DNA of 64,000 nucleotides from Candidatus Eiseniibacteriota bacterium (GCA_024276995.1 JAJRWB010000044.1:1-64000), one strand, 5' to 3'; counted from the stretch's first letter, positions 1-64,000 are shown. The notes: generated from the sequence alone by a model not told the origin. Translations and numbers: made by a program.

Positions 1-84
1 ATACCCTTGAGCCTATCCTGTATCGTGTGCGAAACGGAGTGCGGCGGGCACGCAGAAGGAAGGACCTTCTCCTGGGCTTTCTCG

Positions 85-110
85 AAAAAACGGATCTCCT
101 TTTTTGATCC
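85..110 (-). terminator. Candidate intrinsic terminator after the pilin pair
   Basis: On the minus strand, 27 bases past the distal pilin stop, GGATC pairs with GATCC across a nine-base A-rich loop and is followed by G and six T. The stem is only five base pairs, so it is weak, but the T run and its position at the end of the pilin transcription unit fit a rho-independent terminator. Confidence 0.45.
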
Positions 111-136
111 ACGGTCACTTATTAATGCGAGACTCT

Positions 137-574
137 CTAGCCGTTGCCGAGGGAGAGGATGTACGGCGCCGCCGGGTCGGCGCCCCGCGCCTCGATGGTG
201 TAGCCCGTGGGGAGAACGGTCGTGCCTGCGCACGCTCCGGCGGATGCCGCCGCAGGCGATCCCCACGCGAAGAGTGTCGGCGCGTTGTCGAACGGATTGA
301 TCGGGAAGACACCGTCGGGCATCAGGTCTTCCAGGGTGTCGCCGCCGGGCGTCGTGCTCGTGGCAAGCACCGGGTAGATCCCGTCCGTCTGGATGCTGAA
401 GTCCTCGAAAGCGAGCTGGATGTTGTAGAGATTCCCCTTAACGCTCGCCTCGCGCGACCGGGCGACCATGGAGACGAAGTTCGGGATCGCGATGGCCGCG
501 AGGATTCCGATGATCACAACCACGATCATCAGTTCGATCAGTGTGAAACCTCTTCTGTTTCCTCCGTCGGCCAC
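137..574 (-). CDS. Type IV pilin-like protein (promoter-distal of a tandem pair)
   Basis: A prepilin of 145 residues for a type IV pilus or pseudopilus. It has a short basic leader, the prepilin peptidase site G/FTLIEL near residue 9, and a hydrophobic N-terminal helix, followed by a small globular domain with two cysteines' worth of little else. I chose the GTG start at 574 because GGGAGGATGAG lies just upstream; the open frame continues further but only into the other pilin gene. It is a clear paralogue of the pilin at 646-1074: both share the blocks [18 protein letters not shown] and [11 protein letters not shown]. The pattern resembles short GspG/geopilin-type pilins. The two are co-transcribed from the sigma-54 promoter, separated by a strong hairpin. 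Whether this one is a major or minor pilin cannot be told from sequence. Confidence 0.9.
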   Translation of the reverse strand: MADGGNRRGFTLIELMIVVVIIGILAAIAIPNFVSMVARSREASVKGNLYNIQLAFEDFSIQTDGIYPVLATSTTPGGDTLEDLMPDGVFPINPFDNAPTLFAWGSPAAASAGACAGTTVLPTGYTIEARGADPAAPYILSLGNG

Positions 575-596
575 CTTCTCATCCTCCCTCGAAACA

Positions 597-626
597 GGCG
601 CGGGCCCCGCTTTCGGGACCCGCGCC
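597..626 (-). terminator. Strong hairpin between the two pilin genes
   Basis: A near-perfect inverted repeat fills most of the 71-base pilin spacer: GGCGCGGG plus CCCG, a CTTT loop, then CGGG plus CCCGCGCC, with one mismatch. There is no good T run on the transcribed strand, so it may be a partial terminator, or an RNA stabiliser setting the ratio of the two pilins. Confidence 0.55.
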
Positions 627-645
627 GACCCATCCCCTCTTACGA

Positions 646-1074
646 TTACGTGTTGCTGAGCGTCAAGATGTAAGGCGCCGCCGGATCGGCCCCGCGCCCT
701 TCGATGACATACGAGTCGGTGGCCACCGTGGTCGCCGCGCACGCACCCGCGCTCGCCGCCGCGCCCGCGCCCCAGGCGAAGGGGGTCGCCGCGCCGCTGA
801 ACGGGTTCGTCGGGAAGGCGCCGCCGGGCATCAGGTCTTCGAGGGTGTCGCCGCCGGGCGTGGCGCTCGTGGCGAGCACCGGGTAGATGCCGTTGCTCAT
901 CACGCTGAAGTCCTCGAAGCCGAGCTGGATCGTGTGCAGATTCCCCTTCACGCCCGCTTCCTTCGCGCGGCTCTGCATGGAGAGGAAGTTCGGGATGGCG
1001 ATGGCCGCCAGGATGCCGATGATCACGACGACGATCATCAGCTCGATCAGCGTGAATCCTCGATTGCCCTTCAT
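646..1074 (-). CDS. pilA: Type IV pilin (promoter-proximal)
   Basis: A 142-residue prepilin. The leader MKGNRG is followed by the cleavage and methylation site FTLIEL and the canonical hydrophobic helix, with Glu at position 5 of the mature protein. The start at 1074 is supported by GGGGGAAAG upstream and by the short leader; the open frame upstream (to 1146) is not pilin-like. It is first behind the sigma-54 promoter at 1205-1219 and directly downstream of pilS-pilR, the usual regulators of pilin transcription. It is closely related to the following gene. I take it as the main structural pilin by position; the name pilA rests on that context rather than on an alignment. Confidence 0.92.
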
Positions 1075-1204
1075 GTTGTCTTTCCCCCTGAGAGGCTTCG
1101 CCTCTGTTTTAGGGTTCGGCCCCGGCACCGCTGTTGCTCTTCTCAAGGTGGTTAGACCCGGGTGCCGGGGCTCGATCCCTGTTTTCCGTACGTCCGAAGG
1201 AAAA

Positions 1205-1219
1205 GCAATCGGTGTGCCA
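1205..1219 (-). promoter_or_regulatory. Sigma-54 promoter of the pilin genes
   Basis: Read on the minus strand, TGGCAC (1219-1214), five bases, then TTGC (1208-1205) matches the -24/-12 sigma-54 consensus with correct spacing. Transcription would start near 1193, giving a leader of about 120 bases before the first pilin. PilR, a sigma-54 activator, is encoded immediately upstream, which makes a functional match likely. Confidence 0.75.
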
Positions 1220-1357
1220 CGCGGGGGATTTCCTTTCGCTCTCGTAACTCGTTATTCATCAATCGTTTCTGGGCGGAGTCATTGGGGAGGGGGGCGGGAG
1301 GATTCGCCCGGGAGTCGCACATTGCAAAGGAAGACGTTGCACGGCCCCGCACGGAGG

Positions 1358-2707
1358 CTATTTCTCGAGGCCGTACCGCTGGAGCTTTCTATAGAGAGTG
1401 GAAGTGTTGATGCCGAGAATGGACGATGCCTTCCGTTTCTGCCAATTCGTCTCGCTCAGCACGCGGATCAGGTGCCGCTTCTCGAGATCCTGGAGCGTCA
1501 TATTCGTTATATCGGGCTCGTCTTCCGCACACCCCTTCCAACCGTTTCGAATCTTAGGGGGAACATCGTCGGCGGTGAGCGTATCGTTCTCCTGGAGAAC
1601 GACCATTCTTTCGATGATGTTTTCCAACTCCCTCACGTTTCCCGGCCAATCGTAGCCGCACAGGAGATCGACCGCATCGCTGGTGATTCTCTTTCCGTTC
1701 TCGTGGTCGAACCGTTTCAGGAAGTGTTCGATCAGGAGGGGAATATCATCCCGCCTGTCGCGAAGGGGCGGAAGATGGATCGGGATCACGTTGAGACGAT
1801 AGAAGAGATCGGGCCGGAAAGTGCCGCGGCGGATTCTCTCCTCGAGATCGGCATTCGTCGCCGCCACGAGACGAACGTCGGTCTTGATCGCCCTCGTCCC
1901 TCCCACCGGGATGATCTCCCGTTCCTGGAGGACACGCAGCAGCTTCACCTGGATCGCCGGGGAGCATTCCCCCACCTCGTCGAGGAGGAACGTCCCCCCC
2001 TCGGCCGCCTTGAACAATCCGTCCTTGTCTCTCACCGCGCCGGTGAATGAACCGCGCACGTGGCCGAACAGCTCGCTCTCGAGGAGCGTCTCCGGAAGCG
2101 CGCCGCAGTTAATCGACAGGAACTGCCGGTCGGCGCGACGAGAGGAATAGTGGATCTCCCGGGCGATCAATTCCTTCCCGGTGCCGCTCTCGCCGTAGAT
2201 GAGCACCGTCGAATCGGAGGGCGCCACCCGATGAACGAGACGGAACACTTCCTCGATGTTGGCGGACTTGCCTACCACTTTCCGTGAATCGTGGCGGGTC
2301 TTCAGTTCCTGCTTCAACATCCGGTTCTCGAGTCGCAGCTTCCTGTAGTCGAGCGCCTTGCGAACGACGAGCTTGATTTCCTCGTTTTTCGCTTTCTTCG
2401 TCAAATAATAGAACGCGCCGCGGTTCACCGCTTCGATGGCGGTCTCCTGGGACGCGTAGGCCGTCAGGATGATCACGGGGATCGACGGGTCGGCCTTCTT
2501 CACGGCGGAGAGGACCTCGAGCCCGTCGAAACCGGGCATCCGGATGTCGGTGATCACGACGTCGAAGAGCCGCTCGGCCACCCGGTGAACGACCTCCCGC
2601 CCCGACGTGGAGGAGTGAACATCATACCCTTCCTTTCGAAGCATGATCGAAAGGAACTGGCACATGCTCTCTTCATCATCGACGATCAGGATCCTGCCCG
2701 ATGCCAT
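1358..2707 (-). CDS. pilR: Sigma-54-dependent response regulator PilR
   Basis: An NtrC-class activator of 449 residues. The receiver domain (about 1-120) has the acidic pair near D10-D11 and phospho-acceptor D54. The AAA+ domain has Walker A GESGTGKE (172-179), the sigma-54 contact loop as GSFTGA (219-224, Ser in place of the usual Ala), and Walker B near 237-247. A Fis-type helix-turn-helix ends the protein. The ATG has GGAGGAGATG upstream. It follows pilS by 26 bases and precedes the pilin genes, whose sigma-54 promoter lies 140 bases past its stop. Together with PilS it should control pilin transcription. The assignment to PilR rather than another NtrC-type regulator rests on this context. 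Confidence 0.95.
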   Translation of the reverse strand: MASGRILIVDDEESMCQFLSIMLRKEGYDVHSSTSGREVVHRVAERLFDVVITDIRMPGFDGLEVLSAVKKADPSIPVIILTAYASQETAIEAVNRGAFYYLTKKAKNEEIKLVVRKALDYRKLRLENRMLKQELKTRHDSRKVVGKSANIEEVFRLVHRVAPSDSTVLIYGESGTGKELIAREIHYSSRRADRQFLSINCGALPETLLESELFGHVRGSFTGAVRDKDGLFKAAEGGTFLLDEVGECSPAIQVKLLRVLQEREIIPVGGTRAIKTDVRLVAATNADLEERIRRGTFRPDLFYRLNVIPIHLPPLRDRRDDIPLLIEHFLKRFDHENGKRITSDAVDLLCGYDWPGNVRELENIIERMVVLQENDTLTADDVPPKIRNGWKGCAEDEPDITNMTLQDLEKRHLIRVLSETNWQKRKASSILGINTSTLYRKLQRYGLEK

Positions 2708-2733
2708 GAATCATCTCCTCCCCGGAGCGCCGC

Positions 2734-4449
2734 TCACGCGGACTCCGCCATTTCCGCCGGCACGCCGTCGCACGGGAGATAGACGGTGAAGACGCTGCCG
2801 CCTTCCTCTCCCACCGCTTCGATCCGGCCGTTGTGACTGAGAACGATCTTCTGCGCAATGGCGAGACCGAGACCGGTCCCGCCCTTTTTCGTCGTCATGA
2901 AAGGGCGGAAGAGGTAGTCCGCGGCCTCGGGCGCGATTCCCTCCCCGGTGTCCCGGAACTCGATCGCCGCCTCGATCGCCGGGGCGTCGGTGCCGGTACC
3001 GCCGGCGTCTTCCTCGTGGAGTCTCACCGCGATGGTGAGCGTTCCGCCCGCGGGCATCGCCTCGAGGGCGTTCACCATGAGATTGGCGAAGACTCTCCGG
3101 ATCTGCTCGTCGTCGGCGAACAGTTCGACCCGAGGCATCTCGTCGGCGAGGACGATGTCGATCGTCGGTCTGCAAAGAGGATGGTTCTTCATCAGGCGCA
3201 CCTGTTCCTCGAGGATCGCGCCGATATCGATCTTCCCCCTGTGGGCGGGGCCGGTCCTGGCGAAATCGAGGAAGTCCTCCACGATGCGGTGCAACCGATC
3301 CGACTCCTTGACGATCAACCCGAGGAGGCGCACCTGTTCCCCTTCGACGGCTAGCTCCGACTGGAGCACCTGAATCGAACCGCTGATCGTGGCGAGGGGG
3401 TTTCGGATCTCGTGGGCGATCCCGGCGGAAAGTTCCCCGATCGCCGCCAGACGGTCGGCGTGGCGGATCTGCGCCTCCATCCGCCTTACGTCGGTGAGAT
3501 CCTGGAAGATCGCCACCACCCCCGCCAGGGTGCCCGAATCGCTCCGGAGTGCGGAAGCGCTCACCCCCACGGGGACCGGTTCGCCGGCCGAATGGATCAC
3601 CGTGATCTCGCGCCGGCGGACATCGGCGCCGCCGGCCAGGATCCCCTCCACCATGGTGACAAGGGCGAGCGAACGATCACGAAGAAGATCACGACACCGC
3701 TTACCGATGATCTCCCGCGCCGATACGCCGAAGATCTCCTCCGCCGCGTGGTTGAAGTGAACCACAATTCCATCGCCGTCCACGGTGAGCAGGCCGCTCG
3801 ACATGGCGCGGAGGATCTGGTCGGTATCGAGGTGCGCCTGACGGAGCCGGAAGCGAGCGTCCCTCAGGTCGACGCCCCGGCGATGAACTCGGAACGAAAG
3901 ATATCCCGAAAGGACCGCCACGCACAGGAACGTCACGCCGTAGAGGGTCGCCTCGAGGATCCGTGCCCTGCCGATCACCGGGTCGGACCAGGCGGCCGCG
4001 TCGCCGTACGGACCGAGAATCCCGCTTTGCTCTCCCGCCAGGAGAAGGGCGTACGACGCCGACGAGAGGAGGGCGAGGAGTATGGTTACCCGGAGGAAGA
4101 GGAACGCCGATCCGGCGGTGATGATCACCACGTAAAGGAGGGCGAACGGCGAGCCGACGCCCCCCGTGTAATGGATCATCCCCGTGGCGAGGCCGATGTC
4201 GACGAGGAGCTGGGCGGTTGCCTGGAAGCGGAGGCTTTCCCCCTTCAGCGCGCCGAGAAGATAGACGACGCTCAGCACCGTCGTGATGGCGAGCATGGCG
4301 AAAAGGGGCTCGAGGGAGAGTTCCTCGCGCCCGCCGAGGATGGCGATGCCGAGACCGATGATCACGGTGACAAGAGCCATCCTCACCCAGATCAGGGTGA
4401 TCAGCCCCTTGCGCGTCGTCTCTTCACCCCGAAAGAATCTTCGTCCCAC
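2734..4449 (-). CDS. pilS: Membrane sensor histidine kinase PilS
   Basis: A 571-residue kinase with about six membrane helices in residues 15-185, a PAS domain (about 210-320), the dimerisation and phospho-acceptor helix with H346 in AHEIRNPL, and a C-terminal ATPase domain showing the N box (NLMVNALEA), DTGEGI and GTGLGLAI. Architecture and size match PilS, the partner of PilR encoded next. In PilS systems the membrane region senses pilin levels in the inner membrane. It lies 15 bases after pilC and is likely in the same transcript. Confidence 0.94.
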   Translation of the reverse strand: MGRRFFRGEETTRKGLITLIWVRMALVTVIIGLGIAILGGREELSLEPLFAMLAITTVLSVVYLLGALKGESLRFQATAQLLVDIGLATGMIHYTGGVGSPFALLYVVIITAGSAFLFLRVTILLALLSSASYALLLAGEQSGILGPYGDAAAWSDPVIGRARILEATLYGVTFLCVAVLSGYLSFRVHRRGVDLRDARFRLRQAHLDTDQILRAMSSGLLTVDGDGIVVHFNHAAEEIFGVSAREIIGKRCRDLLRDRSLALVTMVEGILAGGADVRRREITVIHSAGEPVPVGVSASALRSDSGTLAGVVAIFQDLTDVRRMEAQIRHADRLAAIGELSAGIAHEIRNPLATISGSIQVLQSELAVEGEQVRLLGLIVKESDRLHRIVEDFLDFARTGPAHRGKIDIGAILEEQVRLMKNHPLCRPTIDIVLADEMPRVELFADDEQIRRVFANLMVNALEAMPAGGTLTIAVRLHEEDAGGTGTDAPAIEAAIEFRDTGEGIAPEAADYLFRPFMTTKKGGTGLGLAIAQKIVLSHNGRIEAVGEEGGSVFTVYLPCDGVPAEMAESA

Positions 4450-4464
4450 GATTTCCTTCTCTCC

Positions 4465-5676
4465 TTACGAGCCCGCCATGATCACGTTGACCATCTTGAA
4501 GATCGGCAGGTACATCGCCACCACCATCCCGCCCACAACGCCGCCCATGAGAACGATCATCACCGGCTCGATGATCGACGTGAGCCCGTCGACGGCGGTG
4601 TCCACTTCCTCTTCGTAGAAGTCCGCGATCTTGTCGAGCATCTCGTCGAGCGCCCCGGTATCCTCGCCGATGCTGATCATCTGCACCACCATGGGAGGAA
4701 AGACGCCGCTTTGGCGGAGCGGCTGGGCGATCGTCTGCCCCTCGCGGATGCTCGCGCGGGTCGCCATGATCGCGTCGTGAACCACCCGGTTCCCGGCGGT
4801 GCGCGCCGTGATGTTCAGCCCATCGAGAATCGGCACGCCGCTCGAGATCAGCGTACCGAGGGTCCGGGTGAAACGCGCCACCGCCGCCTTGCGGACGATG
4901 TCGCCGATCGCCGGTATGCGCAGGATCATCCGGTCGGTCTTCAACCTTCCGGCATCGGTGGCGCGGTAACGGCGGAAGAGCCAGATCGACGTGGAAATCA
5001 CGGCGACGAGGAGCCACCACTTCGTCCTGAGAAAGTCGCTCAGCCCCATGACGATCCGCGTCGGCAGCGGCAGTATGCCGCCGAAATCGGAGAAGAGCTT
5101 CGCGAACGTGGGGATGATGAACATGAGAAGGAAAACCGTCGCGAGCCCCGCCACGGAGAGGACCACCGCGGGGTACATCATGGCGGTCTTCACTTTCCGC
5201 TTCAAAGCGTCGAGCTTCTCGAGGAACGTGGCGAGTCTCTGGAGAATCACGTCGAGGATGCCGCCCACCTCGCCCGCCTCCACCATGTGGATGTAGAGGT
5301 TCGTGAAGATCTCCTGGTGCTTCGAAAGCCCCTCGGCGAGGGTGGTGCCCGCCTCCACGTCCTTCATCACCGAAGTGATCACCTTGCGGAAGCTGTCCCG
5401 CGACACCTGCTTCGCCAGCGTGTCGAGGCACTGGATGATCGGAAGTCCGGCGTTGATCATCGTGGCGAACTGGCGGGTGAAGATGGCGAGATCCTTCGTG
5501 CAGACCTTCCCCTTCTTCGTCTTCTCACGCTTCGCCTTCTTCTCGCGCACCTGGGTGGGAATGATGCGCCGCTTCCTCAAGATGTTGTTCAGCTCGGCAC
5601 GATTCTCGACGGTCAATTCCCCGCTGACCTTGTCGCCGGTGCCGCTCTTTCCTTGCCATGCGTATGTGACCGCCAC
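4465..5676 (-). CDS. pilC: Type IV pilus inner-membrane platform protein PilC
   Basis: A 403-residue PilC/GspF-family protein. Two repeated T2SF domains lie at roughly 70-190 and 270-395, with three membrane helices around 170-190, 215-235 and 375-395. It recruits the PilB and PilT motors to the pilus base. The start is GTG at 5676, with GAGGGGG upstream, 15 bases after the pilT stop. The order pilB-pilT-pilC-pilS-pilR is the classic one and argues for a pilus rather than type II secretion. Confidence 0.95.
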   Translation of the reverse strand: MAVTYAWQGKSGTGDKVSGELTVENRAELNNILRKRRIIPTQVREKKAKREKTKKGKVCTKDLAIFTRQFATMINAGLPIIQCLDTLAKQVSRDSFRKVITSVMKDVEAGTTLAEGLSKHQEIFTNLYIHMVEAGEVGGILDVILQRLATFLEKLDALKRKVKTAMMYPAVVLSVAGLATVFLLMFIIPTFAKLFSDFGGILPLPTRIVMGLSDFLRTKWWLLVAVISTSIWLFRRYRATDAGRLKTDRMILRIPAIGDIVRKAAVARFTRTLGTLISSGVPILDGLNITARTAGNRVVHDAIMATRASIREGQTIAQPLRQSGVFPPMVVQMISIGEDTGALDEMLDKIADFYEEEVDTAVDGLTSIIEPVMIVLMGGVVGGMVVAMYLPIFKMVNVIMAGS

Positions 5677-5691
5677 GGCGTTTCCCCCTCT

Positions 5692-6810
5692 CTACCGACT
5701 GCCTGCGCCGGATCTCGCCGGCATCCTGGACGACGCACTCCGCGCCGTCACGCCCCTGGAGAACATCTGTTCGAGTTCCACCGGATCGGGCGAGTATTCG
5801 AAAGCCGCTTCCCGGGTGAGCGCCTTCTTGCGTACCAGGTTGAGGAGCGATTGGTTCTGGGTCTGCATGCCGTACTTCGTGCCCGCCTGCATCATGCCGT
5901 AGATCTGGTGAATCTTTCCCTCCCGGATCACCGCCCGGATCGCGGGCGTGCACGTGAGAACCTCGGCGCTCATCACCCGTCCGGCGCCGTGGGATTTCGG
6001 AATCAGCTGCTGGCAGAGCACTCCCTCGAGCACGAACGCGAGCTGCGCCTGCACCTGGTTCTTCTGGTCGGCTGGGAAGACGTCGACAATGCGGGTGATC
6101 GATTCGGAAGCGGAATTCGTGTGCAGCGTGGCGAGGGCGAGATGGCCCGTCTCCGCGATGGTAAGCGCCGCCCGGATCGTCTCGAGGTCGCGCATCTCGC
6201 CGATGAGGATCACATCGGGATCCTGCCGGAGCACATACTTCAGCGCCGTGCCGAAGCTGTCGGTATCCGATCCCACCTCGCGCTGATCGATCGTCGCCTG
6301 CTTGTGGACGTGGACGTACTCGATCGGGTCTTCGACGGTTACGATATGGACCGACCGCTCCTGGTTGATCTTGTCGATGATCGACGCCAAGGTGGTCGAT
6401 TTCCCGCTCCCCGTCGGACCGCACACGAGGATCAGTCCCCTCGGCTTCGACGCCATCTCCTTGATCACCGGCGGGAGACCGAGTTCGTCGAACGAGAGTA
6501 TCTGGAACGGGATCCGCCGGATCGCCACCGAGACGGCGCCCCGCTGCTGGAACACGTTCGCCCGGAAACGGGAAAGACCCTGGATGCCGAACGACAAGTC
6601 GAGTTCCTTCGTGTTTTCGAACCGCTTCTTCTGTTCCTCCGTGAGGATCGAGTAGGCGAGCTGCATCGTCACTTCCGACGTGAGATGTTCCGAGCGGCTC
6701 GGCACGAGAGACCCGTCGATCCGAAGCTGCGCCGGCTGGCCGGAAGAGATGTGAAGATCGGACGCATTCCGTTCGAGCATCTCCTCGAGAAGGCCTCTCA
6801 ATGATGGCAT
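5692..6810 (-). CDS. pilT: Twitching motility retraction ATPase PilT
   Basis: A 372-residue hexameric ATPase of the PilT/VirB11 class that powers pilus retraction. Walker A GPTGSGKS is at 131-138, the Asp box around DPIEYVH (161-167), Walker B in LIGEMRD (202-208), and the His box in TLHTNSA. The C-terminal region that couples ATPase activity to retraction is present. AAGGAAAGGA precedes the ATG. PilT presence means the pili are probably retractile, supporting twitching or DNA uptake. Confidence 0.96.
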   Translation of the reverse strand: MPSLRGLLEEMLERNASDLHISSGQPAQLRIDGSLVPSRSEHLTSEVTMQLAYSILTEEQKKRFENTKELDLSFGIQGLSRFRANVFQQRGAVSVAIRRIPFQILSFDELGLPPVIKEMASKPRGLILVCGPTGSGKSTTLASIIDKINQERSVHIVTVEDPIEYVHVHKQATIDQREVGSDTDSFGTALKYVLRQDPDVILIGEMRDLETIRAALTIAETGHLALATLHTNSASESITRIVDVFPADQKNQVQAQLAFVLEGVLCQQLIPKSHGAGRVMSAEVLTCTPAIRAVIREGKIHQIYGMMQAGTKYGMQTQNQSLLNLVRKKALTREAAFEYSPDPVELEQMFSRGVTARSASSRMPARSGAGSR

Positions 6811-6847
6811 GGCCGTATTCCTTTCCTTTTTCGACTTCCCGTCGGGT

Positions 6848-8533
6848 TCAGACCGACGCCGTTTCCCTCAAGATCTCCTCGATCGTCGTGATGCCGCGCT
6901 CCACCTTCCGGACTCCGTCCTCCCGGAGAGTGAGCATCCCCTCTTTCCGTGCCCGGTCCCTCAGCTCTTCCGCCGACGCCCGATCGAGAATGAGCTGGGT
7001 GATCGACGGTGTGATGACGAACACTTCGTACAATCCCAACCGTCCCGCGTAGCCGGTGTTGTTGCACGCGTCGCACCCGCGGCCCTCGCGGATGACGGCG
7101 TTCTTCGCCCAAGCGGTGTCGACGCCGAGTTCGGCGAGCGCTTCCGGATGCGGTTCGACCCGGACGCCGCACTTGCCGCATACTTTCCGCACGAGCCGCT
7201 GGGCGAGAATCAGTCGCACCGACGACGCCACGAGAAACGGCTGGATCCCCATGTCGATGAGACGATTGATCGTGCTCGGCGCGTCGTTCGTATGGAGTGT
7301 CGACAAAACGAGATGCCCGGTGAGCGCCGCCTTGATCGCGATCGAGCCCGTTTCGATGTCCCGGATCTCGCCCACCATGATGATATTCGGATCCTGCCGG
7401 AGGAAGGCGCGCAGCGCGGCGGCGAACGTCAACCCCGCCTGCTCGCGGATCGCCACCTGGTTGATGCCGTCGAGGTTGTACTCCACCGGGTCCTCGGCGG
7501 TGATGATGTTGGTGTCGGGCTGGTTGATCGTCGAGAGCGCCGAGTAGAGCGTGGTCGTCTTGCCGCTTCCCGTCGGGCCGGTGACGAGTACCATCCCCCA
7601 GGGGGAGTGGATCGCCGACGTGAAATGCTCCATCGCCTTCGGCTCGAAGCCGAGCATCTCGAGATCGACGTTCAAGTTCGACTGGTCGAGGATTCGCAGG
7701 ACGATCTTCTCGCCGAAGAGCGTCGGCAACGACGACACGCGCAGGTCGATCGTTTTGTTCTGCACCCGGATCTTGATGTTGCCGTCCTGTGGAATCCGCC
7801 GCTCGGCGATGTCGAGTTCCGCCATGATCTTCATGCGTGAAATCACGGCGTTCTTCATCCGCACCGGCGGCGACATCACCTCGTAGAGCTTGCCGTCGAT
7901 CCGGAACCGCACGCGCAGCTTCTTCTCGTACGGCTCGATATGGATATCGCTCGCCCGACGGTTCACCGCCTCGGCGATGATCGAGTTCACTAGCTTCACC
8001 ACGGGGGCATCGGACGCTTCGTCGGATGCCATCTCCTCGTCCTGCGCCTCGACGATCTCCACGTCTTCGTCCTCGAAATCCTTCATCAGGTTTTCGAGGG
8101 CCTCCGTGGTGTTGTCGTAGTAGTTGCCGATCGCCTCGCGGATTCTCGATTCGGGCGCCACCACCGGCTGGACCTCGTAGCCGGTGAGGAACTTGATATC
8201 CTCCACCGCGTAGATGTTGCTCGGGTTCGCCATGGCGAGATGGAGCACGCGCCCCTGGCGCCCCACCGGGATGACATTGAATTTCGACGCGATCCCGCTC
8301 GGCACGAGATCGATGACCGCCGGGTCGAGTTCCACCGACGGCAGGTCGACTTTCGGCACCTTGAAGTGCTGCGCCAGGAAGGCGAGGAGATCGGCCTCGC
8401 GGATCAGCTCGAGTTTGACGAGACAGCTGTCGGCGCTCTCCCCCGACGACTCCGCCTGGCGGCGGACGCTCTTCAGCTGCTCGGCGGTGATCATCTCCGC
8501 GTCCAGGAGCAGCTCTCCCACGTCGAAACTCAT
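6848..8533 (-). CDS. pilB: Type IV pilus extension ATPase PilB
   Basis: A 561-residue GspE/PilB-family ATPase driving pilin polymerisation. The N-terminal MshEN-type domain covers about 1-150; the motor domain has Walker A GPTGSGKT from residue 319, Walker B VGEIRD, and the TLHTND His box. Two Cys pairs (CGKC and CDAC) form the family's zinc-binding C-terminal motif. It sits between the ComEA-like gene and pilT, so PilB is preferred over GspE. Gaps to its neighbours are 12 and 37 bases, consistent with one operon. Confidence 0.95.
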   Translation of the reverse strand: MSFDVGELLLDAEMITAEQLKSVRRQAESSGESADSCLVKLELIREADLLAFLAQHFKVPKVDLPSVELDPAVIDLVPSGIASKFNVIPVGRQGRVLHLAMANPSNIYAVEDIKFLTGYEVQPVVAPESRIREAIGNYYDNTTEALENLMKDFEDEDVEIVEAQDEEMASDEASDAPVVKLVNSIIAEAVNRRASDIHIEPYEKKLRVRFRIDGKLYEVMSPPVRMKNAVISRMKIMAELDIAERRIPQDGNIKIRVQNKTIDLRVSSLPTLFGEKIVLRILDQSNLNVDLEMLGFEPKAMEHFTSAIHSPWGMVLVTGPTGSGKTTTLYSALSTINQPDTNIITAEDPVEYNLDGINQVAIREQAGLTFAAALRAFLRQDPNIIMVGEIRDIETGSIAIKAALTGHLVLSTLHTNDAPSTINRLIDMGIQPFLVASSVRLILAQRLVRKVCGKCGVRVEPHPEALAELGVDTAWAKNAVIREGRGCDACNNTGYAGRLGLYEVFVITPSITQLILDRASAEELRDRARKEGMLTLREDGVRKVERGITTIEEILRETASV

Positions 8534-8545
8534 CGCGTCCTTTCC

Positions 8546-8989
8546 TCATTCTTCCCCGCCGTCGCGCGGCGCGGTTCGCCCCGCTTCACCGACGGTCACG
8601 CGAAGCCGGATCCGCTCCACCGTCGCCGGCCCGATCCCGGGCACGCTGTCGAGATCGTCCACCGCGCGGAACGGGCCGTGGGTGCGGCGCCAGTCGATGA
8701 TGGCATCCGCCTTGACGGCGCCGATCCCCGGGAGGGCGACCAGTTCCGCCGCCCGGCACCGGTTCACGTCGACCGGTGAAGCCGGATCGACGGTTGGACC
8801 GTCGTTGCGATCGGCGAGGCCGGCGCGCACGGCGGTATACCGCGCGGCTGCGGCGCCGATCCTTGCCGCCGGCAGGGCGCCGCCGGCGTCCCCCCCGACC
8901 GATCCGCTCTTTCGGTACCAATGCGCGGCACTTCCCAACAGGAAGAGAAAGCAGATCACCACCACCACCCGCCTCTCCTGACCGGTCAT
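8546..8989 (-). CDS. Helix-hairpin-helix (ComEA-like) DNA-binding protein
   Basis: A 147-residue protein with one N-terminal membrane helix (about residues 7-22) and a C-terminal pair of helix-hairpin-helix motifs seen as ALPGIGAVKADAI and SVPGIGPATVERI. This is the layout of ComEA, which binds incoming DNA on the outer face of the membrane during transformation. The ATG at 8989 is preceded by AGGAGGGATCG; a longer open frame upstream lacks support. As first gene of the pil operon it hints at pilus-linked DNA uptake, but small HhH proteins of this kind have other roles too. The 245 bases upstream hold no promoter I can defend. Confidence 0.82.
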   Translation of the reverse strand: MTGQERRVVVVICFLFLLGSAAHWYRKSGSVGGDAGGALPAARIGAAAARYTAVRAGLADRNDGPTVDPASPVDVNRCRAAELVALPGIGAVKADAIIDWRRTHGPFRAVDDLDSVPGIGPATVERIRLRVTVGEAGRTAPRDGGEE

Positions 8990-9234
8990 CGATCCCTCCT
9001 CTCTCCTCGCGGAGCGGATCGACGCTCTCTCCTCTACCGATGAATCGGCAGCGTCAAGGGCGTCTGAAGCGGCGCCGTCGAGGGAATTCCGGTTGAAAAT
9101 CAACAATTTGCGCCGAATCGAACGAGTCGGTGCGATTTCGGAAAAGGGAACGGAAAACAGGAATGGGACAGTCTGTCGAACGATGGCAATCTACTGGCGG
9201 CGATCGAACCGGAAAAGGGGCGAAACGGCCGCCG

Positions 9235-10305
9235 TCAGAGGTGATCGATTCTCTCTTCCTCCTCGAGACGGTCGACCACGGCGCGCACATCCTGCGCCCG
9301 GTCGCGGCGACAGACGAGGAGCGCGTCTTCGGTCTCCACGATGATCAGGTCGCGCACTCCCACCGCGGCGACGAGCTTGCGCGGGGAGTGGATCACGCAC
9401 CCTGTGCTGTCGATACCGAGAAAATCGCCCACCACGTAGTTCCCCTCATTGTCGGGAACCACGAGGCCGCGGAGTGCGTCCCAGCTCCCCACGTCGCTCC
9501 AGGCGAACGACGCGGGAAGGGCCGCCACATGGTTCGATTTCTCCATCACAGCATAGTCGATCGAGATCGAGGGAAGCCGCGGAAAGTAATGGGAGAGCAG
9601 ACCGCCGAGTTCGGACGTACCCGCCTTCCGGAAAGCGTCCATCGCCTCTGCGCATTCCGGTAGGTGTCTTTCCAGTTCGGCCCGGATGGCGCCCACCGTC
9701 CAGACGAACATACCGCTGTTCCAGAGGAACCGTTCGCTCGCGACGTACTCCTTCGCGCGTTCGAGATCGGGCTTCTCGACGAACCGCTTCAGCCGGTAGA
9801 GCGTCTCGCCGCCGATCTCCTTCCACCGTTCTCCCAGCTCGAGGTAGCCGAACCCGGTTTCCGGCCTGTCGGGGCGGATCCCGACGGTGACGAGCATCGC
9901 CGTGCCCGTGCACGCCTCGGCCGCCTTCACCAGGAGTTCGATGAACGCATCGCGGTTCTCCACGTGGTGGTCGGCGGGGAGCACCGCCATCACCTCGTCA
10001 CTCCCCCACCTTCGTTCCGCCACAGCCGCCGCCAGAGCGATGCACGGCGCCGTGTTCCGCCCGACCGGCTCGCCGAGCACGTTTTCCGGCGGGATCCCCG
10101 GAAGATGACGAGGCACTTCATCCATAAATTGTGCGGACGTGACGACGAGCACTTTCTCGATAGGCACGGCCGGAGCGATACGATCGAGCGTCTCCGCGAG
10201 AAGGCTCTTTTCGCCGAGAAGGGGGAGAAACTGCTTCGGCGTGCTCCGCCGGCTCCTCGGCCAAAAGCGCGTGCCGCTCCCCCCCGCCATGATCACGGCG
10301 ATCAT
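9235..10305 (-). CDS. manC: Mannose-1-phosphate guanylyltransferase
   Basis: Makes GDP-mannose from mannose 1-phosphate and GTP. The protein has 356 residues, with the nucleotidyltransferase signature MAGGSGTRFWPRS at the N-terminus and the conserved FVEKP motif. The C-terminal cupin isomerase domain of bifunctional enzymes is absent, so it is the short monofunctional type. I place the start at 10305, where ATGA overlaps the end of the phosphomannomutase frame; the longer open frame to 10452 is the shadow of that gene. It is last in the long operon starting with the GNAT gene, paired with phosphomannomutase to supply GDP-mannose for envelope glycans. Confidence 0.93.
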   Translation of the reverse strand: MIAVIMAGGSGTRFWPRSRRSTPKQFLPLLGEKSLLAETLDRIAPAVPIEKVLVVTSAQFMDEVPRHLPGIPPENVLGEPVGRNTAPCIALAAAVAERRWGSDEVMAVLPADHHVENRDAFIELLVKAAEACTGTAMLVTVGIRPDRPETGFGYLELGERWKEIGGETLYRLKRFVEKPDLERAKEYVASERFLWNSGMFVWTVGAIRAELERHLPECAEAMDAFRKAGTSELGGLLSHYFPRLPSISIDYAVMEKSNHVAALPASFAWSDVGSWDALRGLVVPDNEGNYVVGDFLGIDSTGCVIHSPRKLVAAVGVRDLIIVETEDALLVCRRDRAQDVRAVVDRLEEEERIDHL

Positions 10306-10535
10306 TCGCCGAACACCTCGGCGGGGACGTCGGTGAACTCGCGCAGCGCCCCGCCCAACTCGGCGCGGATCGCCCTCAGCGCCTCTTCGCTCTTCCCCTC
10401 GAAGCGAAGCACGAGCACCGGCTGCGTGTTCGACGAACGGATCAGTCCCCATCCGCTGCCGAAGTCGATGCGCGCCCCGTCGATGGCGATCACTTCATGG
10501 GTGTCGGAGAACTTCGCCGTCATCTTCTTCACCAC
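10302..10535 (-). CDS. manB: C-terminal fragment of phosphomannomutase, after an in-frame TAG
   Basis: This open segment encodes domain 4 of an alpha-D-phosphohexomutase, including the phosphate-binding loop RSSNTQP. It is in exactly the same frame as the N-terminal part at 10581-11678, and the codons between (TPEIRIPCPDDIKF) read as normal enzyme. Only the TAG at 10581-10583 separates them. Rejoined, the protein has about 457 residues, the normal family length. Whether this fragment is translated on its own from GTG at 10535 is doubtful. It overlaps manC by ATGA. Confidence 0.75.
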   Translation of the reverse strand: MVKKMTAKFSDTHEVIAIDGARIDFGSGWGLIRSSNTQPVLVLRFEGKSEEALRAIRAELGGALREFTDVPAEVFGE

Positions 10536-10580
10536 ATCGAACTTGATGTCGTCCGGACAGGGGATCCGGATTTCCGGCGT

Positions 10581-11678
10581 CTAGAAGAAACGGGGAATGG
10601 CACGCGCCTCTTCGGAAAGAGAACCACTCCCCGCGGCGAGGATCTCGGCGAGCCGGCACGAGGCGTAGATCGCGTCGTCGTATCCGTAGTACCGGTCGGC
10701 GAAGAAGACGTGGCCGCTCATCTCCCCCGCGAAAGGCGCCCCCTCCTCGCGCAGCTTGTTCTTCAGGTGGGAGTGGCCCGTCTTCCACATCACCGGCGTC
10801 CCGCCGGCATCGCCGATCGCTTCCACGAGCCCCTGCGAGCACTTCACGTCAAAAATGATTTTCCCCGGCCTTTTCGCCAGGATCGACCGGGCGAAGATAC
10901 CGGTAAGAGTATCGCCGAAGAGGATGTTTCCCTTCTCGTCCACCGCGCCGATCCGGTCGGCGTCGCCGTCGTAGCCGATGCCGGCGTCGTAGTCGCCCTC
11001 CTTCATCGTTCCGATCAGCTTTTCGATGTACTTCACCACCGTAGGATCGGGATGATGATTCGGGAAGCGTCCGTTCGGTTCGGTGAACAGCCCGGTCACT
11101 TCGCAGCCGATCTTCTCCAGGAGCGGGACCGCCACCGGTCCGGCGACGCCGTTTCCGCAGTCCACCACGACGCGCACAGGCCGTTCCAGGCGGATCCCGG
11201 CGGCGATTTCATCGATGTAGTCGCCGATGACGTTCATCTCCCGGATCGAGCCGCTCCCCTCGTCGAAATCTTCCCTTTCGATGAGGTCGCGGATCTTCCC
11301 GATTTCACCGCCGAAGATCGGCACCAGCCCGTGGCAGATCTTGAACCCGTTGAACTCGGGAGGGTTGTGGCTTCCGGTGATCATGATGCCGGCGGCGAAG
11401 GAATCGTCCCCGCCCCTCGTAACCGCGTAGTAGAGCACCGGCGTCGGCACCATGCCGAGAAGAACGCACGACAATCCCGACCGGTTCAAGCCGCGCATGA
11501 GAGCGGCGGCGTAGTCGTCCGAACTGAGTCGCACGTCGTGGCCGACCACCACCTCCCCCTTGTACCGCCGGCCGATATACGTTCCGATCCCTCTGCCGAG
11601 GGTCTCCACAAGGTCCGGGGTTAGATCGCGGTCGACGATTCCGCGGATGTCGTATTCACGAAAGATATCCGGATTCAT
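10581..11678 (-). CDS. manB: Phosphomannomutase/phosphoglucomutase, N-terminal three domains, ended by TAG
   Basis: Residues 1-365 of an AlgC/ManB-type mutase interconverting mannose 6-phosphate and mannose 1-phosphate. Visible are the catalytic serine loop TGSHNPP, the magnesium loop DGDADR and the sugar-binding loop GEMSGH. A TAG then stops the frame immediately before TPEIR, where a Ser codon TCG would fit by one base change. Domain 4 continues in the same frame downstream. A truncated enzyme would lack the phosphate-binding site and probably be inactive. TAG serves as a normal stop in several neighbouring genes (pilR, pilT, the PHP gene), so genome-wide recoding is unlikely. Start ATG has AGGAGGG upstream; it overlaps the CvpA-like gene by 23 bases. 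Confidence 0.88.
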   Translation of the reverse strand: MNPDIFREYDIRGIVDRDLTPDLVETLGRGIGTYIGRRYKGEVVVGHDVRLSSDDYAAALMRGLNRSGLSCVLLGMVPTPVLYYAVTRGGDDSFAAGIMITGSHNPPEFNGFKICHGLVPIFGGEIGKIRDLIEREDFDEGSGSIREMNVIGDYIDEIAAGIRLERPVRVVVDCGNGVAGPVAVPLLEKIGCEVTGLFTEPNGRFPNHHPDPTVVKYIEKLIGTMKEGDYDAGIGYDGDADRIGAVDEKGNILFGDTLTGIFARSILAKRPGKIIFDVKCSQGLVEAIGDAGGTPVMWKTGHSHLKNKLREEGAPFAGEMSGHVFFADRYYGYDDAIYASCRLAEILAAGSGSLSEEARAIPRFF

Positions 11679-12255
11679 CGGTTTCCTTTTCCCTCCTGTG
11701 CAGAATCAGTTCCTTGAGACTTTCCGCCGGCTCCGTGTCGGGCCGGAGGAGATGTTTTTCGAAAAGCTCCCGCCCCCTTTCAGGGAGGGCGACGGCGAGA
11801 AGTTCGACCACCCCCGTGAGGCGTGGGTAGAGCAGCGAACCGCGGAACACGCCACGGCCGGCGGGGATGTACGTGGTCAGCACGAGAAGGAGCACACCCA
11901 CGGTGATTACGCCCGCGGCGAAACCACACATGCCGCCAAGGAAGCGGTTGATCCAGCCGAGGGGCGTGTCGGAAAGCACTTTGTCGATCGCCCACCCGAG
12001 AAGTCGAACACCGAGGGCCGCGACGACGAAAAGGACGGCGAAGACGAGCGCCTTCGTCAGCAGCTCGCTCCCGGCGAGGGCGGGATAGCGGTCGGCGAGG
12101 GCGATATGGTAGCGGCTCGCCGTGAGCCACCCGGCCACCACGGCTGCGAGGGAGAAGAGTTCCTTCACCAAGCCCGTGATCAGCCCGCGCACGGCGAAGA
12201 GGAGGAGCACCCCGCCGAGAAGAAGATCCGTTACCGTGACCGATCCCGTGTTCAT
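11656..12255 (-). CDS. CvpA-family inner-membrane protein
   Basis: A 199-residue protein with four hydrophobic segments within residues 8-125 and a charged C-terminal tail. The topology and the N-terminal pattern (a helix, then GLVKELFSLAAVVAGW) fit the CvpA/colicin V production family, whose members act in envelope homeostasis; the exact role is unknown. I use ATG 12255 with GGAGGACTGAG upstream; the frame upstream is a shadow. It lies 5 bases from the preceding gene and overlaps phosphomannomutase. Confidence 0.78.
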   Translation of the reverse strand: MNTGSVTVTDLLLGGVLLLFAVRGLITGLVKELFSLAAVVAGWLTASRYHIALADRYPALAGSELLTKALVFAVLFVVAALGVRLLGWAIDKVLSDTPLGWINRFLGGMCGFAAGVITVGVLLLVLTTYIPAGRGVFRGSLLYPRLTGVVELLAVALPERGRELFEKHLLRPDTEPAESLKELILHRREKETDESGYLS

Positions 12256-12260
12256 CGCGC

Positions 12261-14048
12261 TCAGTCCTCCAACTGCCAGACCACGCCGACATAGACGAGG
12301 AATGTTCCCGACAGCGCCCCATCCCCTCCCCCCGGCGGAGGCGCGTCGACGTACTCGAGCGGCTTCCCCGTGATCTGCTCGATCTGACCGTACAGATTTG
12401 CGCCGCTCACGTCGAGGGTAACTCTGCCGCGGAGATAATAATAGTCGTCCATCGGCGCGCTTCTTCCCGGAGCCGTACGGTCCGATCGCCATTCGCCGAG
12501 GAGGTCGACCGTGCCGGGCATGCCGAGGTAGGGTACCGTCCTCCCCCATCGCCCCCTGACCCGGAGGAGATGATCGGACTGGAACGGAAGGCGACCGTCG
12601 ATTCCCTTCGCACGGACGGGGGAGGCGAGGTACGAAATCTCCCCCTCGGCGCCGCGCCACGTCCCCCCCGCCCCCGCTTCGAACCCGGTGGTCCTTTCGT
12701 CGAGGAACGACCCTTCCTCGAAGTAACCGTTTTCCGAGTAGAGGAACCGTTCGCCGTCCACTTCCCTGCGAAAGATCCTAAGGCGCGGTTTTCCCGGCAG
12801 TTCCTCGAAGGTCACCGCCGCCTCGACTCGATGGACCACGCCGTCGGTCTCCCACCCCCGCGCCCATTGTTCGACCGTCGGATCGCGCCGCGCCCGGAGA
12901 GCACTCGCCGCCACGGTTACGGCGCCCTTTCGGCTCAACCGAACCTCGCCCCCGGTGAGCGCGTCCCCCCGGTCGAGGAACTCCTCCATCACCGAGGCGT
13001 GAAGACGGATATCGCCGGCGAGGGGGTGATCGAGAGCCGCCGCCAGCGCGGTCACGGCTCGGGAGCGACCGAGGTCGTCCCGCCTCGCCTCCCTCTTCTC
13101 GTATCGCGCGGTGATGCCGAGCCTACCGCCCGCCACCTCCCGCGCCGCCGACACGATCGCTCCCGAGCGGTTGTCGACGGCGGCGATGGCGGAGTACTCC
13201 TCGCTCCTCGGTGACGCGGCCGCCCTCAGACCGGTAGTGTACCAGACGGCGCTGTACGATTCCTTCTTCCGCAGCCGGACGTACGCGAGGGAGCGGTCGT
13301 CCGCGCCGTCGTGGGACATCCCGTCGTACGAACCGAGGCGCGGGTCGAACAGCGCCTCGTCGATAACGCTCGACCACCGTCCCGCCTCGAGCGTCAGATC
13401 CCCTTTCACCGGTGCGCCGCCGCGAAAGAAGACCTCCCTCCGATCGAAACTTTCGAGCACGAAAGAATCGGCGCGGCGGACGTTCACGTCGAAGTGCATC
13501 CACACGCGCTCCCCGATTCCCCTTTCGAAACCGAACCGGTAGCGGCTCTCGCCGTTCGGTCCCCGCTCCGCCTCGACCACGCTCCGGGGGAGCCCCCCCT
13601 TCCACACACCGGGGACGAGTTCCACCACCCCGCCGGGCGCCGTGACCGCCAACCCGGGAAGAAGCCGCGCCGTGGAGAGAGAAACCGTTCCGATCCCTCC
13701 GCGGGGGAGGACATTGAGGTCGGGAAGGCCCCCGGCGGACGAAGGGAGGGGGATGCCGTTGAAAACGATCACCGGGCGGCCGGTGCCGTCTACGCGCACC
13801 GTTTCGAAGAAGCCGGGCGGCCCGAAGCGGTCGGCGCGGCTTCCCGCCAGGCCGGCGAAGAGATCACCCCATGTGCGCGGGGCGTACCGTCCGAATGACG
13901 CCTCGTCGACACGCCACAGCGGCGCATGCTGCGGCGCCGGGAGCGTGTCGACCGCAGCCGCGGCGCCGGTCGAATCGATCTCCTCTCCTCCGGCACCGCC
14001 CGGCACGACCGCCGGCACGAAGCACAGGAGGAAAACGATCGCCCTACG
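12261..14048 (-). CDS. Outer-membrane protein with TonB-plug-like domain, start unclear
   Basis: About 595 residues. An N-terminal signal peptide (RRR followed by about 15 hydrophobic residues and a GAGGEE boundary) precedes a region resembling a TonB-dependent receptor plug: a WGDLFAGLAG segment, VIVFNGIPLP, then DLNVLPRGGIGTVSL. The remainder is rich in alternating aromatic strands typical of an outer-membrane barrel, ending in WQLED. No ATG, GTG or TTG lies near the signal peptide; the nearest are ATG 14282, deep inside the PHP gene, and GTG 14018, after the positive charges. The coordinate given is the second Arg codon of the signal peptide, not a proven start. Substrate unknown. Confidence 0.65.
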   Translation of the reverse strand, partial: RRAIVFLLCFVPAVVPGGAGGEEIDSTGAAAAVDTLPAPQHAPLWRVDEASFGRYAPRTWGDLFAGLAGSRADRFGPPGFFETVRVDGTGRPVIVFNGIPLPSSAGGLPDLNVLPRGGIGTVSLSTARLLPGLAVTAPGGVVELVPGVWKGGLPRSVVEAERGPNGESRYRFGFERGIGERVWMHFDVNVRRADSFVLESFDRREVFFRGGAPVKGDLTLEAGRWSSVIDEALFDPRLGSYDGMSHDGADDRSLAYVRLRKKESYSAVWYTTGLRAAASPRSEEYSAIAAVDNRSGAIVSAAREVAGGRLGITARYEKREARRDDLGRSRAVTALAAALDHPLAGDIRLHASVMEEFLDRGDALTGGEVRLSRKGAVTVAASALRARRDPTVEQWARGWETDGVVHRVEAAVTFEELPGKPRLRIFRREVDGERFLYSENGYFEEGSFLDERTTGFEAGAGGTWRGAEGEISYLASPVRAKGIDGRLPFQSDHLLRVRGRWGRTVPYLGMPGTVDLLGEWRSDRTAPGRSAPMDDYYYLRGRVTLDVSGANLYGQIEQITGKPLEYVDAPPPGGGDGALSGTFLVYVGVVWQLED

Positions 14049-14868
14049 ACGAGAAGCGTGCCGCCACGCGCTCGTAACGCTCGCGGGTGAGACCGAACCG
14101 GCCGAGGAGCTGGAAGCCGAGCTCGATCCCGTGGTAGTCCGACCCGCCGGTGGGAAGGAGATCGAGCCGGCGGGCCGTCTCTTCCAGTTCCTCCGCGATC
14201 CGGGGAGGATGTTTCGGATGCCACACCTCCAGGCCGTCCAACCCGCCGGCGCGCATCCCGGCGAGAAGATCGGCGGTGACATTGATTCCGGGATGGGCCA
14301 CCGAAACGAAGGCGCCCGCCCCGTGGAGAAGGGCGATCCCCTCGGCGGGGGTGAGAAAGTCCTTGGGAACCGCCGCGGGAAGACCGTCGGCGAGATACTT
14401 TTCGAAAGCCGAGCCGATATCCCTGACATAGCCGGCGCGCACCATCGCCCGGGCGATGTGGGGTCTCGTGATCACCCCACCTTTCGCGAAGGCGCGGATT
14501 TCACCGAAATCCAAAACTATCCGATCCCTTTCGAGACGGTCAACGATTTTCTCCGCACGGCGTACTCTGGCGCGGCGGATCCGGTCGAGTTCGTCGTGAA
14601 GCATGTTGTCGTGAAGATCGACTCCGAGGCCGAGAAGGTGGATCTCCCGCCTGTCGAGGGTGGTGGAAAGTTCGACCCCCGGGATGCCGTGGAGACCGGC
14701 GGTGTGCGCCGCTTCGAGGAAAGGAGTACATCCCTCCACCGTGTCGTGGTCGGTGAGAGCGACCGCCTTCAGTGTGGTCTTCGCCACCGCCGCCGCGAGT
14801 TCGCCCGGCGAAAGACGGCCGTCTGAAAAGGTGCTGTGCGTGTGAAGATCGGCGTGGATTTCGGTCAA
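14044..14868 (-). CDS. PHP-domain metal-dependent phosphoesterase
   Basis: A 274-residue protein of the TrpH/RNase AM-type PHP family. The metal ligands are visible in order: DLHTHSTFSDG near the N-terminus, ALTDHDT, PGVELST, a mid-protein H in RPHIAR, VAHPG, and the C-terminal SDYHG. Known relatives hydrolyse 5'-phosphorylated RNA or 3',5'-bisphosphates; the substrate here cannot be inferred. The start is TTG at 14868 with GGGTGA upstream, 15 bases after the TPR gene. The stop overlaps the signal-peptide region of the next gene. Confidence 0.9.
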   Translation of the reverse strand: MTEIHADLHTHSTFSDGRLSPGELAAAVAKTTLKAVALTDHDTVEGCTPFLEAAHTAGLHGIPGVELSTTLDRREIHLLGLGVDLHDNMLHDELDRIRRARVRRAEKIVDRLERDRIVLDFGEIRAFAKGGVITRPHIARAMVRAGYVRDIGSAFEKYLADGLPAAVPKDFLTPAEGIALLHGAGAFVSVAHPGINVTADLLAGMRAGGLDGLEVWHPKHPPRIAEELEETARRLDLLPTGGSDYHGIELGFQLLGRFGLTRERYERVAARFSS

Positions 14869-14883
14869 CGGCTCACCCGGAGA

Positions 14884-16101
14884 CTATCCATCGACCCGGG
14901 CGATCCTTTCTTGGACGTTCCGGAATGTCGGATCGATCCGAGCCGCCGCCTGATACGCATCGAGGGCCTTGTCAGCCCTCCCCTGCTTCTCGTATGCGAC
15001 TCCCTTGAGATAGTGACATCCCGCTTCGTTCCCTTCCTTCTCCCCGATCAGTCCCTCGAGAATCGACAGCCCCTCCTCGGAGCGGCCGAGTTCGATCAGG
15101 ATCGCCACCTTCATCTCGAGGCTGGCGGTGCGATGAGCGGGTGAGCCGCCGCAGAATCCGAATTCCTTGAGCGCCTCTTCGTAGAGGCCCATCTCCTTGT
15201 ACGACATTCCCAAGTCATAATGGGACTGGTAGTCGTCATCGTCAAGAATTCGTTCCATGCCGTCCTGGAACTCCTTCACGATCTCGCCCACCGGTATGAA
15301 GTCGCTGTCGTCGATCGTTCCGATCACCGCGTCGCGCCGCTCGACCTCGTCGGGCGAGGCGTCCTCCACCGAGGAGTCGACCACCGCCTCGATCGTCGCC
15401 TCGATGCCGTTGCCCATGTCGACGCCCGCTCCCTCGCGAACCGCGTCGATCACCTCCGTCACGGCGGAATCGTCGCATCCACCCGGCGTGGCCGGCGCCG
15501 GTGTCCCGGCGCCGCCCATGTCGGCGATGATCTTCTCGATCCGGCGGGCGTCCTCTTCCCTGCCGTTTTCTTTACAGGCGGCCGCCGCGGCGCCGTATTC
15601 GACAAGCGCTTCCTCGTCCGCCGAGATCTCGTGAAGGAGCTGGGCCATCTTCTCGCGCACCTGGGGATCCTCAGGCAGGATTTTCCGGATTTTTCCCGCC
15701 GTCTCGATCACCCTGTCGTTTTCGCCGCGCCGGGCGACGGAGGAAGCGAAAAGGAGATAGTGATTCACTGCTTCCCGGGCGAGTCCTTGGGAGTAGAAAA
15801 GCCCGCCGAGTCGTTCGAGAATCTCCACCCTCTCGCGATCCTGGCGGAGCGCCTTGCGGCAGATGCCGATGGCGTTTCCGTAGAGTCCTTCCTGGGCGTA
15901 GCGCTCGATCGCCTTCTCGTACCACGCGAGTGCTTCGCCGTGGTCGCCCTTCTTGTGATAGAGATCGCCGAGAAGATTGAACGCGATCGGCGGGGGCGAA
16001 TCGAATCCCTGGAGCTTCCGATACTCCACGGCGGCGCCTTCCCAGTCCCCCTTCTTCTCGAGGGCGCGGGCCTGCTTGAGCACTTCCGACACGGATGCCA
16101 A
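14884..16101 (-). CDS. Tetratricopeptide-repeat protein
   Basis: A 405-residue soluble protein with two blocks of TPR helices (about 1-190 and 300-405), joined by an acidic linker rich in Asp, Glu and Val. No signal peptide. The TTG start at 16101 is supported by GGGAGGATTC upstream; the open frame to 16152 has no ribosome-binding site. Such proteins scaffold complexes; nothing shows the partner. It lies between hutI and the PHP gene in the same operon. Confidence 0.85.
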   Translation of the reverse strand: MASVSEVLKQARALEKKGDWEGAAVEYRKLQGFDSPPPIAFNLLGDLYHKKGDHGEALAWYEKAIERYAQEGLYGNAIGICRKALRQDRERVEILERLGGLFYSQGLAREAVNHYLLFASSVARRGENDRVIETAGKIRKILPEDPQVREKMAQLLHEISADEEALVEYGAAAAACKENGREEDARRIEKIIADMGGAGTPAPATPGGCDDSAVTEVIDAVREGAGVDMGNGIEATIEAVVDSSVEDASPDEVERRDAVIGTIDDSDFIPVGEIVKEFQDGMERILDDDDYQSHYDLGMSYKEMGLYEEALKEFGFCGGSPAHRTASLEMKVAILIELGRSEEGLSILEGLIGEKEGNEAGCHYLKGVAYEKQGRADKALDAYQAAARIDPTFRNVQERIARVDG

Positions 16102-16167
16102 CTGAGAATCCTCCCGAGGCGAGCCGGAGCGGCGGCCGCCGGTGCCGATCACCGCTGCCGTTACGTT

Positions 16168-17472
16168 CTACTGCGAATTTCGGCCATTCGGGAGAAAAAC
16201 TTGATCGGCGCGAAGCGCCACGGCGCCGTTTTTCACGACACAACAGGCCAGGTTCGTGGAATAGCGGTAAGGTATGGCGCACGGGTCGACGGCGTCGAAA
16301 AGGACGCAATCCGCCCGTTTTCCCGCCTCGAGCGTGCCGACACGATCGAGCCGCCCGATGGCGGCCGCGGCGTTGCGCGTGGCGCCGACGATCGCCTCGG
16401 GGACGGTAAGCCCGCCGAGGGAGACGGCGAGGGAGATCACCGCCGGCATCGACTCGGTGAATGAACTGCCGGGATTGCAGTCGGTGGCGAGGGCGATCGG
16501 CTGGCCGTGTTTCCTGAAGAGCGAGGGGTCGGCGAATTCGTTTTTCGCCAGTCCGATCGATGTGCCGGGAAGGAAGACGGCGACCGTCCCGCTCTTCGCC
16601 ATGGCGATCACATCCTCTTCGGGAACGACGAGAAGGTGGTCCGCCGACAGCGCGCCCACCTCGGCGGCGAGCTTCCCACCGCCGATGGGGGCGAACTCCT
16701 CGGCGTGGAGCCGGGGGAGGAGACCGCACCTTTTTCCCGCCTCGAGGATCGCCCGCGACTCGCCGACGGTGAACACGCCCTTCTCGCAGAAGACATCGCA
16801 GAACTCGGCATGGCCGGCGACGGCGGGGATCATCTCGTCGATGACGAGCCTCACGTAGTCGGCGCGTTTTCCCGCATACTCTCCCGGCACATCGTGGGCT
16901 CCGAGGAACGTCGGCACTACATCGAGCGGATGTCTCTCATTCAGCCGGTTCATCAGCCGAAGAGCGCGCAACTCCTCATCCACCGTGAGGCCGTACCCGC
17001 TCTTCCCTTCCACCGTGGTCGTTCCGTTTCTCAGAAAACGATCGAGCCGGTCGGCGCCGGCGCACAGGAGCGTCTCGTCGGACGCGGCCCGAAAGGAGCG
17101 CACCGACGAGAGGATCCCCCCTCCCCGTCGGCGGATCTCCATATAGTCGATCCCCTCGGCGCGCATGCCGTACTCCTTTTCGCGGCTTCCGGCGAAGAGG
17201 AAGTGCGTATGGGGATCGACGAAGCCGGGCAGAAGCATTTTTCCTGAACCATCAACGATCTCGCAGTGGGACGCGGGAACGACGGTCCGCGCGACGGCGG
17301 CATCCTTCCCCACGGCGAGGATCGTCCCTTCGCGTACGGCGAGGGCGCCGTTCTCGATGATGCCGAGATCGTCCCAACCGGGCGATGAGAGCGCACCGGG
17401 CGCACCGGACGCCACCGTCACGAGGGAGGTGATTTTTCGGATGAGAAGATCACATCGAACAGGTGTGTTCAA
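16168..17472 (-). CDS. hutI: Imidazolonepropionase
   Basis: Third step of histidine degradation: hydrolyses imidazolone propionate to formiminoglutamate. The protein has 434 residues of the amidohydrolase fold, with the metal motif [17 protein letters not shown], the HAEEF histidine, SADHL, and the TDCNPGS motif near the C-terminus. The TTG start at 17472 has GAGGGGGAG upstream and shares TTGA with the hutU stop, a coupled overlap. The next enzyme (hutG, hutF or a transferase) is not in this window. Confidence 0.95.
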
Positions 17473-19136
17473 CCGTTCTCCCCCTCGCCCATCGGTATCC
17501 GGATCCCCTCGCTTCTCGCGACATCGATCGCCTCTTCGTAGCCGGCGTCGGCGTGACGGACGACGCCGCTTCCCGGGTCGCACGTGAGCACCCTCTCGAG
17601 CGCCGCGGCCGCCCGTTCGGTTCCGTCGGCGACGATCACCATGCCGGCGTGGATCGAGTAGCCGATCCCCACCCCGCCGCCGTGATGGACCGACACCCAC
17701 GACGCGCCGGAGACCGCGTTGAGAAGGGCGTTCAGGATCGGCCAGTCGGCGATCGCGTCGGAGCCGTCCTTCATCCCTTCCGTTTCCCGGTAAGGCGAGG
17801 CGACCGAACCGGTATCGAGGTGGTCGCGCCCGATTACGATAGGTGCCGAGATCTCGCCCCTGCGCACCGCCTCGTTGATCTTCCTCCCCAAAAGAGCGCG
17901 CTCGCCGTAGCCGAGCCAGCAGATCCTCGCCGGGAGTCCCTGCCAGGCGATCCGCTCGCCGGCGAGGCGGATCCACCGGCCGAGCGCCTCGTCATCGCGG
18001 AACGTGTCGAGGACGATCTCGTCGGTCCGGCCGATGTCCGCCGGATCGCCCGAGAGGGCGGCCCAGCGGAACGGCCCCTGCCCCCGACAAAAGAGAGGGC
18101 GGATGTACTCGGGCACGAATCCCGGAAAGTCGAAGGCGTTCTCCACGCCGTATTCCTTCGCCTTCGCCCGGATATTGTTTCCATAATCGAAAGTCACCGC
18201 ACCGGCATTCTTCAGCTGAAGCATTCCGCGGACGTGCTCGGCCACCGCTGCCCCCGCCTTCGCCACGTACGCTTCCGGGTCGGATTCCCTGAGCGCGAGC
18301 GCCTCGTCGAGGGTCATCCCGTTCGGGACATATCCGGCGAGAAGATCATGGGCGGATGTCTGGTCGGTGAGGACGTCGGGGACGAAGCCGCGACGCGCCA
18401 GCTCGGGAATCACATCGGCACAGTTCCCCAGGAGTGCGATGCTCTTCGCCTCGCCTTTCGCCCGGTATCGCTCGACAAAGTGGAGTGCTTCGTCGATACT
18501 CTCGACGCGACGATCGCAATAACGGCTTTCGAGACGCCGGTCGATGCGTGACGGGTCGACCTCGACGGCGAGGCAGATCCCCTCGTTCATGGTGACCGCG
18601 AGCGGTTGGGCGCCCCCCATCCCGCCGAGCCCGCCGGTGAGCACCACCTTCCCCTTCAGGCTGCCGTTGAAGTGTCGCCGGGCGAGTTCGGCGAGCGTCT
18701 CGTACGTCCCCTGGATGATCCCCTGCGTGCCGATGTAGATCCACGACCCGGCGGTCATCTGGCCGTACATCGTCAAGCCCATTTTTTCGAGACGGCGGAA
18801 CTCGTTCCAGTTCGCCCACTCCGGAACGAGAAGCGAGTTGGCGATCAGCACCCGCGGCGCCTCCACGGTGGTCCGGAAGACGCCGACCGGCTTCCCCGAC
18901 TGCACGAGAAGCGTCTCGTCGTCGGCAAGGGTTTCGAGGGTGCGTAGAATCGCGTGGAACGCTTCCACGCTCCGGGCGGCCCTGCCGGTGCCGCCGTAGA
19001 CGATCAGCTCCTCCGGCTTCTCCGCCACCTCCGGATCGAGATTGTTCTGGATCATCCGGTACGCCGCCTCCTGCACCCAACCACGGCATGTCAGCTTCGT
19101 TCCGCGCGGCGCGCGCACCGTTTCTTGCAGTTTCAA
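17469..19136 (-). CDS. hutU: Urocanate hydratase
   Basis: Second step of histidine degradation, converting urocanate to imidazolone propionate with tightly bound NAD+. At 555 residues it has normal length. Diagnostic are the early YGGTGRAAR motif, the NAD-binding glycine stretch [13 protein letters not shown], and the conserved [13 protein letters not shown] segment with active-site Cys region. The start is TTG at 19136 with AGGAGGAAGAAG upstream, 12 bases after hutH. Order hutH-hutU-hutI is tightly coupled. Confidence 0.97.
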
Positions 19137-19148
19137 CTTCTTCCTCCT

Positions 19149-23330
<4,182 letters not shown>

Positions 23331-23476
23331 TCTTGTACAATACCAGAAACCGCCATCCGCCGGGTTACCGGGGAGTGCCCGCCCGCGACGGTGAGACGGA
23401 TAAAGTGGACCCCCGAATACCGGAATGTCGGTTTTCAGCCTGCCGATCGAAGGGATACGAAAGCCTTAACGCAATT

Positions 23477-23506
23477 ATTTTAAGATAGTTACGGCCCGAA
23501 TATCAA
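23477..23506 (-). promoter_or_regulatory. Candidate housekeeping promoter of the GNAT-ligA-hut operon
   Basis: On the minus strand TTGATA (23506-23501) is followed after 18 bases by TAAAAT (23482-23477), each five of six matches to the sigma-70 consensus. It lies in an AT-rich island within the only long gap here and is correctly oriented; transcription would start near 23470. Confidence 0.55.
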
Positions 23507-23555
23507 GGGTTTTCTTGCGAACGGGAAAGGGGCGGTTCGGGTCGACACGGCCGGT

Positions 23556-25310
23556 TCAGAAGTCACCCGAGGCGGCGACATGGATCTTCCCTTCCATGAA
23601 ACCGTCCCCTTCGCCGAGGCCGTAGTCGATGCCGACTACGCCGATCCCCGAGTCGAGACGGATGCCGAGACCGACGCCCCGCTTCCACATCTCGTCGTTC
23701 ACGATCCGGCCGTCCCTTTCGCGGCGCGCGAAAATGTACCCGTAGTCGAAGAAGAGGAACGCCCGCGAGAGGGGGCCGAGGAGACGGCGCAGTTCGAACC
23801 GCCCCCAGGCGATGCGCGAACCGAGGAAGCGGTCTTCATCGTAGCCCCGAAGCGTCGCCGCGCCGCCGAGATAGAACTGGTCGTAAAGAGGAACCCTGTC
23901 GGCGCTGGTGAACCGGGCGCGACCGTTCATCTCCGCGGCGAGCACCACTCCCCCGACACGCCGGTAGAGATCGAAGGCGCCCTCCATCGTGGCGAGGCGG
24001 CTGGTGCTCTTTTCGATCCTCCGTTCCGGCTCCGCGTCGACGGTCCTTTCGCCGTACTCCGGATCGAAACGGAGGAGAAACCCGGACGAGGGGTTTCGCG
24101 GTGTGTCGGTGCCGTCGAACGTGAAGCCGACACTCCCCCACCGGCGGATGCTTCGCGGTACATCGCCCGCCTCGTCCCGCGGCTTGATCTTCTCGCTCCC
24201 CACCGCAAAGCGCGACGAGAGCCTCCCGCCCGACTCGAAGTCGATGAGGAGCGATGCCGACGTGCGCGACCACGAGGAGTCGCGCAGTGTCTGCTCCGCC
24301 TTCCCCCCCACGCCGAGAGGTGTGCCGAGGAACCATGGTTCCCTGTAGGCGAGGCGGACGCTCCGCGTGCCGGGTGCGATCCTCTCCCAGTGGATCTCAC
24401 CCCTTCGCGCCGTGCCGAAAAGATTTCGAAAGGCGATGTCCACGTAGCCGCTCAACACCCCTTTCTCCCCGTCCGTCCCGGGGGCGTATCCGAAGATCCC
24501 CTCGATCCGGTTCGACGGCGCCTCCCGAACGGCCAGCTCGATCACCGCCTCCTTCTCCTTCCAATTCACCCGCGTCACAGGAGGCGACACCGACCGGAAG
24601 AGACCGCTCCTGAGGAGGCGCGGCACGCACCGGTCGACCGCCTCCTGGTCGTATGGCTCGCCGAACCGGAGACCGGAGAGGCGCTTCACCGTGGAGACGC
24701 GGCTCAACCGGTTCCCCGTCACCGTCAGGTCGCCTAGAGTGACGAAAGGCCCTTCGACGAGACGGAAGGTGACGCCCACGCCGGGCGGTTCCCTTTCGTC
24801 GGTGACCGCCGAGACGACGAGACGACCGAACGGATGGCCCCGCCGGGCGTACCAGCGAAGGATCTCCTCACCCCGTTCTTCGAGCCGCGACGGATCGATC
24901 GGCTTCCCCTTCTCCCCCCGGAAAAGTCGTGCCGCCTCTTTCCCGCCGAGAAGGTCGGCTCCCTCCACGGCGAGTCTCGTCAGAGGGCGATACTCTCCCT
25001 CCGATACGGCGAGCGACACGCGAACCGCGTCCTCGTCCTTCCCCGGAGTCCGCGTCACCGTCACCGCAGCGTCGATGTAGCCGAGAGAGGCGTACCTTTC
25101 GAGCAGGCGCACAACGGCGGTCGACTCCGCCCCGACGCTCCACGGCGCTCCCTGCGCCCATGAAAAGATTTCGAGTGCATCGGTGGTCGAAATCACGCGG
25201 TTCCCCGTGATCTCGACCCTCTCGAGGGACCGTTCGGCCCGCGGGGCCGCCGCGAACAGGAACGACGCGAACAGAAGAATCTGCATGATCCGTGAAGATT
25301 TCATGTCCAT
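23556..25310 (-). CDS. Omp85-family outer-membrane assembly protein (BamA/TamA-like)
   Basis: A 584-residue protein with a signal peptide (about 1-25), three POTRA-like repeats (about 28-105, 108-187, 190-262) and a 16-strand-type barrel ending in Phe. The family's loop-6 signature is present as R488-G489-Y490 in LRGYDED. Members insert or translocate outer-membrane proteins. BamA usually has five POTRAs; three match TamA or a specialised homologue better. The start may be the second ATG (25304), which has better spacing from AGGATGG. It begins two bases after the large surface protein gene, so the pair is translationally coupled and may form a substrate-assembly pair. Confidence 0.88.
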   Translation of the reverse strand: MDMKSSRIMQILLFASFLFAAAPRAERSLERVEITGNRVISTTDALEIFSWAQGAPWSVGAESTAVVRLLERYASLGYIDAAVTVTRTPGKDEDAVRVSLAVSEGEYRPLTRLAVEGADLLGGKEAARLFRGEKGKPIDPSRLEERGEEILRWYARRGHPFGRLVVSAVTDEREPPGVGVTFRLVEGPFVTLGDLTVTGNRLSRVSTVKRLSGLRFGEPYDQEAVDRCVPRLLRSGLFRSVSPPVTRVNWKEKEAVIELAVREAPSNRIEGIFGYAPGTDGEKGVLSGYVDIAFRNLFGTARRGEIHWERIAPGTRSVRLAYREPWFLGTPLGVGGKAEQTLRDSSWSRTSASLLIDFESGGRLSSRFAVGSEKIKPRDEAGDVPRSIRRWGSVGFTFDGTDTPRNPSSGFLLRFDPEYGERTVDAEPERRIEKSTSRLATMEGAFDLYRRVGGVVLAAEMNGRARFTSADRVPLYDQFYLGGAATLRGYDEDRFLGSRIAWGRFELRRLLGPLSRAFLFFDYGYIFARRERDGRIVNDEMWKRGVGLGIRLDSGIGVVGIDYGLGEGDGFMEGKIHVAASGDF

Positions 25311-25311
25311 C

Positions 25312-28300
25312 CTAAAAGAACGCCCTCATCTCGGCGCGGAATCGATGATCGGCGCTCTCGCCCTTCCAATTCTCGCCGCTGTAGGCGAGAGACGATCGGA
25401 GAACGCTGCTCACGTCGTAGGCGAACCTCACGTTCCAGCGGACCCCCTCCCGCCTGTCGCGCAGGAACGAACGACTCCTGTCAACGTCGGCGCGAAGGAA
25501 GCGGTTCCACGAAAGCGACCCGTCGAGCCTCCCGGCGGCGGCGAGGTTGACGGCGGCCTCCGGCTCGACGCGGAACGATTCGATTGTCTCGTCGAGCACA
25601 CCCTCCACGTCCCGGGAAAGAGCGGCCGGAAGGCGAAAGCGCCAGCGGGGCGTTGGCTGGTAGACGACGCCCCCTTCCCATACGTCGCTTACCGCGTCGA
25701 CGGCGCGCTCGTCGTTCGACCACTGCTTCTCGATGCGGCGGTTCCACTCGACCTCGCCGGTGAAACGCCCCGAGAGGGGAAGCTTTCCCAGGAGCCTCAC
25801 CGTGTGGACCAGGTCGTCCCTGCGGAAGAGCGCGAAATCGTTCGCCTCCCTGTCCTCACGCTGGTAACGGAGCTGCACGCTCCCATCCGACTTCCGGTCG
25901 TCCCAGCGAAGCTCCTGGCGGAAGAGGACGGTGCCGCGAATCGTCGTGTCGTTCCGCTGGAACGCCCGCGGCTGGAGGAGGAGAAGAGGAGTGCGATCGG
26001 TTTCCCTCGACAGCTCTCGCACCGAGAGGAACAGGTCGCACCGGAGTCCTCCCTTGAGCCGCCCCGGCTTCTTTCCGCCCCCTCCCCGGCGGCGGCGAGA
26101 CGGATCGATCCGGATCGACGCGCTCGCCTCGAGATCGATGAGCGGCTCGGGCTCGCCGTCGACGAAGACCCGGTTGTACCCCCCTTCGCCGGGAAAGAAG
26201 TTGCCGAGGCTGTCGTAGTCCGCCGACGTGTCCGCCGGCGCCGGCACGAGGCGGATCTCCCGGGGCCGGCGCTCCTCGGAAGAGACCTGGTACGTCCACG
26301 TCCCCTGGAGGAGCCCGCCGAGTCCGCCGTGACGGGCCTCGATCCGCCCGAGATCGCTCGACTCGTTTCCCGAGGCCGCGCCGGGGGCGTACCGAACCGT
26401 GCGGTGGCGGAAAAGGCCGTTCACCGTCGCCGGCCCCCTCCAACGGCCGGAGATCTCCCCGGTCACGCCGTCGTACCATCCCTCGTAACGGCCGGCGATG
26501 CTGTCGACGACGTCCTTCTCCTCGAACGTCACGCTCGCGTCGGCGCTCGCCGAACCGCTCTCCATCGCAAGGGCGTAGCGCTCCTTCGCCGAGCGGATCC
26601 CCCCGACAAGAGAGTCGCGGCGTGAGAAGTCTCGCCGCTCCCGCTTCACCATCACGGACGGCTCGAACCAGCCGGCCCGGAAAGCGCCGCTCACCGAACG
26701 GATCAACCCATCCCCGTCGGTCGTCCCATCCTCGCCGCCGTCCGACTCGCTCTTCACCCGTTCCCGCTGCGCGCTCACGCGGTAGCGCTTTCCGCTCCGC
26801 ACCGAAGCGAGCGCCTCGTAGCGCGCCGATCGGAAAAGATCCTGGACCAGGCGGCCCGCCCTTCCGGTGACCACCAGATCGCTCCCCTGAGTGCTCCCGC
26901 TCCACGTCCCTTCACCGTTCCACATCGATTCCCTTCCCCGGGCGGCACTCGCCTCTCCCTCTCCCACACGGTCTTCCTCCGCCCGCGTCGACGTGAGAAG
27001 CGCCCGCTCTTCCACGGTCATCCATCGGTCGTCCCTCTCCGTATCCCTGTATCTTCCCAGGGGCTCGAAGTTCGCCGCCACACGCCGCCACGCCCCCGAC
27101 AGCGAAAGACGGCCGAAAGGTCTCTTCCCGCCGCCGAGGCGGAAGGGAGCGACCTTCATGTCGACGGCCGCACCCGTTCCGCGGTTGTCGCCGTCGTCGA
27201 GATCGGAGAGGATGTTCCTGTCGAGGTCGGACCACGCCCACTCCCCCTCGACGGCGACACCGCTCGACGGAAACGCCTTCGCCCGCAGGTGGACGACCCT
27301 GTGGGACGCCGGGAGCGGGAGGGGGACCACCGGATCGTAATCGGCCGCGCCCTCTCCGGCGAAGACGAAGATCTCCCGTCCCCACTCCGCCGAAATATCC
27401 TTTCGATACGAACCCTTTCCGCTTCCGACGTTCCTGAATGAAACGGTGAACGCCCCCTCCCCCGGCCCGGCGTAGACGAACACGCCGCCGAGGGTGTCGT
27501 AGTCCCCCCCCTCCTCGACGGCACGGCCACTCGGAACGAGCGCCTGCCGGTCACCCGATGCGGCGAGGGAATCGAGATCCTCCTCGGTGAGCACCAGTGC
27601 TTCGGGACGGTTTTCGTCGTCTTTTTCCTGGAAGAACGCCCCTTCCATGCGGAAACGGTCTCCCTCGTTTCCCACGTGGAACCGGTTCGTGAAGAAACTT
27701 CTTTTGTACTGATCGCCCGATACCTGGAAGTCGACCGAAATGCGGCTTTCAGACATGATCGGCCGCGACGGATTGAAAAGGAGCGTCGCGGCGTTATAAT
27801 CGATGACGTAGTCGTTCTGATCGCCCCGCGTCATCTTCTCCCCGTCGAGCCATACCGATTCGCTTCCCGCCACGATCACCCTGTCCGATCCGGAGGCGAT
27901 CAGATCGTAGGGACCCTGCTTCCCCTCGGCGCCGCGGATGTCGACGGAGAGGAACTCTCCGCGGGCCAACCCGCCTGACAATTCCACGCCGACCGGCCCG
28001 CGGGCATAGCTTCCGAGCACCCCCTTCAGCACGCGGCGGTACGCCCCGAACCGCCCACCTCGGAAGTCGACATCATAGTCGCCGAGCGTCGCCTTCGCCG
28101 ACGGCGATTCGACGGCGATCACCACCTCGTCAAGCTGCTCGAGCCGTTCCGACCGACCTTCCGGCTGGAAAGGGAGATTCTCGTCGGTGAGCCGCGCGGT
28201 GACGCGGACATCGGGGGCGAGGAAACCGTCGACACTCACGCGAAGCGCCTGCTCGAGCTTCAGCTCGCGGCCCGAACCGATCACCACGGCAAACGACTTG

Positions 28301-28749
28301 CTCCCCCCCACGCGAACGGTCCCCCGGTCGAGCGGTCCCGAAAAGGACGAAGGGGCATGCTCCGGCGTCACGATGCCGACCCCCTCCCCCGCGAAACGGA
28401 GGCGGTTGAGCGCCAACTCTCCCTTCAGCGGGAGGGGAAGGGAGCGGAATGCGACCACGGCACTGTCTCCGGAGACGAGGGGATAATCGAAGGAGATCTC
28501 CCCGCGGTCGTAACGCATGAAGTAATCGGTGTCGCGGACCAATTCCTTCCCGTGAAGGGTCACCGTTTCCGACCCGGCGATCAGCGATTCCGAGCCGAGC
28601 GAATACGGACCACGCCGGTCCTCACCCGCCACCACCACCATCCGTTTACCGAGACTGTACGTTTTCGGTGTTAGGAAGAGATCGCCCGCCCCGGCGGCGG
28701 ACGGAAGGAGCATGAGCACCACGAGGAAGAGCTGCTTCCTAGCGCCCAT
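25312..28749 (-). CDS. Large outer-membrane protein with repeated GSE/DY modules
   Basis: A 1145-residue protein with a clear signal peptide (about 1-22). Two related modules, near residues 47-100 and 279-340, share the order GPY-L, AGSE-V, a G-E turn, DY, Y, a hydrophobic strand and a final V-F. The rest is strand-rich with many aromatic and charged alternations, ending in RAFF as outer-membrane barrels do. I do not recognise a family with certainty; the module pattern recalls segments repeated in SprA, the type IX translocon, but that is from memory. Start ATG 28749 overlaps the NHL gene by 11 bases; the frame to 28863 is a shadow. Confidence 0.72.
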   Translation of the reverse strand: MGARKQLFLVVLMLLPSAAGAGDLFLTPKTYSLGKRMVVVAGEDRRGPYSLGSESLIAGSETVTLHGKELVRDTDYFMRYDRGEISFDYPLVSGDSAVVAFRSLPLPLKGELALNRLRFAGEGVGIVTPEHAPSSFSGPLDRGTVRVGGSKSFAVVIGSGRELKLEQALRVSVDGFLAPDVRVTARLTDENLPFQPEGRSERLEQLDEVVIAVESPSAKATLGDYDVDFRGGRFGAYRRVLKGVLGSYARGPVGVELSGGLARGEFLSVDIRGAEGKQGPYDLIASGSDRVIVAGSESVWLDGEKMTRGDQNDYVIDYNAATLLFNPSRPIMSESRISVDFQVSGDQYKRSFFTNRFHVGNEGDRFRMEGAFFQEKDDENRPEALVLTEEDLDSLAASGDRQALVPSGRAVEEGGDYDTLGGVFVYAGPGEGAFTVSFRNVGSGKGSYRKDISAEWGREIFVFAGEGAADYDPVVPLPLPASHRVVHLRAKAFPSSGVAVEGEWAWSDLDRNILSDLDDGDNRGTGAAVDMKVAPFRLGGGKRPFGRLSLSGAWRRVAANFEPLGRYRDTERDDRWMTVEERALLTSTRAEEDRVGEGEASAARGRESMWNGEGTWSGSTQGSDLVVTGRAGRLVQDLFRSARYEALASVRSGKRYRVSAQRERVKSESDGGEDGTTDGDGLIRSVSGAFRAGWFEPSVMVKRERRDFSRRDSLVGGIRSAKERYALAMESGSASADASVTFEEKDVVDSIAGRYEGWYDGVTGEISGRWRGPATVNGLFRHRTVRYAPGAASGNESSDLGRIEARHGGLGGLLQGTWTYQVSSEERRPREIRLVPAPADTSADYDSLGNFFPGEGGYNRVFVDGEPEPLIDLEASASIRIDPSRRRRGGGGKKPGRLKGGLRCDLFLSVRELSRETDRTPLLLLQPRAFQRNDTTIRGTVLFRQELRWDDRKSDGSVQLRYQREDREANDFALFRRDDLVHTVRLLGKLPLSGRFTGEVEWNRRIEKQWSNDERAVDAVSDVWEGGVVYQPTPRWRFRLPAALSRDVEGVLDETIESFRVEPEAAVNLAAAGRLDGSLSWNRFLRADVDRSRSFLRDRREGVRWNVRFAYDVSSVLRSSLAYSGENWKGESADHRFRAEMRAFF

Positions 28750-29659
28750 GGCCCGGATCGCCGCATCGGAAGATGACGAGCCTGTCGTTTCCCGTATCTG
28801 AAATGTAAAGGAGTCCCGTGTCTCCCACCGCCACGCCCGAGGGGGCGCGGAGGGGCGAACCATCGGAGAAACGGTCGATCACCCCGGCAAACTCGCCACC
28901 GGGGGCGTAGACGATCACCGCGTTCCGGTCGATGTCGGCGACATAGAGCCGTCCGTTGAGATCGACCGCCACCGCCGCCGGCCGCACGAGCCGTCCGTCG
29001 CCGGCCGCGTCGCCGATAACCTCGAGAAAGCCGCCGAGGGGGTCGAAGACCTGCACCCTGGCGTTGTCCCTGTCGCAGACGTAGATCTTCCTCTCGCGGT
29101 CGACGTCGATTCCCGCCGGGTAGCGGAAACGTCCCTCGTCAACGCCGTAACCACCGAGGATCATCTCCGCGTCGCCGGTGTAGGAACGGAAAATCCGCAC
29201 CTGGTCCACTTCGATGTCGGAGAGGTAGATCCGCCCGAAGCGGTCGACCGCCATAGCGACGGGGATATCGACGTCCCCTTCGTCACGGGAGAGAATGATC
29301 CCCTGGGAGACTTCGTACCGGTCGAAGACCTGCACCCTCTCGTTGCCGTCTTCGAGAACATAGAGAAAACGACCCTCCACGGCGACATCGACGGGGTCGA
29401 GAAAACGGCCCTGGGACGAGCCTGCGAAACCGATGCGCGAAACGTAGGCGCCGGCGGAGTCGAACACCACCACCCGGTTGTTCCCCTCGTCGGCGACGTA
29501 CACCTTTCCGCCGAACCCGACCGTCACGCCGGCGGGCGAGGAGAGCGCCCCTTCCCCCTCGATACCGGCGATACCGACCGGATCGCATGCGATGAAAGCG
29601 CCGGGCGTGCCGGCGCAAACGGCGAGGAGGACGGCGGTTGTCAGGAGTTTGTCGATCAC
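28739..29659 (-). CDS. Exported NHL-repeat beta-propeller protein
   Basis: A 306-residue protein with an N-terminal export signal ending in FIAC at residue 25, which could be a poor lipobox. Six NHL repeats follow, each with the pattern PAGVTV...VYVADEGNNRVVVFD, forming a six-bladed propeller. Such domains bind proteins, peptides or glycans at the cell surface. The start is GTG at 29659 with GGGGAGA upstream. It is in the middle of the secretion operon and overlaps the large surface protein gene, so it may be an accessory partner of it. Confidence 0.85.
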   Translation of the reverse strand: MIDKLLTTAVLLAVCAGTPGAFIACDPVGIAGIEGEGALSSPAGVTVGFGGKVYVADEGNNRVVVFDSAGAYVSRIGFAGSSQGRFLDPVDVAVEGRFLYVLEDGNERVQVFDRYEVSQGIILSRDEGDVDIPVAMAVDRFGRIYLSDIEVDQVRIFRSYTGDAEMILGGYGVDEGRFRYPAGIDVDRERKIYVCDRDNARVQVFDPLGGFLEVIGDAAGDGRLVRPAAVAVDLNGRLYVADIDRNAVIVYAPGGEFAGVIDRFSDGSPLRAPSGVAVGDTGLLYISDTGNDRLVIFRCGDPGHGR

Positions 29660-29685
29660 CGATGTCTCCCCTCAGGAGACCGGGG

Positions 29686-30447
29686 TCAAAAACGGCTTCG
29701 AAGCGCCACCCTCAAGAGCGGGGGCTCGCCCTCCCGTGGAGGTATGAACCGGATGTGCGACGCGGCGCGCCCGGCGACGTTTCCTCCCGGCCCGGTGCCG
29801 TGGGCCGCCTCCACCGCGCTGATCGCGCGGTTGAGCACAGCCGCCACCAGGGCGAAATCGGCACGCTGCCCCGAGTCGCGGGCGTCGTTGCGGATCAGCC
29901 TGTACTCGAGGCGCCTTTGATTGTTCTTCCATTTGAAGTAACGGTCGGCGCCGTATTGATGCTCCGCCTCGTAGCGAAGCTGGGCGTCGCGATCGTCGGG
30001 GAAGAGGGTCCGCGCATCGATCCGCACGCCCATGTTGTAGTCGTCCACGCTGTCGTAGATCGTGAGCAACCTGTAAAACTCCTCGTCCTTCCCACGCCCG
30101 GGCACGTCTGCGAACGATTCCGCCCACTCCTCGAAGTCATTCGTCCTGTAATGCTCCTGGAATTTGAACACGGCGAAGCTCGTCCAGATCATCCCCTCGA
30201 GTCCGAGAAAGATCCGGCTTCTCAGGGTGCGCCCGCCGTAGCGCTGGCCGAGACCGGGCACGAAGAGGGAGAGGAGAAATGCTTTTCGCTTCGAGTATTC
30301 CTGCGCCCTCACCACGGCGCCCCCCTCGAGGTCCGCCTCCGCCTCCTCCGCCGCGAGGGCCCGCCGAAAGGCGCGGTCGATCGGTTCCCCCGCGGCGAGG
30401 GCGGGAAGGAGGGCGAGGAGCAAAAGCGCCGTGATGTTCCTTTTCAA
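29686..30447 (-). CDS. Membrane protein with PGLGQ motif (DUF5683-like), copy A
   Basis: A 253-residue protein: signal peptide (1-20), then a hydrophobic segment SLFVPGLGQRYGG followed by a second hydrophobic helix containing GLEGMIWTSFAVF, a long polar central region, and a helix near the C-terminus with LNRAISAVEA. The final residues RVALRSRF form a last strand. The PGLGQ pattern recalls DUF5683. The TTG start at 30447 has GGGGAGG upstream. It is a diverged paralogue of the next gene upstream (30459-31274), which has the same motif order. Function unknown; location between the protease and propeller genes suggests an envelope role. Confidence 0.78.
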   Translation of the reverse strand: MKRNITALLLLALLPALAAGEPIDRAFRRALAAEEAEADLEGGAVVRAQEYSKRKAFLLSLFVPGLGQRYGGRTLRSRIFLGLEGMIWTSFAVFKFQEHYRTNDFEEWAESFADVPGRGKDEEFYRLLTIYDSVDDYNMGVRIDARTLFPDDRDAQLRYEAEHQYGADRYFKWKNNQRRLEYRLIRNDARDSGQRADFALVAAVLNRAISAVEAAHGTGPGGNVAGRAASHIRFIPPREGEPPLLRVALRSRF

Positions 30448-30458
30448 CCGAGCCTCCC

Positions 30459-31274
30459 CTAGAAGTTGTAGGCCAGCCCCACCGTGCCGCCTACGCCGGT
30501 CACCGGACTTCCAAAATCGATCGACAGCCCGTCCGGCACCTCGGCGTCGCCCCGGGCTAGGCGGCGGGAGGTGAAGTAGGCGTCGAAAGCGGACACGCCG
30601 TGATTCGCGATTATAGCAAGAAGCCAGTGTCTCGACGTAGTGAGAAGATCGTTCTGCTTCCGCCGCATGGCGCGGTACTCGACGCGCATCGGCGTCTCCT
30701 CGATGACCACCCCTTCGTCCTCCCGGAGATAGACCTCGTCGGGGTAATCGTCCCAGCCGCAGATCCACTTTGGCAGCTTGTGAATATCCTCGTAGAATTC
30801 GAGACGCTGCGCCTCGGTGTCGAGTACCGGCGGCTCGGGAAGGGCGTCGCGGTACTCGTTCGGATAGGAACACGGGTCTTCCTTCCAGTGCCAGTTTTCG
30901 TCGGCGTACGCCCGGTAGATGTCCTGTTCGTCCCAGCCGCGGCGCTTGTAGTCGGCGTACTGCACCCAGCCGAACCCTTCGAAAGCGGCGTACCCGGCGG
31001 CACGCACCCCCGAATAGGAGATCACATCCCACCCCGACGCATAGAGCTGCCCGAGTCCCGGAAGGAGCGCCGACAGGAAGAAGGCGTTTCGCGGCGTGGG
31101 ACGGTCGTGCGTCGTCGCCGGGGCGAGCACGTCATCGACCGCCTGAGGCGGGGCCTCGAGGCGGCGGATCTCGGTGCGGAGCGCCACGGTGAAATCGGAG
31201 TCGGCACGGGCCTGCGGGACGGGGCAAACCGCCAACACCGCCGGCAGGAAAAGAACGATACGAACGATACGCAA
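30459..31274 (-). CDS. Membrane protein with PGLGQ motif (DUF5683-like), copy B
   Basis: A 271-residue protein with a signal peptide (about 1-24), a hydrophobic segment SALLPGLGQLYASG, a Gly/Ala/aromatic helix (AAGYAAFEGFGWVQY), a polar middle with many Trp, Tyr and Asp, a helix HWLLAIIANHGVSAFDAY and a terminal strand GTVGLAYNF. It shares overall plan and the LPGLGQ motif with copy A, 11 bases downstream, so the two probably arose by duplication. The TTG start at 31274 has AGGAGGAAG upstream. Function unknown. Confidence 0.78.
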   Translation of the reverse strand: MRIVRIVLFLPAVLAVCPVPQARADSDFTVALRTEIRRLEAPPQAVDDVLAPATTHDRPTPRNAFFLSALLPGLGQLYASGWDVISYSGVRAAGYAAFEGFGWVQYADYKRRGWDEQDIYRAYADENWHWKEDPCSYPNEYRDALPEPPVLDTEAQRLEFYEDIHKLPKWICGWDDYPDEVYLREDEGVVIEETPMRVEYRAMRRKQNDLLTTSRHWLLAIIANHGVSAFDAYFTSRRLARGDAEVPDGLSIDFGSPVTGVGGTVGLAYNF

Positions 31275-31298
31275 GACGACTTCCTCCTCGCCGGAAGG

Positions 31299-34200
31299 CT
31301 ATCGCACAATGGCGACCTTGATGAATTCCACCTCGTCTCCCGCGGCAAGACGTACATAGTAGACACCGCTCGGGAGATCGACCGTATTCCAAACGATTTC
31401 GTTCGAACCGAAAGCACCGCGCACGTTTCGGCTCTCCACCAGCCCACCCGCCATATCGTACGCTTTCATTTCCACGTTCTCCTCGCGGCTCAACTCGAAA
31501 CGAATCGCCGTCTCCCCCCCTCTTGCCGGGTTCGGATAGGCGAAGGCATCGGCAATGTCCGCCCGTCCCCTCGACGGCGGCGCTGGATCATCGAGACGTC
31601 GCGAGGCGAGAAAGTGGCGGCCCCGAATCCCCCCGGCCCTGCCGGGCCAAAGGGCGACACGGTCGGGATCGAAGGTGGAACGGAAAGCGTAGAGAAACCC
31701 GTCGCCGCTGAGGGCGTACAGCCCGCTTTCTCCATCGCCGATCAGGGGCGCCGCGGCGAGCACGCCGTTCGCCGCGCCGGTCGACAGCGGCCAGTCGTCG
31801 CGGATTTCGTCGCGTTTCTCCCACGCCCAGAGCCTGCCGGAATCGTCGCCCATCACGGGGGAGGCGCCCGCCGTCCCGGTGAAGATGCCGGACACGCCGT
31901 TTCCCGTCAGCGCCGCGGTGGAATCGCGCAGAAGTTCCGGGATCTCGAACGGCGTATCTTTCAGGATCACGCCGGTCCTTTCGATCAGGAAGAGATCGTG
32001 CCCGGCGGGGACGGCGAGTTCCGGAAAACCGTCGCCGTCCCGGTCGGCAAAGAACGGTTCGCCCGTCACCGCCGCGCCGAGTTCCACCGGGTACCCGTCG
32101 AGCGGTTCGGCGTCTTCGAAAAAACCGTAGACCGTGCCGGTGGCCTCGTCGAGGGCGAACCAATTGTCCGCGCCGTCGCGGTCGATATCCCCGCCGATCA
32201 GCCGCGCGGATGCGACGGGCGGGATCGTCGCGACGATGTCGACCCCGCCGAGGGCGGGACCGAAGGAGAGGCGTGCCATGGCGCCGCCGTCGGTGACGAC
32301 CCGGACCTCGCCGTTCGCGCCCCACGGGGCGGCGAGGTTCGACACCGGCCTACCCGGGAGGGGTATCGACATCCGGCGGGAGAGCGTATCGCCCGCCACG
32401 CTCCAGGCGGTGAGTGAGTCGGCTGTCGCGGTGATCACCTCGTCGGCACCGTCCCCGTCGATGTCGACCGCGACCGGATCGGCGCGGAGCGTGTCCGGCC
32501 CGATCGACCCGAGCGCCTTCCACAGGCCGGGCAGGTCGTCGCCGATACGGACGACCGTCCCGTCGTCGAGGAAGGTGACCGCTTCCTTTCCGGGGAGATC
32601 GACACGAAACTCCCCACCGGCGGGGAAAACCGCCACGAGGCCGGGCAAAGCGCTTCTCGTCACCACGGGCGGTTTGCCGTCGTCCCCCCCGCGGACCGAG
32701 GTCACCCCCGAGATCAACGTTCCGGCCGAGTCGAAGGAGATCCATACCGCGAGGAGCCCTCCGCTTGAGGCGGGAAGGAGCCCGGCCGGTGCGATGATCG
32801 TCGAGTCGCCGGTCATCGCCACCGGGAAGCCTTCCACCGAACCGGCCATGTCGATCTGAACGGTCATCACCGAATCGGCCGCGCTGATCTTCGAGAACTC
32901 GACGAACGACCGGCCGCCGTCGCTCAGGTCGGTATTCGGGGCGGTGCTCGGCCCGAACCGGTCGGCACTCCCCTCGAAAAAGGGATCGTACGGGCTGCCG
33001 TCCCAGTACGCCGAGAATGGGTTTCCCAGATCCTTGATCCCGTCCGCCTCCTCCAGTTCGAGTCCCCGGTCGTTGAAATCGACATTCACGTTGTTGAGCG
33101 CCACACGCAGCGGATTGATGTTCCGCTCGTTCACATGCCAGATCAGCGTTCCCCAGCCGGGAAGGGCGAAATCGTAGTCGTACGTCGGCTCGCGTAGCGA
33201 ATCGTTCGTCACCGGACCGAGCACGACGCTGTTCAGCGAATCGACGCGGGCGGCGAACTGATCGACCGGTGCGAGCCCGAAACGGTTCTCCACGAGAAAA
33301 TACTCGCTCGAGTTGAGCGGTACCAAGGCGTAACGCACGCTCTTTGCCGGAGGATCGGGATGGGTGGCGCATGCGATCGCCAGCGCCTGCGGCCCGGTGA
33401 CGATCACCGGATCGATCCAGCCGAGATAGAGTTTCGACCAGGCGCTGAGCGACGCGGGGATGATTCCGCCCAGGAAGGTGTCGCCCGAGCTGATCGATAC
33501 GAGTCCGCCGCTGTCCATCAGATCCCACTGTCCCACGGCCGGCCAGAAAGTGTCGGTATTGTAAAGGTCCGGAAGGCCGAGCTGGTGGCCGAACTCATGG
33601 GCGAGGACGCCGTTCAGCCCGAAGGTGAAACCGTCCTGGCTGTCGTATTCGGGCAGGCACGTCACGCCGGTGACGGCGAACGAATCGCTATCCTGGTCGA
33701 CGTAGACCAAGTCCGAATCGCCCAGCGAGAGGAAGAAGCTCGGGATGTCGCCGGGTGAATCCCCGTTGATGTCGGTTTGGACATCGGGTCCCGCGTGAAA
33801 GATCAAGTAGCCGTCGAACGAGGAGAAGTCGACGGATGGGTCGATCGTATCGACATGAACGATCACGTCGGTGCAGAACTTGACGAGCAGGTCGCTCCGC
33901 TCGATGAGATCCCACGAACCGGGGTCTCCCTCGGGGAGGTAGTCGTCCGTGTCGCCGAGACGGTATGTGCTGCTCGGTCCGGCCGGGTAGATCTTCCACT
34001 CCACCACCGCCCGGCCGTACGACTGCTTCGAATAGTACGTACCGAGCACTTCCATTTGCGTGTTGAAATAGGTCGAATCGTGGGGGGGGAAGTCGACCGG
34101 GTAGGGCCAGTTCTCATCCGGCTCGAGGAGGAACCGCCCCCCAGGGGCCGTCGTCAGGTCGCCGGCGCTGTCCTCGTCCCAGTCGACCCGGAAGATCGCC

Positions 34201-34487
34201 ACGCGCACCGTGTCCGGCCCGGACATTCTTTTTCCTTCAAGGATCTCGTCATAGCGCCGCCCCGCCCCGGGGAGAGGAGATCGGAGCGGCCCGGTACCGA
34301 GAACGCACGGGAAGGGAACCTGCCGCGGCTGCGCGAGGACGCCGGTCGCCCTCTTCGGCGCACCGCCGGGAAGGAGTCGTTCGAGGGGCATCGTCCCGCG
34401 CCCGCCCGCGACCGCACCGACCGGCGCCGACAGCGAAAGGAAGACGAGGCCCGGCAGTAGGGCGGTGGTCGACGGAAAACGGATCAC
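31299..34487 (-). CDS. Secreted M6-family metalloprotease with C-terminal sorting-like domain
   Basis: A 1062-residue exported protein. After a signal peptide (about 1-27) comes a peptidase M6 (immune inhibitor A-like) domain with zinc motif H297-E298-x-x-H301 in HEFGHQLGLPD and the downstream Met turn in WDLMDSGG. Residues from about 560 to 960 look like beta-rich repeats with DxDxDG calcium-type motifs. The last 87 residues start with FAYPNPARGG and end in VEFIKVAIVR, a type IX-sorting or FlgD-Ig-like domain. The start is GTG 34487. It lies 22 bases after the PorV-like gene and is a likely cargo of that system. Confidence 0.9.
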   Translation of the reverse strand: MIRFPSTTALLPGLVFLSLSAPVGAVAGGRGTMPLERLLPGGAPKRATGVLAQPRQVPFPCVLGTGPLRSPLPGAGRRYDEILEGKRMSGPDTVRVAIFRVDWDEDSAGDLTTAPGGRFLLEPDENWPYPVDFPPHDSTYFNTQMEVLGTYYSKQSYGRAVVEWKIYPAGPSSTYRLGDTDDYLPEGDPGSWDLIERSDLLVKFCTDVIVHVDTIDPSVDFSSFDGYLIFHAGPDVQTDINGDSPGDIPSFFLSLGDSDLVYVDQDSDSFAVTGVTCLPEYDSQDGFTFGLNGVLAHEFGHQLGLPDLYNTDTFWPAVGQWDLMDSGGLVSISSGDTFLGGIIPASLSAWSKLYLGWIDPVIVTGPQALAIACATHPDPPAKSVRYALVPLNSSEYFLVENRFGLAPVDQFAARVDSLNSVVLGPVTNDSLREPTYDYDFALPGWGTLIWHVNERNINPLRVALNNVNVDFNDRGLELEEADGIKDLGNPFSAYWDGSPYDPFFEGSADRFGPSTAPNTDLSDGGRSFVEFSKISAADSVMTVQIDMAGSVEGFPVAMTGDSTIIAPAGLLPASSGGLLAVWISFDSAGTLISGVTSVRGGDDGKPPVVTRSALPGLVAVFPAGGEFRVDLPGKEAVTFLDDGTVVRIGDDLPGLWKALGSIGPDTLRADPVAVDIDGDGADEVITATADSLTAWSVAGDTLSRRMSIPLPGRPVSNLAAPWGANGEVRVVTDGGAMARLSFGPALGGVDIVATIPPVASARLIGGDIDRDGADNWFALDEATGTVYGFFEDAEPLDGYPVELGAAVTGEPFFADRDGDGFPELAVPAGHDLFLIERTGVILKDTPFEIPELLRDSTAALTGNGVSGIFTGTAGASPVMGDDSGRLWAWEKRDEIRDDWPLSTGAANGVLAAAPLIGDGESGLYALSGDGFLYAFRSTFDPDRVALWPGRAGGIRGRHFLASRRLDDPAPPSRGRADIADAFAYPNPARGGETAIRFELSREENVEMKAYDMAGGLVESRNVRGAFGSNEIVWNTVDLPSGVYYVRLAAGDEVEFIKVAIVR

Positions 34488-34509
34488 GACCCTGACAGTC
34501 TCCTTCTTC

Positions 34510-35487
34510 CTAGTAGGTGAACCCGAGAGCGAACCGGTTCACCCGGGGGAGACCCTCCGCCTGCGGAACCGAGGCGTAATCGAAGCGGGCGTTGATCGCC
34601 TTGATCTTGATGCCCACGCCGTACGTCGGATCCTTGATGTTCCCTTCGTTGTCGTAGATATAGCCGAACCGCGCCGCGGCCATATCGTAGTACTCGTACT
34701 CCAGGCCGAACTTGTCGATGGCGTCTCCGTCGAGATAGACGAGCGACTTCGTCACCTCGGCGGTGACGAGGAAATGATGGAGCGCATTGTCGAGAGGCAT
34801 CCATGAGATGCCCGCCTTCACGTTCCTCGGGAGCGGTTCCGCCTGGTTCTGGTCGTTGTAGACGATGTCGAGGCCGAGGTTCTGTACGAGCAGCCCGGCC
34901 TTGATATTCCAGTCGGGCATCCGGTAGAGCAGCGAGAGATCGCCCCCCACCGACACGCCCGTGCCGTCGTCGATGCCCAGTTCGATGATATTCGGCGAAA
35001 GCTGGGAGTAGATGAACTTGAACGACGCGCCGTACGCGAGATTCGGCGTGAGCGTCGCGCCGTAAGAGATCATCGGGATGAAGTCGAAAGAGCTGAAATC
35101 GCGAATCAGGTTCCCCGTCTCGTCGATCGCCTGGGAACTGCCCAGGTTGAGAAAGATGACGCTGAAACCGACGCCGCCGCCCCACATCGGCTTCGAGTAG
35201 GCGAGGTAGTTGTAGGCGATATCGTCGGCGAGCCCCTCGGCGAGCTTCGAGTACATCAGAACGATGTCGGGCTTCGTCTGCCAGGCGAGACCGCCGGGGT
35301 TCCAGAATGCCGCCGTGGCGTCGTCGGCGATCGCGACGAAAGACTGCCCCATGCCGGCGGCGCGGGCATTCGGCGTAAGGAGGGGGGCGATCGACGCCGG
35401 TGCCCCCTCGGACACGGCGTTCGCCGACGCCGCCGCGAAGAGCACGCCCGCCAGGGCGATGAGTGTGTACTTCCTATGAAAAGCCAT
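34510..35487 (-). CDS. PorV/PorQ-family outer-membrane protein
   Basis: A 325-residue barrel of the FadL-like PorV/PorQ family, with signal peptide (about 1-24) and the family's N-terminal signature: ARAAGMGQSFVAIADDATAAFWNPGGLA. (shown here only as pattern ARAAGMGQ, then DDATAAFWNPGGLA). In type IX secretion PorV carries cargo to the PorU sortase at the outer membrane. The ATG at 35487 has GGGGAGGAGACG upstream; the frame to 35544 is not supported. The 84-base gap to the C25 protease gene upstream is AT-rich and has a TATGAT element (35556-35561) without a clear -35 box. C25 protease followed by PorV-like protein mirrors the porU-porV order. Confidence 0.9.
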   Translation of the reverse strand: MAFHRKYTLIALAGVLFAAASANAVSEGAPASIAPLLTPNARAAGMGQSFVAIADDATAAFWNPGGLAWQTKPDIVLMYSKLAEGLADDIAYNYLAYSKPMWGGGVGFSVIFLNLGSSQAIDETGNLIRDFSSFDFIPMISYGATLTPNLAYGASFKFIYSQLSPNIIELGIDDGTGVSVGGDLSLLYRMPDWNIKAGLLVQNLGLDIVYNDQNQAEPLPRNVKAGISWMPLDNALHHFLVTAEVTKSLVYLDGDAIDKFGLEYEYYDMAAARFGYIYDNEGNIKDPTYGVGIKIKAINARFDYASVPQAEGLPRVNRFALGFTY

Positions 35488-35571
35488 TTTCTTCGTCTCC
35501 TCCCCGGGAGACGGGCCACCACGGCTCCGTCCCTCCGAATTCAACCGTAATCCTTATCATAAATTTCTGAA

Positions 35572-38500
35572 TTATTCGACCCCCCTGAGAACGACCACCC
35601 TGCCGATCGATTCCGCTTCCTCCGACCCGTCGTCCGAAACGGCGCTCGCGCGGACCAGGTACGTCCCGTTCGCCACAATATCGCCGTCGGCGTCTCTCCC
35701 GTCCCAGCGGCAGTCCTCGAGCATCACCGGCCCCGACGCATGGCACCCCCGGAACTCTCGGACCCGCTTCCCGGTGGACGTGAAGATCTCCACCGTCACG
35801 AACCCTCCCCGCGTGAGATCGACGAAAAAGCCGGTATCCTCCCTGTCCGGGTTGAACGGGTTCGGATAGTTGAGTACGTCTTCCCGGAAGGCGAGCGTCG
35901 AACCTTCGGCCACGAGGACCACCGGGTAGACCACCTCCACCCTCTGGTTCAAGTTATCGGCAGCTCGGAAAGCAAGTTCATGCCCCCCGTTCTGAATCGC
36001 GACGTCGGGGAGATCGTCGAGACGGAAGGTGAACCCCCCCTTCGTGTGGCTGTTCCGATCGTACGTGAACATCGACGTGAGATCCTCCGGCCGCCCGCCG
36101 TCGAAAACGATGTTGATCGTGTAGAAATCGTCGTTCTGCTGCAGGTTGACGCCTGATTCGTCCTCGAGCACCACCCGGAACACCGATTCCCTCGTGAACG
36201 ACGTTCCGTTCCTCAACGGGACGCCGTCGACCTCGAGAGAGAGGGCCGGCGGCTCGTTGTCCGACGGCGTGGTGCCCGCCGGCTCGGCGGTCACCGTGAC
36301 CGAGTCGTCCCCCCCCGCGCCGTCGACGCGGTCGGAAGGGGAGACGACGTAAGCCCCGACCCGACCGAGAGTGCCGAGGCGGGTATCGAGGGGAACGAAG
36401 AAGGTCGTTTCGAAGCGCCCGCCCTTCACATCGACCACGCCACGGAAGAAAGTCGGCCCGTTGAGCGTGTACTTCTGCCGGATCTCCTGGGGCTTCTCCT
36501 CGGTGCCCTGGCAGAACTTGTCCTGGAAGCGGTAGCCCGACGTGTCCGCCATCCCTCTCACGTCGAGGTGGCAGTCGCCGTCGAACCAAGCAGCCACGGT
36601 GGAGTCGTTCTCCATCACCGAGCCGCCCACCGTGACGAAGGTGCCCCGCTGAAACTCGAGATCATCGATATTATCGAAACGTACTTCCATCGGCGGCACG
36701 GCGAGCCTGAGCGCCGGGTCGCCCATGATGTTGTACTTCTCGTCGTTCAGCTTCTCCCCCGAGTGACGCGCGCCGGCGGTCGCCTTGGCGACCATCGCCG
36801 CAAGACCGACCGAGACCGTACTGTGTCCCGTGGGGAAGAGTTCGAGGAAGAACGCCCGGTTGAGCCGCATGCTCGGGTTCGGAAACGCGGGCGCGCCCGA
36901 AGCGAACGAACCGATCGCCCCGGCCCCTTCCATCTTGACGAAGATCTCGGAAAGAGAGTTCACCTCGAGAAGATCAAAGCTGCCGATGGAGCACGACCAC
37001 GCCGTGAACAGCCCGAGCCGCTTCCCGTTGCGGAGTCTTTCGGGCACCGCCACCGAACCGTCCAGGATATTCTCATCCGCCATCTTGGCGAAGCCGCCGT
37101 GACCGGTGTACGACGAAACGAGAAAACCATCGGTTACCCAGTCGAGGTAGGCGTCCCTGGCGCGCGGCTTTTCACCGCCGTCGTTCAGCGGGTACTCGGT
37201 GAGATACACTTTTTCCATTTCAAACGATTCGGGGATGAGAACGGCGGTGCGCTCCACGTCGCGTACGTGGGCGAGACGGAAGGCGCAGTCGTAGTCGAGC
37301 CCCTTGCGCTCGTCATCGCCGAGCCACAGAAGCCTGTTCCGCCACTCTCCGAACTCCGGATCGTTGTCGTAGTCGATGATCTTGTTGACCACCACACTCA
37401 CCTCTTCGGCGGAATTGGCCGGGATCCTGCCGATGGCGATATCGGGCACCCAATCGGGATCCCCCGTAGCCGGGTCGAGATAGGTGAAGTAATCGTCCGT
37501 GGGGTACATGAACTCGTCGAACCCGGCCGGATCGATGTAGAAATACGATGGAATGAGATCGTGGAGCGCCGTTTCCGACCGGCCCTTCCAATCATTCGTG
37601 GCGTCCCCCACGAGAAGGGCGTAGGCCAGCCGGTTCTCCCCCTCCTCGCCCGCCGGCCATTCATGATACGCCCACAGGAGAAAATCGCGCACCGCGGAAA
37701 CATCCTTCTGCCCCCACGAAAACTGGTCGTACACGTCGGAGAGGAGCACCGTCTTCACGGTGTACTCCTTCGCCCGGTGAGCGGCGAGCGGCGCGGCGGC
37801 GGAAGCGTATTCGTCCCAGTCGATGATCACGTACTGCGCTCCGGAACCGGGCGCTCTCAGGTTCAGCATATCCCGCTTCACCAGAGTGGCCGGCGTCTTC
37901 CACTTCGACTCGGAGAGTGCTTCGAATGTGGCCGCGCCGGAAAGGGAGAGGTGCGCCACGAGGGTGTCCCCCTCGACGGCGAAGCCGCTCAGCTCCGAGG
38001 GCGCGAACGGATCGGTCACGTCGAAAATACGGTACGAAACGCCGCTCGACGCCCCGGAAAGATTGACGACGAACGCCCCCGCCTCCGGGAGGCGGAAGTG
38101 GAGGCGGTCGTCGGACAACCGGAGATAGTGGTCGTAGCCGATTTCGATCCAGTCGAGAAAGAACTTCGATCGGAATGACGCGGTTGTCGAATCGCCGAGC
38201 GTCTGCTGCCCCGATCTCGCCTGGATGCGCACGAAGTTCGAACCGTCCTTCACCCACTGTCCGGTGGATTCGAATACGACGCTCGAGATTCCCCCCGTGC
38301 TCGAACGGATGCAGCTGTTCCACGTGATCGAGTCGGCGGGAATATTGTTCACCGAAAACACGGCGCGCTCGTTGCCGCAAATGCTGACGGCATCCCCGAA
38401 ATGAAAAAGATTGGCACGCAACAGGCCCGGCGCGGTCGTGTCGGCATCGTCGATTACCAGGTTCCGGAAGGCCTTGTCGTTTTCGTTTTGCGAGAATCGA

Positions 38501-39753
38501 TCCCAGAACCAGCCGTCCGAACCGGGTCGGGTCAGATCCTGGATAAAATTGACCTCAAAATGGATTCTCTCGGGCACGGTGAGGATGGGCGTCTCGCCCT
38601 CGACGGCGGTGGAGGCGTCGACGGAGGCGATCCGGTCCGCCACCTCCTCCTGGAAGTCGCCCCCCCAGGTGAGCCAGTAGACCCCTTCATCGGCGTAGCG
38701 GTGTTCGTACCACCGCCAGTAATCGGTGGTATCCGGCCTGAACTCTCCGATCCACCCCTTCGATCCGAGGGCGAAGAACTCGATCCGGTCTGTCGGATCG
38801 AATGAGCCGTCGTCTTCTCCCGTGACATGGATCGAAACCTGTCGCATCCATTCGGGACGGGGCGCGTCGACCAGCTCGGGAAGCACCTGCCCTCCTCCCC
38901 AATAGAGGCGGATCCCCCGGGGGTCGCCCACCGCCGAGCGCGGGTCGATCACCCCCGCCGCCGCGAGGTCTTCGTACGATACGCCGTACATTCCCCTCTC
39001 CTTCACGCTGATCCGGATCCAGTCGGACGACGAGAAGAAGGAATCGCCGGCGGTCCGGGCGCTTTTTCGGCGCGGGGGGGGGGTGCGCCAGGCGGAGGCC
39101 GTTCTCCTGTTGATCACGACATCGTTGTAGAGGGCGTCGAACGGATCGCGGTGTGAGCCGCCGAGCGTCGCGCCCTTCGGCGCCTCGATTCCTCCCGTGA
39201 AGGTGATCCGCAACGTGCCGCTCCTGAGCAGGGCGGTCTTGCCGCTTCCCCTGTCGAAGCGGACCGGGTGAAGCGTGACGGTGGCCACCCGCAGATCCCT
39301 CAGCCTGGAGGGGCGGGAGACTTCGAACCATCCCTCGGGGAGAAGACCGCCCGGCGCGTCGTCCGCCCACCGGAGGGTTTCCGACTTGCCGGGACCGTAG
39401 ACACCGGGAAAAGGTTCGACGTCGAAGCGGGACGATTCTTCCACCTTCCGGTCGACCAGTTCCACGCGGATGTCGCTGCCGGGAGGGAGCGCCACGATAA
39501 GGTTTCTCACCGGAACGGCGGGGAAACCGGCGCGGGAGTAGCCCTCGTGCCAGGGAAAGCCGCTCCAATCGCCCTTTCTCTCCGCTTCGCCGGCGGGCGG
39601 AAGGGTGTAGCGGAGCACGAGTCCTCCCCGGCTTTCCGAAAGAACGGTCACGTCGGGGTAGAACGACGAAGCTCCGTGAACGGAAGTCGATCCGCACAGA
39701 AGGAGGACTATCGCGAAGGGGGCGGCGAACGGCGGGTGAAACGTCTTCGTCAT
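35572..39753 (-). CDS. C25-family cysteine protease, PorU-like
   Basis: A 1393-residue exported protein: signal peptide (about 1-28), a long beta-rich N-terminal region, a gingipain-type peptidase domain (about 640-1010) with the catalytic pair His885 in YTGHGGF and Cys921 in WSCSIGSF, an Ig-like stretch, and a C-terminal domain (from about 1291) opening with NYPNPFNP. The His-Cys spacing of 36 fits C25 peptidases. PorU, the type IX sortase, is a C25 homologue of similar plan encoded next to porV, as here. It could instead be a secreted gingipain-like enzyme. The ATG at 39753 follows GAGGTATGG and overlaps the upstream gene as ATGA. Confidence 0.88.
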   Translation of the reverse strand: MTKTFHPPFAAPFAIVLLLCGSTSVHGASSFYPDVTVLSESRGGLVLRYTLPPAGEAERKGDWSGFPWHEGYSRAGFPAVPVRNLIVALPPGSDIRVELVDRKVEESSRFDVEPFPGVYGPGKSETLRWADDAPGGLLPEGWFEVSRPSRLRDLRVATVTLHPVRFDRGSGKTALLRSGTLRITFTGGIEAPKGATLGGSHRDPFDALYNDVVINRRTASAWRTPPPRRKSARTAGDSFFSSSDWIRISVKERGMYGVSYEDLAAAGVIDPRSAVGDPRGIRLYWGGGQVLPELVDAPRPEWMRQVSIHVTGEDDGSFDPTDRIEFFALGSKGWIGEFRPDTTDYWRWYEHRYADEGVYWLTWGGDFQEEVADRIASVDASTAVEGETPILTVPERIHFEVNFIQDLTRPGSDGWFWDRFSQNENDKAFRNLVIDDADTTAPGLLRANLFHFGDAVSICGNERAVFSVNNIPADSITWNSCIRSSTGGISSVVFESTGQWVKDGSNFVRIQARSGQQTLGDSTTASFRSKFFLDWIEIGYDHYLRLSDDRLHFRLPEAGAFVVNLSGASSGVSYRIFDVTDPFAPSELSGFAVEGDTLVAHLSLSGAATFEALSESKWKTPATLVKRDMLNLRAPGSGAQYVIIDWDEYASAAAPLAAHRAKEYTVKTVLLSDVYDQFSWGQKDVSAVRDFLLWAYHEWPAGEEGENRLAYALLVGDATNDWKGRSETALHDLIPSYFYIDPAGFDEFMYPTDDYFTYLDPATGDPDWVPDIAIGRIPANSAEEVSVVVNKIIDYDNDPEFGEWRNRLLWLGDDERKGLDYDCAFRLAHVRDVERTAVLIPESFEMEKVYLTEYPLNDGGEKPRARDAYLDWVTDGFLVSSYTGHGGFAKMADENILDGSVAVPERLRNGKRLGLFTAWSCSIGSFDLLEVNSLSEIFVKMEGAGAIGSFASGAPAFPNPSMRLNRAFFLELFPTGHSTVSVGLAAMVAKATAGARHSGEKLNDEKYNIMGDPALRLAVPPMEVRFDNIDDLEFQRGTFVTVGGSVMENDSTVAAWFDGDCHLDVRGMADTSGYRFQDKFCQGTEEKPQEIRQKYTLNGPTFFRGVVDVKGGRFETTFFVPLDTRLGTLGRVGAYVVSPSDRVDGAGGDDSVTVTAEPAGTTPSDNEPPALSLEVDGVPLRNGTSFTRESVFRVVLEDESGVNLQQNDDFYTINIVFDGGRPEDLTSMFTYDRNSHTKGGFTFRLDDLPDVAIQNGGHELAFRAADNLNQRVEVVYPVVLVAEGSTLAFREDVLNYPNPFNPDREDTGFFVDLTRGGFVTVEIFTSTGKRVREFRGCHASGPVMLEDCRWDGRDADGDIVANGTYLVRASAVSDDGSEEAESIGRVVVLRGVE

Positions 39754-40130
39754 CGACCATACCTCGCTAGGAATGCCGCGCACAGAACGATGAGAACCAA
39801 CTGCTCTGCGGCGTGAGAAAAAGGAAGCGCCCTTCCGTGGCGCGGACCGTGGCTTGGATAGAGTTTCCTCCTGATGGGGAGAAGATGTTCCAGATCGGGA
39901 AGCGCACCGCCGAGCCCCCCCCAGAATACAGGGCCGGGGCCGAATAGGAAAAAGAGCGCTCCGAGCGAACCGAATGTGAAAACCGTGTCGATCCATGTTC
40001 TCTTCAGGTCCCAGTGGGGAATCAGGTCTAGGGGATAATGGGAGACCGCCCACAGAACGAACGAAGCGGGAGAGGGGAGACCGAGCGCGCCGAGCGCGCC
40101 ACCTAGCGCCGTATGAGCCGTCGTCGTCAA
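39750..40130 (-). CDS. Small membrane protein with conserved His/Asp motifs (YdjM/DUF457-like)
   Basis: A 126-residue protein with three hydrophobic segments and the motifs AHTALGGALGALG, SHYPLDLIPHWD and GALPDLEHLLP. His and Asp at these points recall the YdjM-like membrane-bound metal-dependent hydrolases, but the match is by pattern only. I use TTG 40130, with GAGG nine bases before; an in-frame ATG at 40262 would add 44 residues without a ribosome-binding site. The stop overlaps the C25 protease start as ATGA. Confidence 0.6.
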   Translation of the reverse strand: MTTTAHTALGGALGALGLPSPASFVLWAVSHYPLDLIPHWDLKRTWIDTVFTFGSLGALFFLFGPGPVFWGGLGGALPDLEHLLPIRRKLYPSHGPRHGRALPFSHAAEQLVLIVLCAAFLARYGR

Positions 40131-40304
40131 TGCCGCGGAGCCTCGCCCGGATCGTGCCGCGTCATGGCGCACTCCCCCACTGCCGGCGGGGGCGCCGGGA
40201 TGAATCAACAGCAAAAAGCGTACCCGCCCGCCGGGAGAAGAAAGGAGAAAAGCCGTTCTCATGCCGCAGATTACGCCGCCGCACTCCCGGGGGGCCGAAC
40301 CGCA

Positions 40305-40325
40305 CTGTCCCCCGGGGGGAACAGG
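40305..40325 (-). terminator. GC-rich hairpin just after accA
   Basis: An almost palindromic CTGT-CCCC / GGGG-ACAG sequence lies two bases past the accA stop. No T run follows, so it could be a pause, a 3' stabiliser or an inefficient terminator separating accA from the secretion genes. Confidence 0.3.
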
Positions 40326-40327
40326 TG

Positions 40328-41302
40328 TCATCCATGGGGGACGCCGCTGTGATCCTTGAAAACGCCCATGCCGAGAAACTTCGCCATTCGCTCCTCCATC
40401 AGCCGGTCGCACGGCACGCGGGAAAGCTCGTCGAGCCTGCGGTCGATCGCCTCCCCCACCGCACGCGCCGCTTCGCCCGGATCTCTGTGGGCTCCCCCGA
40501 GCGGCTCGGGGATCACCTCGTCCACAATACCGAGTTCCATCAGGTCGGGGGCGGTCACCCGGAGCGCCTCCGCCGCATCCTGCGCCTTCGCCCGATCCGC
40601 CCAAAGGATGGCGGCGCACCCTTCCGGCGAGATCACGGAATAGATCGCGTTCTCCATCATCAGCACCCGGTCGGCGACGGCGATGGCGAGCGCGCCCCCA
40701 CTTCCGCCCTCTCCGATGATCACCGAGACGATCGGCACACGAAGCGCCGCCATGGCGGTCAGGTTGTCGGCGATCGCCACCGACTGGCCCCTCTCCTCCG
40801 CCTCGATGCCGGGGAAGGCGCCCGGCGTGTCGACCAAAGTGACCACCGGCAGGCCGAACCTCTCGGCCATCCGCATCATTCTCAACGCCTTCCGGTACCC
40901 TTCCGGGTGGGCCATCCCGAAGTTCCGCCGCAGCTTCTCCTTCGTATCCCGTCCCTTCTGATGCCCGAGGAGCATGACACGCCTGTCGCCGAAACGGGCG
41001 AGTCCGGCGATGAGCGCCTCGTCGTCGGAGAAGAGACGGTCACCGTGGAGCTCGATGAACTCGTCTGCGAGACGGCCGACGTAGTCGAGAGCGTACGGGC
41101 GCAGGGGATGGCGGGCGAGCTGAACACGTTGCCACCTCGAAAGCCGGGAAAAGACGTCTCGCCGCAGTTTCGCCGCCTTCTTCTCGAGCTTCTTCAGCTC
41201 GTCGGCGACCTCGATATTCTCCTGCTTCGCGAGCTGGCGCAGATCGTCGATCTTTTTTTCCAGTTCGACGATCGGCTTTTCGAAATCGAGCATCTCGGCC
41301 AT
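40328..41302 (-). CDS. accA: Acetyl-CoA carboxylase carboxyltransferase subunit alpha
   Basis: A 324-residue cytoplasmic enzyme subunit that with AccD transfers CO2 from carboxybiotin to acetyl-CoA in fatty-acid synthesis. It shows the N-terminal coiled segment, [19 protein letters not shown], the GFPVVTL-type strand ending in DTPGAFPG, the [11 protein letters not shown] oxyanion loop and [10 protein letters not shown]. Length and motif order are normal. It follows an outer-membrane protein gene by 12 bases, so both use the strong promoter at 42178-42206. accD and the biotin subunits are not in the window. Confidence 0.97.
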
Positions 41303-41314
41303 GAGTATTCCCGC

Positions 41315-42103
41315 CTAGAACCGGTCGATGTAGTTGATCCGGATCTCCCGGCTCCAGTCGCCGATGTCGGCGATACGGGTCGCGCCTTCATTGTTCTCGA
41401 GGAGGTTGCGGAACTCGAAGGTCATCCGATAGCTCCGTGACACCTGCCAGAGAAGGCCGGCGGAGAGATAGCCCTTGCCCTTGCCGAAGACGCCGTCGTC
41501 CGAATTGTCGTTGAGTGCCACGTCGTATTCGGCGAGGAGATCGACCCCCCGGGAGATCGATTTCTCGATGCCGAAGAAAAGATCCGGATCGTTGTCACCG
41601 TCCTCCCTTTCGAGGCTGTAGTTGACCCCTCCGTTGAGCCCGAGTTCGCCGAGCATGAGGAAGTGCTTCGTCGCCACGGCGTAGAACCCTTTCGACTTGA
41701 ACTGATACCGATCGAGAGCATTGTCGTAATAACCATAGCCCTGGGAGTTGAATCCGACCCCCACGGCGGGGCCGACATACGACTCGTCAAGCAGTTTCGT
41801 CCGGAACTCGAACTCCACCCTCGGATTCCAGTCGGGCGAGCCGGTTCCGAGCACCTGGAGACCGCCGAAGGAGAAACCGAAAAGGATCCTGTCGAGGAGG
41901 CCTACCCGAATGCCGGCGAGTACGCCGCCGGCGGAATAGAGCCTCAGGTTCATGTCGTACGAGCCGTGGGGCAGGATCACCGCCGTCGGCGTATCGATCA
42001 TGTCGATCGGATCGTCATCTTCCTGTTGCGCCGCGGCGCTCCCCGGAAAGAGAGCGGCGACGGCGGCAAGCACGAGGAGAACGGTCAGGGAGCGGCGAGC
42101 CAT
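41315..42103 (-). CDS. Outer-membrane beta-barrel protein, YjbH-like in pattern
   Basis: A 262-residue protein with a signal peptide ending in SAAAQQ (about residue 25) and regular amphipathic strands to a terminal INYIDRF, as in small outer-membrane barrels. The opening DTPTAVILPHGSYDMNLRLY and the GLLDRILFGFSFG repeat recall YjbH-like or conserved hypothetical barrels of the same group. Function unknown. GGGGGAG precedes the ATG. First gene behind the TTGACA promoter and coupled to accA. Confidence 0.75.
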   Translation of the reverse strand: MARRSLTVLLVLAAVAALFPGSAAAQQEDDDPIDMIDTPTAVILPHGSYDMNLRLYSAGGVLAGIRVGLLDRILFGFSFGGLQVLGTGSPDWNPRVEFEFRTKLLDESYVGPAVGVGFNSQGYGYYDNALDRYQFKSKGFYAVATKHFLMLGELGLNGGVNYSLEREDGDNDPDLFFGIEKSISRGVDLLAEYDVALNDNSDDGVFGKGKGYLSAGLLWQVSRSYRMTFEFRNLLENNEGATRIADIGDWSREIRINYIDRF

Positions 42104-42177
42104 CGAGCGGATCTCCCCCGGGGAACGGTGCCGGAAGGCCGTTTCCCCTTGAAAAGGCGTACGTTCCCGGCCCGCGG

Positions 42178-42206
42178 AATGTAGCAGACCGGCCGGCCGG
42201 TGTCAA
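42178..42206 (-). promoter_or_regulatory. Strong sigma-70 promoter with a palindrome in the spacer
   Basis: On the minus strand a perfect TTGACA (42206-42201) is followed after exactly 17 bases by TACATT (42183-42178). The spacer and last base of the -35 box form a perfect 14-base palindrome ACCGGCCGGCCGGT (42188-42201), a possible operator. Transcription would start about 68 bases before the barrel-protein ATG. Confidence 0.7.
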
Positions 42207-42245
42207 TCGGGCCGCGGGATCGGGAAAGGGGGCGCAACACTCCGC

Positions 42246-43268
42246 TCAGCCGCGCGGGCCCTCTTCCGCCCCCGCCTCGAGGGAAAGGGGGATCCCCCTC
42301 ATCTTCATCACCCCACGCAGCCACAGCGGGCGCGGCGGGATGAGGAGGGCATAGCGGGCCAGCGAACCGCCGAATGACTCTTTGAAGCGGGAGATCGTCG
42401 GGTGGTTGACGCCGAGGAAGTCGAACTCGGTCACCCCCTCGCCGGCGAGATACCGGAGAAGATCGATCACCAGGGCGTACGCCTCCCCCTTCCTTCCCTT
42501 CTCCGGGTCGACTCCGCTCTCGAGGGAATAGGCCCGTCGCGAGTCGATTCCCACGAGATGGGTCGCCACGACATCGCTCCCGCGGCGAAGTTCGAAGAGC
42601 GTGGCGGTCCCGGAGGCGAGCAGCGAATCGTGCACCGCGGAGGCGGCCGATTCACCGCACGGCGGCGTGGTGCGATGCCTCGCGTAGCTCGCCCAGACGA
42701 GACGCCTGTGGGGAGCCGACTCTTCCGACACAACGCATTCCGCGCCCCCTTCCGATATCTTTCTCGCTTTTCTCCTGTTTTCCGGGTCGAGGGAGGCGAG
42801 AAGCGACTCCCCCGTGGCGCCTGCGAGGGAAAGGCGCGTCGTGTAGCGGAACGCCGACTCCCAGCCGGCGGCAAGATACGATCGCAGGTCGCTCTCTCTC
42901 GGCGAGACGAGAAGCGACACGAGAGCGTAGCGCCGGGCGAGCTCGGGGAGGAGCGCCTTCACCACCCTCCTCTGGTGGGTCCGCGCGAGAATCGGCACGT
43001 ACGGCATCAGGTAAGGCGGGGTGGCGATCGAAAGACCGCCGCGCCGGCGCACCGGCAGGGCGACCCCACCGACGAGATGCCCCCCTTCGAAACGACCGAG
43101 CACCTCGCACCGGCCTCCGAAAGCGGCGGCGATCCTCTCCACCCACGACGTGGCTGAGAAGAGCGGTTCCTCCGCCCTCTCCTCGACGAGACGATTCCAT
43201 TCATCCCACCCCGAACGGTCGAGGATACGGACCGTCTCTCCCGATCGGATGCCCCTCCCGCCCCTCAT
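42246..43268 (-). CDS. FemAB/GNAT-like acyltransferase
   Basis: A 340-residue cytoplasmic protein of two GNAT-like halves. The second half shows YSLESGVDPEKGRKG, AYALVIDLLRYL, and the FDFLGVNHPTISRFKESFGG motif typical of the FemAB-related and CelD/BcsL-type acetyltransferases often found with polysaccharide genes. The donor and acceptor are unknown. The ATG at 43268 follows GAGGAGGG and overlaps the previous gene as ATGA. It is the intact member of a tandem pair. Confidence 0.8.
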   Translation of the reverse strand: MRGGRGIRSGETVRILDRSGWDEWNRLVEERAEEPLFSATSWVERIAAAFGGRCEVLGRFEGGHLVGGVALPVRRRGGLSIATPPYLMPYVPILARTHQRRVVKALLPELARRYALVSLLVSPRESDLRSYLAAGWESAFRYTTRLSLAGATGESLLASLDPENRRKARKISEGGAECVVSEESAPHRRLVWASYARHRTTPPCGESAASAVHDSLLASGTATLFELRRGSDVVATHLVGIDSRRAYSLESGVDPEKGRKGEAYALVIDLLRYLAGEGVTEFDFLGVNHPTISRFKESFGGSLARYALLIPPRPLWLRGVMKMRGIPLSLEAGAEEGPRG

Positions 43269-43807
43269 CGCCCTCCTCCTCTCCCCTTTTCCAGGCGGCC
43301 GGTCACCACCGGGATGAGAGGATCCACGTCCCCGTCGCCGAGGCGCTCGGTCCACTCCTCGCCCACGAGAAAAACGGTCGTCCCCCCACGGTCGGACCCT
43401 TCCCGGCCGACGGCGACAGCGGTATGGATCACATCTTTCGCCGAGCACCCTTCCGGGAGAGGACCGATCGGGAGGGGCGCCGCCACCGAGGCGCCACCCA
43501 CCACCAGGACGGGGAACGAGAGCCCCCCCCGGGGACGGATCTGGCAGACCGTTCCATAGCGCCGCTCCGCGACAAGTCGGGCGAGAAGATCGTCGGGGGG
43601 AAGAATATTGGCGTCGAGGCGCGCCGGCGGGAGCGACGGCGGCGAGGGGGAATCGCCCGAAAGCGGGAGGGCGAAGGCGTACTCCGGCGTCACGCGCCAT
43701 CCCGCCCAGCTGAACGGCCTCAAATCGAGAAGACCGGGAGGCGTCGAGAGGGAAAGAGTGCCGTAGACCGACGAGAGCTGTTTCTCGAGAGCGGTAAGCA
43801 CCGCCAC
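43265..43807 (-). CDS. C-terminal part of a FemAB-like paralogue, after an in-frame TAA
   Basis: 180 residues from a GTG at 43807. Together with 43883-44119, in the same frame, this reads as one protein of about 283 residues broken only by TAA at 43883-43885. The bridging codons (PAAPLFSVHLLLPDN) look coding and align by pattern with residues 60-130 of the neighbour at 42246-43268. The C-terminal half is shorter and less GNAT-like than in the intact paralogue, so this gene was already diverged. Separate translation is unlikely to give an active enzyme. Confidence 0.55.
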   Translation of the reverse strand: MAVLTALEKQLSSVYGTLSLSTPPGLLDLRPFSWAGWRVTPEYAFALPLSGDSPSPPSLPPARLDANILPPDDLLARLVAERRYGTVCQIRPRGGLSFPVLVVGGASVAAPLPIGPLPEGCSAKDVIHTAVAVGREGSDRGGTTVFLVGEEWTERLGDGDVDPLIPVVTGRLEKGRGGGR

Positions 43808-43882
43808 GCCTTTCGGGATCCGTTTCGCCGGGCCGAGGTTGTCGGGAAGAAGGAGATGAACCGAAAAGAGGGGCGCCGCCGG

Positions 43883-44119
43883 TTAGACGAACCGCCTCTT
43901 CCTCCCACCCCCTCCCTCGTCGAGGAGGATCACCCCGCCCATCAGTTCTTCTCCGGACCGGCACAGGTGAAGTGTCCAGGAACATCCCTGCGCCGATGCG
44001 AGCGTCTCCGCCCAGTGGGTGGTCGAAAAGAGGGCGTCCCTCCCCCGCTCACAAAGGGCGCTGTTCCAGTTCTCCCACTCCTGCGGTTCGGTGACGCGCC
44101 GCACTTCGAGGGAGGCCAT
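43883..44119 (-). CDS. N-terminal fragment of a FemAB-like paralogue, ended by TAA
   Basis: 78 residues that match the beginning of the intact paralogue in pattern: WENWNSALCERGRDALFSTTHWAE against WDEWNRLVEERAEEPLFSATSWVE (only short parts compared: DALFSTTHW and EPLFSATSW), then LMGGVILL against LVGGVALP. The frame stops at TAA after KRRFV and resumes directly. The ATG at 44119 overlaps the PHP stop as TGATG, so the gene was built into the operon. Confidence 0.6.
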   Translation of the reverse strand: MASLEVRRVTEPQEWENWNSALCERGRDALFSTTHWAETLASAQGCSWTLHLCRSGEELMGGVILLDEGGGGRKRRFV

Positions 44120-44805
44120 CAGGCTTCCCCCCCGCCCCGTTGGAAGAGCCGGGCAATCCCCTTGCGGAGCGCATCGACCGGCCGTTCCACATTCATCGCC
44201 GGGACGGCGGAGCGGAGAGATTCGAGGAATGAACGGGCATCATGGAAAGGCTTCATCTCCATCACGGCGCGTCCCATCTCCCGGGGGTGATGGGCGTCGG
44301 TGCCCACCGCCGGGACAAGGCCGTGTTCCTCGGCGTACCGGGCCGCCCGCAGGTTATCTTCCGCCATGCGGGTCCTACCGTTCCACACTTCAAGAATATC
44401 GACGGCGTCGATACACTGGTCGAGGGCGGCGCGGAAGAGCCTCGATTTCCTTCTCCTGTCAAACGGGTGAGGGATGAAAACGAGCCCTCCTTGGGCGTGA
44501 ATCCGCGCGACCGTCTCTTCCGGCGCGAGTCCCGCTTCGATCGGTTCGTCGAGGAACAGACCGATCACGTCGCCGAAGGAGGTGGAAATCTCCTCGCCCA
44601 CGATGATCCCCGTCTTTCCCCGTTCGCGCAGCCGCTCGGCCCCTTCCACCGTATCGTGATCGGTGATCGCCACGTGGTCGAGGGCGCACTCGACCGAGCG
44701 TTCCTCGATCTTCTCGAGGGGCATTTTCGAATCGGACGAGTACCAGGTGTGCACGTGCAACTCCACCCGGACGATCGCTCCTCCGTCACGGCGTTCCGGC
44801 TTCAT
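44119..44805 (-). CDS. PHP-domain phosphoesterase, short form
   Basis: A 228-residue PHP-family metal hydrolase. The ligands are seen in ELHVHTWYSSDS, AITDHDT, GEEIST, IPHPFD and GTDAHHP. It is shorter than, and only distantly like, the PHP protein at 14044-14868, and lacks its C-terminal insert. Substrate unknown; related proteins sit in polysaccharide or DNA-repair contexts. GGGGAGGGTC precedes the ATG. It heads the three-gene unit with the FemAB-like pair and is divergent from polX, itself a PHP-domain protein. Confidence 0.9.
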   Translation of the reverse strand: MKPERRDGGAIVRVELHVHTWYSSDSKMPLEKIEERSVECALDHVAITDHDTVEGAERLRERGKTGIIVGEEISTSFGDVIGLFLDEPIEAGLAPEETVARIHAQGGLVFIPHPFDRRRKSRLFRAALDQCIDAVDILEVWNGRTRMAEDNLRAARYAEEHGLVPAVGTDAHHPREMGRAVMEMKPFHDARSFLESLRSAVPAMNVERPVDALRKGIARLFQRGGGEA

Positions 44806-44869
44806 GACCCTCCCCTGCGCGCTCCCCCGACCGGGGGAAGCCGCTTACCCGATCCGTCACGGAGGAGTG

Positions 44870-44875
44870 TATACT
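44870..44875 (+). promoter_or_regulatory. Possible -10 element for polX
   Basis: TATACT on the plus strand, 50 bases before the polX ATG, is a good -10 hexamer, but no convincing -35 lies 16-18 bases upstream. The same spot read on the minus strand gives TACACT behind TTGCCC, so the 120-base gap may hold overlapping divergent promoters. Confidence 0.35.
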
Positions 44876-44925
44876 CATCATCGAACGGGGCAATCGCTTT
44901 TTTCCCTTCCGCCGGAGGTGGATCG

Positions 44926-46632
44926 ATGGCGAACGAACAGGTTGTCGCCGCGCTGCGCGAGATGGCGTCCCTTCTCGAACTGAAGGGGGAATCGCCCTTC
45001 CAGGTACGCGCCTACCTCAAGGCCGCCGACCGGCTGATCGAGGTGGAAGACGTCGCCTCGCTCGTGCGGGAGGGGCGAAATTTGACCGACCTTCCGGGCG
45101 TGGGAAAGACACTCGCCGAGAAGATCATACATTTCATCACGACAGGATCGATCCCGCAGCTGGAAAAACTTCGCCGTGAAGTGCCCGCCGGCGTGGTCGA
45201 CATGGCCTCCCTTTCCGGGCTCGGTCCGGGCCGCGTGGCGACGCTCCGGCGGGAACTGGGAATCGAATCGGTCGAGCAGCTCGAAGAGGCGGTGAGGGAA
45301 GGGAAAGTGGAGGCGCTGAAAGGATTCGGCGTGAAAACGGTGGCGGCGATCGCCGGTTCGATCGCGTCATGGAAGAAGAACCGGAGAATCCGCCTTCACC
45401 GCGTCGCCCGAGAAGAGGGAGAAGAGATCGCGAGCCGTCTCGTCGAAGGGGGGGCCGCCCAGGCGGCGGTGGCGGGGCGTATCGGGAGGTGGCACGAGAC
45501 GGCGAGCGCCATCGACGTGGTGGCGGGCGTGGAAGGGGATGCCGTTCTCGCTTCGATCGTTCCCGGCGGCATGTGCGTGGAAAAGATCGAGGGGGGTATC
45601 CTCTTCACCGGTCGCACGACCATCCCGGTCCGCGTCCGCGCCGTCCGGCCGGAGCCGTTCGGCGCCGCCCTCCTTTTCGCCACCGCTTCGCCGATTCATG
45701 CCGAACGGCTCGCGTCGATCGCCGCCGAGCGGGGAATGCGCCTCGAGAAGAGCGGATTGTTCCGGGGAGACGAACCGGTCCCGACGCGCGACGAGGAGTC
45801 GGCCTACCGCGAACTCGGTCTCCCATTCATCCCGCCGGAGCTGCGCGAGGGAGGGGACGAGATCGATCTCGCTCTTGCCGGAAGACTCCCGCGCCTTCTC
45901 GAAAGGAGCGATCTTCGCGGTGTGTTGCACAACCACTCGACGTGGAGCGACGGGAAGGCGTCGATCCGCGAGATGGCGGAGCACGCGTCCGCCCTCGGCT
46001 TCGAGTATATCGGCCTCGCCGACCACAGCAGGACCGCCGGTTACGCGGGGGGGCTTTCGGCGGAACGCCTCCTCGCGCAAATGGAGGAGGTGGAAAAGCT
46101 TCGCTCCGAGATGGCTCCTTTCCGCATCTTTCACGGCGTCGAGTCGGATATCCTCAAGGACGGCTCTCTCGACTACGACGACGATCTCCTCTCCCGGCTC
46201 GACTATGTCGTCGCCTCGATCCACTCACGCTACGGTATGGACCGCGAAGGAATCACCGCGCGGCTCACCGCCGGCGCATCGAACCGTCGTACCACGATTC
46301 TCGGCCACCCCTCGGGCCGACTTCTCACCGAGCGCGATCCGTACGATTTCGACACCGGCGCGGTGTGGGACGCGGCGGCGAAGGGAGGCGCGGCGATCGA
46401 GCTGAACGCCCATGAGAAGCGACTCGACGTCGACTGGCGCGAGATCCCCGGGGTCACCGCCCGCGGGTTGAAGATCGCGATCTCTCCCGACGCCCACACG
46501 AGGAAGGGTCTCGGCGAGATCGACCTCGCCGTCCACATCGCCCGGAAAGGGCGCCTCATGGCAAGGGACGTGATCAACACGATGACCGGCGAGGAGATGG
46601 AGGCGTATCTCGAGGAGAAGAAGAGGCGGTGA
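44926..46632 (+). CDS. polX: PolX-type protein: polymerase beta-like plus PHP domain
   Basis: A 568-residue protein with the PolX plan: helix-hairpin-helix 8-kDa domain (about 1-95, LPGVGKTLAEKI), thumb-type HhH (LSGLGPGRVATL, KGFGVKTVAAI), palm (about 160-310), and C-terminal PHP nuclease domain (from about 325) with complete ligands HNHSTWSDG, ADHSRT, GVESDI, SIHS, GHPSG and DAHT. The palm motif that normally reads GDID is SAID at 194-197, and the preceding RRG is changed, so polymerase activity is doubtful while the 3'-5' exonuclease should work. CCGGAGGTGG precedes the ATG. It runs convergently into cheR, overlapping by 59 bases. Confidence 0.9.
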   Translation: MANEQVVAALREMASLLELKGESPFQVRAYLKAADRLIEVEDVASLVREGRNLTDLPGVGKTLAEKIIHFITTGSIPQLEKLRREVPAGVVDMASLSGLGPGRVATLRRELGIESVEQLEEAVREGKVEALKGFGVKTVAAIAGSIASWKKNRRIRLHRVAREEGEEIASRLVEGGAAQAAVAGRIGRWHETASAIDVVAGVEGDAVLASIVPGGMCVEKIEGGILFTGRTTIPVRVRAVRPEPFGAALLFATASPIHAERLASIAAERGMRLEKSGLFRGDEPVPTRDEESAYRELGLPFIPPELREGGDEIDLALAGRLPRLLERSDLRGVLHNHSTWSDGKASIREMAEHASALGFEYIGLADHSRTAGYAGGLSAERLLAQMEEVEKLRSEMAPFRIFHGVESDILKDGSLDYDDDLLSRLDYVVASIHSRYGMDREGITARLTAGASNRRTTILGHPSGRLLTERDPYDFDTGAVWDAAAKGGAAIELNAHEKRLDVDWREIPGVTARGLKIAISPDAHTRKGLGEIDLAVHIARKGRLMARDVINTMTGEEMEAYLEEKKRR

Positions 46633-47497
46633 AGGGGAAGCCGCTCCGATCACAGGTGCCGTCCCCACCGGCCTTTTCGTAGTAGATCGAACCGAGGAAC
46701 TCACGTCTTATGAAACGATCCGACACACCGATCAGCGATTCGGTGGAGCCGATCACCAGGAAGCCCTCCGGGTGGAGTCGCTCGGCAAGGTTCCTGTAGA
46801 GCCTTTGCCGGTTCTCTTTCGTAAAATAGATCGCCACGTTGCGGCAGAAGATGATATCGAACCCACCCGGTCCGGGGTCGGAATCCAGCACATTCGCCCT
46901 CTCGAAGAAGGTGATCGACCGCAGATCGTCATTGATCCGCCATCGATCTCCATCTCGATGAAAATGTCGGCGAAGGCGCACGGCGTCGATACCGCGCTCC
47001 ACTTCGAATCGCGTGTACCGCCCGGCGCGGGCCGCGGCCAACGCCTCGCAGGCGATGTCGGTCCCCACGATCCTGACCGCGTACCTTTGCAGCTCACCGA
47101 GCGATTCCTTGAGCGACATGGCGATGCTGTAGACTTCCTGGCCGGTCGAACAGGCCGCACACCAGATGCGAAGCGACGGCAAGGCGGCGGAGGAGATCCG
47201 ATCGAGGGTCGCGGGGACAAGCCTGCGAATCAACAGCTCGAACGGATGCCCGTCTCGGAAGAACGAGGTTTCCTGCGTGCTGATCGCGTCGACGATCCTC
47301 TGCAGCACATCTCCGCGCCGGTCGAGTTTCGATCTCCTCAGCAGTTCGCCGTAGCTCCCACAATCGAGTTGCTCGAGAAGCGGCCCGAGGCGCGTTTCCA
47401 CGAGGTAGGATTTCTTCATGTCAAGAGCGATTCCGGTGTGTTTCTCGATATAGGTCGATATCGCGGAGAACTCCGTCGTCGTGACCGCGGGGCGCAT
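46574..47497 (-). CDS. cheR: Chemoreceptor methyltransferase CheR
   Basis: Methylates glutamates of chemoreceptors using S-adenosylmethionine. The 307-residue protein has the N-terminal helical domain, TQETSFFRD, the SAM-binding CAACSTGQEVYSIAM, the adenine-region IVGTDIACEAL, FIFCRNV-type motif (FDIIFCRNVAIYF) and STESL. The final 25 residues, basic and Pro/Ser-rich, come from sequence shared antisense with the polX 3' end. Last gene of the chemotaxis operon, one base after cheB. Confidence 0.95.
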   Translation of the reverse strand: MRPAVTTTEFSAISTYIEKHTGIALDMKKSYLVETRLGPLLEQLDCGSYGELLRRSKLDRRGDVLQRIVDAISTQETSFFRDGHPFELLIRRLVPATLDRISSAALPSLRIWCAACSTGQEVYSIAMSLKESLGELQRYAVRIVGTDIACEALAAARAGRYTRFEVERGIDAVRLRRHFHRDGDRWRINDDLRSITFFERANVLDSDPGPGGFDIIFCRNVAIYFTKENRQRLYRNLAERLHPEGFLVIGSTESLIGVSDRFIRREFLGSIYYEKAGGDGTCDRSGFPFTASSSPRDTPPSPRRSSC

Positions 47498-47498
47498 G

Positions 47499-48626
47499 TT
47501 ACGCCTTCGCGACGTGGCGGCGCTCCACCTGCGCCACGATTTCGCCCGCGATCCGAGAGAGGGGAAGCACGATATCGACCACCCCGGCCCGGATCGCCTC
47601 TTCCGGCATACCGAAGACGACGCAGCTCTTCTCGTCCTGGGCGATCACGCAGACCCCGTGGCGTTTCATCAACTTCAACCCGAGCACGCCGTCCATGCCC
47701 ATCCCCGTCATGATGACGCCGATGGCGCGTTCCTGGAAAAGGTGAGCCACAGAACGCATCAAGTAATCGACCGATGGTCTGCAGTTGTTTTCCGGGGGAT
47801 CCCCCGTGATCCTCAGGATCCCCCCCCGCCCGTCCGTTGCAGGCGCCACTTTCATCTGTCGCCCTCCGGGCGCCAGGTACACTGTCCCCGGTTCGATCGC
47901 CCGGCCGTCTCGGCCCACCTTCACGGGAAGTGCACATTTCCTGTTCAGCGACTCGACCAGCATTTCGGAGAACCCTTCCGGGATATGCTGGACGATGAGA
48001 ATCGGTACGGCGAAACCGCTCGGCAGCATCGACAGCATGCGACCGAGTGCGGCCGGTCCGCCCGTGGAAACGCCGACAGCGACGATTTCCGGACGTCCCT
48101 TCCCGCCGAACCGTGCCCTCCCGCCGGGCGGGGCGACCGGCCCGTTCCCCCGGGCGGTCCGCGAAGGGATTGTCGGCCGATCGATCTTCGGGACGGGGGG
48201 GCGCGAGCGCGACTCCCTGCACTTCCGCGCGCCGGCGAGGATCGGCTTCAACTGTCCTTCCAGGTCGGATCGACTCTCGCAGGCCGACCTCCCTTCCGGC
48301 TTGGAGACGAAATCGAATGCCCCGAGCCGGAGGGCATCGAACGTCACTTTCGCCCCCCTTTTCGTCAGGGCGCTGACCATGACCACCAGCGGATCCGCCC
48401 CCGCGCTCCTCATGCGGCGGAGAACTTCCAGTCCGTCCATGTCCGGCATCTCTACGTCGAGGGTGACCACGTCCGGTTCGAAGCGGGCGATCCCCTCGAG
48501 CGCGAATCTTCCGTTCGGAGCCGTGCCGACGACTTCGATGCCGGGAATGCCTCCAAGCAGATCGGTGAGCAGTTTTCGATAGAGCGCGGAATCGTCCACG
48601 ACCAGAACACGAAGGTCGTCCATCAT
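47499..48626 (-). CDS. cheB: Chemotaxis methylesterase CheB
   Basis: Removes methyl groups from (and deamidates) chemoreceptors. In 375 residues it has a receiver domain with the DDSALYR acidic pair and acceptor Asp in LDVEMPDMDG (about residue 58), a Pro/Arg-rich linker, and a methylesterase domain with the Ser nucleophile in GVSTGGPAAL, His in QHIPEGFSE, and Asp in MTGMGMDG. Two adjacent ATGs are possible (48626, 48623). CheA presumably phosphorylates it. Confidence 0.96.
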   Translation of the reverse strand: MMDDLRVLVVDDSALYRKLLTDLLGGIPGIEVVGTAPNGRFALEGIARFEPDVVTLDVEMPDMDGLEVLRRMRSAGADPLVVMVSALTKRGAKVTFDALRLGAFDFVSKPEGRSACESRSDLEGQLKPILAGARKCRESRSRPPVPKIDRPTIPSRTARGNGPVAPPGGRARFGGKGRPEIVAVGVSTGGPAALGRMLSMLPSGFAVPILIVQHIPEGFSEMLVESLNRKCALPVKVGRDGRAIEPGTVYLAPGGRQMKVAPATDGRGGILRITGDPPENNCRPSVDYLMRSVAHLFQERAIGVIMTGMGMDGVLGLKLMKRHGVCVIAQDEKSCVVFGMPEEAIRAGVVDIVLPLSRIAGEIVAQVERRHVAKA

Positions 48627-48641
48627 CTTCTTCCTGCCTCT

Positions 48642-50678
48642 TTATGTCTGATCGAGTTGGGCGACCACACCGGTTAGTTCACTTCCGGTCGAACGCAACC
48701 TCTCGCCGGTCTCGGCGAGTCTGTCGGCCGCCGCCTTGACCTCGCGGGCGTTGGTGCTGACCGCGGCGATATCGCTCGAGACGCACTGGGATACTTCGGC
48801 CGCCTGGGCGACATTCTGGGTCATATCGGAAACACCGCTCGCCGCCTGCGCCACGTTCCCCGCGATGTCCCGCGTCGTGACACTCTGCTCCTGGACCGCC
48901 GTCGCGATGGTCGCTACGATCTCGTTCACCTCGTTGATCACCGAATCGATCGCGGCGATCTCGGCCACGGTGCACTCGGTCGAGTTTTGGATCGCTTCGA
49001 TCTTTCGCCGGATATCCTCGGTGGCGCTGTTCGTCTGTTTGGCCAATTCCTTCACTTCGCTCGCCACCACGGCGAATCCCTTGCCCGCTTCTCCCGCGCG
49101 CGCCGCCTCGATCGTCGCGTTGAGCGCGAGTAGTTTCGTCTGTTCCGCGATCTCGACGATCGTTTCGATCACCTTGCTGATCTCGCGGGCCGCCTTTCCC
49201 AGCTCACTCACCTTGCTCGAGGCGGTCGAGACGCTCTGAACCGCGTTCGTCGCCACCTTTCGCGCCTGCTCCGAGTTCTGGGCGATCTCGGCCACGGTGC
49301 TGGACATCTCCTCGGTGGCCGTCGCCACGGCACTGATGTTCTCCTTCGACTGGATCGCCGTGCTCGCCACCGTGCTCATGGTGACGCTCATCTCCTCGGC
49401 CGCAGCGGCCACCGAGCCCGCCTGCTCGGCGATGCTGCCCGCCTTCTCATTCACTTCCGTCGAAAGCCCTCCCACGTCGTCCACGACGTCGCCGAGCACC
49501 GCCACGCCCTCTCCCACGCCGCGCAGTACCCGTTTCTGCTTCGATATGTCTACAACGGTCTTCAGGGCGCCGATCAGTTTTCCCTTTGCGTCCTTCAAGG
49601 GAGCTGCGGTGTAAAGAATCGGCAGGTTCAGCGAGTCGGGATCGACGACCGTTTCGGCGGTGAAGATCCTGTCGTCCCGCATCGCCAGGCCGCACGCACA
49701 GTCGCCCGTCCCGCAGTGGGGCGTCTTGTAGAGGTCGTAGCACTTCATCCCGATGACCTCCTCGGGTGTCTTCCCCGCGATCCCGGCGCCGGCGGGATTG
49801 ACATATACGATATTGTAATCCCGGTCCATCGCCAGCACGGGGGAGGGGATGCGGTTCAGGAGATCCATCTTTCTCCGAGAATCCTCTTCTGAAATGCCCA
49901 AGTCGGTCACCGTGCGAACGAGCCGCTCGGCGAGTCGCCCGATCTCATCTTTCTGGTCGATCTCGAGGCTCGCCCGGAAATTGCCCGACGCCACTTCTTC
50001 AACGAACCGCATGCTTTTCACGATCGGTTCCACGATCCATCGCCGGATCGACCAGAAGGTGAAGCCGGCGATCATCAGCTCGGCGAGAAAGAAAGCGAGG
50101 GCGCTCTTCCTACCCGCCGCCAGCTTGGATTTCGAGGACTCTTCGAACATCTTCACCGCTTTGTCCATTTCGCCGCGAAGAACCGTGTTTCGGTCGAGAA
50201 CGTACTGCAGTCCGTCCGACGGTTCACCCCCGGCGGCACCGGACGCCATGACGCGGGCGAGGTTCCTTCGGAACGGTTCCCACTCACGGTCGACCTTGTC
50301 GAGTTGCGCTAGGATCGCCGGATCGGAGCAGCCCGGAAGAGGCTCCGTGAACCGCCCCCCTCCCAGGGGAACCGCACCCCCGGAGATCAGCGCCTTCAAG
50401 GCGGCATCGAATTGCCCCATCGCCGTCTCGCACTCTTCCCGAGCGGCCTCCGCCTGTTCCAGCCGACCGATTCGCGTACTATAGCGATAAACCATCGCCG
50501 CCTTCGTCATCGCCTGGGTAAGCATCCGCTGTCGGCCCGCCATGTTGATCACGACCGAATCGTACCGCTGGATGGAATCCAGCCGGTAGGAGTTGAAGAG
50601 AACACCTCCCAGGAGCATGACGAACAAGCCGCACAAGGCGACGATCTTCCACTGTATCGACAGGTTTTTCCAGCTCAT
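48642..50678 (-). CDS. Methyl-accepting chemotaxis protein with PilJ-type sensor and PAS domain
   Basis: A 678-residue receptor. A first membrane helix (about 9-30) is followed by a periplasmic PilJ-type nitrate/nitrite-sensor-like domain carrying [11 protein letters not shown], a second helix near 190-210, HAMP (to about 265), a PAS domain (about 275-390) with a Cys-rich stretch [12 protein letters not shown], and a cytoplasmic methyl-accepting hairpin with the CheA/CheW-contact tip [22 protein letters not shown]. The ATG at 50678 has GGGGAGCG upstream; the longer frame is not supported. PilJ receptors serve pilus-linked chemotaxis, suggesting a link to the pil locus. Ligand unknown. Confidence 0.92.
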
Positions 50679-50763
50679 TGCATTCGCTCCCCGCGGCCGA
50701 TTCGCGCCGCCTTTGAGTAAAGTCGCGGACCGGTTTCCACCCCGGCCGGGAACCGCTTCGACG

Positions 50764-51189
50764 TCATGAACCATCCTTCCGTCCGATAATCCGCTCTACA
50801 TTCAGCACGGCAATCAGTTCCTTCTCCGTTCTGTGCACACCCGATAAGTATCGCCCCACACTGTCGTCGATATGGGGGGGTGGCGGCTCCAGGCCGGCGG
50901 TATCCGCTTCGGCTATGTCATCGACGCTGTCCACGAGCAGGCCCGTGTCCCCCTCGCCGGTTCGAACCACGATGATCCGCCCATCCTTGTCGGTCTTCCG
51001 CGGTTCCAGGCCGAGAATCCGCCTGACGTCGATTACATTGACGATCTCCCCCCTGAGGTTGATCACCCCGCAAACATGTTCGGGGGCGAGACGGACACCG
51101 GTAATCTCGAGGTTCCGGTTGATCTCCCGCACCAACGTCGTATCGATCCCGCACTTGATATCGCCTACATTGAAGACGGCATATTTCAC
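50764..51189 (-). CDS. cheW: Chemotaxis coupling protein CheW
   Basis: A 141-residue protein of one CheW fold that links receptors to CheA. Visible are the opening [14 protein letters not shown], the [23 protein letters not shown] core (quoted as [14 protein letters not shown]) and the LLVDSVDDI strand. The GTG start at 51189 is supported by GGAAGGAACGAT and by the normal length; the open frame to 52104 contains the receiver remnant and CheA shadow. It lies between cheA and the receptor gene. Confidence 0.93.
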
Positions 51190-51263
51190 ATCGTTCCTTC
51201 CGTCCGTGTGGAGCGCCGACTCCACGGCTACGCCCCTTTGGGTATGCATGACGCCGATTCGAC

Positions 51264-51366
51264 GCCCCCGGGTCATCCCAACCCCGTCCATCACCGGCAT
51301 CTCGATATCGGTGAGAACGAAGCCGATTCCGCCCGGGCGTTTCCCGAGGCGTCCGACCTCTTCCCC
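51264..51366 (-). pseudogene. Remnant of a CheA C-terminal receiver domain, out of frame
   Basis: In the cheW frame upstream of cheW the sequence reads EEVGRLGKRPGG, then FVLTDIEMPVMDGVGMTR, the unmistakable phospho-acceptor region of a response-regulator receiver. In the cheA frame the preceding codons (EADTVVAG) fit the start of the same helix. Moving by one base within GGGG at 51363-51366 joins them. The first acidic pair and everything after MTR are missing, so the domain is a degenerate relic even if the shift is a sequencing error. Confidence 0.6.
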
Positions 51367-54083
51367 GCAACGACCGTATCGGCTTCCTCCGACGAGACGA
51401 TGAAAGACCGCGATTTGCGGCACACGGCATCGTGCGGATCGAGAAGAAGGGTGATCGCGCCGTCGATGATGATCGAACCGAAGACGCCGGGCCGGCGGTG
51501 GGTGACCTCGTCCAGATGGAGGGGAACTTCCCGGATGTCCAACACCTTGGAAACGAGGATTCCCGCTTCCCGATCGCCGCTGCGGAAGATGACGACATGG
51601 AGCGGACCGGTCTCTTCCCGGGATACGCCGTCGATTCGATGCTCCACCGCCAAGAGTGAAAGGGAACCGCCTTTGAATTGCATGACCCGTCTTCCCCCGA
51701 CCGTTTCGATGTTTGATGGAAGAATTTTCTCTATCCGCTCGACGAGAACGAGGGGGATCGCGAAACGTCCTCCCCGGTCGGTCTCGACGATCAGAAGGTC
51801 GCGTGCATCGACCCGGTCGCCGGATTCGGCGCGCGACGGCTCCGCCCGTTCCTTTTCGACCGATTCGGCGGTATCGACCCGGATTCTCTGCCCGATTCCG
51901 AAGACGTCGAGAATGAGCGCCACGTGTCCATCCCCCAGGATCGTCGACCCCGCGTAGATCCGGCAGTTCCTCAACTGGTTCCCGAGGGGTTTCACGACGA
52001 TCTCGGCCGAATCGAGCAGGCTCTCCACCACGAGGCCGTAGCGGAATCCGCCCGCAGCGACAACCACGATGTTCACCGCCCCGCCGCCATCCCGCCGGGG
52101 GCATGGGAGTCGCTCCGGCGCCATTGCGCCGTCGCCGCGCCCGACGTTCTTCTCGATGGCACCGGCCAGGCGCTCGACGATCGGTCCCGTATCGTCATCC
52201 TCGGCGCCCGGTCCCCGGCGGTTCTCCGTCGTTCCCACCACCGATTCGAGCACGTCCCGAAGATCGACAAGGGGGAGCAACTCGCCGCGAAGCCGCATTA
52301 CCGGGGCGCCCCCCACTTCCTCGACTCTTTCCCCCACCTCGCCCGCCGGGATGCGGACGAGTTCCACCAAATTCACCTGGGGAACAGCGAAATATTCCCT
52401 GCCGACGGATACGAGAAGACTCGGTATGATCGCGAGTGTGAGCGGAAGGGTGATGCTGACGGTCGTTCCCTCCCCCCGAACGGACTCGATATCGATTACG
52501 CCGCCGAGCTTCGCGAGGTTGGAGTGCACGACATCCATGCCTACCCCACGGCCTGAGACGTCGGTCACCGCGCCGGCTGTGGAAAACCCGGGCGTGAAAA
52601 TGATTCGTGTCACCGCCCTTTCGGTCATCTTGGCGAGCTGTTCTCGCGTGTAAAGGCCCATGGCCAGGGCCTCTTCCCGGACACAGTCCACGTCGATTCC
52701 GGCGCCGTCGTCGATGATCTCGATGAGAACCTGTCCCGCCCGGTGCGCGGCGCGCAGCCGAAGCGTGCCGGTTTCCGGTTTGTTCGCCGCGCGGCGGCGC
52801 TCGGGCGATTCGATACCGTGATCGACCGAATTCCGAATCAGGTGGGTGAGCGGGTCGTTGATCGCCTCGACGATCGTCTTGTCGAGTTCGACGTCGGTCC
52901 CTTCAAGAACAAGCTCGATCTTCTTGCCGAGCTTGCGCGATAGATCGCGTACCACCCGCTGGAACTTATTGAACACGATCCCGATCGACTGCATACGGAT
53001 CGTCATGATCGCATCCTGGAGTTCGGTGGTGACCTGATCCATCCGCTGCGATACGGTTTCGAGAGAATCGAGATCCCCGCGGGCGACCCGTTGGAGAAGC
53101 TGGTTCCTTGCGAGCACGAGTTCCCCGGCGAGGTTCATCAGCCGATCGATTATCCCGACCTGCACGCGTAGGCTCCCTTCACCCTGACGCGAACCGGGAC
53201 GGGTCTTCCCGGATGCGACGGCGGTGGGTCTTCGCGCCGGCACGTGAGGCGGGGCGGGCATCGTCGAAGGGAGCGGCGGCGGCGGCGTCTCCCCGCCACG
53301 TTCCTGCTTTCGTGGAACGGTGTGAATCCGGCCCGTATCGATCTCGAGTGCTTCGGCCAGACGCTCTCTCTCGAACTTCGTGGAGACGAGTGCGTAGAAC
53401 GCGTTGGAAACTTCTCTCCCGCTCGAATCGGAAGCGCCCGTCTTCTCCCCGACGAACCTGCCGTCGATCACCGTGCACACACCGCTCAGATCCGCGAGAA
53501 GGTTGTTCGATGAGGAGGGTCGACGCGGAAGTTCTCCGGGCGGGTCGAACTCCAGAAGGTAGACGTGATCCCCGCCGTTCACGGCTTTCGCGGCCTGATC
53601 GATCTCGAACTCGCTGGTCATGAAGATCGACCGGCCGTCGGGCAGGAAGACTTCGATTCTCCGCTCATCCGTTCCTTTGCGGTTCCCATTCAGATGGCCC
53701 GCCAGCGCCTTCGCCAGGTCGTCAAGCTGCCCCGAAACATCGAACTCGTCGAGTACCGTGATGTTGTTCAGCATCCCGGTCAGAAGGTCGGCGCTCTTCA
53801 GGAGGGTGCTGATTGTCGGCGGATCGGGCGTCATCTCGCCGTTTCTCATCAGACCGAGCAGATTCTCCATCCCGTGGGCGAGGTCCTTGATCTTATCGAA
53901 GCCCAAGAACCCGGCCCCCCCCTTGATCGAATGCACCGCCCGGAACATTGCGTTGATCCGTTCGGCGTCGATGTTCGTTCCCGCCTGCTCGAGGGTGAGG
54001 AGATCGGCCTCGATGCCGTCAAGATGCTCGTGCGATTCGTCCAGGAAGACCCGAACGACTTCGTCGTCCGAAGCGACACCCAT
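51291..54083 (-). CDS. cheA: Chemotaxis histidine kinase CheA with two CheW-like domains
   Basis: A 930-residue kinase. The HPt domain (about 1-110) carries phospho-His51 in AVHSIKGG; a second regulatory segment and Pro-rich linker follow; the dimerisation domain (about 300-370) leads to the ATPase with H-box-like HLIRNSVDHGIE, DDGAGID, GFSTA and GRGVGMDVV. Two CheW-like regulatory domains (about 525-720, with a long acidic insert, and 745-880) end the conserved part. The last 25 residues run out of frame relative to a receiver relic, so the ancestor was a CheA-receiver hybrid. Start ATG 54083 follows AAAGGAG. First gene of the chemotaxis operon. Confidence 0.93.
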   Translation of the reverse strand: MGVASDDEVVRVFLDESHEHLDGIEADLLTLEQAGTNIDAERINAMFRAVHSIKGGAGFLGFDKIKDLAHGMENLLGLMRNGEMTPDPPTISTLLKSADLLTGMLNNITVLDEFDVSGQLDDLAKALAGHLNGNRKGTDERRIEVFLPDGRSIFMTSEFEIDQAAKAVNGGDHVYLLEFDPPGELPRRPSSSNNLLADLSGVCTVIDGRFVGEKTGASDSSGREVSNAFYALVSTKFERERLAEALEIDTGRIHTVPRKQERGGETPPPPLPSTMPAPPHVPARRPTAVASGKTRPGSRQGEGSLRVQVGIIDRLMNLAGELVLARNQLLQRVARGDLDSLETVSQRMDQVTTELQDAIMTIRMQSIGIVFNKFQRVVRDLSRKLGKKIELVLEGTDVELDKTIVEAINDPLTHLIRNSVDHGIESPERRRAANKPETGTLRLRAAHRAGQVLIEIIDDGAGIDVDCVREEALAMGLYTREQLAKMTERAVTRIIFTPGFSTAGAVTDVSGRGVGMDVVHSNLAKLGGVIDIESVRGEGTTVSITLPLTLAIIPSLLVSVGREYFAVPQVNLVELVRIPAGEVGERVEEVGGAPVMRLRGELLPLVDLRDVLESVVGTTENRRGPGAEDDDTGPIVERLAGAIEKNVGRGDGAMAPERLPCPRRDGGGAVNIVVVAAGGFRYGLVVESLLDSAEIVVKPLGNQLRNCRIYAGSTILGDGHVALILDVFGIGQRIRVDTAESVEKERAEPSRAESGDRVDARDLLIVETDRGGRFAIPLVLVERIEKILPSNIETVGGRRVMQFKGGSLSLLAVEHRIDGVSREETGPLHVVIFRSGDREAGILVSKVLDIREVPLHLDEVTHRRPGVFGSIIIDGAITLLLDPHDAVCRKSRSFIVSSEEADTVVAGKRSDASGNARAESASFSPISRCR

Positions 54084-54446
54084 CGCCCTGTTCTCCTTTC
54101 GCCGTTTCAACCGGGAGAGGGATCCACAAGAGTCGACACACCGGCCCGGCGGCCGGAAGGTTCCGCTTTTCGGTCGGCGGACCCGGAAGTCGCTCGACCC
54201 CGATCGCGCTACCCGTGAACGGGTTATCGGATGGTTGATTGGGTTTCGTTAGACTATCCCACGCGGATCGGTGTCGAGATTCCCGGAATCGAACCATTCG
54301 TGATCGGTTGGGCGGGGCTAACGTGGGACGCCTTCCCTGCCGAAACAGGGCACAGGGTAGTTTTGAAGCGCTCCGCTCCGTTCGATCGGCCCGAATGGGC
54401 CGCATGCGGATCGTCGAGACGCGGGCAACAGCATGAGAGGTGTGTC
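54084..54446 (+). promoter_or_regulatory. Divergent intergenic region between cheA and the HPt gene
   Basis: 363 bases without a gene; it must hold the promoters of the chemotaxis operon (minus) and the HPt gene (plus), though I see no good -35/-10 pair for either. It contains a perfect 13-base palindrome GATTCC-C-GGAATC (54278-54290), a possible operator, and a hairpin CGGCCC-GAAT-GGGCCG (54387-54402) in the likely HPt leader. Confidence 0.4.
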
Positions 54447-54854
54447 ATGAGAGATGGGAGATTCTCCGGCATCTGGACGGATGAAGATTTACCGGATCCG
54501 GAGACAACGGAATTCGAATCGGATTCCCATAATCTGTTCAGCCCGGATGAGCTGTCCGATCTCCTCCAGGAATTCGCGGACTTGACGACCGAAGCTCTGG
54601 AAGAGATCGAGAGTTTCGCCCTGGCCTACGAAGCGAATGATTACAGCGCGGAAGATGCCGGCGAAATCAAGAGACGGCTCCATTCGATCAAGGGGTCGGC
54701 CGCGAATCTCGGCGCCGCGGGGATCGCGGAGATCTGCCACGAAGCCGAGACGGCCTTCGAAGGGATGGAGCCTGCGAGACATACGGACATGCTCCTGCGA
54801 GTGAAGGATTGGATCATCGCCTCTCTCGATGGCCTGGTGGCGAGGGTTTCCTGA
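54447..54854 (+). CDS. Stand-alone histidine phosphotransfer (HPt) protein
   Basis: A 135-residue cytoplasmic protein with an acidic N-terminus and a four-helix HPt domain, phospho-His79 in RRLHSIKGSAANLG. HPt proteins relay phosphate between kinases and receivers; some act as phosphate sinks. The ATG at 54447 has GAGAGGTG upstream; the open frame to 54231 is not conserved-looking. It is divergent from cheA, whose own HPt has a similar HSIKGGAGFLG motif, so it may interact with the same receivers. Confidence 0.87.
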   Translation: MRDGRFSGIWTDEDLPDPETTEFESDSHNLFSPDELSDLLQEFADLTTEALEEIESFALAYEANDYSAEDAGEIKRRLHSIKGSAANLGAAGIAEICHEAETAFEGMEPARHTDMLLRVKDWIIASLDGLVARVS

Positions 54855-54911
54855 CCGAACCGACCATACCCGCCTGCCGCCGGTGGGGATCTCTTCTCCC
54901 TTTCGGTCAGG
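54849..54911. repeat. Inverted repeat spanning the convergent HPt/nuoN gap
   Basis: CCTGACCGAA (54849-54858) and its exact complement TTCGGTCAGG (54902-54911) flank the convergent ends of the HPt gene and nuoN, each arm containing one gene's TGA stop region. Loop of 43 bases. It could act as a bidirectional terminator; no T runs are present. Confidence 0.35.
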
Positions 54912-56391
54912 GGAGCGCCGCGGCGGCCGACCCGACCCAGTGAAGGAGCGCGGGCACGCCGGGAAGGGAGCCGATATTCGGCAGGCAGCCGAACCAGATC
55001 AGGAGCACCACCGCCGCGAGCGACGCGACACGGAGCGAGAGGGCGTCATCCACACGAACCGGGGTATCGGTATCGCGCATGTAGAAGACGACCACCGGAC
55101 GCAAATAATAGTACACCGATAAAGCGCTGTTCAGCACCGCCACGACGACGAGAGGGGTGAGGCCCCTGTGCACGGCGCCGCTGAACAGGAGGTACTTCCC
55201 GAAGAAGCCGGCCGTCGGCGGGATGCCGGCGAGGGAGAAGAGAAAGACCGCCATGGCGATTCCGAGGAAGGGCCGGCGGAACCCGATCCCGGCATAGCGT
55301 TCCACGCCGGTCACCTCGCGCCCCTTATCCCGCGTCGAGAGGGCGATCACCACGGTGAACGCGCCGGTGGTCATCAGGAGATAGGCGAAGAGATAGTAGA
55401 GAATCCCCTTGGCGTCGACGGCGCCGCTCCCCGGTATCAACCCGAGAAGAAGATACCCCGCGTGGGCGATCGACGAGTAGGCGAGCATCCTTTTGATGTT
55501 CGTCTGCGTGAGGGCGCACACGTTGCCGAGGGTCATCGTCATCACCGCGAGCCACGGGAGGATCTTCGCCGCGTTCTCGCCGGTCAGAATATGCGCGAAG
55601 GGGTTCGCCGCCCCGCCGGCGAGGGAGAAGATCCTCAGCAACGCCCCGAACGTGGCGATCTTCACCGATGTCGCCATGAACGACGTGATCGGCGTCGGGG
55701 CGCCGTCGTAGACGTCGGGCGCCCACATGTGGAACGGCACCGCCGCCATCTTGAAGAGAAATCCGGTGAGCACGAGGAACGCCCCCGCTGTCGCGAGGAG
55801 GGGATCGCCTCCCGTCATCGCCGCCATGTTGATCGTCCCTGTGGCGCCGAACAGGAGCGCCGCACCGTAGAGAAGAATCGCCGAGGAGAAGGATCCGAGA
55901 AGGAAGTACTTGAGCGCCGCTTCGCCCGAACGGTCGTCCCCCCTGTTGTACCCGCTGAGCACATAGAGAGGTATCGACATCAGCTCGAGGGCGAGAAACA
56001 GGACGAGAAGGTTCGTGGTCGAAACGAAAAGGACCATGCCCGAAAGGGAAAAGAGAATGAGGCCGTAATACTCGGCGCGGTTCCTTCCTTCCCTCCTGAG
56101 AACAGGAGGCGAAACGATCAGCGCGAACAGGCCGCTGAGCAGAAGCATGCCGCCGAGAAAAGCGCTCATCCTGTCGGCCACGACGGCACCGTCCCATAGC
56201 TCGATCCCCTTCTCGAGGTCGAGGAGGGGGAAAAGTTTCCAGAACGCGAGCACCAAGAAGAGCGCAGCGAAGAGCGCGCCCCGCTTCGACCGCCAGGCGC
56301 CCGCCAGGGAGACCACCGTCCCGCCCGCAGCGAGAAGGATGAACGGTATGGCGGCGCGAAGCATATCACCCGTAACGAGGGGCGGATTCAT
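54907..56391 (-). CDS. nuoN: NADH-quinone oxidoreductase subunit N
   Basis: A 494-residue antiporter-like membrane subunit of complex I with about 14 helices, the family's conserved Lys/Pro-broken helix region (AALKYFLLGSFSSAILLYG) and KMAAVPFHMWAPDVYDGAPTP (quoted in part: FHMWAPDVYDGAP). It forms one of the proton channels. Start ATG 56391 has CGGAGGAACAG upstream. Last gene of the nuo operon, one base after nuoM. Confidence 0.96.
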   Translation of the reverse strand: MNPPLVTGDMLRAAIPFILLAAGGTVVSLAGAWRSKRGALFAALFLVLAFWKLFPLLDLEKGIELWDGAVVADRMSAFLGGMLLLSGLFALIVSPPVLRREGRNRAEYYGLILFSLSGMVLFVSTTNLLVLFLALELMSIPLYVLSGYNRGDDRSGEAALKYFLLGSFSSAILLYGAALLFGATGTINMAAMTGGDPLLATAGAFLVLTGFLFKMAAVPFHMWAPDVYDGAPTPITSFMATSVKIATFGALLRIFSLAGGAANPFAHILTGENAAKILPWLAVMTMTLGNVCALTQTNIKRMLAYSSIAHAGYLLLGLIPGSGAVDAKGILYYLFAYLLMTTGAFTVVIALSTRDKGREVTGVERYAGIGFRRPFLGIAMAVFLFSLAGIPPTAGFFGKYLLFSGAVHRGLTPLVVVAVLNSALSVYYYLRPVVVFYMRDTDTPVRVDDALSLRVASLAAVVLLIWFGCLPNIGSLPGVPALLHWVGSAAAALP

Positions 56392-56392
56392 G

Positions 56393-57937
56393 TCACTGTT
56401 CCTCCGGAGCCGGAGCGTGCTGTGTCCCGTCACCGTCGTAACCGACCGGCGACATCACTTCCGTCACGCCCGCCCTTTCGAGCTGGCGGGCCACCGATTT
56501 TTCCATCCTGTCGAGAAGGGGCGCCGGGTGCACCCCGAGGAGAACGATCCCGGCGACGAGGGGAAGCAGAACGACAAACTCCCTCAGCGACAGGTCGCTC
56601 ATCTTCCGGTTCGCTTCCGACGTGACCGGCCCGAAGAAGACGCGCCTCACCATCCAGAGCATATAGACCGCTCCGAAGATCACGCCCGTCGCCGCGGCCG
56701 CGGCGTAGAGGGGGGACGTGCGGAACGCACCGACGAGGACGAGGAATTCGCCGACGAAACCGCTCATGCCGGGAAGTCCGATCGCCCCGAGGGTGACGAT
56801 GAGGAACATGGTGCTGTAAAGCGGCATCGTTCGGGCGATACCGCCGTAGTCGGCGATCTTGCGCGTATGTCGCCGTTCGTAGATCACCCCCACGAGGAGG
56901 AAGAGCGCGGCCGCGGTGAGGCCGTGGCTGATCATGGTGAACATCCCCCCCTGGGCGCCGACCACGGTGAACGTGAAAAGGCCGAGCATGGCGAAACCGA
57001 GATGGGAGATCGACGAATAAGCGACCAGCTTCTTGATGTCGTCCTGCACCATCGCCACGAGGGCGGCGTAGACGATGCTCACAATGGCGAGCACGGCGAT
57101 GAGGGGGGCGGCGTAGTGGACCGCATCCGGGAAAAGAGGCATGGCGAACCGGAGGAAACCGTACGTTCCCATCTTGAGAAGCACCCCGGCGAGGATAGCG
57201 CTCGCCGGCGTGGGCGCCTCGACGTGGGCGTCCGGAAGCCAAGTGTGCAGCGGGAAGACGGGAACCTTCACGGCGAAGGCGAGGGCGAACGCCGCGAAGA
57301 GGAGAATCTGGCGATCGAAGGGGATCGCCAGGCCGAGGACGTCCTGGAAATCGAAAGAGAGCCGTCCGCCGTGCACGCCGGCGGCGTACTTCACGAGGAA
57401 GAGAATCGCCACGAGCATGAGGAGCGACCCGATCATGGTGTAGATCATGAACTTCACGGCGGCGTACACCTTCCGCGGTCCGCCCCAGATCCCGATGAGA
57501 AAGACCATCGGGATGAGCATCAGCTCCCAGAAGACGTAGAAGAGGAATAGGTCGAGCGCCAGGAAGGCGCCGAGCATCCCGGTCTGCAAGAGGAGGTAGA
57601 AAAAGGAGAATTCCTTCACCCTCGCATCGATCGAGTTCCAAGCGGAAAGGTAGACGATCGGCGCGAGGAATGTGGTGAGGAGCACCAGGAAGAGGGAGAT
57701 GCCGTCCACGCCGAGGTGATAGCCGATTCCGAACGCGCCGATCCAGATCGCCTTTTCGGCGAACTCGAACGATCCGTCGCCGACAAAACCGGGAAGGAGC
57801 CGGAGCGAGAGGGCGAAGAGAAGGAGCGTCACCGCGAAGGAGAAGACGCGGATCGCCTTATGCGCCTTCCCCGGCATGGCGAGGACGATGAGCGCCCCGG
57901 CGAGGGGAAGAAAAATCAGCTGGGATAGCAGGCCCAC
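56393..57937 (-). CDS. nuoM: NADH-quinone oxidoreductase subunit M
   Basis: A 514-residue antiporter-like subunit with about 14 helices. Conserved features include FYVFWELMLIPMVFLIG (FWELMLIPM), VKVPVFPLHTWLPDAHVEAPT (FPLHTWLPDAH) and AYSSISHLGF. The GTG start at 57937 has GGAGACGG upstream. It pumps protons in the membrane arm. Sits between nuoL and nuoN with 15- and 1-base gaps. Confidence 0.97.
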   Translation of the reverse strand: MGLLSQLIFLPLAGALIVLAMPGKAHKAIRVFSFAVTLLLFALSLRLLPGFVGDGSFEFAEKAIWIGAFGIGYHLGVDGISLFLVLLTTFLAPIVYLSAWNSIDARVKEFSFFYLLLQTGMLGAFLALDLFLFYVFWELMLIPMVFLIGIWGGPRKVYAAVKFMIYTMIGSLLMLVAILFLVKYAAGVHGGRLSFDFQDVLGLAIPFDRQILLFAAFALAFAVKVPVFPLHTWLPDAHVEAPTPASAILAGVLLKMGTYGFLRFAMPLFPDAVHYAAPLIAVLAIVSIVYAALVAMVQDDIKKLVAYSSISHLGFAMLGLFTFTVVGAQGGMFTMISHGLTAAALFLLVGVIYERRHTRKIADYGGIARTMPLYSTMFLIVTLGAIGLPGMSGFVGEFLVLVGAFRTSPLYAAAAATGVIFGAVYMLWMVRRVFFGPVTSEANRKMSDLSLREFVVLLPLVAGIVLLGVHPAPLLDRMEKSVARQLERAGVTEVMSPVGYDGDGTQHAPAPEEQ

Positions 57938-57952
57938 TTCCGTCTCCTGTCC

Positions 57953-59923
57953 TTAGAGCACTTTCCAGAGGAAAATGCCCAGCGCCGTAAAAAGAATGAA
58001 CGCGTACGTCTGCACCTGCCCGGTCTGCACGAACCGGAGGGTGTAGCTGACTCCACGGCTCAGATGGCCGGCCAGGTTGACGATCCCGTCAACGATTCGA
58101 ACGTCCACGATCCGCCAGAGGAGCCTGCGCGAAAGCGAGACCACCGGGTAGATCACCGCCGCGAAAACAGCCTCGTACACATAGAATTTGTCGCGCACCA
58201 ACGTGTAGAGCGCCGGGTGCCTCTCGGCGATCCTCCCGGGGACTTCCTTCCGTTTCACGTAAAGGAAGTAGGCGAGAAGGGTGCCGAGAAGAGCGATCAC
58301 CACCGCACCGGCCATCAATCCGATCTCCACTCCGTGCCCACCGGCGTGAGCGGCGCCGATCGCTTCGCCGCCGCCGTGAGACGTCTCGAACACGGGGGCG
58401 AGCCAGTGCTCGAACCGGTTCGAGCCCCCCACCACAGACGGCACGCCGAGAAAACCGGTGAGCGCCGCACCGAGAGCGAGAATCACGAGGGGCACCGTGA
58501 AGAACGGAGACGACTCGTGCGCCTCGACCGCCTTCCCCCTCGGTTTCCCGAGGAACGCCGTGAAGAAGAGGCGGAACATGTAGAACGCCGTCAACAAGGC
58601 GGCGATCGTGCCGAGAAGCCAGGCGAAACGGGGCGCCCAGGGAAGGGCGGCGTTCTCACCGGAAAACGCTTTCCAGAGGATTTCGTCCTTCGAGAAGAAC
58701 CCCGACAACGGCGGGAAGCCGGCGATGGCGAGCGTCGCGACGAGGAACGTCCAGCCGGTAAGGGGCATCTTCTTCAACAAACCGCCCATCTTCCGGATAT
58801 CCTGCTCGTGGTGCATCGCGTGGATCACCGAACCGGCGCCGAGGAAGAGGCACGCCTTGAAGAAAGCGTGGGTGAAGACGTGGAAAATGCCGGCGGCGTA
58901 CGCGCCGACGCCGACGCCGATCATCATGTAACCGAGTTGGCTCACCGTCGAGTAGGCGAGCACCTTCTTGATGTCGTTCTGCGCGATTCCGATGATCGCC
59001 GCGAAGAGCGCCGTCGCCGCGCCGACGACGAGAACCACGCCCGAGGCGAGCGGCGCGTGGTCGTAGAGGAAGCCCATCCGGGCGATCATGTAGACGCCGG
59101 CGGTCACCATGGTGGCGGCGTGGATGAGCGCCGACACGGGCGTCGGACCGGCCATCGCGTCGGGAAGCCAGATATAAAGAGGGATCTGCGCCGACTTGCC
59201 GACGGCGCCGGCGAAAAGAAGAAGTCCGACCGCTTCGAGCACGCCGGGCGGGAACTCGCCGAGTCTGTGGGCGATTTCGCGGACCACGAGGGTTCCTTCC
59301 CCTCCCGCCGAGAGGGTGGTGATAATGAGAAGCATGCCGAGAAGTAAGCCGAAATCGCCGATCCGGTTGACCACGAACGCCTTCATCCCCGCCTGCGCCT
59401 TCTCCGTATCCTCGAACCAGAACCCGATTAGGAGATACGAGCAAAGCCCCACGCCTTCCCACCCGACGAAAAGGGTGAGAAGGGAGTCGCCCAGGATCAG
59501 CATGAGCATGAAGAAGAGGAAGAGGTTCAGGTAGGCGAAATAGCGCGTGTGACCTTCGTCGTGGCTCATGTAGCCGATCGAGTAGTAGTGGATCAGCCCG
59601 CCGATTCCGGTGACCACGAGGAGCATCACCGCCGAGAGGGGATCGGCGAGAAGGGTCACGTCCGCGCGGAACCGGCCCGCATCGATCCAGCGGAAAAGCT
59701 CATTCACCACGAGCGCATGTCCCTCCTCCATCCCCTGGAGGGCGCGGAAGACGCCGACGGCGAGAAGGAAAGCGAGCGTCGGACCCGCCACTGCGACCGC
59801 CCCCGAAAAACCGTGGGGCACCTTCTTCCCCCAACGCGCCGCGGCGGCCGCGGTGATCCCGTTGACCGCCGCTCCGAGGAGCGGAAGCAGCACGATCCAC
59901 AGAAGTGACGTTTCAACCGTCAA
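57953..59923 (-). CDS. nuoL: NADH-quinone oxidoreductase subunit L
   Basis: A 656-residue distal proton-pumping subunit with about 15-16 helices including the long lateral helix near the C-terminus. Diagnostic stretches are FVGWEGVGLCSYLLIGFW (GWEGVGLCSYLL), KSAQIPLYIWLPDAMAGPTPVS (LYIWLPDAMAGPTPVSA) and AYSTVSQLGYM. The start is TTG at 59923 with GGGGGTAAG upstream. Gap of 12 bases to nuoK. Confidence 0.97.
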   Translation of the reverse strand: MTVETSLLWIVLLPLLGAAVNGITAAAAARWGKKVPHGFSGAVAVAGPTLAFLLAVGVFRALQGMEEGHALVVNELFRWIDAGRFRADVTLLADPLSAVMLLVVTGIGGLIHYYSIGYMSHDEGHTRYFAYLNLFLFFMLMLILGDSLLTLFVGWEGVGLCSYLLIGFWFEDTEKAQAGMKAFVVNRIGDFGLLLGMLLIITTLSAGGEGTLVVREIAHRLGEFPPGVLEAVGLLLFAGAVGKSAQIPLYIWLPDAMAGPTPVSALIHAATMVTAGVYMIARMGFLYDHAPLASGVVLVVGAATALFAAIIGIAQNDIKKVLAYSTVSQLGYMMIGVGVGAYAAGIFHVFTHAFFKACLFLGAGSVIHAMHHEQDIRKMGGLLKKMPLTGWTFLVATLAIAGFPPLSGFFSKDEILWKAFSGENAALPWAPRFAWLLGTIAALLTAFYMFRLFFTAFLGKPRGKAVEAHESSPFFTVPLVILALGAALTGFLGVPSVVGGSNRFEHWLAPVFETSHGGGEAIGAAHAGGHGVEIGLMAGAVVIALLGTLLAYFLYVKRKEVPGRIAERHPALYTLVRDKFYVYEAVFAAVIYPVVSLSRRLLWRIVDVRIVDGIVNLAGHLSRGVSYTLRFVQTGQVQTYAFILFTALGIFLWKVL

Positions 59924-59935
59924 CGAACTTACCCC

Positions 59936-60241
59936 CTACTGGTGAAGACTGGTGAACCGGTCGAGGTTCACCGTACCCCTCTTCCGGAACAGCGCAACCA
60001 CGATGGCGAGTCCCACCGCCGCCTCCGCCGCCGCCACGGCGATGACGAAAAACACGATCACGTCGCCGGCGAGCACGCCGCGCGCCCTCGCGAAAGCGGC
60101 GAACGCCAGGTTCGCCCCGTTGAGCATCAACTCCACCGACATGAGAACCACGAGGAGATTCCGGCGTGCGAGTACGCCCACCGCCCCGATGACGAAGAGG
60201 AGGAGAGAGACGGCGAGATAGTTTTCGGTTCCAATGATCAT
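59936..60241 (-). CDS. nuoK: NADH-quinone oxidoreductase subunit K
   Basis: A 101-residue subunit with three helices, including the conserved [11 protein letters not shown] motif whose Glu takes part in proton transfer, and [18 protein letters not shown] with the second conserved Glu. The ATG overlaps the nuoJ stop as TGATG. Normal length. Confidence 0.97.
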
Positions 60242-60735
60242 CAGAATTTTTTCATCCCCAGAACCACTACACCGACCACGGCGGCGAGCAGAAGGATCGA
60301 TACCACTTCGAAGGGATAGACGTATGACGTGAAAATTATCTCCGCCACGCGCCTTGCGCTCCCGTCGAGAACCGGGGACACCGGATCGAAGCCGCCGGAG
60401 CCCGATTGCGCGCGGGCGAGAAGAGCCACCACGAACACGGCGACAAGGGAAGAAACGAAGACCCGCGGCCCGGAAAGGCCGAGTGCCTTCATCTCCCGCT
60501 CCTTCAGGTTGAGAAGCATGATGACGTAGATCACGAGCACCATCACCGCCCCGGCATAGACGAGGAGTTGAATGATGAAGAGAAAGTGCGCCGACAGCGT
60601 GGCGAACAGGCCGGCCACCGCCACGAGACAGACGGTGAGAGAGAGCGCCGACGCGAGCGGATTGGAGCGGCTCACCGTGAGAACCGCCGAGGCGACGGCG
60701 ACCACCGAAAGGATCCAGAAGAGCACCGATTCCAT
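60241..60735 (-). CDS. nuoJ: NADH-quinone oxidoreductase subunit J
   Basis: A 164-residue subunit with five helices. The third helix carries the family motif [20 protein letters not shown] (part: [12 protein letters not shown]), linked to the E-channel. The start ATG 60735 has GAGGAAAAG upstream; a longer open frame is a shadow. Eight bases after nuoI. Confidence 0.96.
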
Positions 60736-60743
60736 CTTTTCCT

Positions 60744-61217
60744 CTAATCCTTCAACAGCGTGTTCAGGTCGTAGATCAGCGATCCGCGATCGTCGCCGGA
60801 AAGTTCGTATTTCCCCGTATCCATCCGGATCGCGTCGCACGGGCACGCCTCGACGCAAAGGCCGCAGAAAACGCACCTGAGAATGTTGAGATCGAACCGC
60901 GCCGGCACCTTTTCATAACCGTCCTCGCGCTCGGTCGCCTCGATGCTGATGCAGTCGGCCGGGCATGCCGTCTGGCAGCAGAAGCAGGCGACGCACCGGG
61001 GCGTTCCGTCTTCGCGCTGGGTCAGCCGGTGGCGGCCGCGGAAGCGCTCCGGAAGGACGCGCTTCTCCTCCGGGTACTGGATCGTCGGCATTTCGTCCTG
61101 CTTCACCACGTTCCGCGCGAAATGGGCCATCGAAATAGCGAGTCCCCGCGCCACTTCGACGAGGTAGGATCGCTCTTTCAGATCCATCGGCCTGCCGATC
61201 TTCCGTACGCCTATCAT
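60744..61217 (-). CDS. nuoI: NADH-quinone oxidoreductase subunit I
   Basis: A 157-residue ferredoxin-like subunit carrying two [4Fe-4S] clusters (N6a, N6b) in the peripheral arm. The two Cys sets are visible as [15 protein letters not shown] and [14 protein letters not shown]. Electrons pass from NuoG to NuoB. The ATG at 61217 is two bases after the nuoH stop; the ribosome-binding site is modest. Confidence 0.97.
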
Positions 61218-61219
61218 CG

Positions 61220-62497
61220 CTACGTCCGCCCCGAGAAGACGAGCAGCGCGCCCGTCAGGAAAATGTTGAGAAGCGCCAGCGGGATGAGAACCTTCCACCC
61301 GAGCCCCATGAGCTGATCGTACCGGAAGCGCGGGAGCGTCCAGCGGATCCAGATGAAGAAGAACGACACCACGAGGATCTTCACGAGGAGCGTGGTCATC
61401 TGGACTGCGGCGACCACGACCTGTCCCCCCGCCTCGGGCAGCGGCGATACGAAAAGAAGCGCCACCACCGCCGCGAGTCCCATGAGGAGCATCATGCCGC
61501 CGAGCATGCGCGCCTCGTTTCGCCGCCGGTCGTGGTAGAGCGCCGTGAGACGACGGTGGTATCGCCTGTAGAGAAGGGCGAGCACAAAACAGATCGCGCC
61601 CATCGAGACGAGCATCACACGAAGCACGCCTGTGGAGTGGGCTCTTAGGAAATCCGTGTCGAGATACGGCACCTGGTAGCCGCCGAAGAAGAGGGTGGCC
61701 GTAACGGCGCTCGCGCCGATGATGGCGATGTATTCCCCCATGAAGAACATGGCGAATTTCATACTCGAATACTCGAGATGGTAACCGACGATCTCCGACT
61801 CTCCCTCGGTAAGATCGAATGGGTTCCGGTTCGTTTCGGCGAAAATGCACACCAGGAAAATGAGGAAGCCGAGGGGCTGCAAGAAGAGGTTCCACGCAGG
61901 GAGAAACCCGAGAAGCGTCCCCCCCTGGTGCTCGACGATCCTCCCCAGGTCGAGGCTCTGCGCGACCATCACCGTTCCTACAACCGATAGCCCGAGACCG
62001 AGTTCGTAGCTGATCATCTGCGCCGCCGACCGGAGACCGCCGAGAAGGGTGAAACTGTTGTTCGACGCCCATGCGCCGAAAACGACGGCATAGACGTGGA
62101 ACGACGTGACGGCGAGCACGAAGAGGATCCCCACGTTGAGCGTCACCGCGCGCAGAGGGATCACCGTGCCGCCGAGGTTCAGGCTGTCCGCCAGCGGAAT
62201 GATGGCGAAGCTGACGAGAGGGACGAAAAGCGCGAGAAACGGGCCGAGGACGAAGTAGAAGCGGTTCACCCGCGCGGGGGTCATCTCCTCCTTCGACATG
62301 AGCTTCACCACGTCGGCGATCGCGTGGATCACGCCGCCGAGGCGGATCCCGAGGATTTCCGCCCGGTTCGGGCCGGTCCGGTCCTGGATGAAAGCGCTCA
62401 CCTTCCGCTCCGCCCAGATCATCACCGGCAGGAGCGACAAGGGGAGAAGCGCAGCGATGAGAACCATGACGAAGGGAACGACCGTCTCAACCGACAT
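61220..62497 (-). CDS. nuoH: NADH-quinone oxidoreductase subunit H
   Basis: A 425-residue membrane subunit at the quinone site, with eight or nine helices. Conserved stretches are WAERKVSAFIQDRTGPNRAE (AFIQDRTGPNR), ETNRNPFDLTEGESEIVGYH (NPFDLTEGESE) and FFIWIRWTLPRFRYDQLM (RWTLPRFRYDQ). GGGAGG precedes the ATG. It overlaps nuoG by 11 bases. Confidence 0.98.
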   Translation of the reverse strand: MSVETVVPFVMVLIAALLPLSLLPVMIWAERKVSAFIQDRTGPNRAEILGIRLGGVIHAIADVVKLMSKEEMTPARVNRFYFVLGPFLALFVPLVSFAIIPLADSLNLGGTVIPLRAVTLNVGILFVLAVTSFHVYAVVFGAWASNNSFTLLGGLRSAAQMISYELGLGLSVVGTVMVAQSLDLGRIVEHQGGTLLGFLPAWNLFLQPLGFLIFLVCIFAETNRNPFDLTEGESEIVGYHLEYSSMKFAMFFMGEYIAIIGASAVTATLFFGGYQVPYLDTDFLRAHSTGVLRVMLVSMGAICFVLALLYRRYHRRLTALYHDRRRNEARMLGGMMLLMGLAAVVALLFVSPLPEAGGQVVVAAVQMTTLLVKILVVSFFFIWIRWTLPRFRYDQLMGLGWKVLIPLALLNIFLTGALLVFSGRT

Positions 62498-63998
62498 GCT
62501 CGGCCTCCCTTCCGTCCGGGACCGCCATCGAAAGGGCGCTCACCTTTTCGAGCATCTCCGATCGAAGAGCGTCGAACGACGCCGCATTGAGATCGCTCCC
62601 GAGGAACGCCGCGATTCGGTGAAGAATTTCGTGCACCGGCCGCGCCTCCCCCTCGGGGCGGATCGCCGGCTCGAAGGGCTGCGTCCTTCCGGCATGATTG
62701 GTGAACGAGCCGGCCATCTCGGCATACGACGTCACCGGCACCGCGAGATCGGCCGCCGCGACGGTGGCCGTGCGGTTCGACGCGAAGGCGATCACCTTCT
62801 TCCCCTCGAGCTTCGCGCCGAGATGCGGCTGATCGCCGAGAAGATCGTTTTCAAACAGGAGTACCGTTCCGCGCGACGTGGCGAGCGCCTTTTCGATCCC
62901 CGTCGGAATGCCGATCGCCTCCATCCCTTTCCGGTTCGGATTCCTGTCGGGGAGGCGAAGGATTCCATCATCCTCCCACGGCTCGCGAAACGACCCACCC
63001 ACCAGCTCGCTTCCGGGAAGAACCTTTTCGCTGAACTTCTTCAGGGCGAAAAGATTCTCGTTCGACATCGAAGGGGAGGCGACGAGAAGAACTTCATCTC
63101 CCTTCGACAGCGCGGATGCCGCTTCCCGGTCGCTCTCCTCCGGGGCGATGGGACGGCCTCCCTCTTCCGCCCTCAAAAGCCGGTTCGTGTTGATCCAGTC
63201 GATATCGAGCCTTCCCGCGTCGCAGATCCAGTAGCCGTTCACCCGGGGGTTCACCCTCGGTTTCATCCTCTGGATTTCGTTCTGGAACCGGTCGAGATAG
63301 ATGTTGCAACCCCGCTCGCACCCCGGACAGATCGATTCGGCCCGTTCCATGAACCAGACGCGGCACTTGAAACGGAACTTCCGGCTCGTGAGCGCGCCGA
63401 CGGGACATAGGTCGACGGTGTTCATGGCGTAATCGTTCGTGAGGGGACGGCCCGGGAAAGTGGTGATCTCCGCGTGGCTCCCCCGGTTGGCGATGACCAG
63501 TTCCGCCGTGCCCGTCACATCTTTGCAGAAGCGCACGCAGCGGGCGCACAGGATGCACCGCTCCGAATCGAGCACCACATTCGGCCCCAGATCGACGCGC
63601 TTCTTCTTCTTCACCTTCTCGGCGACGGTGACCCGCGAATCGTGCAGCCCATGCTCCATGTAGTAATCCTGCAATCCGCACTCGCCCGCCTGGTCGCAGA
63701 TCGGGCAGTCGATCGGATGGTTCCTCAGGAGGAATTCCATCACCTCGGAGCGGACTTTCACCACCTTTTCGCTCTCGGTGTTCACCACCATGCCGTCACG
63801 AACGATCGTGGTGCAGGCGGTCTGGAGCTTCGGCACTCCTTCGATCTCGACGGAGCACATGCGGCAGTTTCCCTCCACCTTGAGGGCGGGGTGGTAGCAG
63901 TAGTGGGGGATATGGACGCCGCACCGCGCCGCCGCACGGATGAGATAACTGTTCTCCTCCACTTCCCTTTCGATGCCGTTCAATGTGATCTTCGCCAT
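62487..63998 (-). CDS. nuoG: NADH-quinone oxidoreductase subunit G, short form
   Basis: A 503-residue iron-sulfur subunit. The N-terminal [2Fe-2S] domain shows CGVHIPHYCYHP and CRMCSVE; a His/Cys set follows (NHPIDCPICDQAGECG), then two [4Fe-4S] motifs (CILCARCVRFC with CPVGAL, and CPGCERGCN). The C-terminal molybdopterin-type region is present only as a remnant of about 220 residues, so the protein is much shorter than the 700-900 residues of E. coli-type NuoG. Short forms are known in other phyla. It is the first nuo gene inside the window; the frame is complete, and nuoE/nuoF probably lie beyond the right edge. Confidence 0.95.
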   Translation of the reverse strand: MAKITLNGIEREVEENSYLIRAAARCGVHIPHYCYHPALKVEGNCRMCSVEIEGVPKLQTACTTIVRDGMVVNTESEKVVKVRSEVMEFLLRNHPIDCPICDQAGECGLQDYYMEHGLHDSRVTVAEKVKKKKRVDLGPNVVLDSERCILCARCVRFCKDVTGTAELVIANRGSHAEITTFPGRPLTNDYAMNTVDLCPVGALTSRKFRFKCRVWFMERAESICPGCERGCNIYLDRFQNEIQRMKPRVNPRVNGYWICDAGRLDIDWINTNRLLRAEEGGRPIAPEESDREAASALSKGDEVLLVASPSMSNENLFALKKFSEKVLPGSELVGGSFREPWEDDGILRLPDRNPNRKGMEAIGIPTGIEKALATSRGTVLLFENDLLGDQPHLGAKLEGKKVIAFASNRTATVAAADLAVPVTSYAEMAGSFTNHAGRTQPFEPAIRPEGEARPVHEILHRIAAFLGSDLNAASFDALRSEMLEKVSALSMAVPDGREAEHVG

Positions 63999-64000
63999 CG

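Follow-up and report, generated by a model that had tools for sequence, protein, structure and literature searches.

Introduction

Knowledge of the type IX secretion system (T9SS) comes from a few Bacteroidota. In Porphyromonas gingivalis its attachment complex consists of PorU, PorV, PorQ and PorZ. The system was at first described as confined to Bacteroidetes (PMC4793230), and its presence in further FCB phyla, among them Ignavibacteriota, Gemmatimonadetes and Cloacimonadota, is now considered possible (PMC11285876). In Flavobacterium johnsoniae, substrates stall within SprA when the motor is disrupted (PMC10994853); PorG, attached to the GldK track, is believed to pass force on to the translocon (PMC12635249). 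Our search of open-access journal papers returned no report of a T9SS in Eisenbacteria, nor of the eight-gene operon or the protein (here called P7) that are the subject of this analysis. The window is the whole 64,000-nt stretch of DNA that was analysed, and all positions are counted from its first letter.

Results

An eight-gene run with the spacing of an operon

ORF calling on the window gives eight genes on the minus strand between 23556 and 39753 (Table 1), in the order listed by the original prediction, which had been made from the sequence alone. The start codons of PorV, the second DUF5683 protein and P7 were assigned by reading the sequence. With these likely starts the intergenic gaps from PorU downward are 84 (PorU–PorV), 22, 24, 11 and 26 nt, NHL and P7 overlap by 11 nt and P7 and Omp85 are 1 nt apart; the spacing given originally (every gap below 85 nt and most below 30) was therefore correct. 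Gaps this tight, and the overlap, make a single transcript likely, and on its sequence the set is likely to be one tight operon.

AccA lies ∼570 nt upstream of the operon and a GNAT–LigA–HAL run lies downstream. The genes scanned in the remainder of the window belong to housekeeping, type IV pilus/chemotaxis and respiratory functions; no RNA families or tRNAs were found in the 64,000 nt. The pilus genes (PilC, PilT and a sigma-54 response regulator with a kinase) and a chemotaxis cluster of Pil-Chp type (PilJ/MCP, CheB and CheW) lie within 1358–8549 and 47499–52104, and 54907–63998 is a nuo gene run (NADH:quinone oxidoreductase). Upstream of AccA, at 41315–42103, is the gene for a 262-residue exported protein that resembles a small outer-membrane barrel and has no family match.

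Table 1. Genes of the operon in the window, listed from PorU downward.
Feature	Position	Strand	Evidence
PorU-type C25 sortase, 1393 aa, signal peptide, catalytic His885 and Cys921	35572..39753	-	NF033707, PDB 6za2, residue conservation
PorV/PorQ-family outer-membrane barrel	34510..35487 (ORF 34510-35544; likely ATG start 35487)	-	NF033709, 6h3i_F
M6-family metalloprotease, intact HEFGHQLGLPD, C-terminal type A sorting domain	31299..34487	-	PF05547 and PF18962
DUF5683 protein a, PGLGQ hairpin, signal peptide	30459..31274	-	PF18935 just below cut-off; conserved order
DUF5683 protein b, likely TTG start 30447	29686..30447	-	PF18935 below cut-off; conserved order
NHL beta-propeller, signal peptide, probably periplasmic	28739..29659	-	PF01436
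P7, 1145 aa, two GSE/DY modules, SprA-related giant predicted beta-barrel	25312..28749 (longest ORF starts 28863; likely ATG 28749)	-	AlphaFold2, HHalign
Omp85-superfamily protein, 584 aa, ∼3 POTRA domains, loop-6 LRGY motif	23556..25310	-	PF07244 and PF01103

Identity of the genes flanking P7

In family profile scans the sortase scores 545.9 bits on NF033707 (cut-off 420), and it matches the solved P. gingivalis PorU (PDB entry 6za2) with an E value of 1.9e-46; its catalytic His and Cys are invariant in 31 of 31 aligned PorU sequences. The adjacent barrel scores 185 bits on NF033709 (cut-off 90) and matches the PorV of the SprA complex (6h3i_F) with an E value of 3.1e-9, and reaches 119 bits against the 250 set for the PorV equivalog NF033710. 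On sequence it is thus a PorV/PorQ-family barrel, nearest to PorV and under the PorV equivalog cut-off. Both the PorU-like C25 protease and the PorV/PorQ barrel had been predicted and both families are matched above cut-off, the assignment being weaker for PorV proper.

The M6 protein passes the cut-offs for the protease family (PF05547, 31.2 bits; cut-off 22) and for the Por_Secre_tail domain (PF18962, 34.3 bits; cut-off 27), and HExxHxxGxxD is kept in the M6 protein of the 15 operons checked. Its best NCBIfam match, the T9SS-dependent inactivated type NF052323, was rejected at 275.8 versus 600 bits, with the HEFGH intact. No other protein of the operon matches a sorting-tail profile above cut-off; the C-terminal sandwich of PorU falls within the PorU model itself. 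The expectation that both proteases would end in a T9SS sorting domain thus holds for M6 and is less well supported for PorU. DUF5683 proteins a and b score 25.1 and 20.8 bits on PF18935, just under the cut-off of 26.7. Three further C25 proteins are encoded in the genome, on contigs C34, C24 and C72 (four in total with the operon PorU), and two of the three match the PorU model partly (155–162 bits).

On the other side of the DUF5683 genes, the NHL propeller scores 103.7 bits on PF01436 (cut-off 20). Its orthologues mostly carry an N-terminal signal peptide and have no obvious lipobox, and the protein is probably periplasmic; it has no PorZ profile match and no sorting tail. The Omp85 protein is above cut-off for PF01103 (66.3 versus 24 bits) and for PF07244, and below it for the BamA equivalog TIGR03303 (108 versus 297 bits); the LRGY motif of loop 6 was read from its sequence.

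The remainder of the T9SS in the host genome

The host genome, that of an uncultured member of Eisenbacteria (3.76 Mb, 96% complete), encodes a full-length SprA of 2133–2157 residues on contig C75 (L038:9774-16175), beside rimP–nusA. This SprA scores 516–531 bits on TIGR04189 (cut-off 200) and also matches solved SprA chains. The sorting-tail profile TIGR04183 has 108 matches in the genome, 101 of them over cut-off. With SprA and about 100 sorting tails encoded elsewhere in the genome, a T9SS is, as read from the sequence, present and the locus in the window is one dispersed part of it. The proposed link of the locus to type IX secretion is accordingly upheld by the PorU score and catalytic residues, the PorV family membership, the sorting tail and a gene order that is conserved in relatives; neither outcome named beforehand as refuting it was seen. 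The gene after SprA often encodes an M28-aminopeptidase/DapE-like protein of ∼300–350 residues (seven of 21 loci; C75 and L138–L157), possibly a cargo-processing enzyme.

Motor genes had been reported missing from the window, and for the GldL and GldM profiles this extends to the whole genome: TIGR03513, TIGR03517 and PF12081, which are built from Bacteroidota and could pass over a divergent motor, gave no match. In a survey sample of 193 genomes, nearly one per family, SprA was found in 55, and GldM was above cut-off in a single genome (G068), itself without a SprA match. It is possible that the T9SS motors of the surveyed SprA genomes are divergent or not yet recognised, the GldM profiles having been built from Bacteroidota. 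P7 was considered as a replacement for GldLM, or as a marker of a GldLM-less T9SS. Of 297 genomes from the phylum to which G068 belongs (GldM-bearing, and presumably Bacteroidota), 175 carry P7, in some of them next to an NHL gene, and this removes any simple anti-correlation.

P7 and its relation to SprA

P7 stayed below the cut-off of every Pfam and NCBIfam family model in the profile scans; the one NCBIfam match is a 40-residue stretch of SprA (TIGR04189, 19.2 bits against a cut-off of 200). The P7 profile had no match among PDB sequences. An AlphaFold2 model built on a 65-sequence alignment has a mean pLDDT of 82.3 and a pTM of 0.71, and ∼40 strands of at least seven residues were counted from the DSSP line of the predicted structure, which exceeds the usual receptor and LptD barrels. 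The 'GSE/DY surface protein' of the original prediction would therefore be an outer-membrane barrel, as modelled, rather than a surface adhesin. The strand count of the P7 model is close to the 36 of SprA (PMC10994853). Using Foldseek, the best PDB matches of the model by E value are SprA (8gl8, 1.6e-10; 8gl6, 2.7e-10), with low TM-scores of 0.2–0.3 and with TonB-dependent receptors scoring almost as well.

HHalign of P7 with 21 SprA sequences gave E values of 1.3e-9, 6.9e-9 and 2.3e-6, while the controls (Omp85, PorV, PorU, M6, NHL and reversed SprA) gave 0.36 or worse. The two best matches are a small GSE…DY module, which is also present in an FlgL-type protein of the host genome and in a phage distal-tail family. 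The FlgL-type flagellar protein (L057, ∼9189–10415; G000 C80) carries the same 'GVDYSVDYQTGRI' module as SprA and P7. A module this promiscuous is not diagnostic of SprA homology; its matches were discarded as proof and the comparison was repeated with the modules masked. Residues 107–275 of P7 then matched the N-terminal region of SprA with a modest E value of 2.7e-5, and the C-terminal barrel matched the C-terminus of SprA weakly (1.4e-3; controls for both 0.23–0.64). At the sequence level P7 thus appears to be related to SprA, modestly so outside the shared module, and not to be SprA itself; an assignment as SprA/Sov proper was rejected on the TIGR04189 score and on length (1145 versus ∼2100 residues).

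Conservation of the gene order

A single P7 sequence found no matches in genome contigs, but an alignment of closer relatives did find them when used as the query. The best named relatives, both in the GTDB family of the window, are a Candidatus Eisenbacteria MAG (L059, on the same contig as G001) and a MAG labelled Gemmatimonadetes (L058, on the same contig as G005). The order is kept in six of six genomes of that family as far as the contigs extend, with GNAT–LigA–HAL downstream in most. Beyond it, PorU–PorV–M6–DUF5683–(NHL)–P7–(Omp85) occurs in the same order and on the same strand in eight other GTDB families (G031, G107, G135, G140, G072, G108, G015 and G075), counted by contiguity from PorU to P7; the window's own family makes nine. 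NHL was not detected in G108 and G015, nor Omp85 in G107, and G031 stops at a contig edge; G178 and G163 seem to carry this locus too, divided by the ends of contigs. The comparison of gene order in relatives that had been suggested thus shows conservation within and outside the family, and far beyond chance.

The operon is not always whole. The NHL–P7–Omp85 trio stands alone in KSB1, Calditrichota and LCP-89, and the PorU–PorV–M6–DUF5683 set is apart from P7 in G064, G150, G161, G013, G157 and G009. Since each is found separately, we treat them as two modules, A (PorU to DUF5683) and B (NHL to Omp85). In Ignavibacteria P7 is alone, flanked by housekeeping genes.

Among the 193 genomes, 41 have both P7 and SprA, four P7 only, 14 SprA only and 134 neither (Fisher test, 2.8e-25; 4.5e-22 once same-family duplicates are removed), and PorU is over cut-off in 36 of the 45 genomes with P7. 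The co-occurrence is inflated by shared ancestry within the FCB phyla, and the operon linkage is for this reason the stronger argument.

Discussion

A possible role for P7 and its alternatives

We propose, with about an even chance of being right, that P7 is a SprA-related protein which serves the T9SS as an accessory channel or platform in the outer membrane, partnered by a propeller in the periplasm and by an Omp85 insertase of its own, and that the operon joins two T9SS modules. Module A would act at the receiving end of secretion: cargo bearing a sorting domain at its C-terminus would exit through the full-length SprA encoded elsewhere, the PorV-type barrel would carry it, and PorU would cut and attach it. 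The M6 protease would itself be such cargo. These steps start from identities, an operon, its conservation, a SprA and cargo tails that are all read directly from the sequence. For module B we infer every functional step from a predicted barrel: the trio would build another outer-membrane barrel of very large size, a distant relative of SprA, with the Omp85 protein inserting P7 into the outer membrane, the NHL propeller binding its periplasmic side and P7 providing T9SS cargo with an accessory channel or a platform on which to dock. The proposal draws on the contiguity from PorU to P7 in distant families, the recurring trio, the co-occurrence of P7 with SprA, the predicted strand number and the profile and structure matches of P7 to SprA. 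The strongest matches of P7 to SprA being a promiscuous module and the remaining ones modest counts against this, as do the low TM-scores, the near-equal TonB-dependent receptors, the frequent location of module B away from module A, the isolated P7 of Ignavibacteria and the shared ancestry that confounds the co-occurrence.

A rival reading is that the operon holds two functionally separate outer-membrane modules: module A would be the T9SS attachment machinery and NHL–P7–Omp85 an unrelated envelope device (an importer, for example, or a lipid or polysaccharide exporter), co-expressed only because both build the surface. We take this main rival as a real, if tentative, possibility. The modules are apart in many genomes, with P7 alone in Ignavibacteria, and receptor-like barrels match the model almost as well as SprA does; against it stand the linkage from PorU to P7 in nine families, the strong co-occurrence of P7 with SprA and PorU, and a modest profile similarity outside the shared module that is specific to SprA. 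A broader form of the accessory-channel proposal, that P7, NHL and Omp85 are an unrecognised and widespread second T9SS outer-membrane pore which shares a common ancestor with SprA and is powered differently, in bacteria without the known GldLM motor, seems to us unlikely. More doubtful again is that P7 is a second, smaller translocon which works in parallel to SprA on a subset of the cargo with the adjacent PorV: PorV and PorU are encoded beside P7, some profile segments are SprA-related and the predicted barrel is of similar size, but P7 lacks most of the SprA sequence (19 versus 200 bits on the SprA model) and SprA is also present in almost all genomes with P7. The original idea of a compact alternative T9SS in place of the canonical one fits the tight operon and the lack of GldL/GldM profile matches, but we consider it very improbable: the genome encodes, away from the locus, a full-length SprA and about 100 cargo tails, which contradict a replacement of SprA by the locus, and P7 occurs in addition to SprA, not in its stead.

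If P7 does belong to the T9SS, as in the accessory-channel proposal, the outer-membrane machinery has so far been incompletely described, and cultured strains with P7 would make its role directly testable. The sortase and shuttle genes of the T9SS lie here in one conserved operon with a member of a giant-barrel family that is uncurated and occurs in 45 of the 193 genomes, a sample of almost one genome per family. The recurrence of this order in several distant families suggests that the T9SS may have a second large pore or platform that has been overlooked. Across the sampled families, genomes that have SprA and give no GldM profile match pose the further question of what powers the T9SS outside the models.

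Comparison with known systems

The host resembles the T9SS of Bacteroidota (SprA/Sov, PorV, PorU and cargo with type A C-terminal domains) in the PorU His and Cys, the PorV-family barrel, the SprA elsewhere in the genome and the ∼100 sorting-tail proteins, and differs in having no GldL/GldM profile match. PorU and PorV here share an operon with M6, DUF5683, NHL, P7 and Omp85, an arrangement that is absent from the literature searched. As in the P. gingivalis attachment complex, the genes for PorU and a PorV-type barrel are together and a β-propeller gene is nearby; the NHL propeller differs in lacking a PorZ profile match or sorting tail, and the attachment complex excludes P7 and Omp85, unlike the present operon. 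The Omp85 protein has the POTRA repeats, Omp85 barrel and LRGY loop-6 motif of the BamA/TamA insertases, but is shorter, under the BamA cut-off and genetically tied to P7. P7 itself is shorter than SprA/Sov (6h3i, 8gl8; TIGR04189), far under the SprA cut-off and co-occurs with true SprA, whereas it resembles SprA in its very large single-chain barrel (predicted for P7), in the GSE/DY module, in having SprA as its top PDB match by E value and in an N-terminal barrel segment that can be aligned to SprA.
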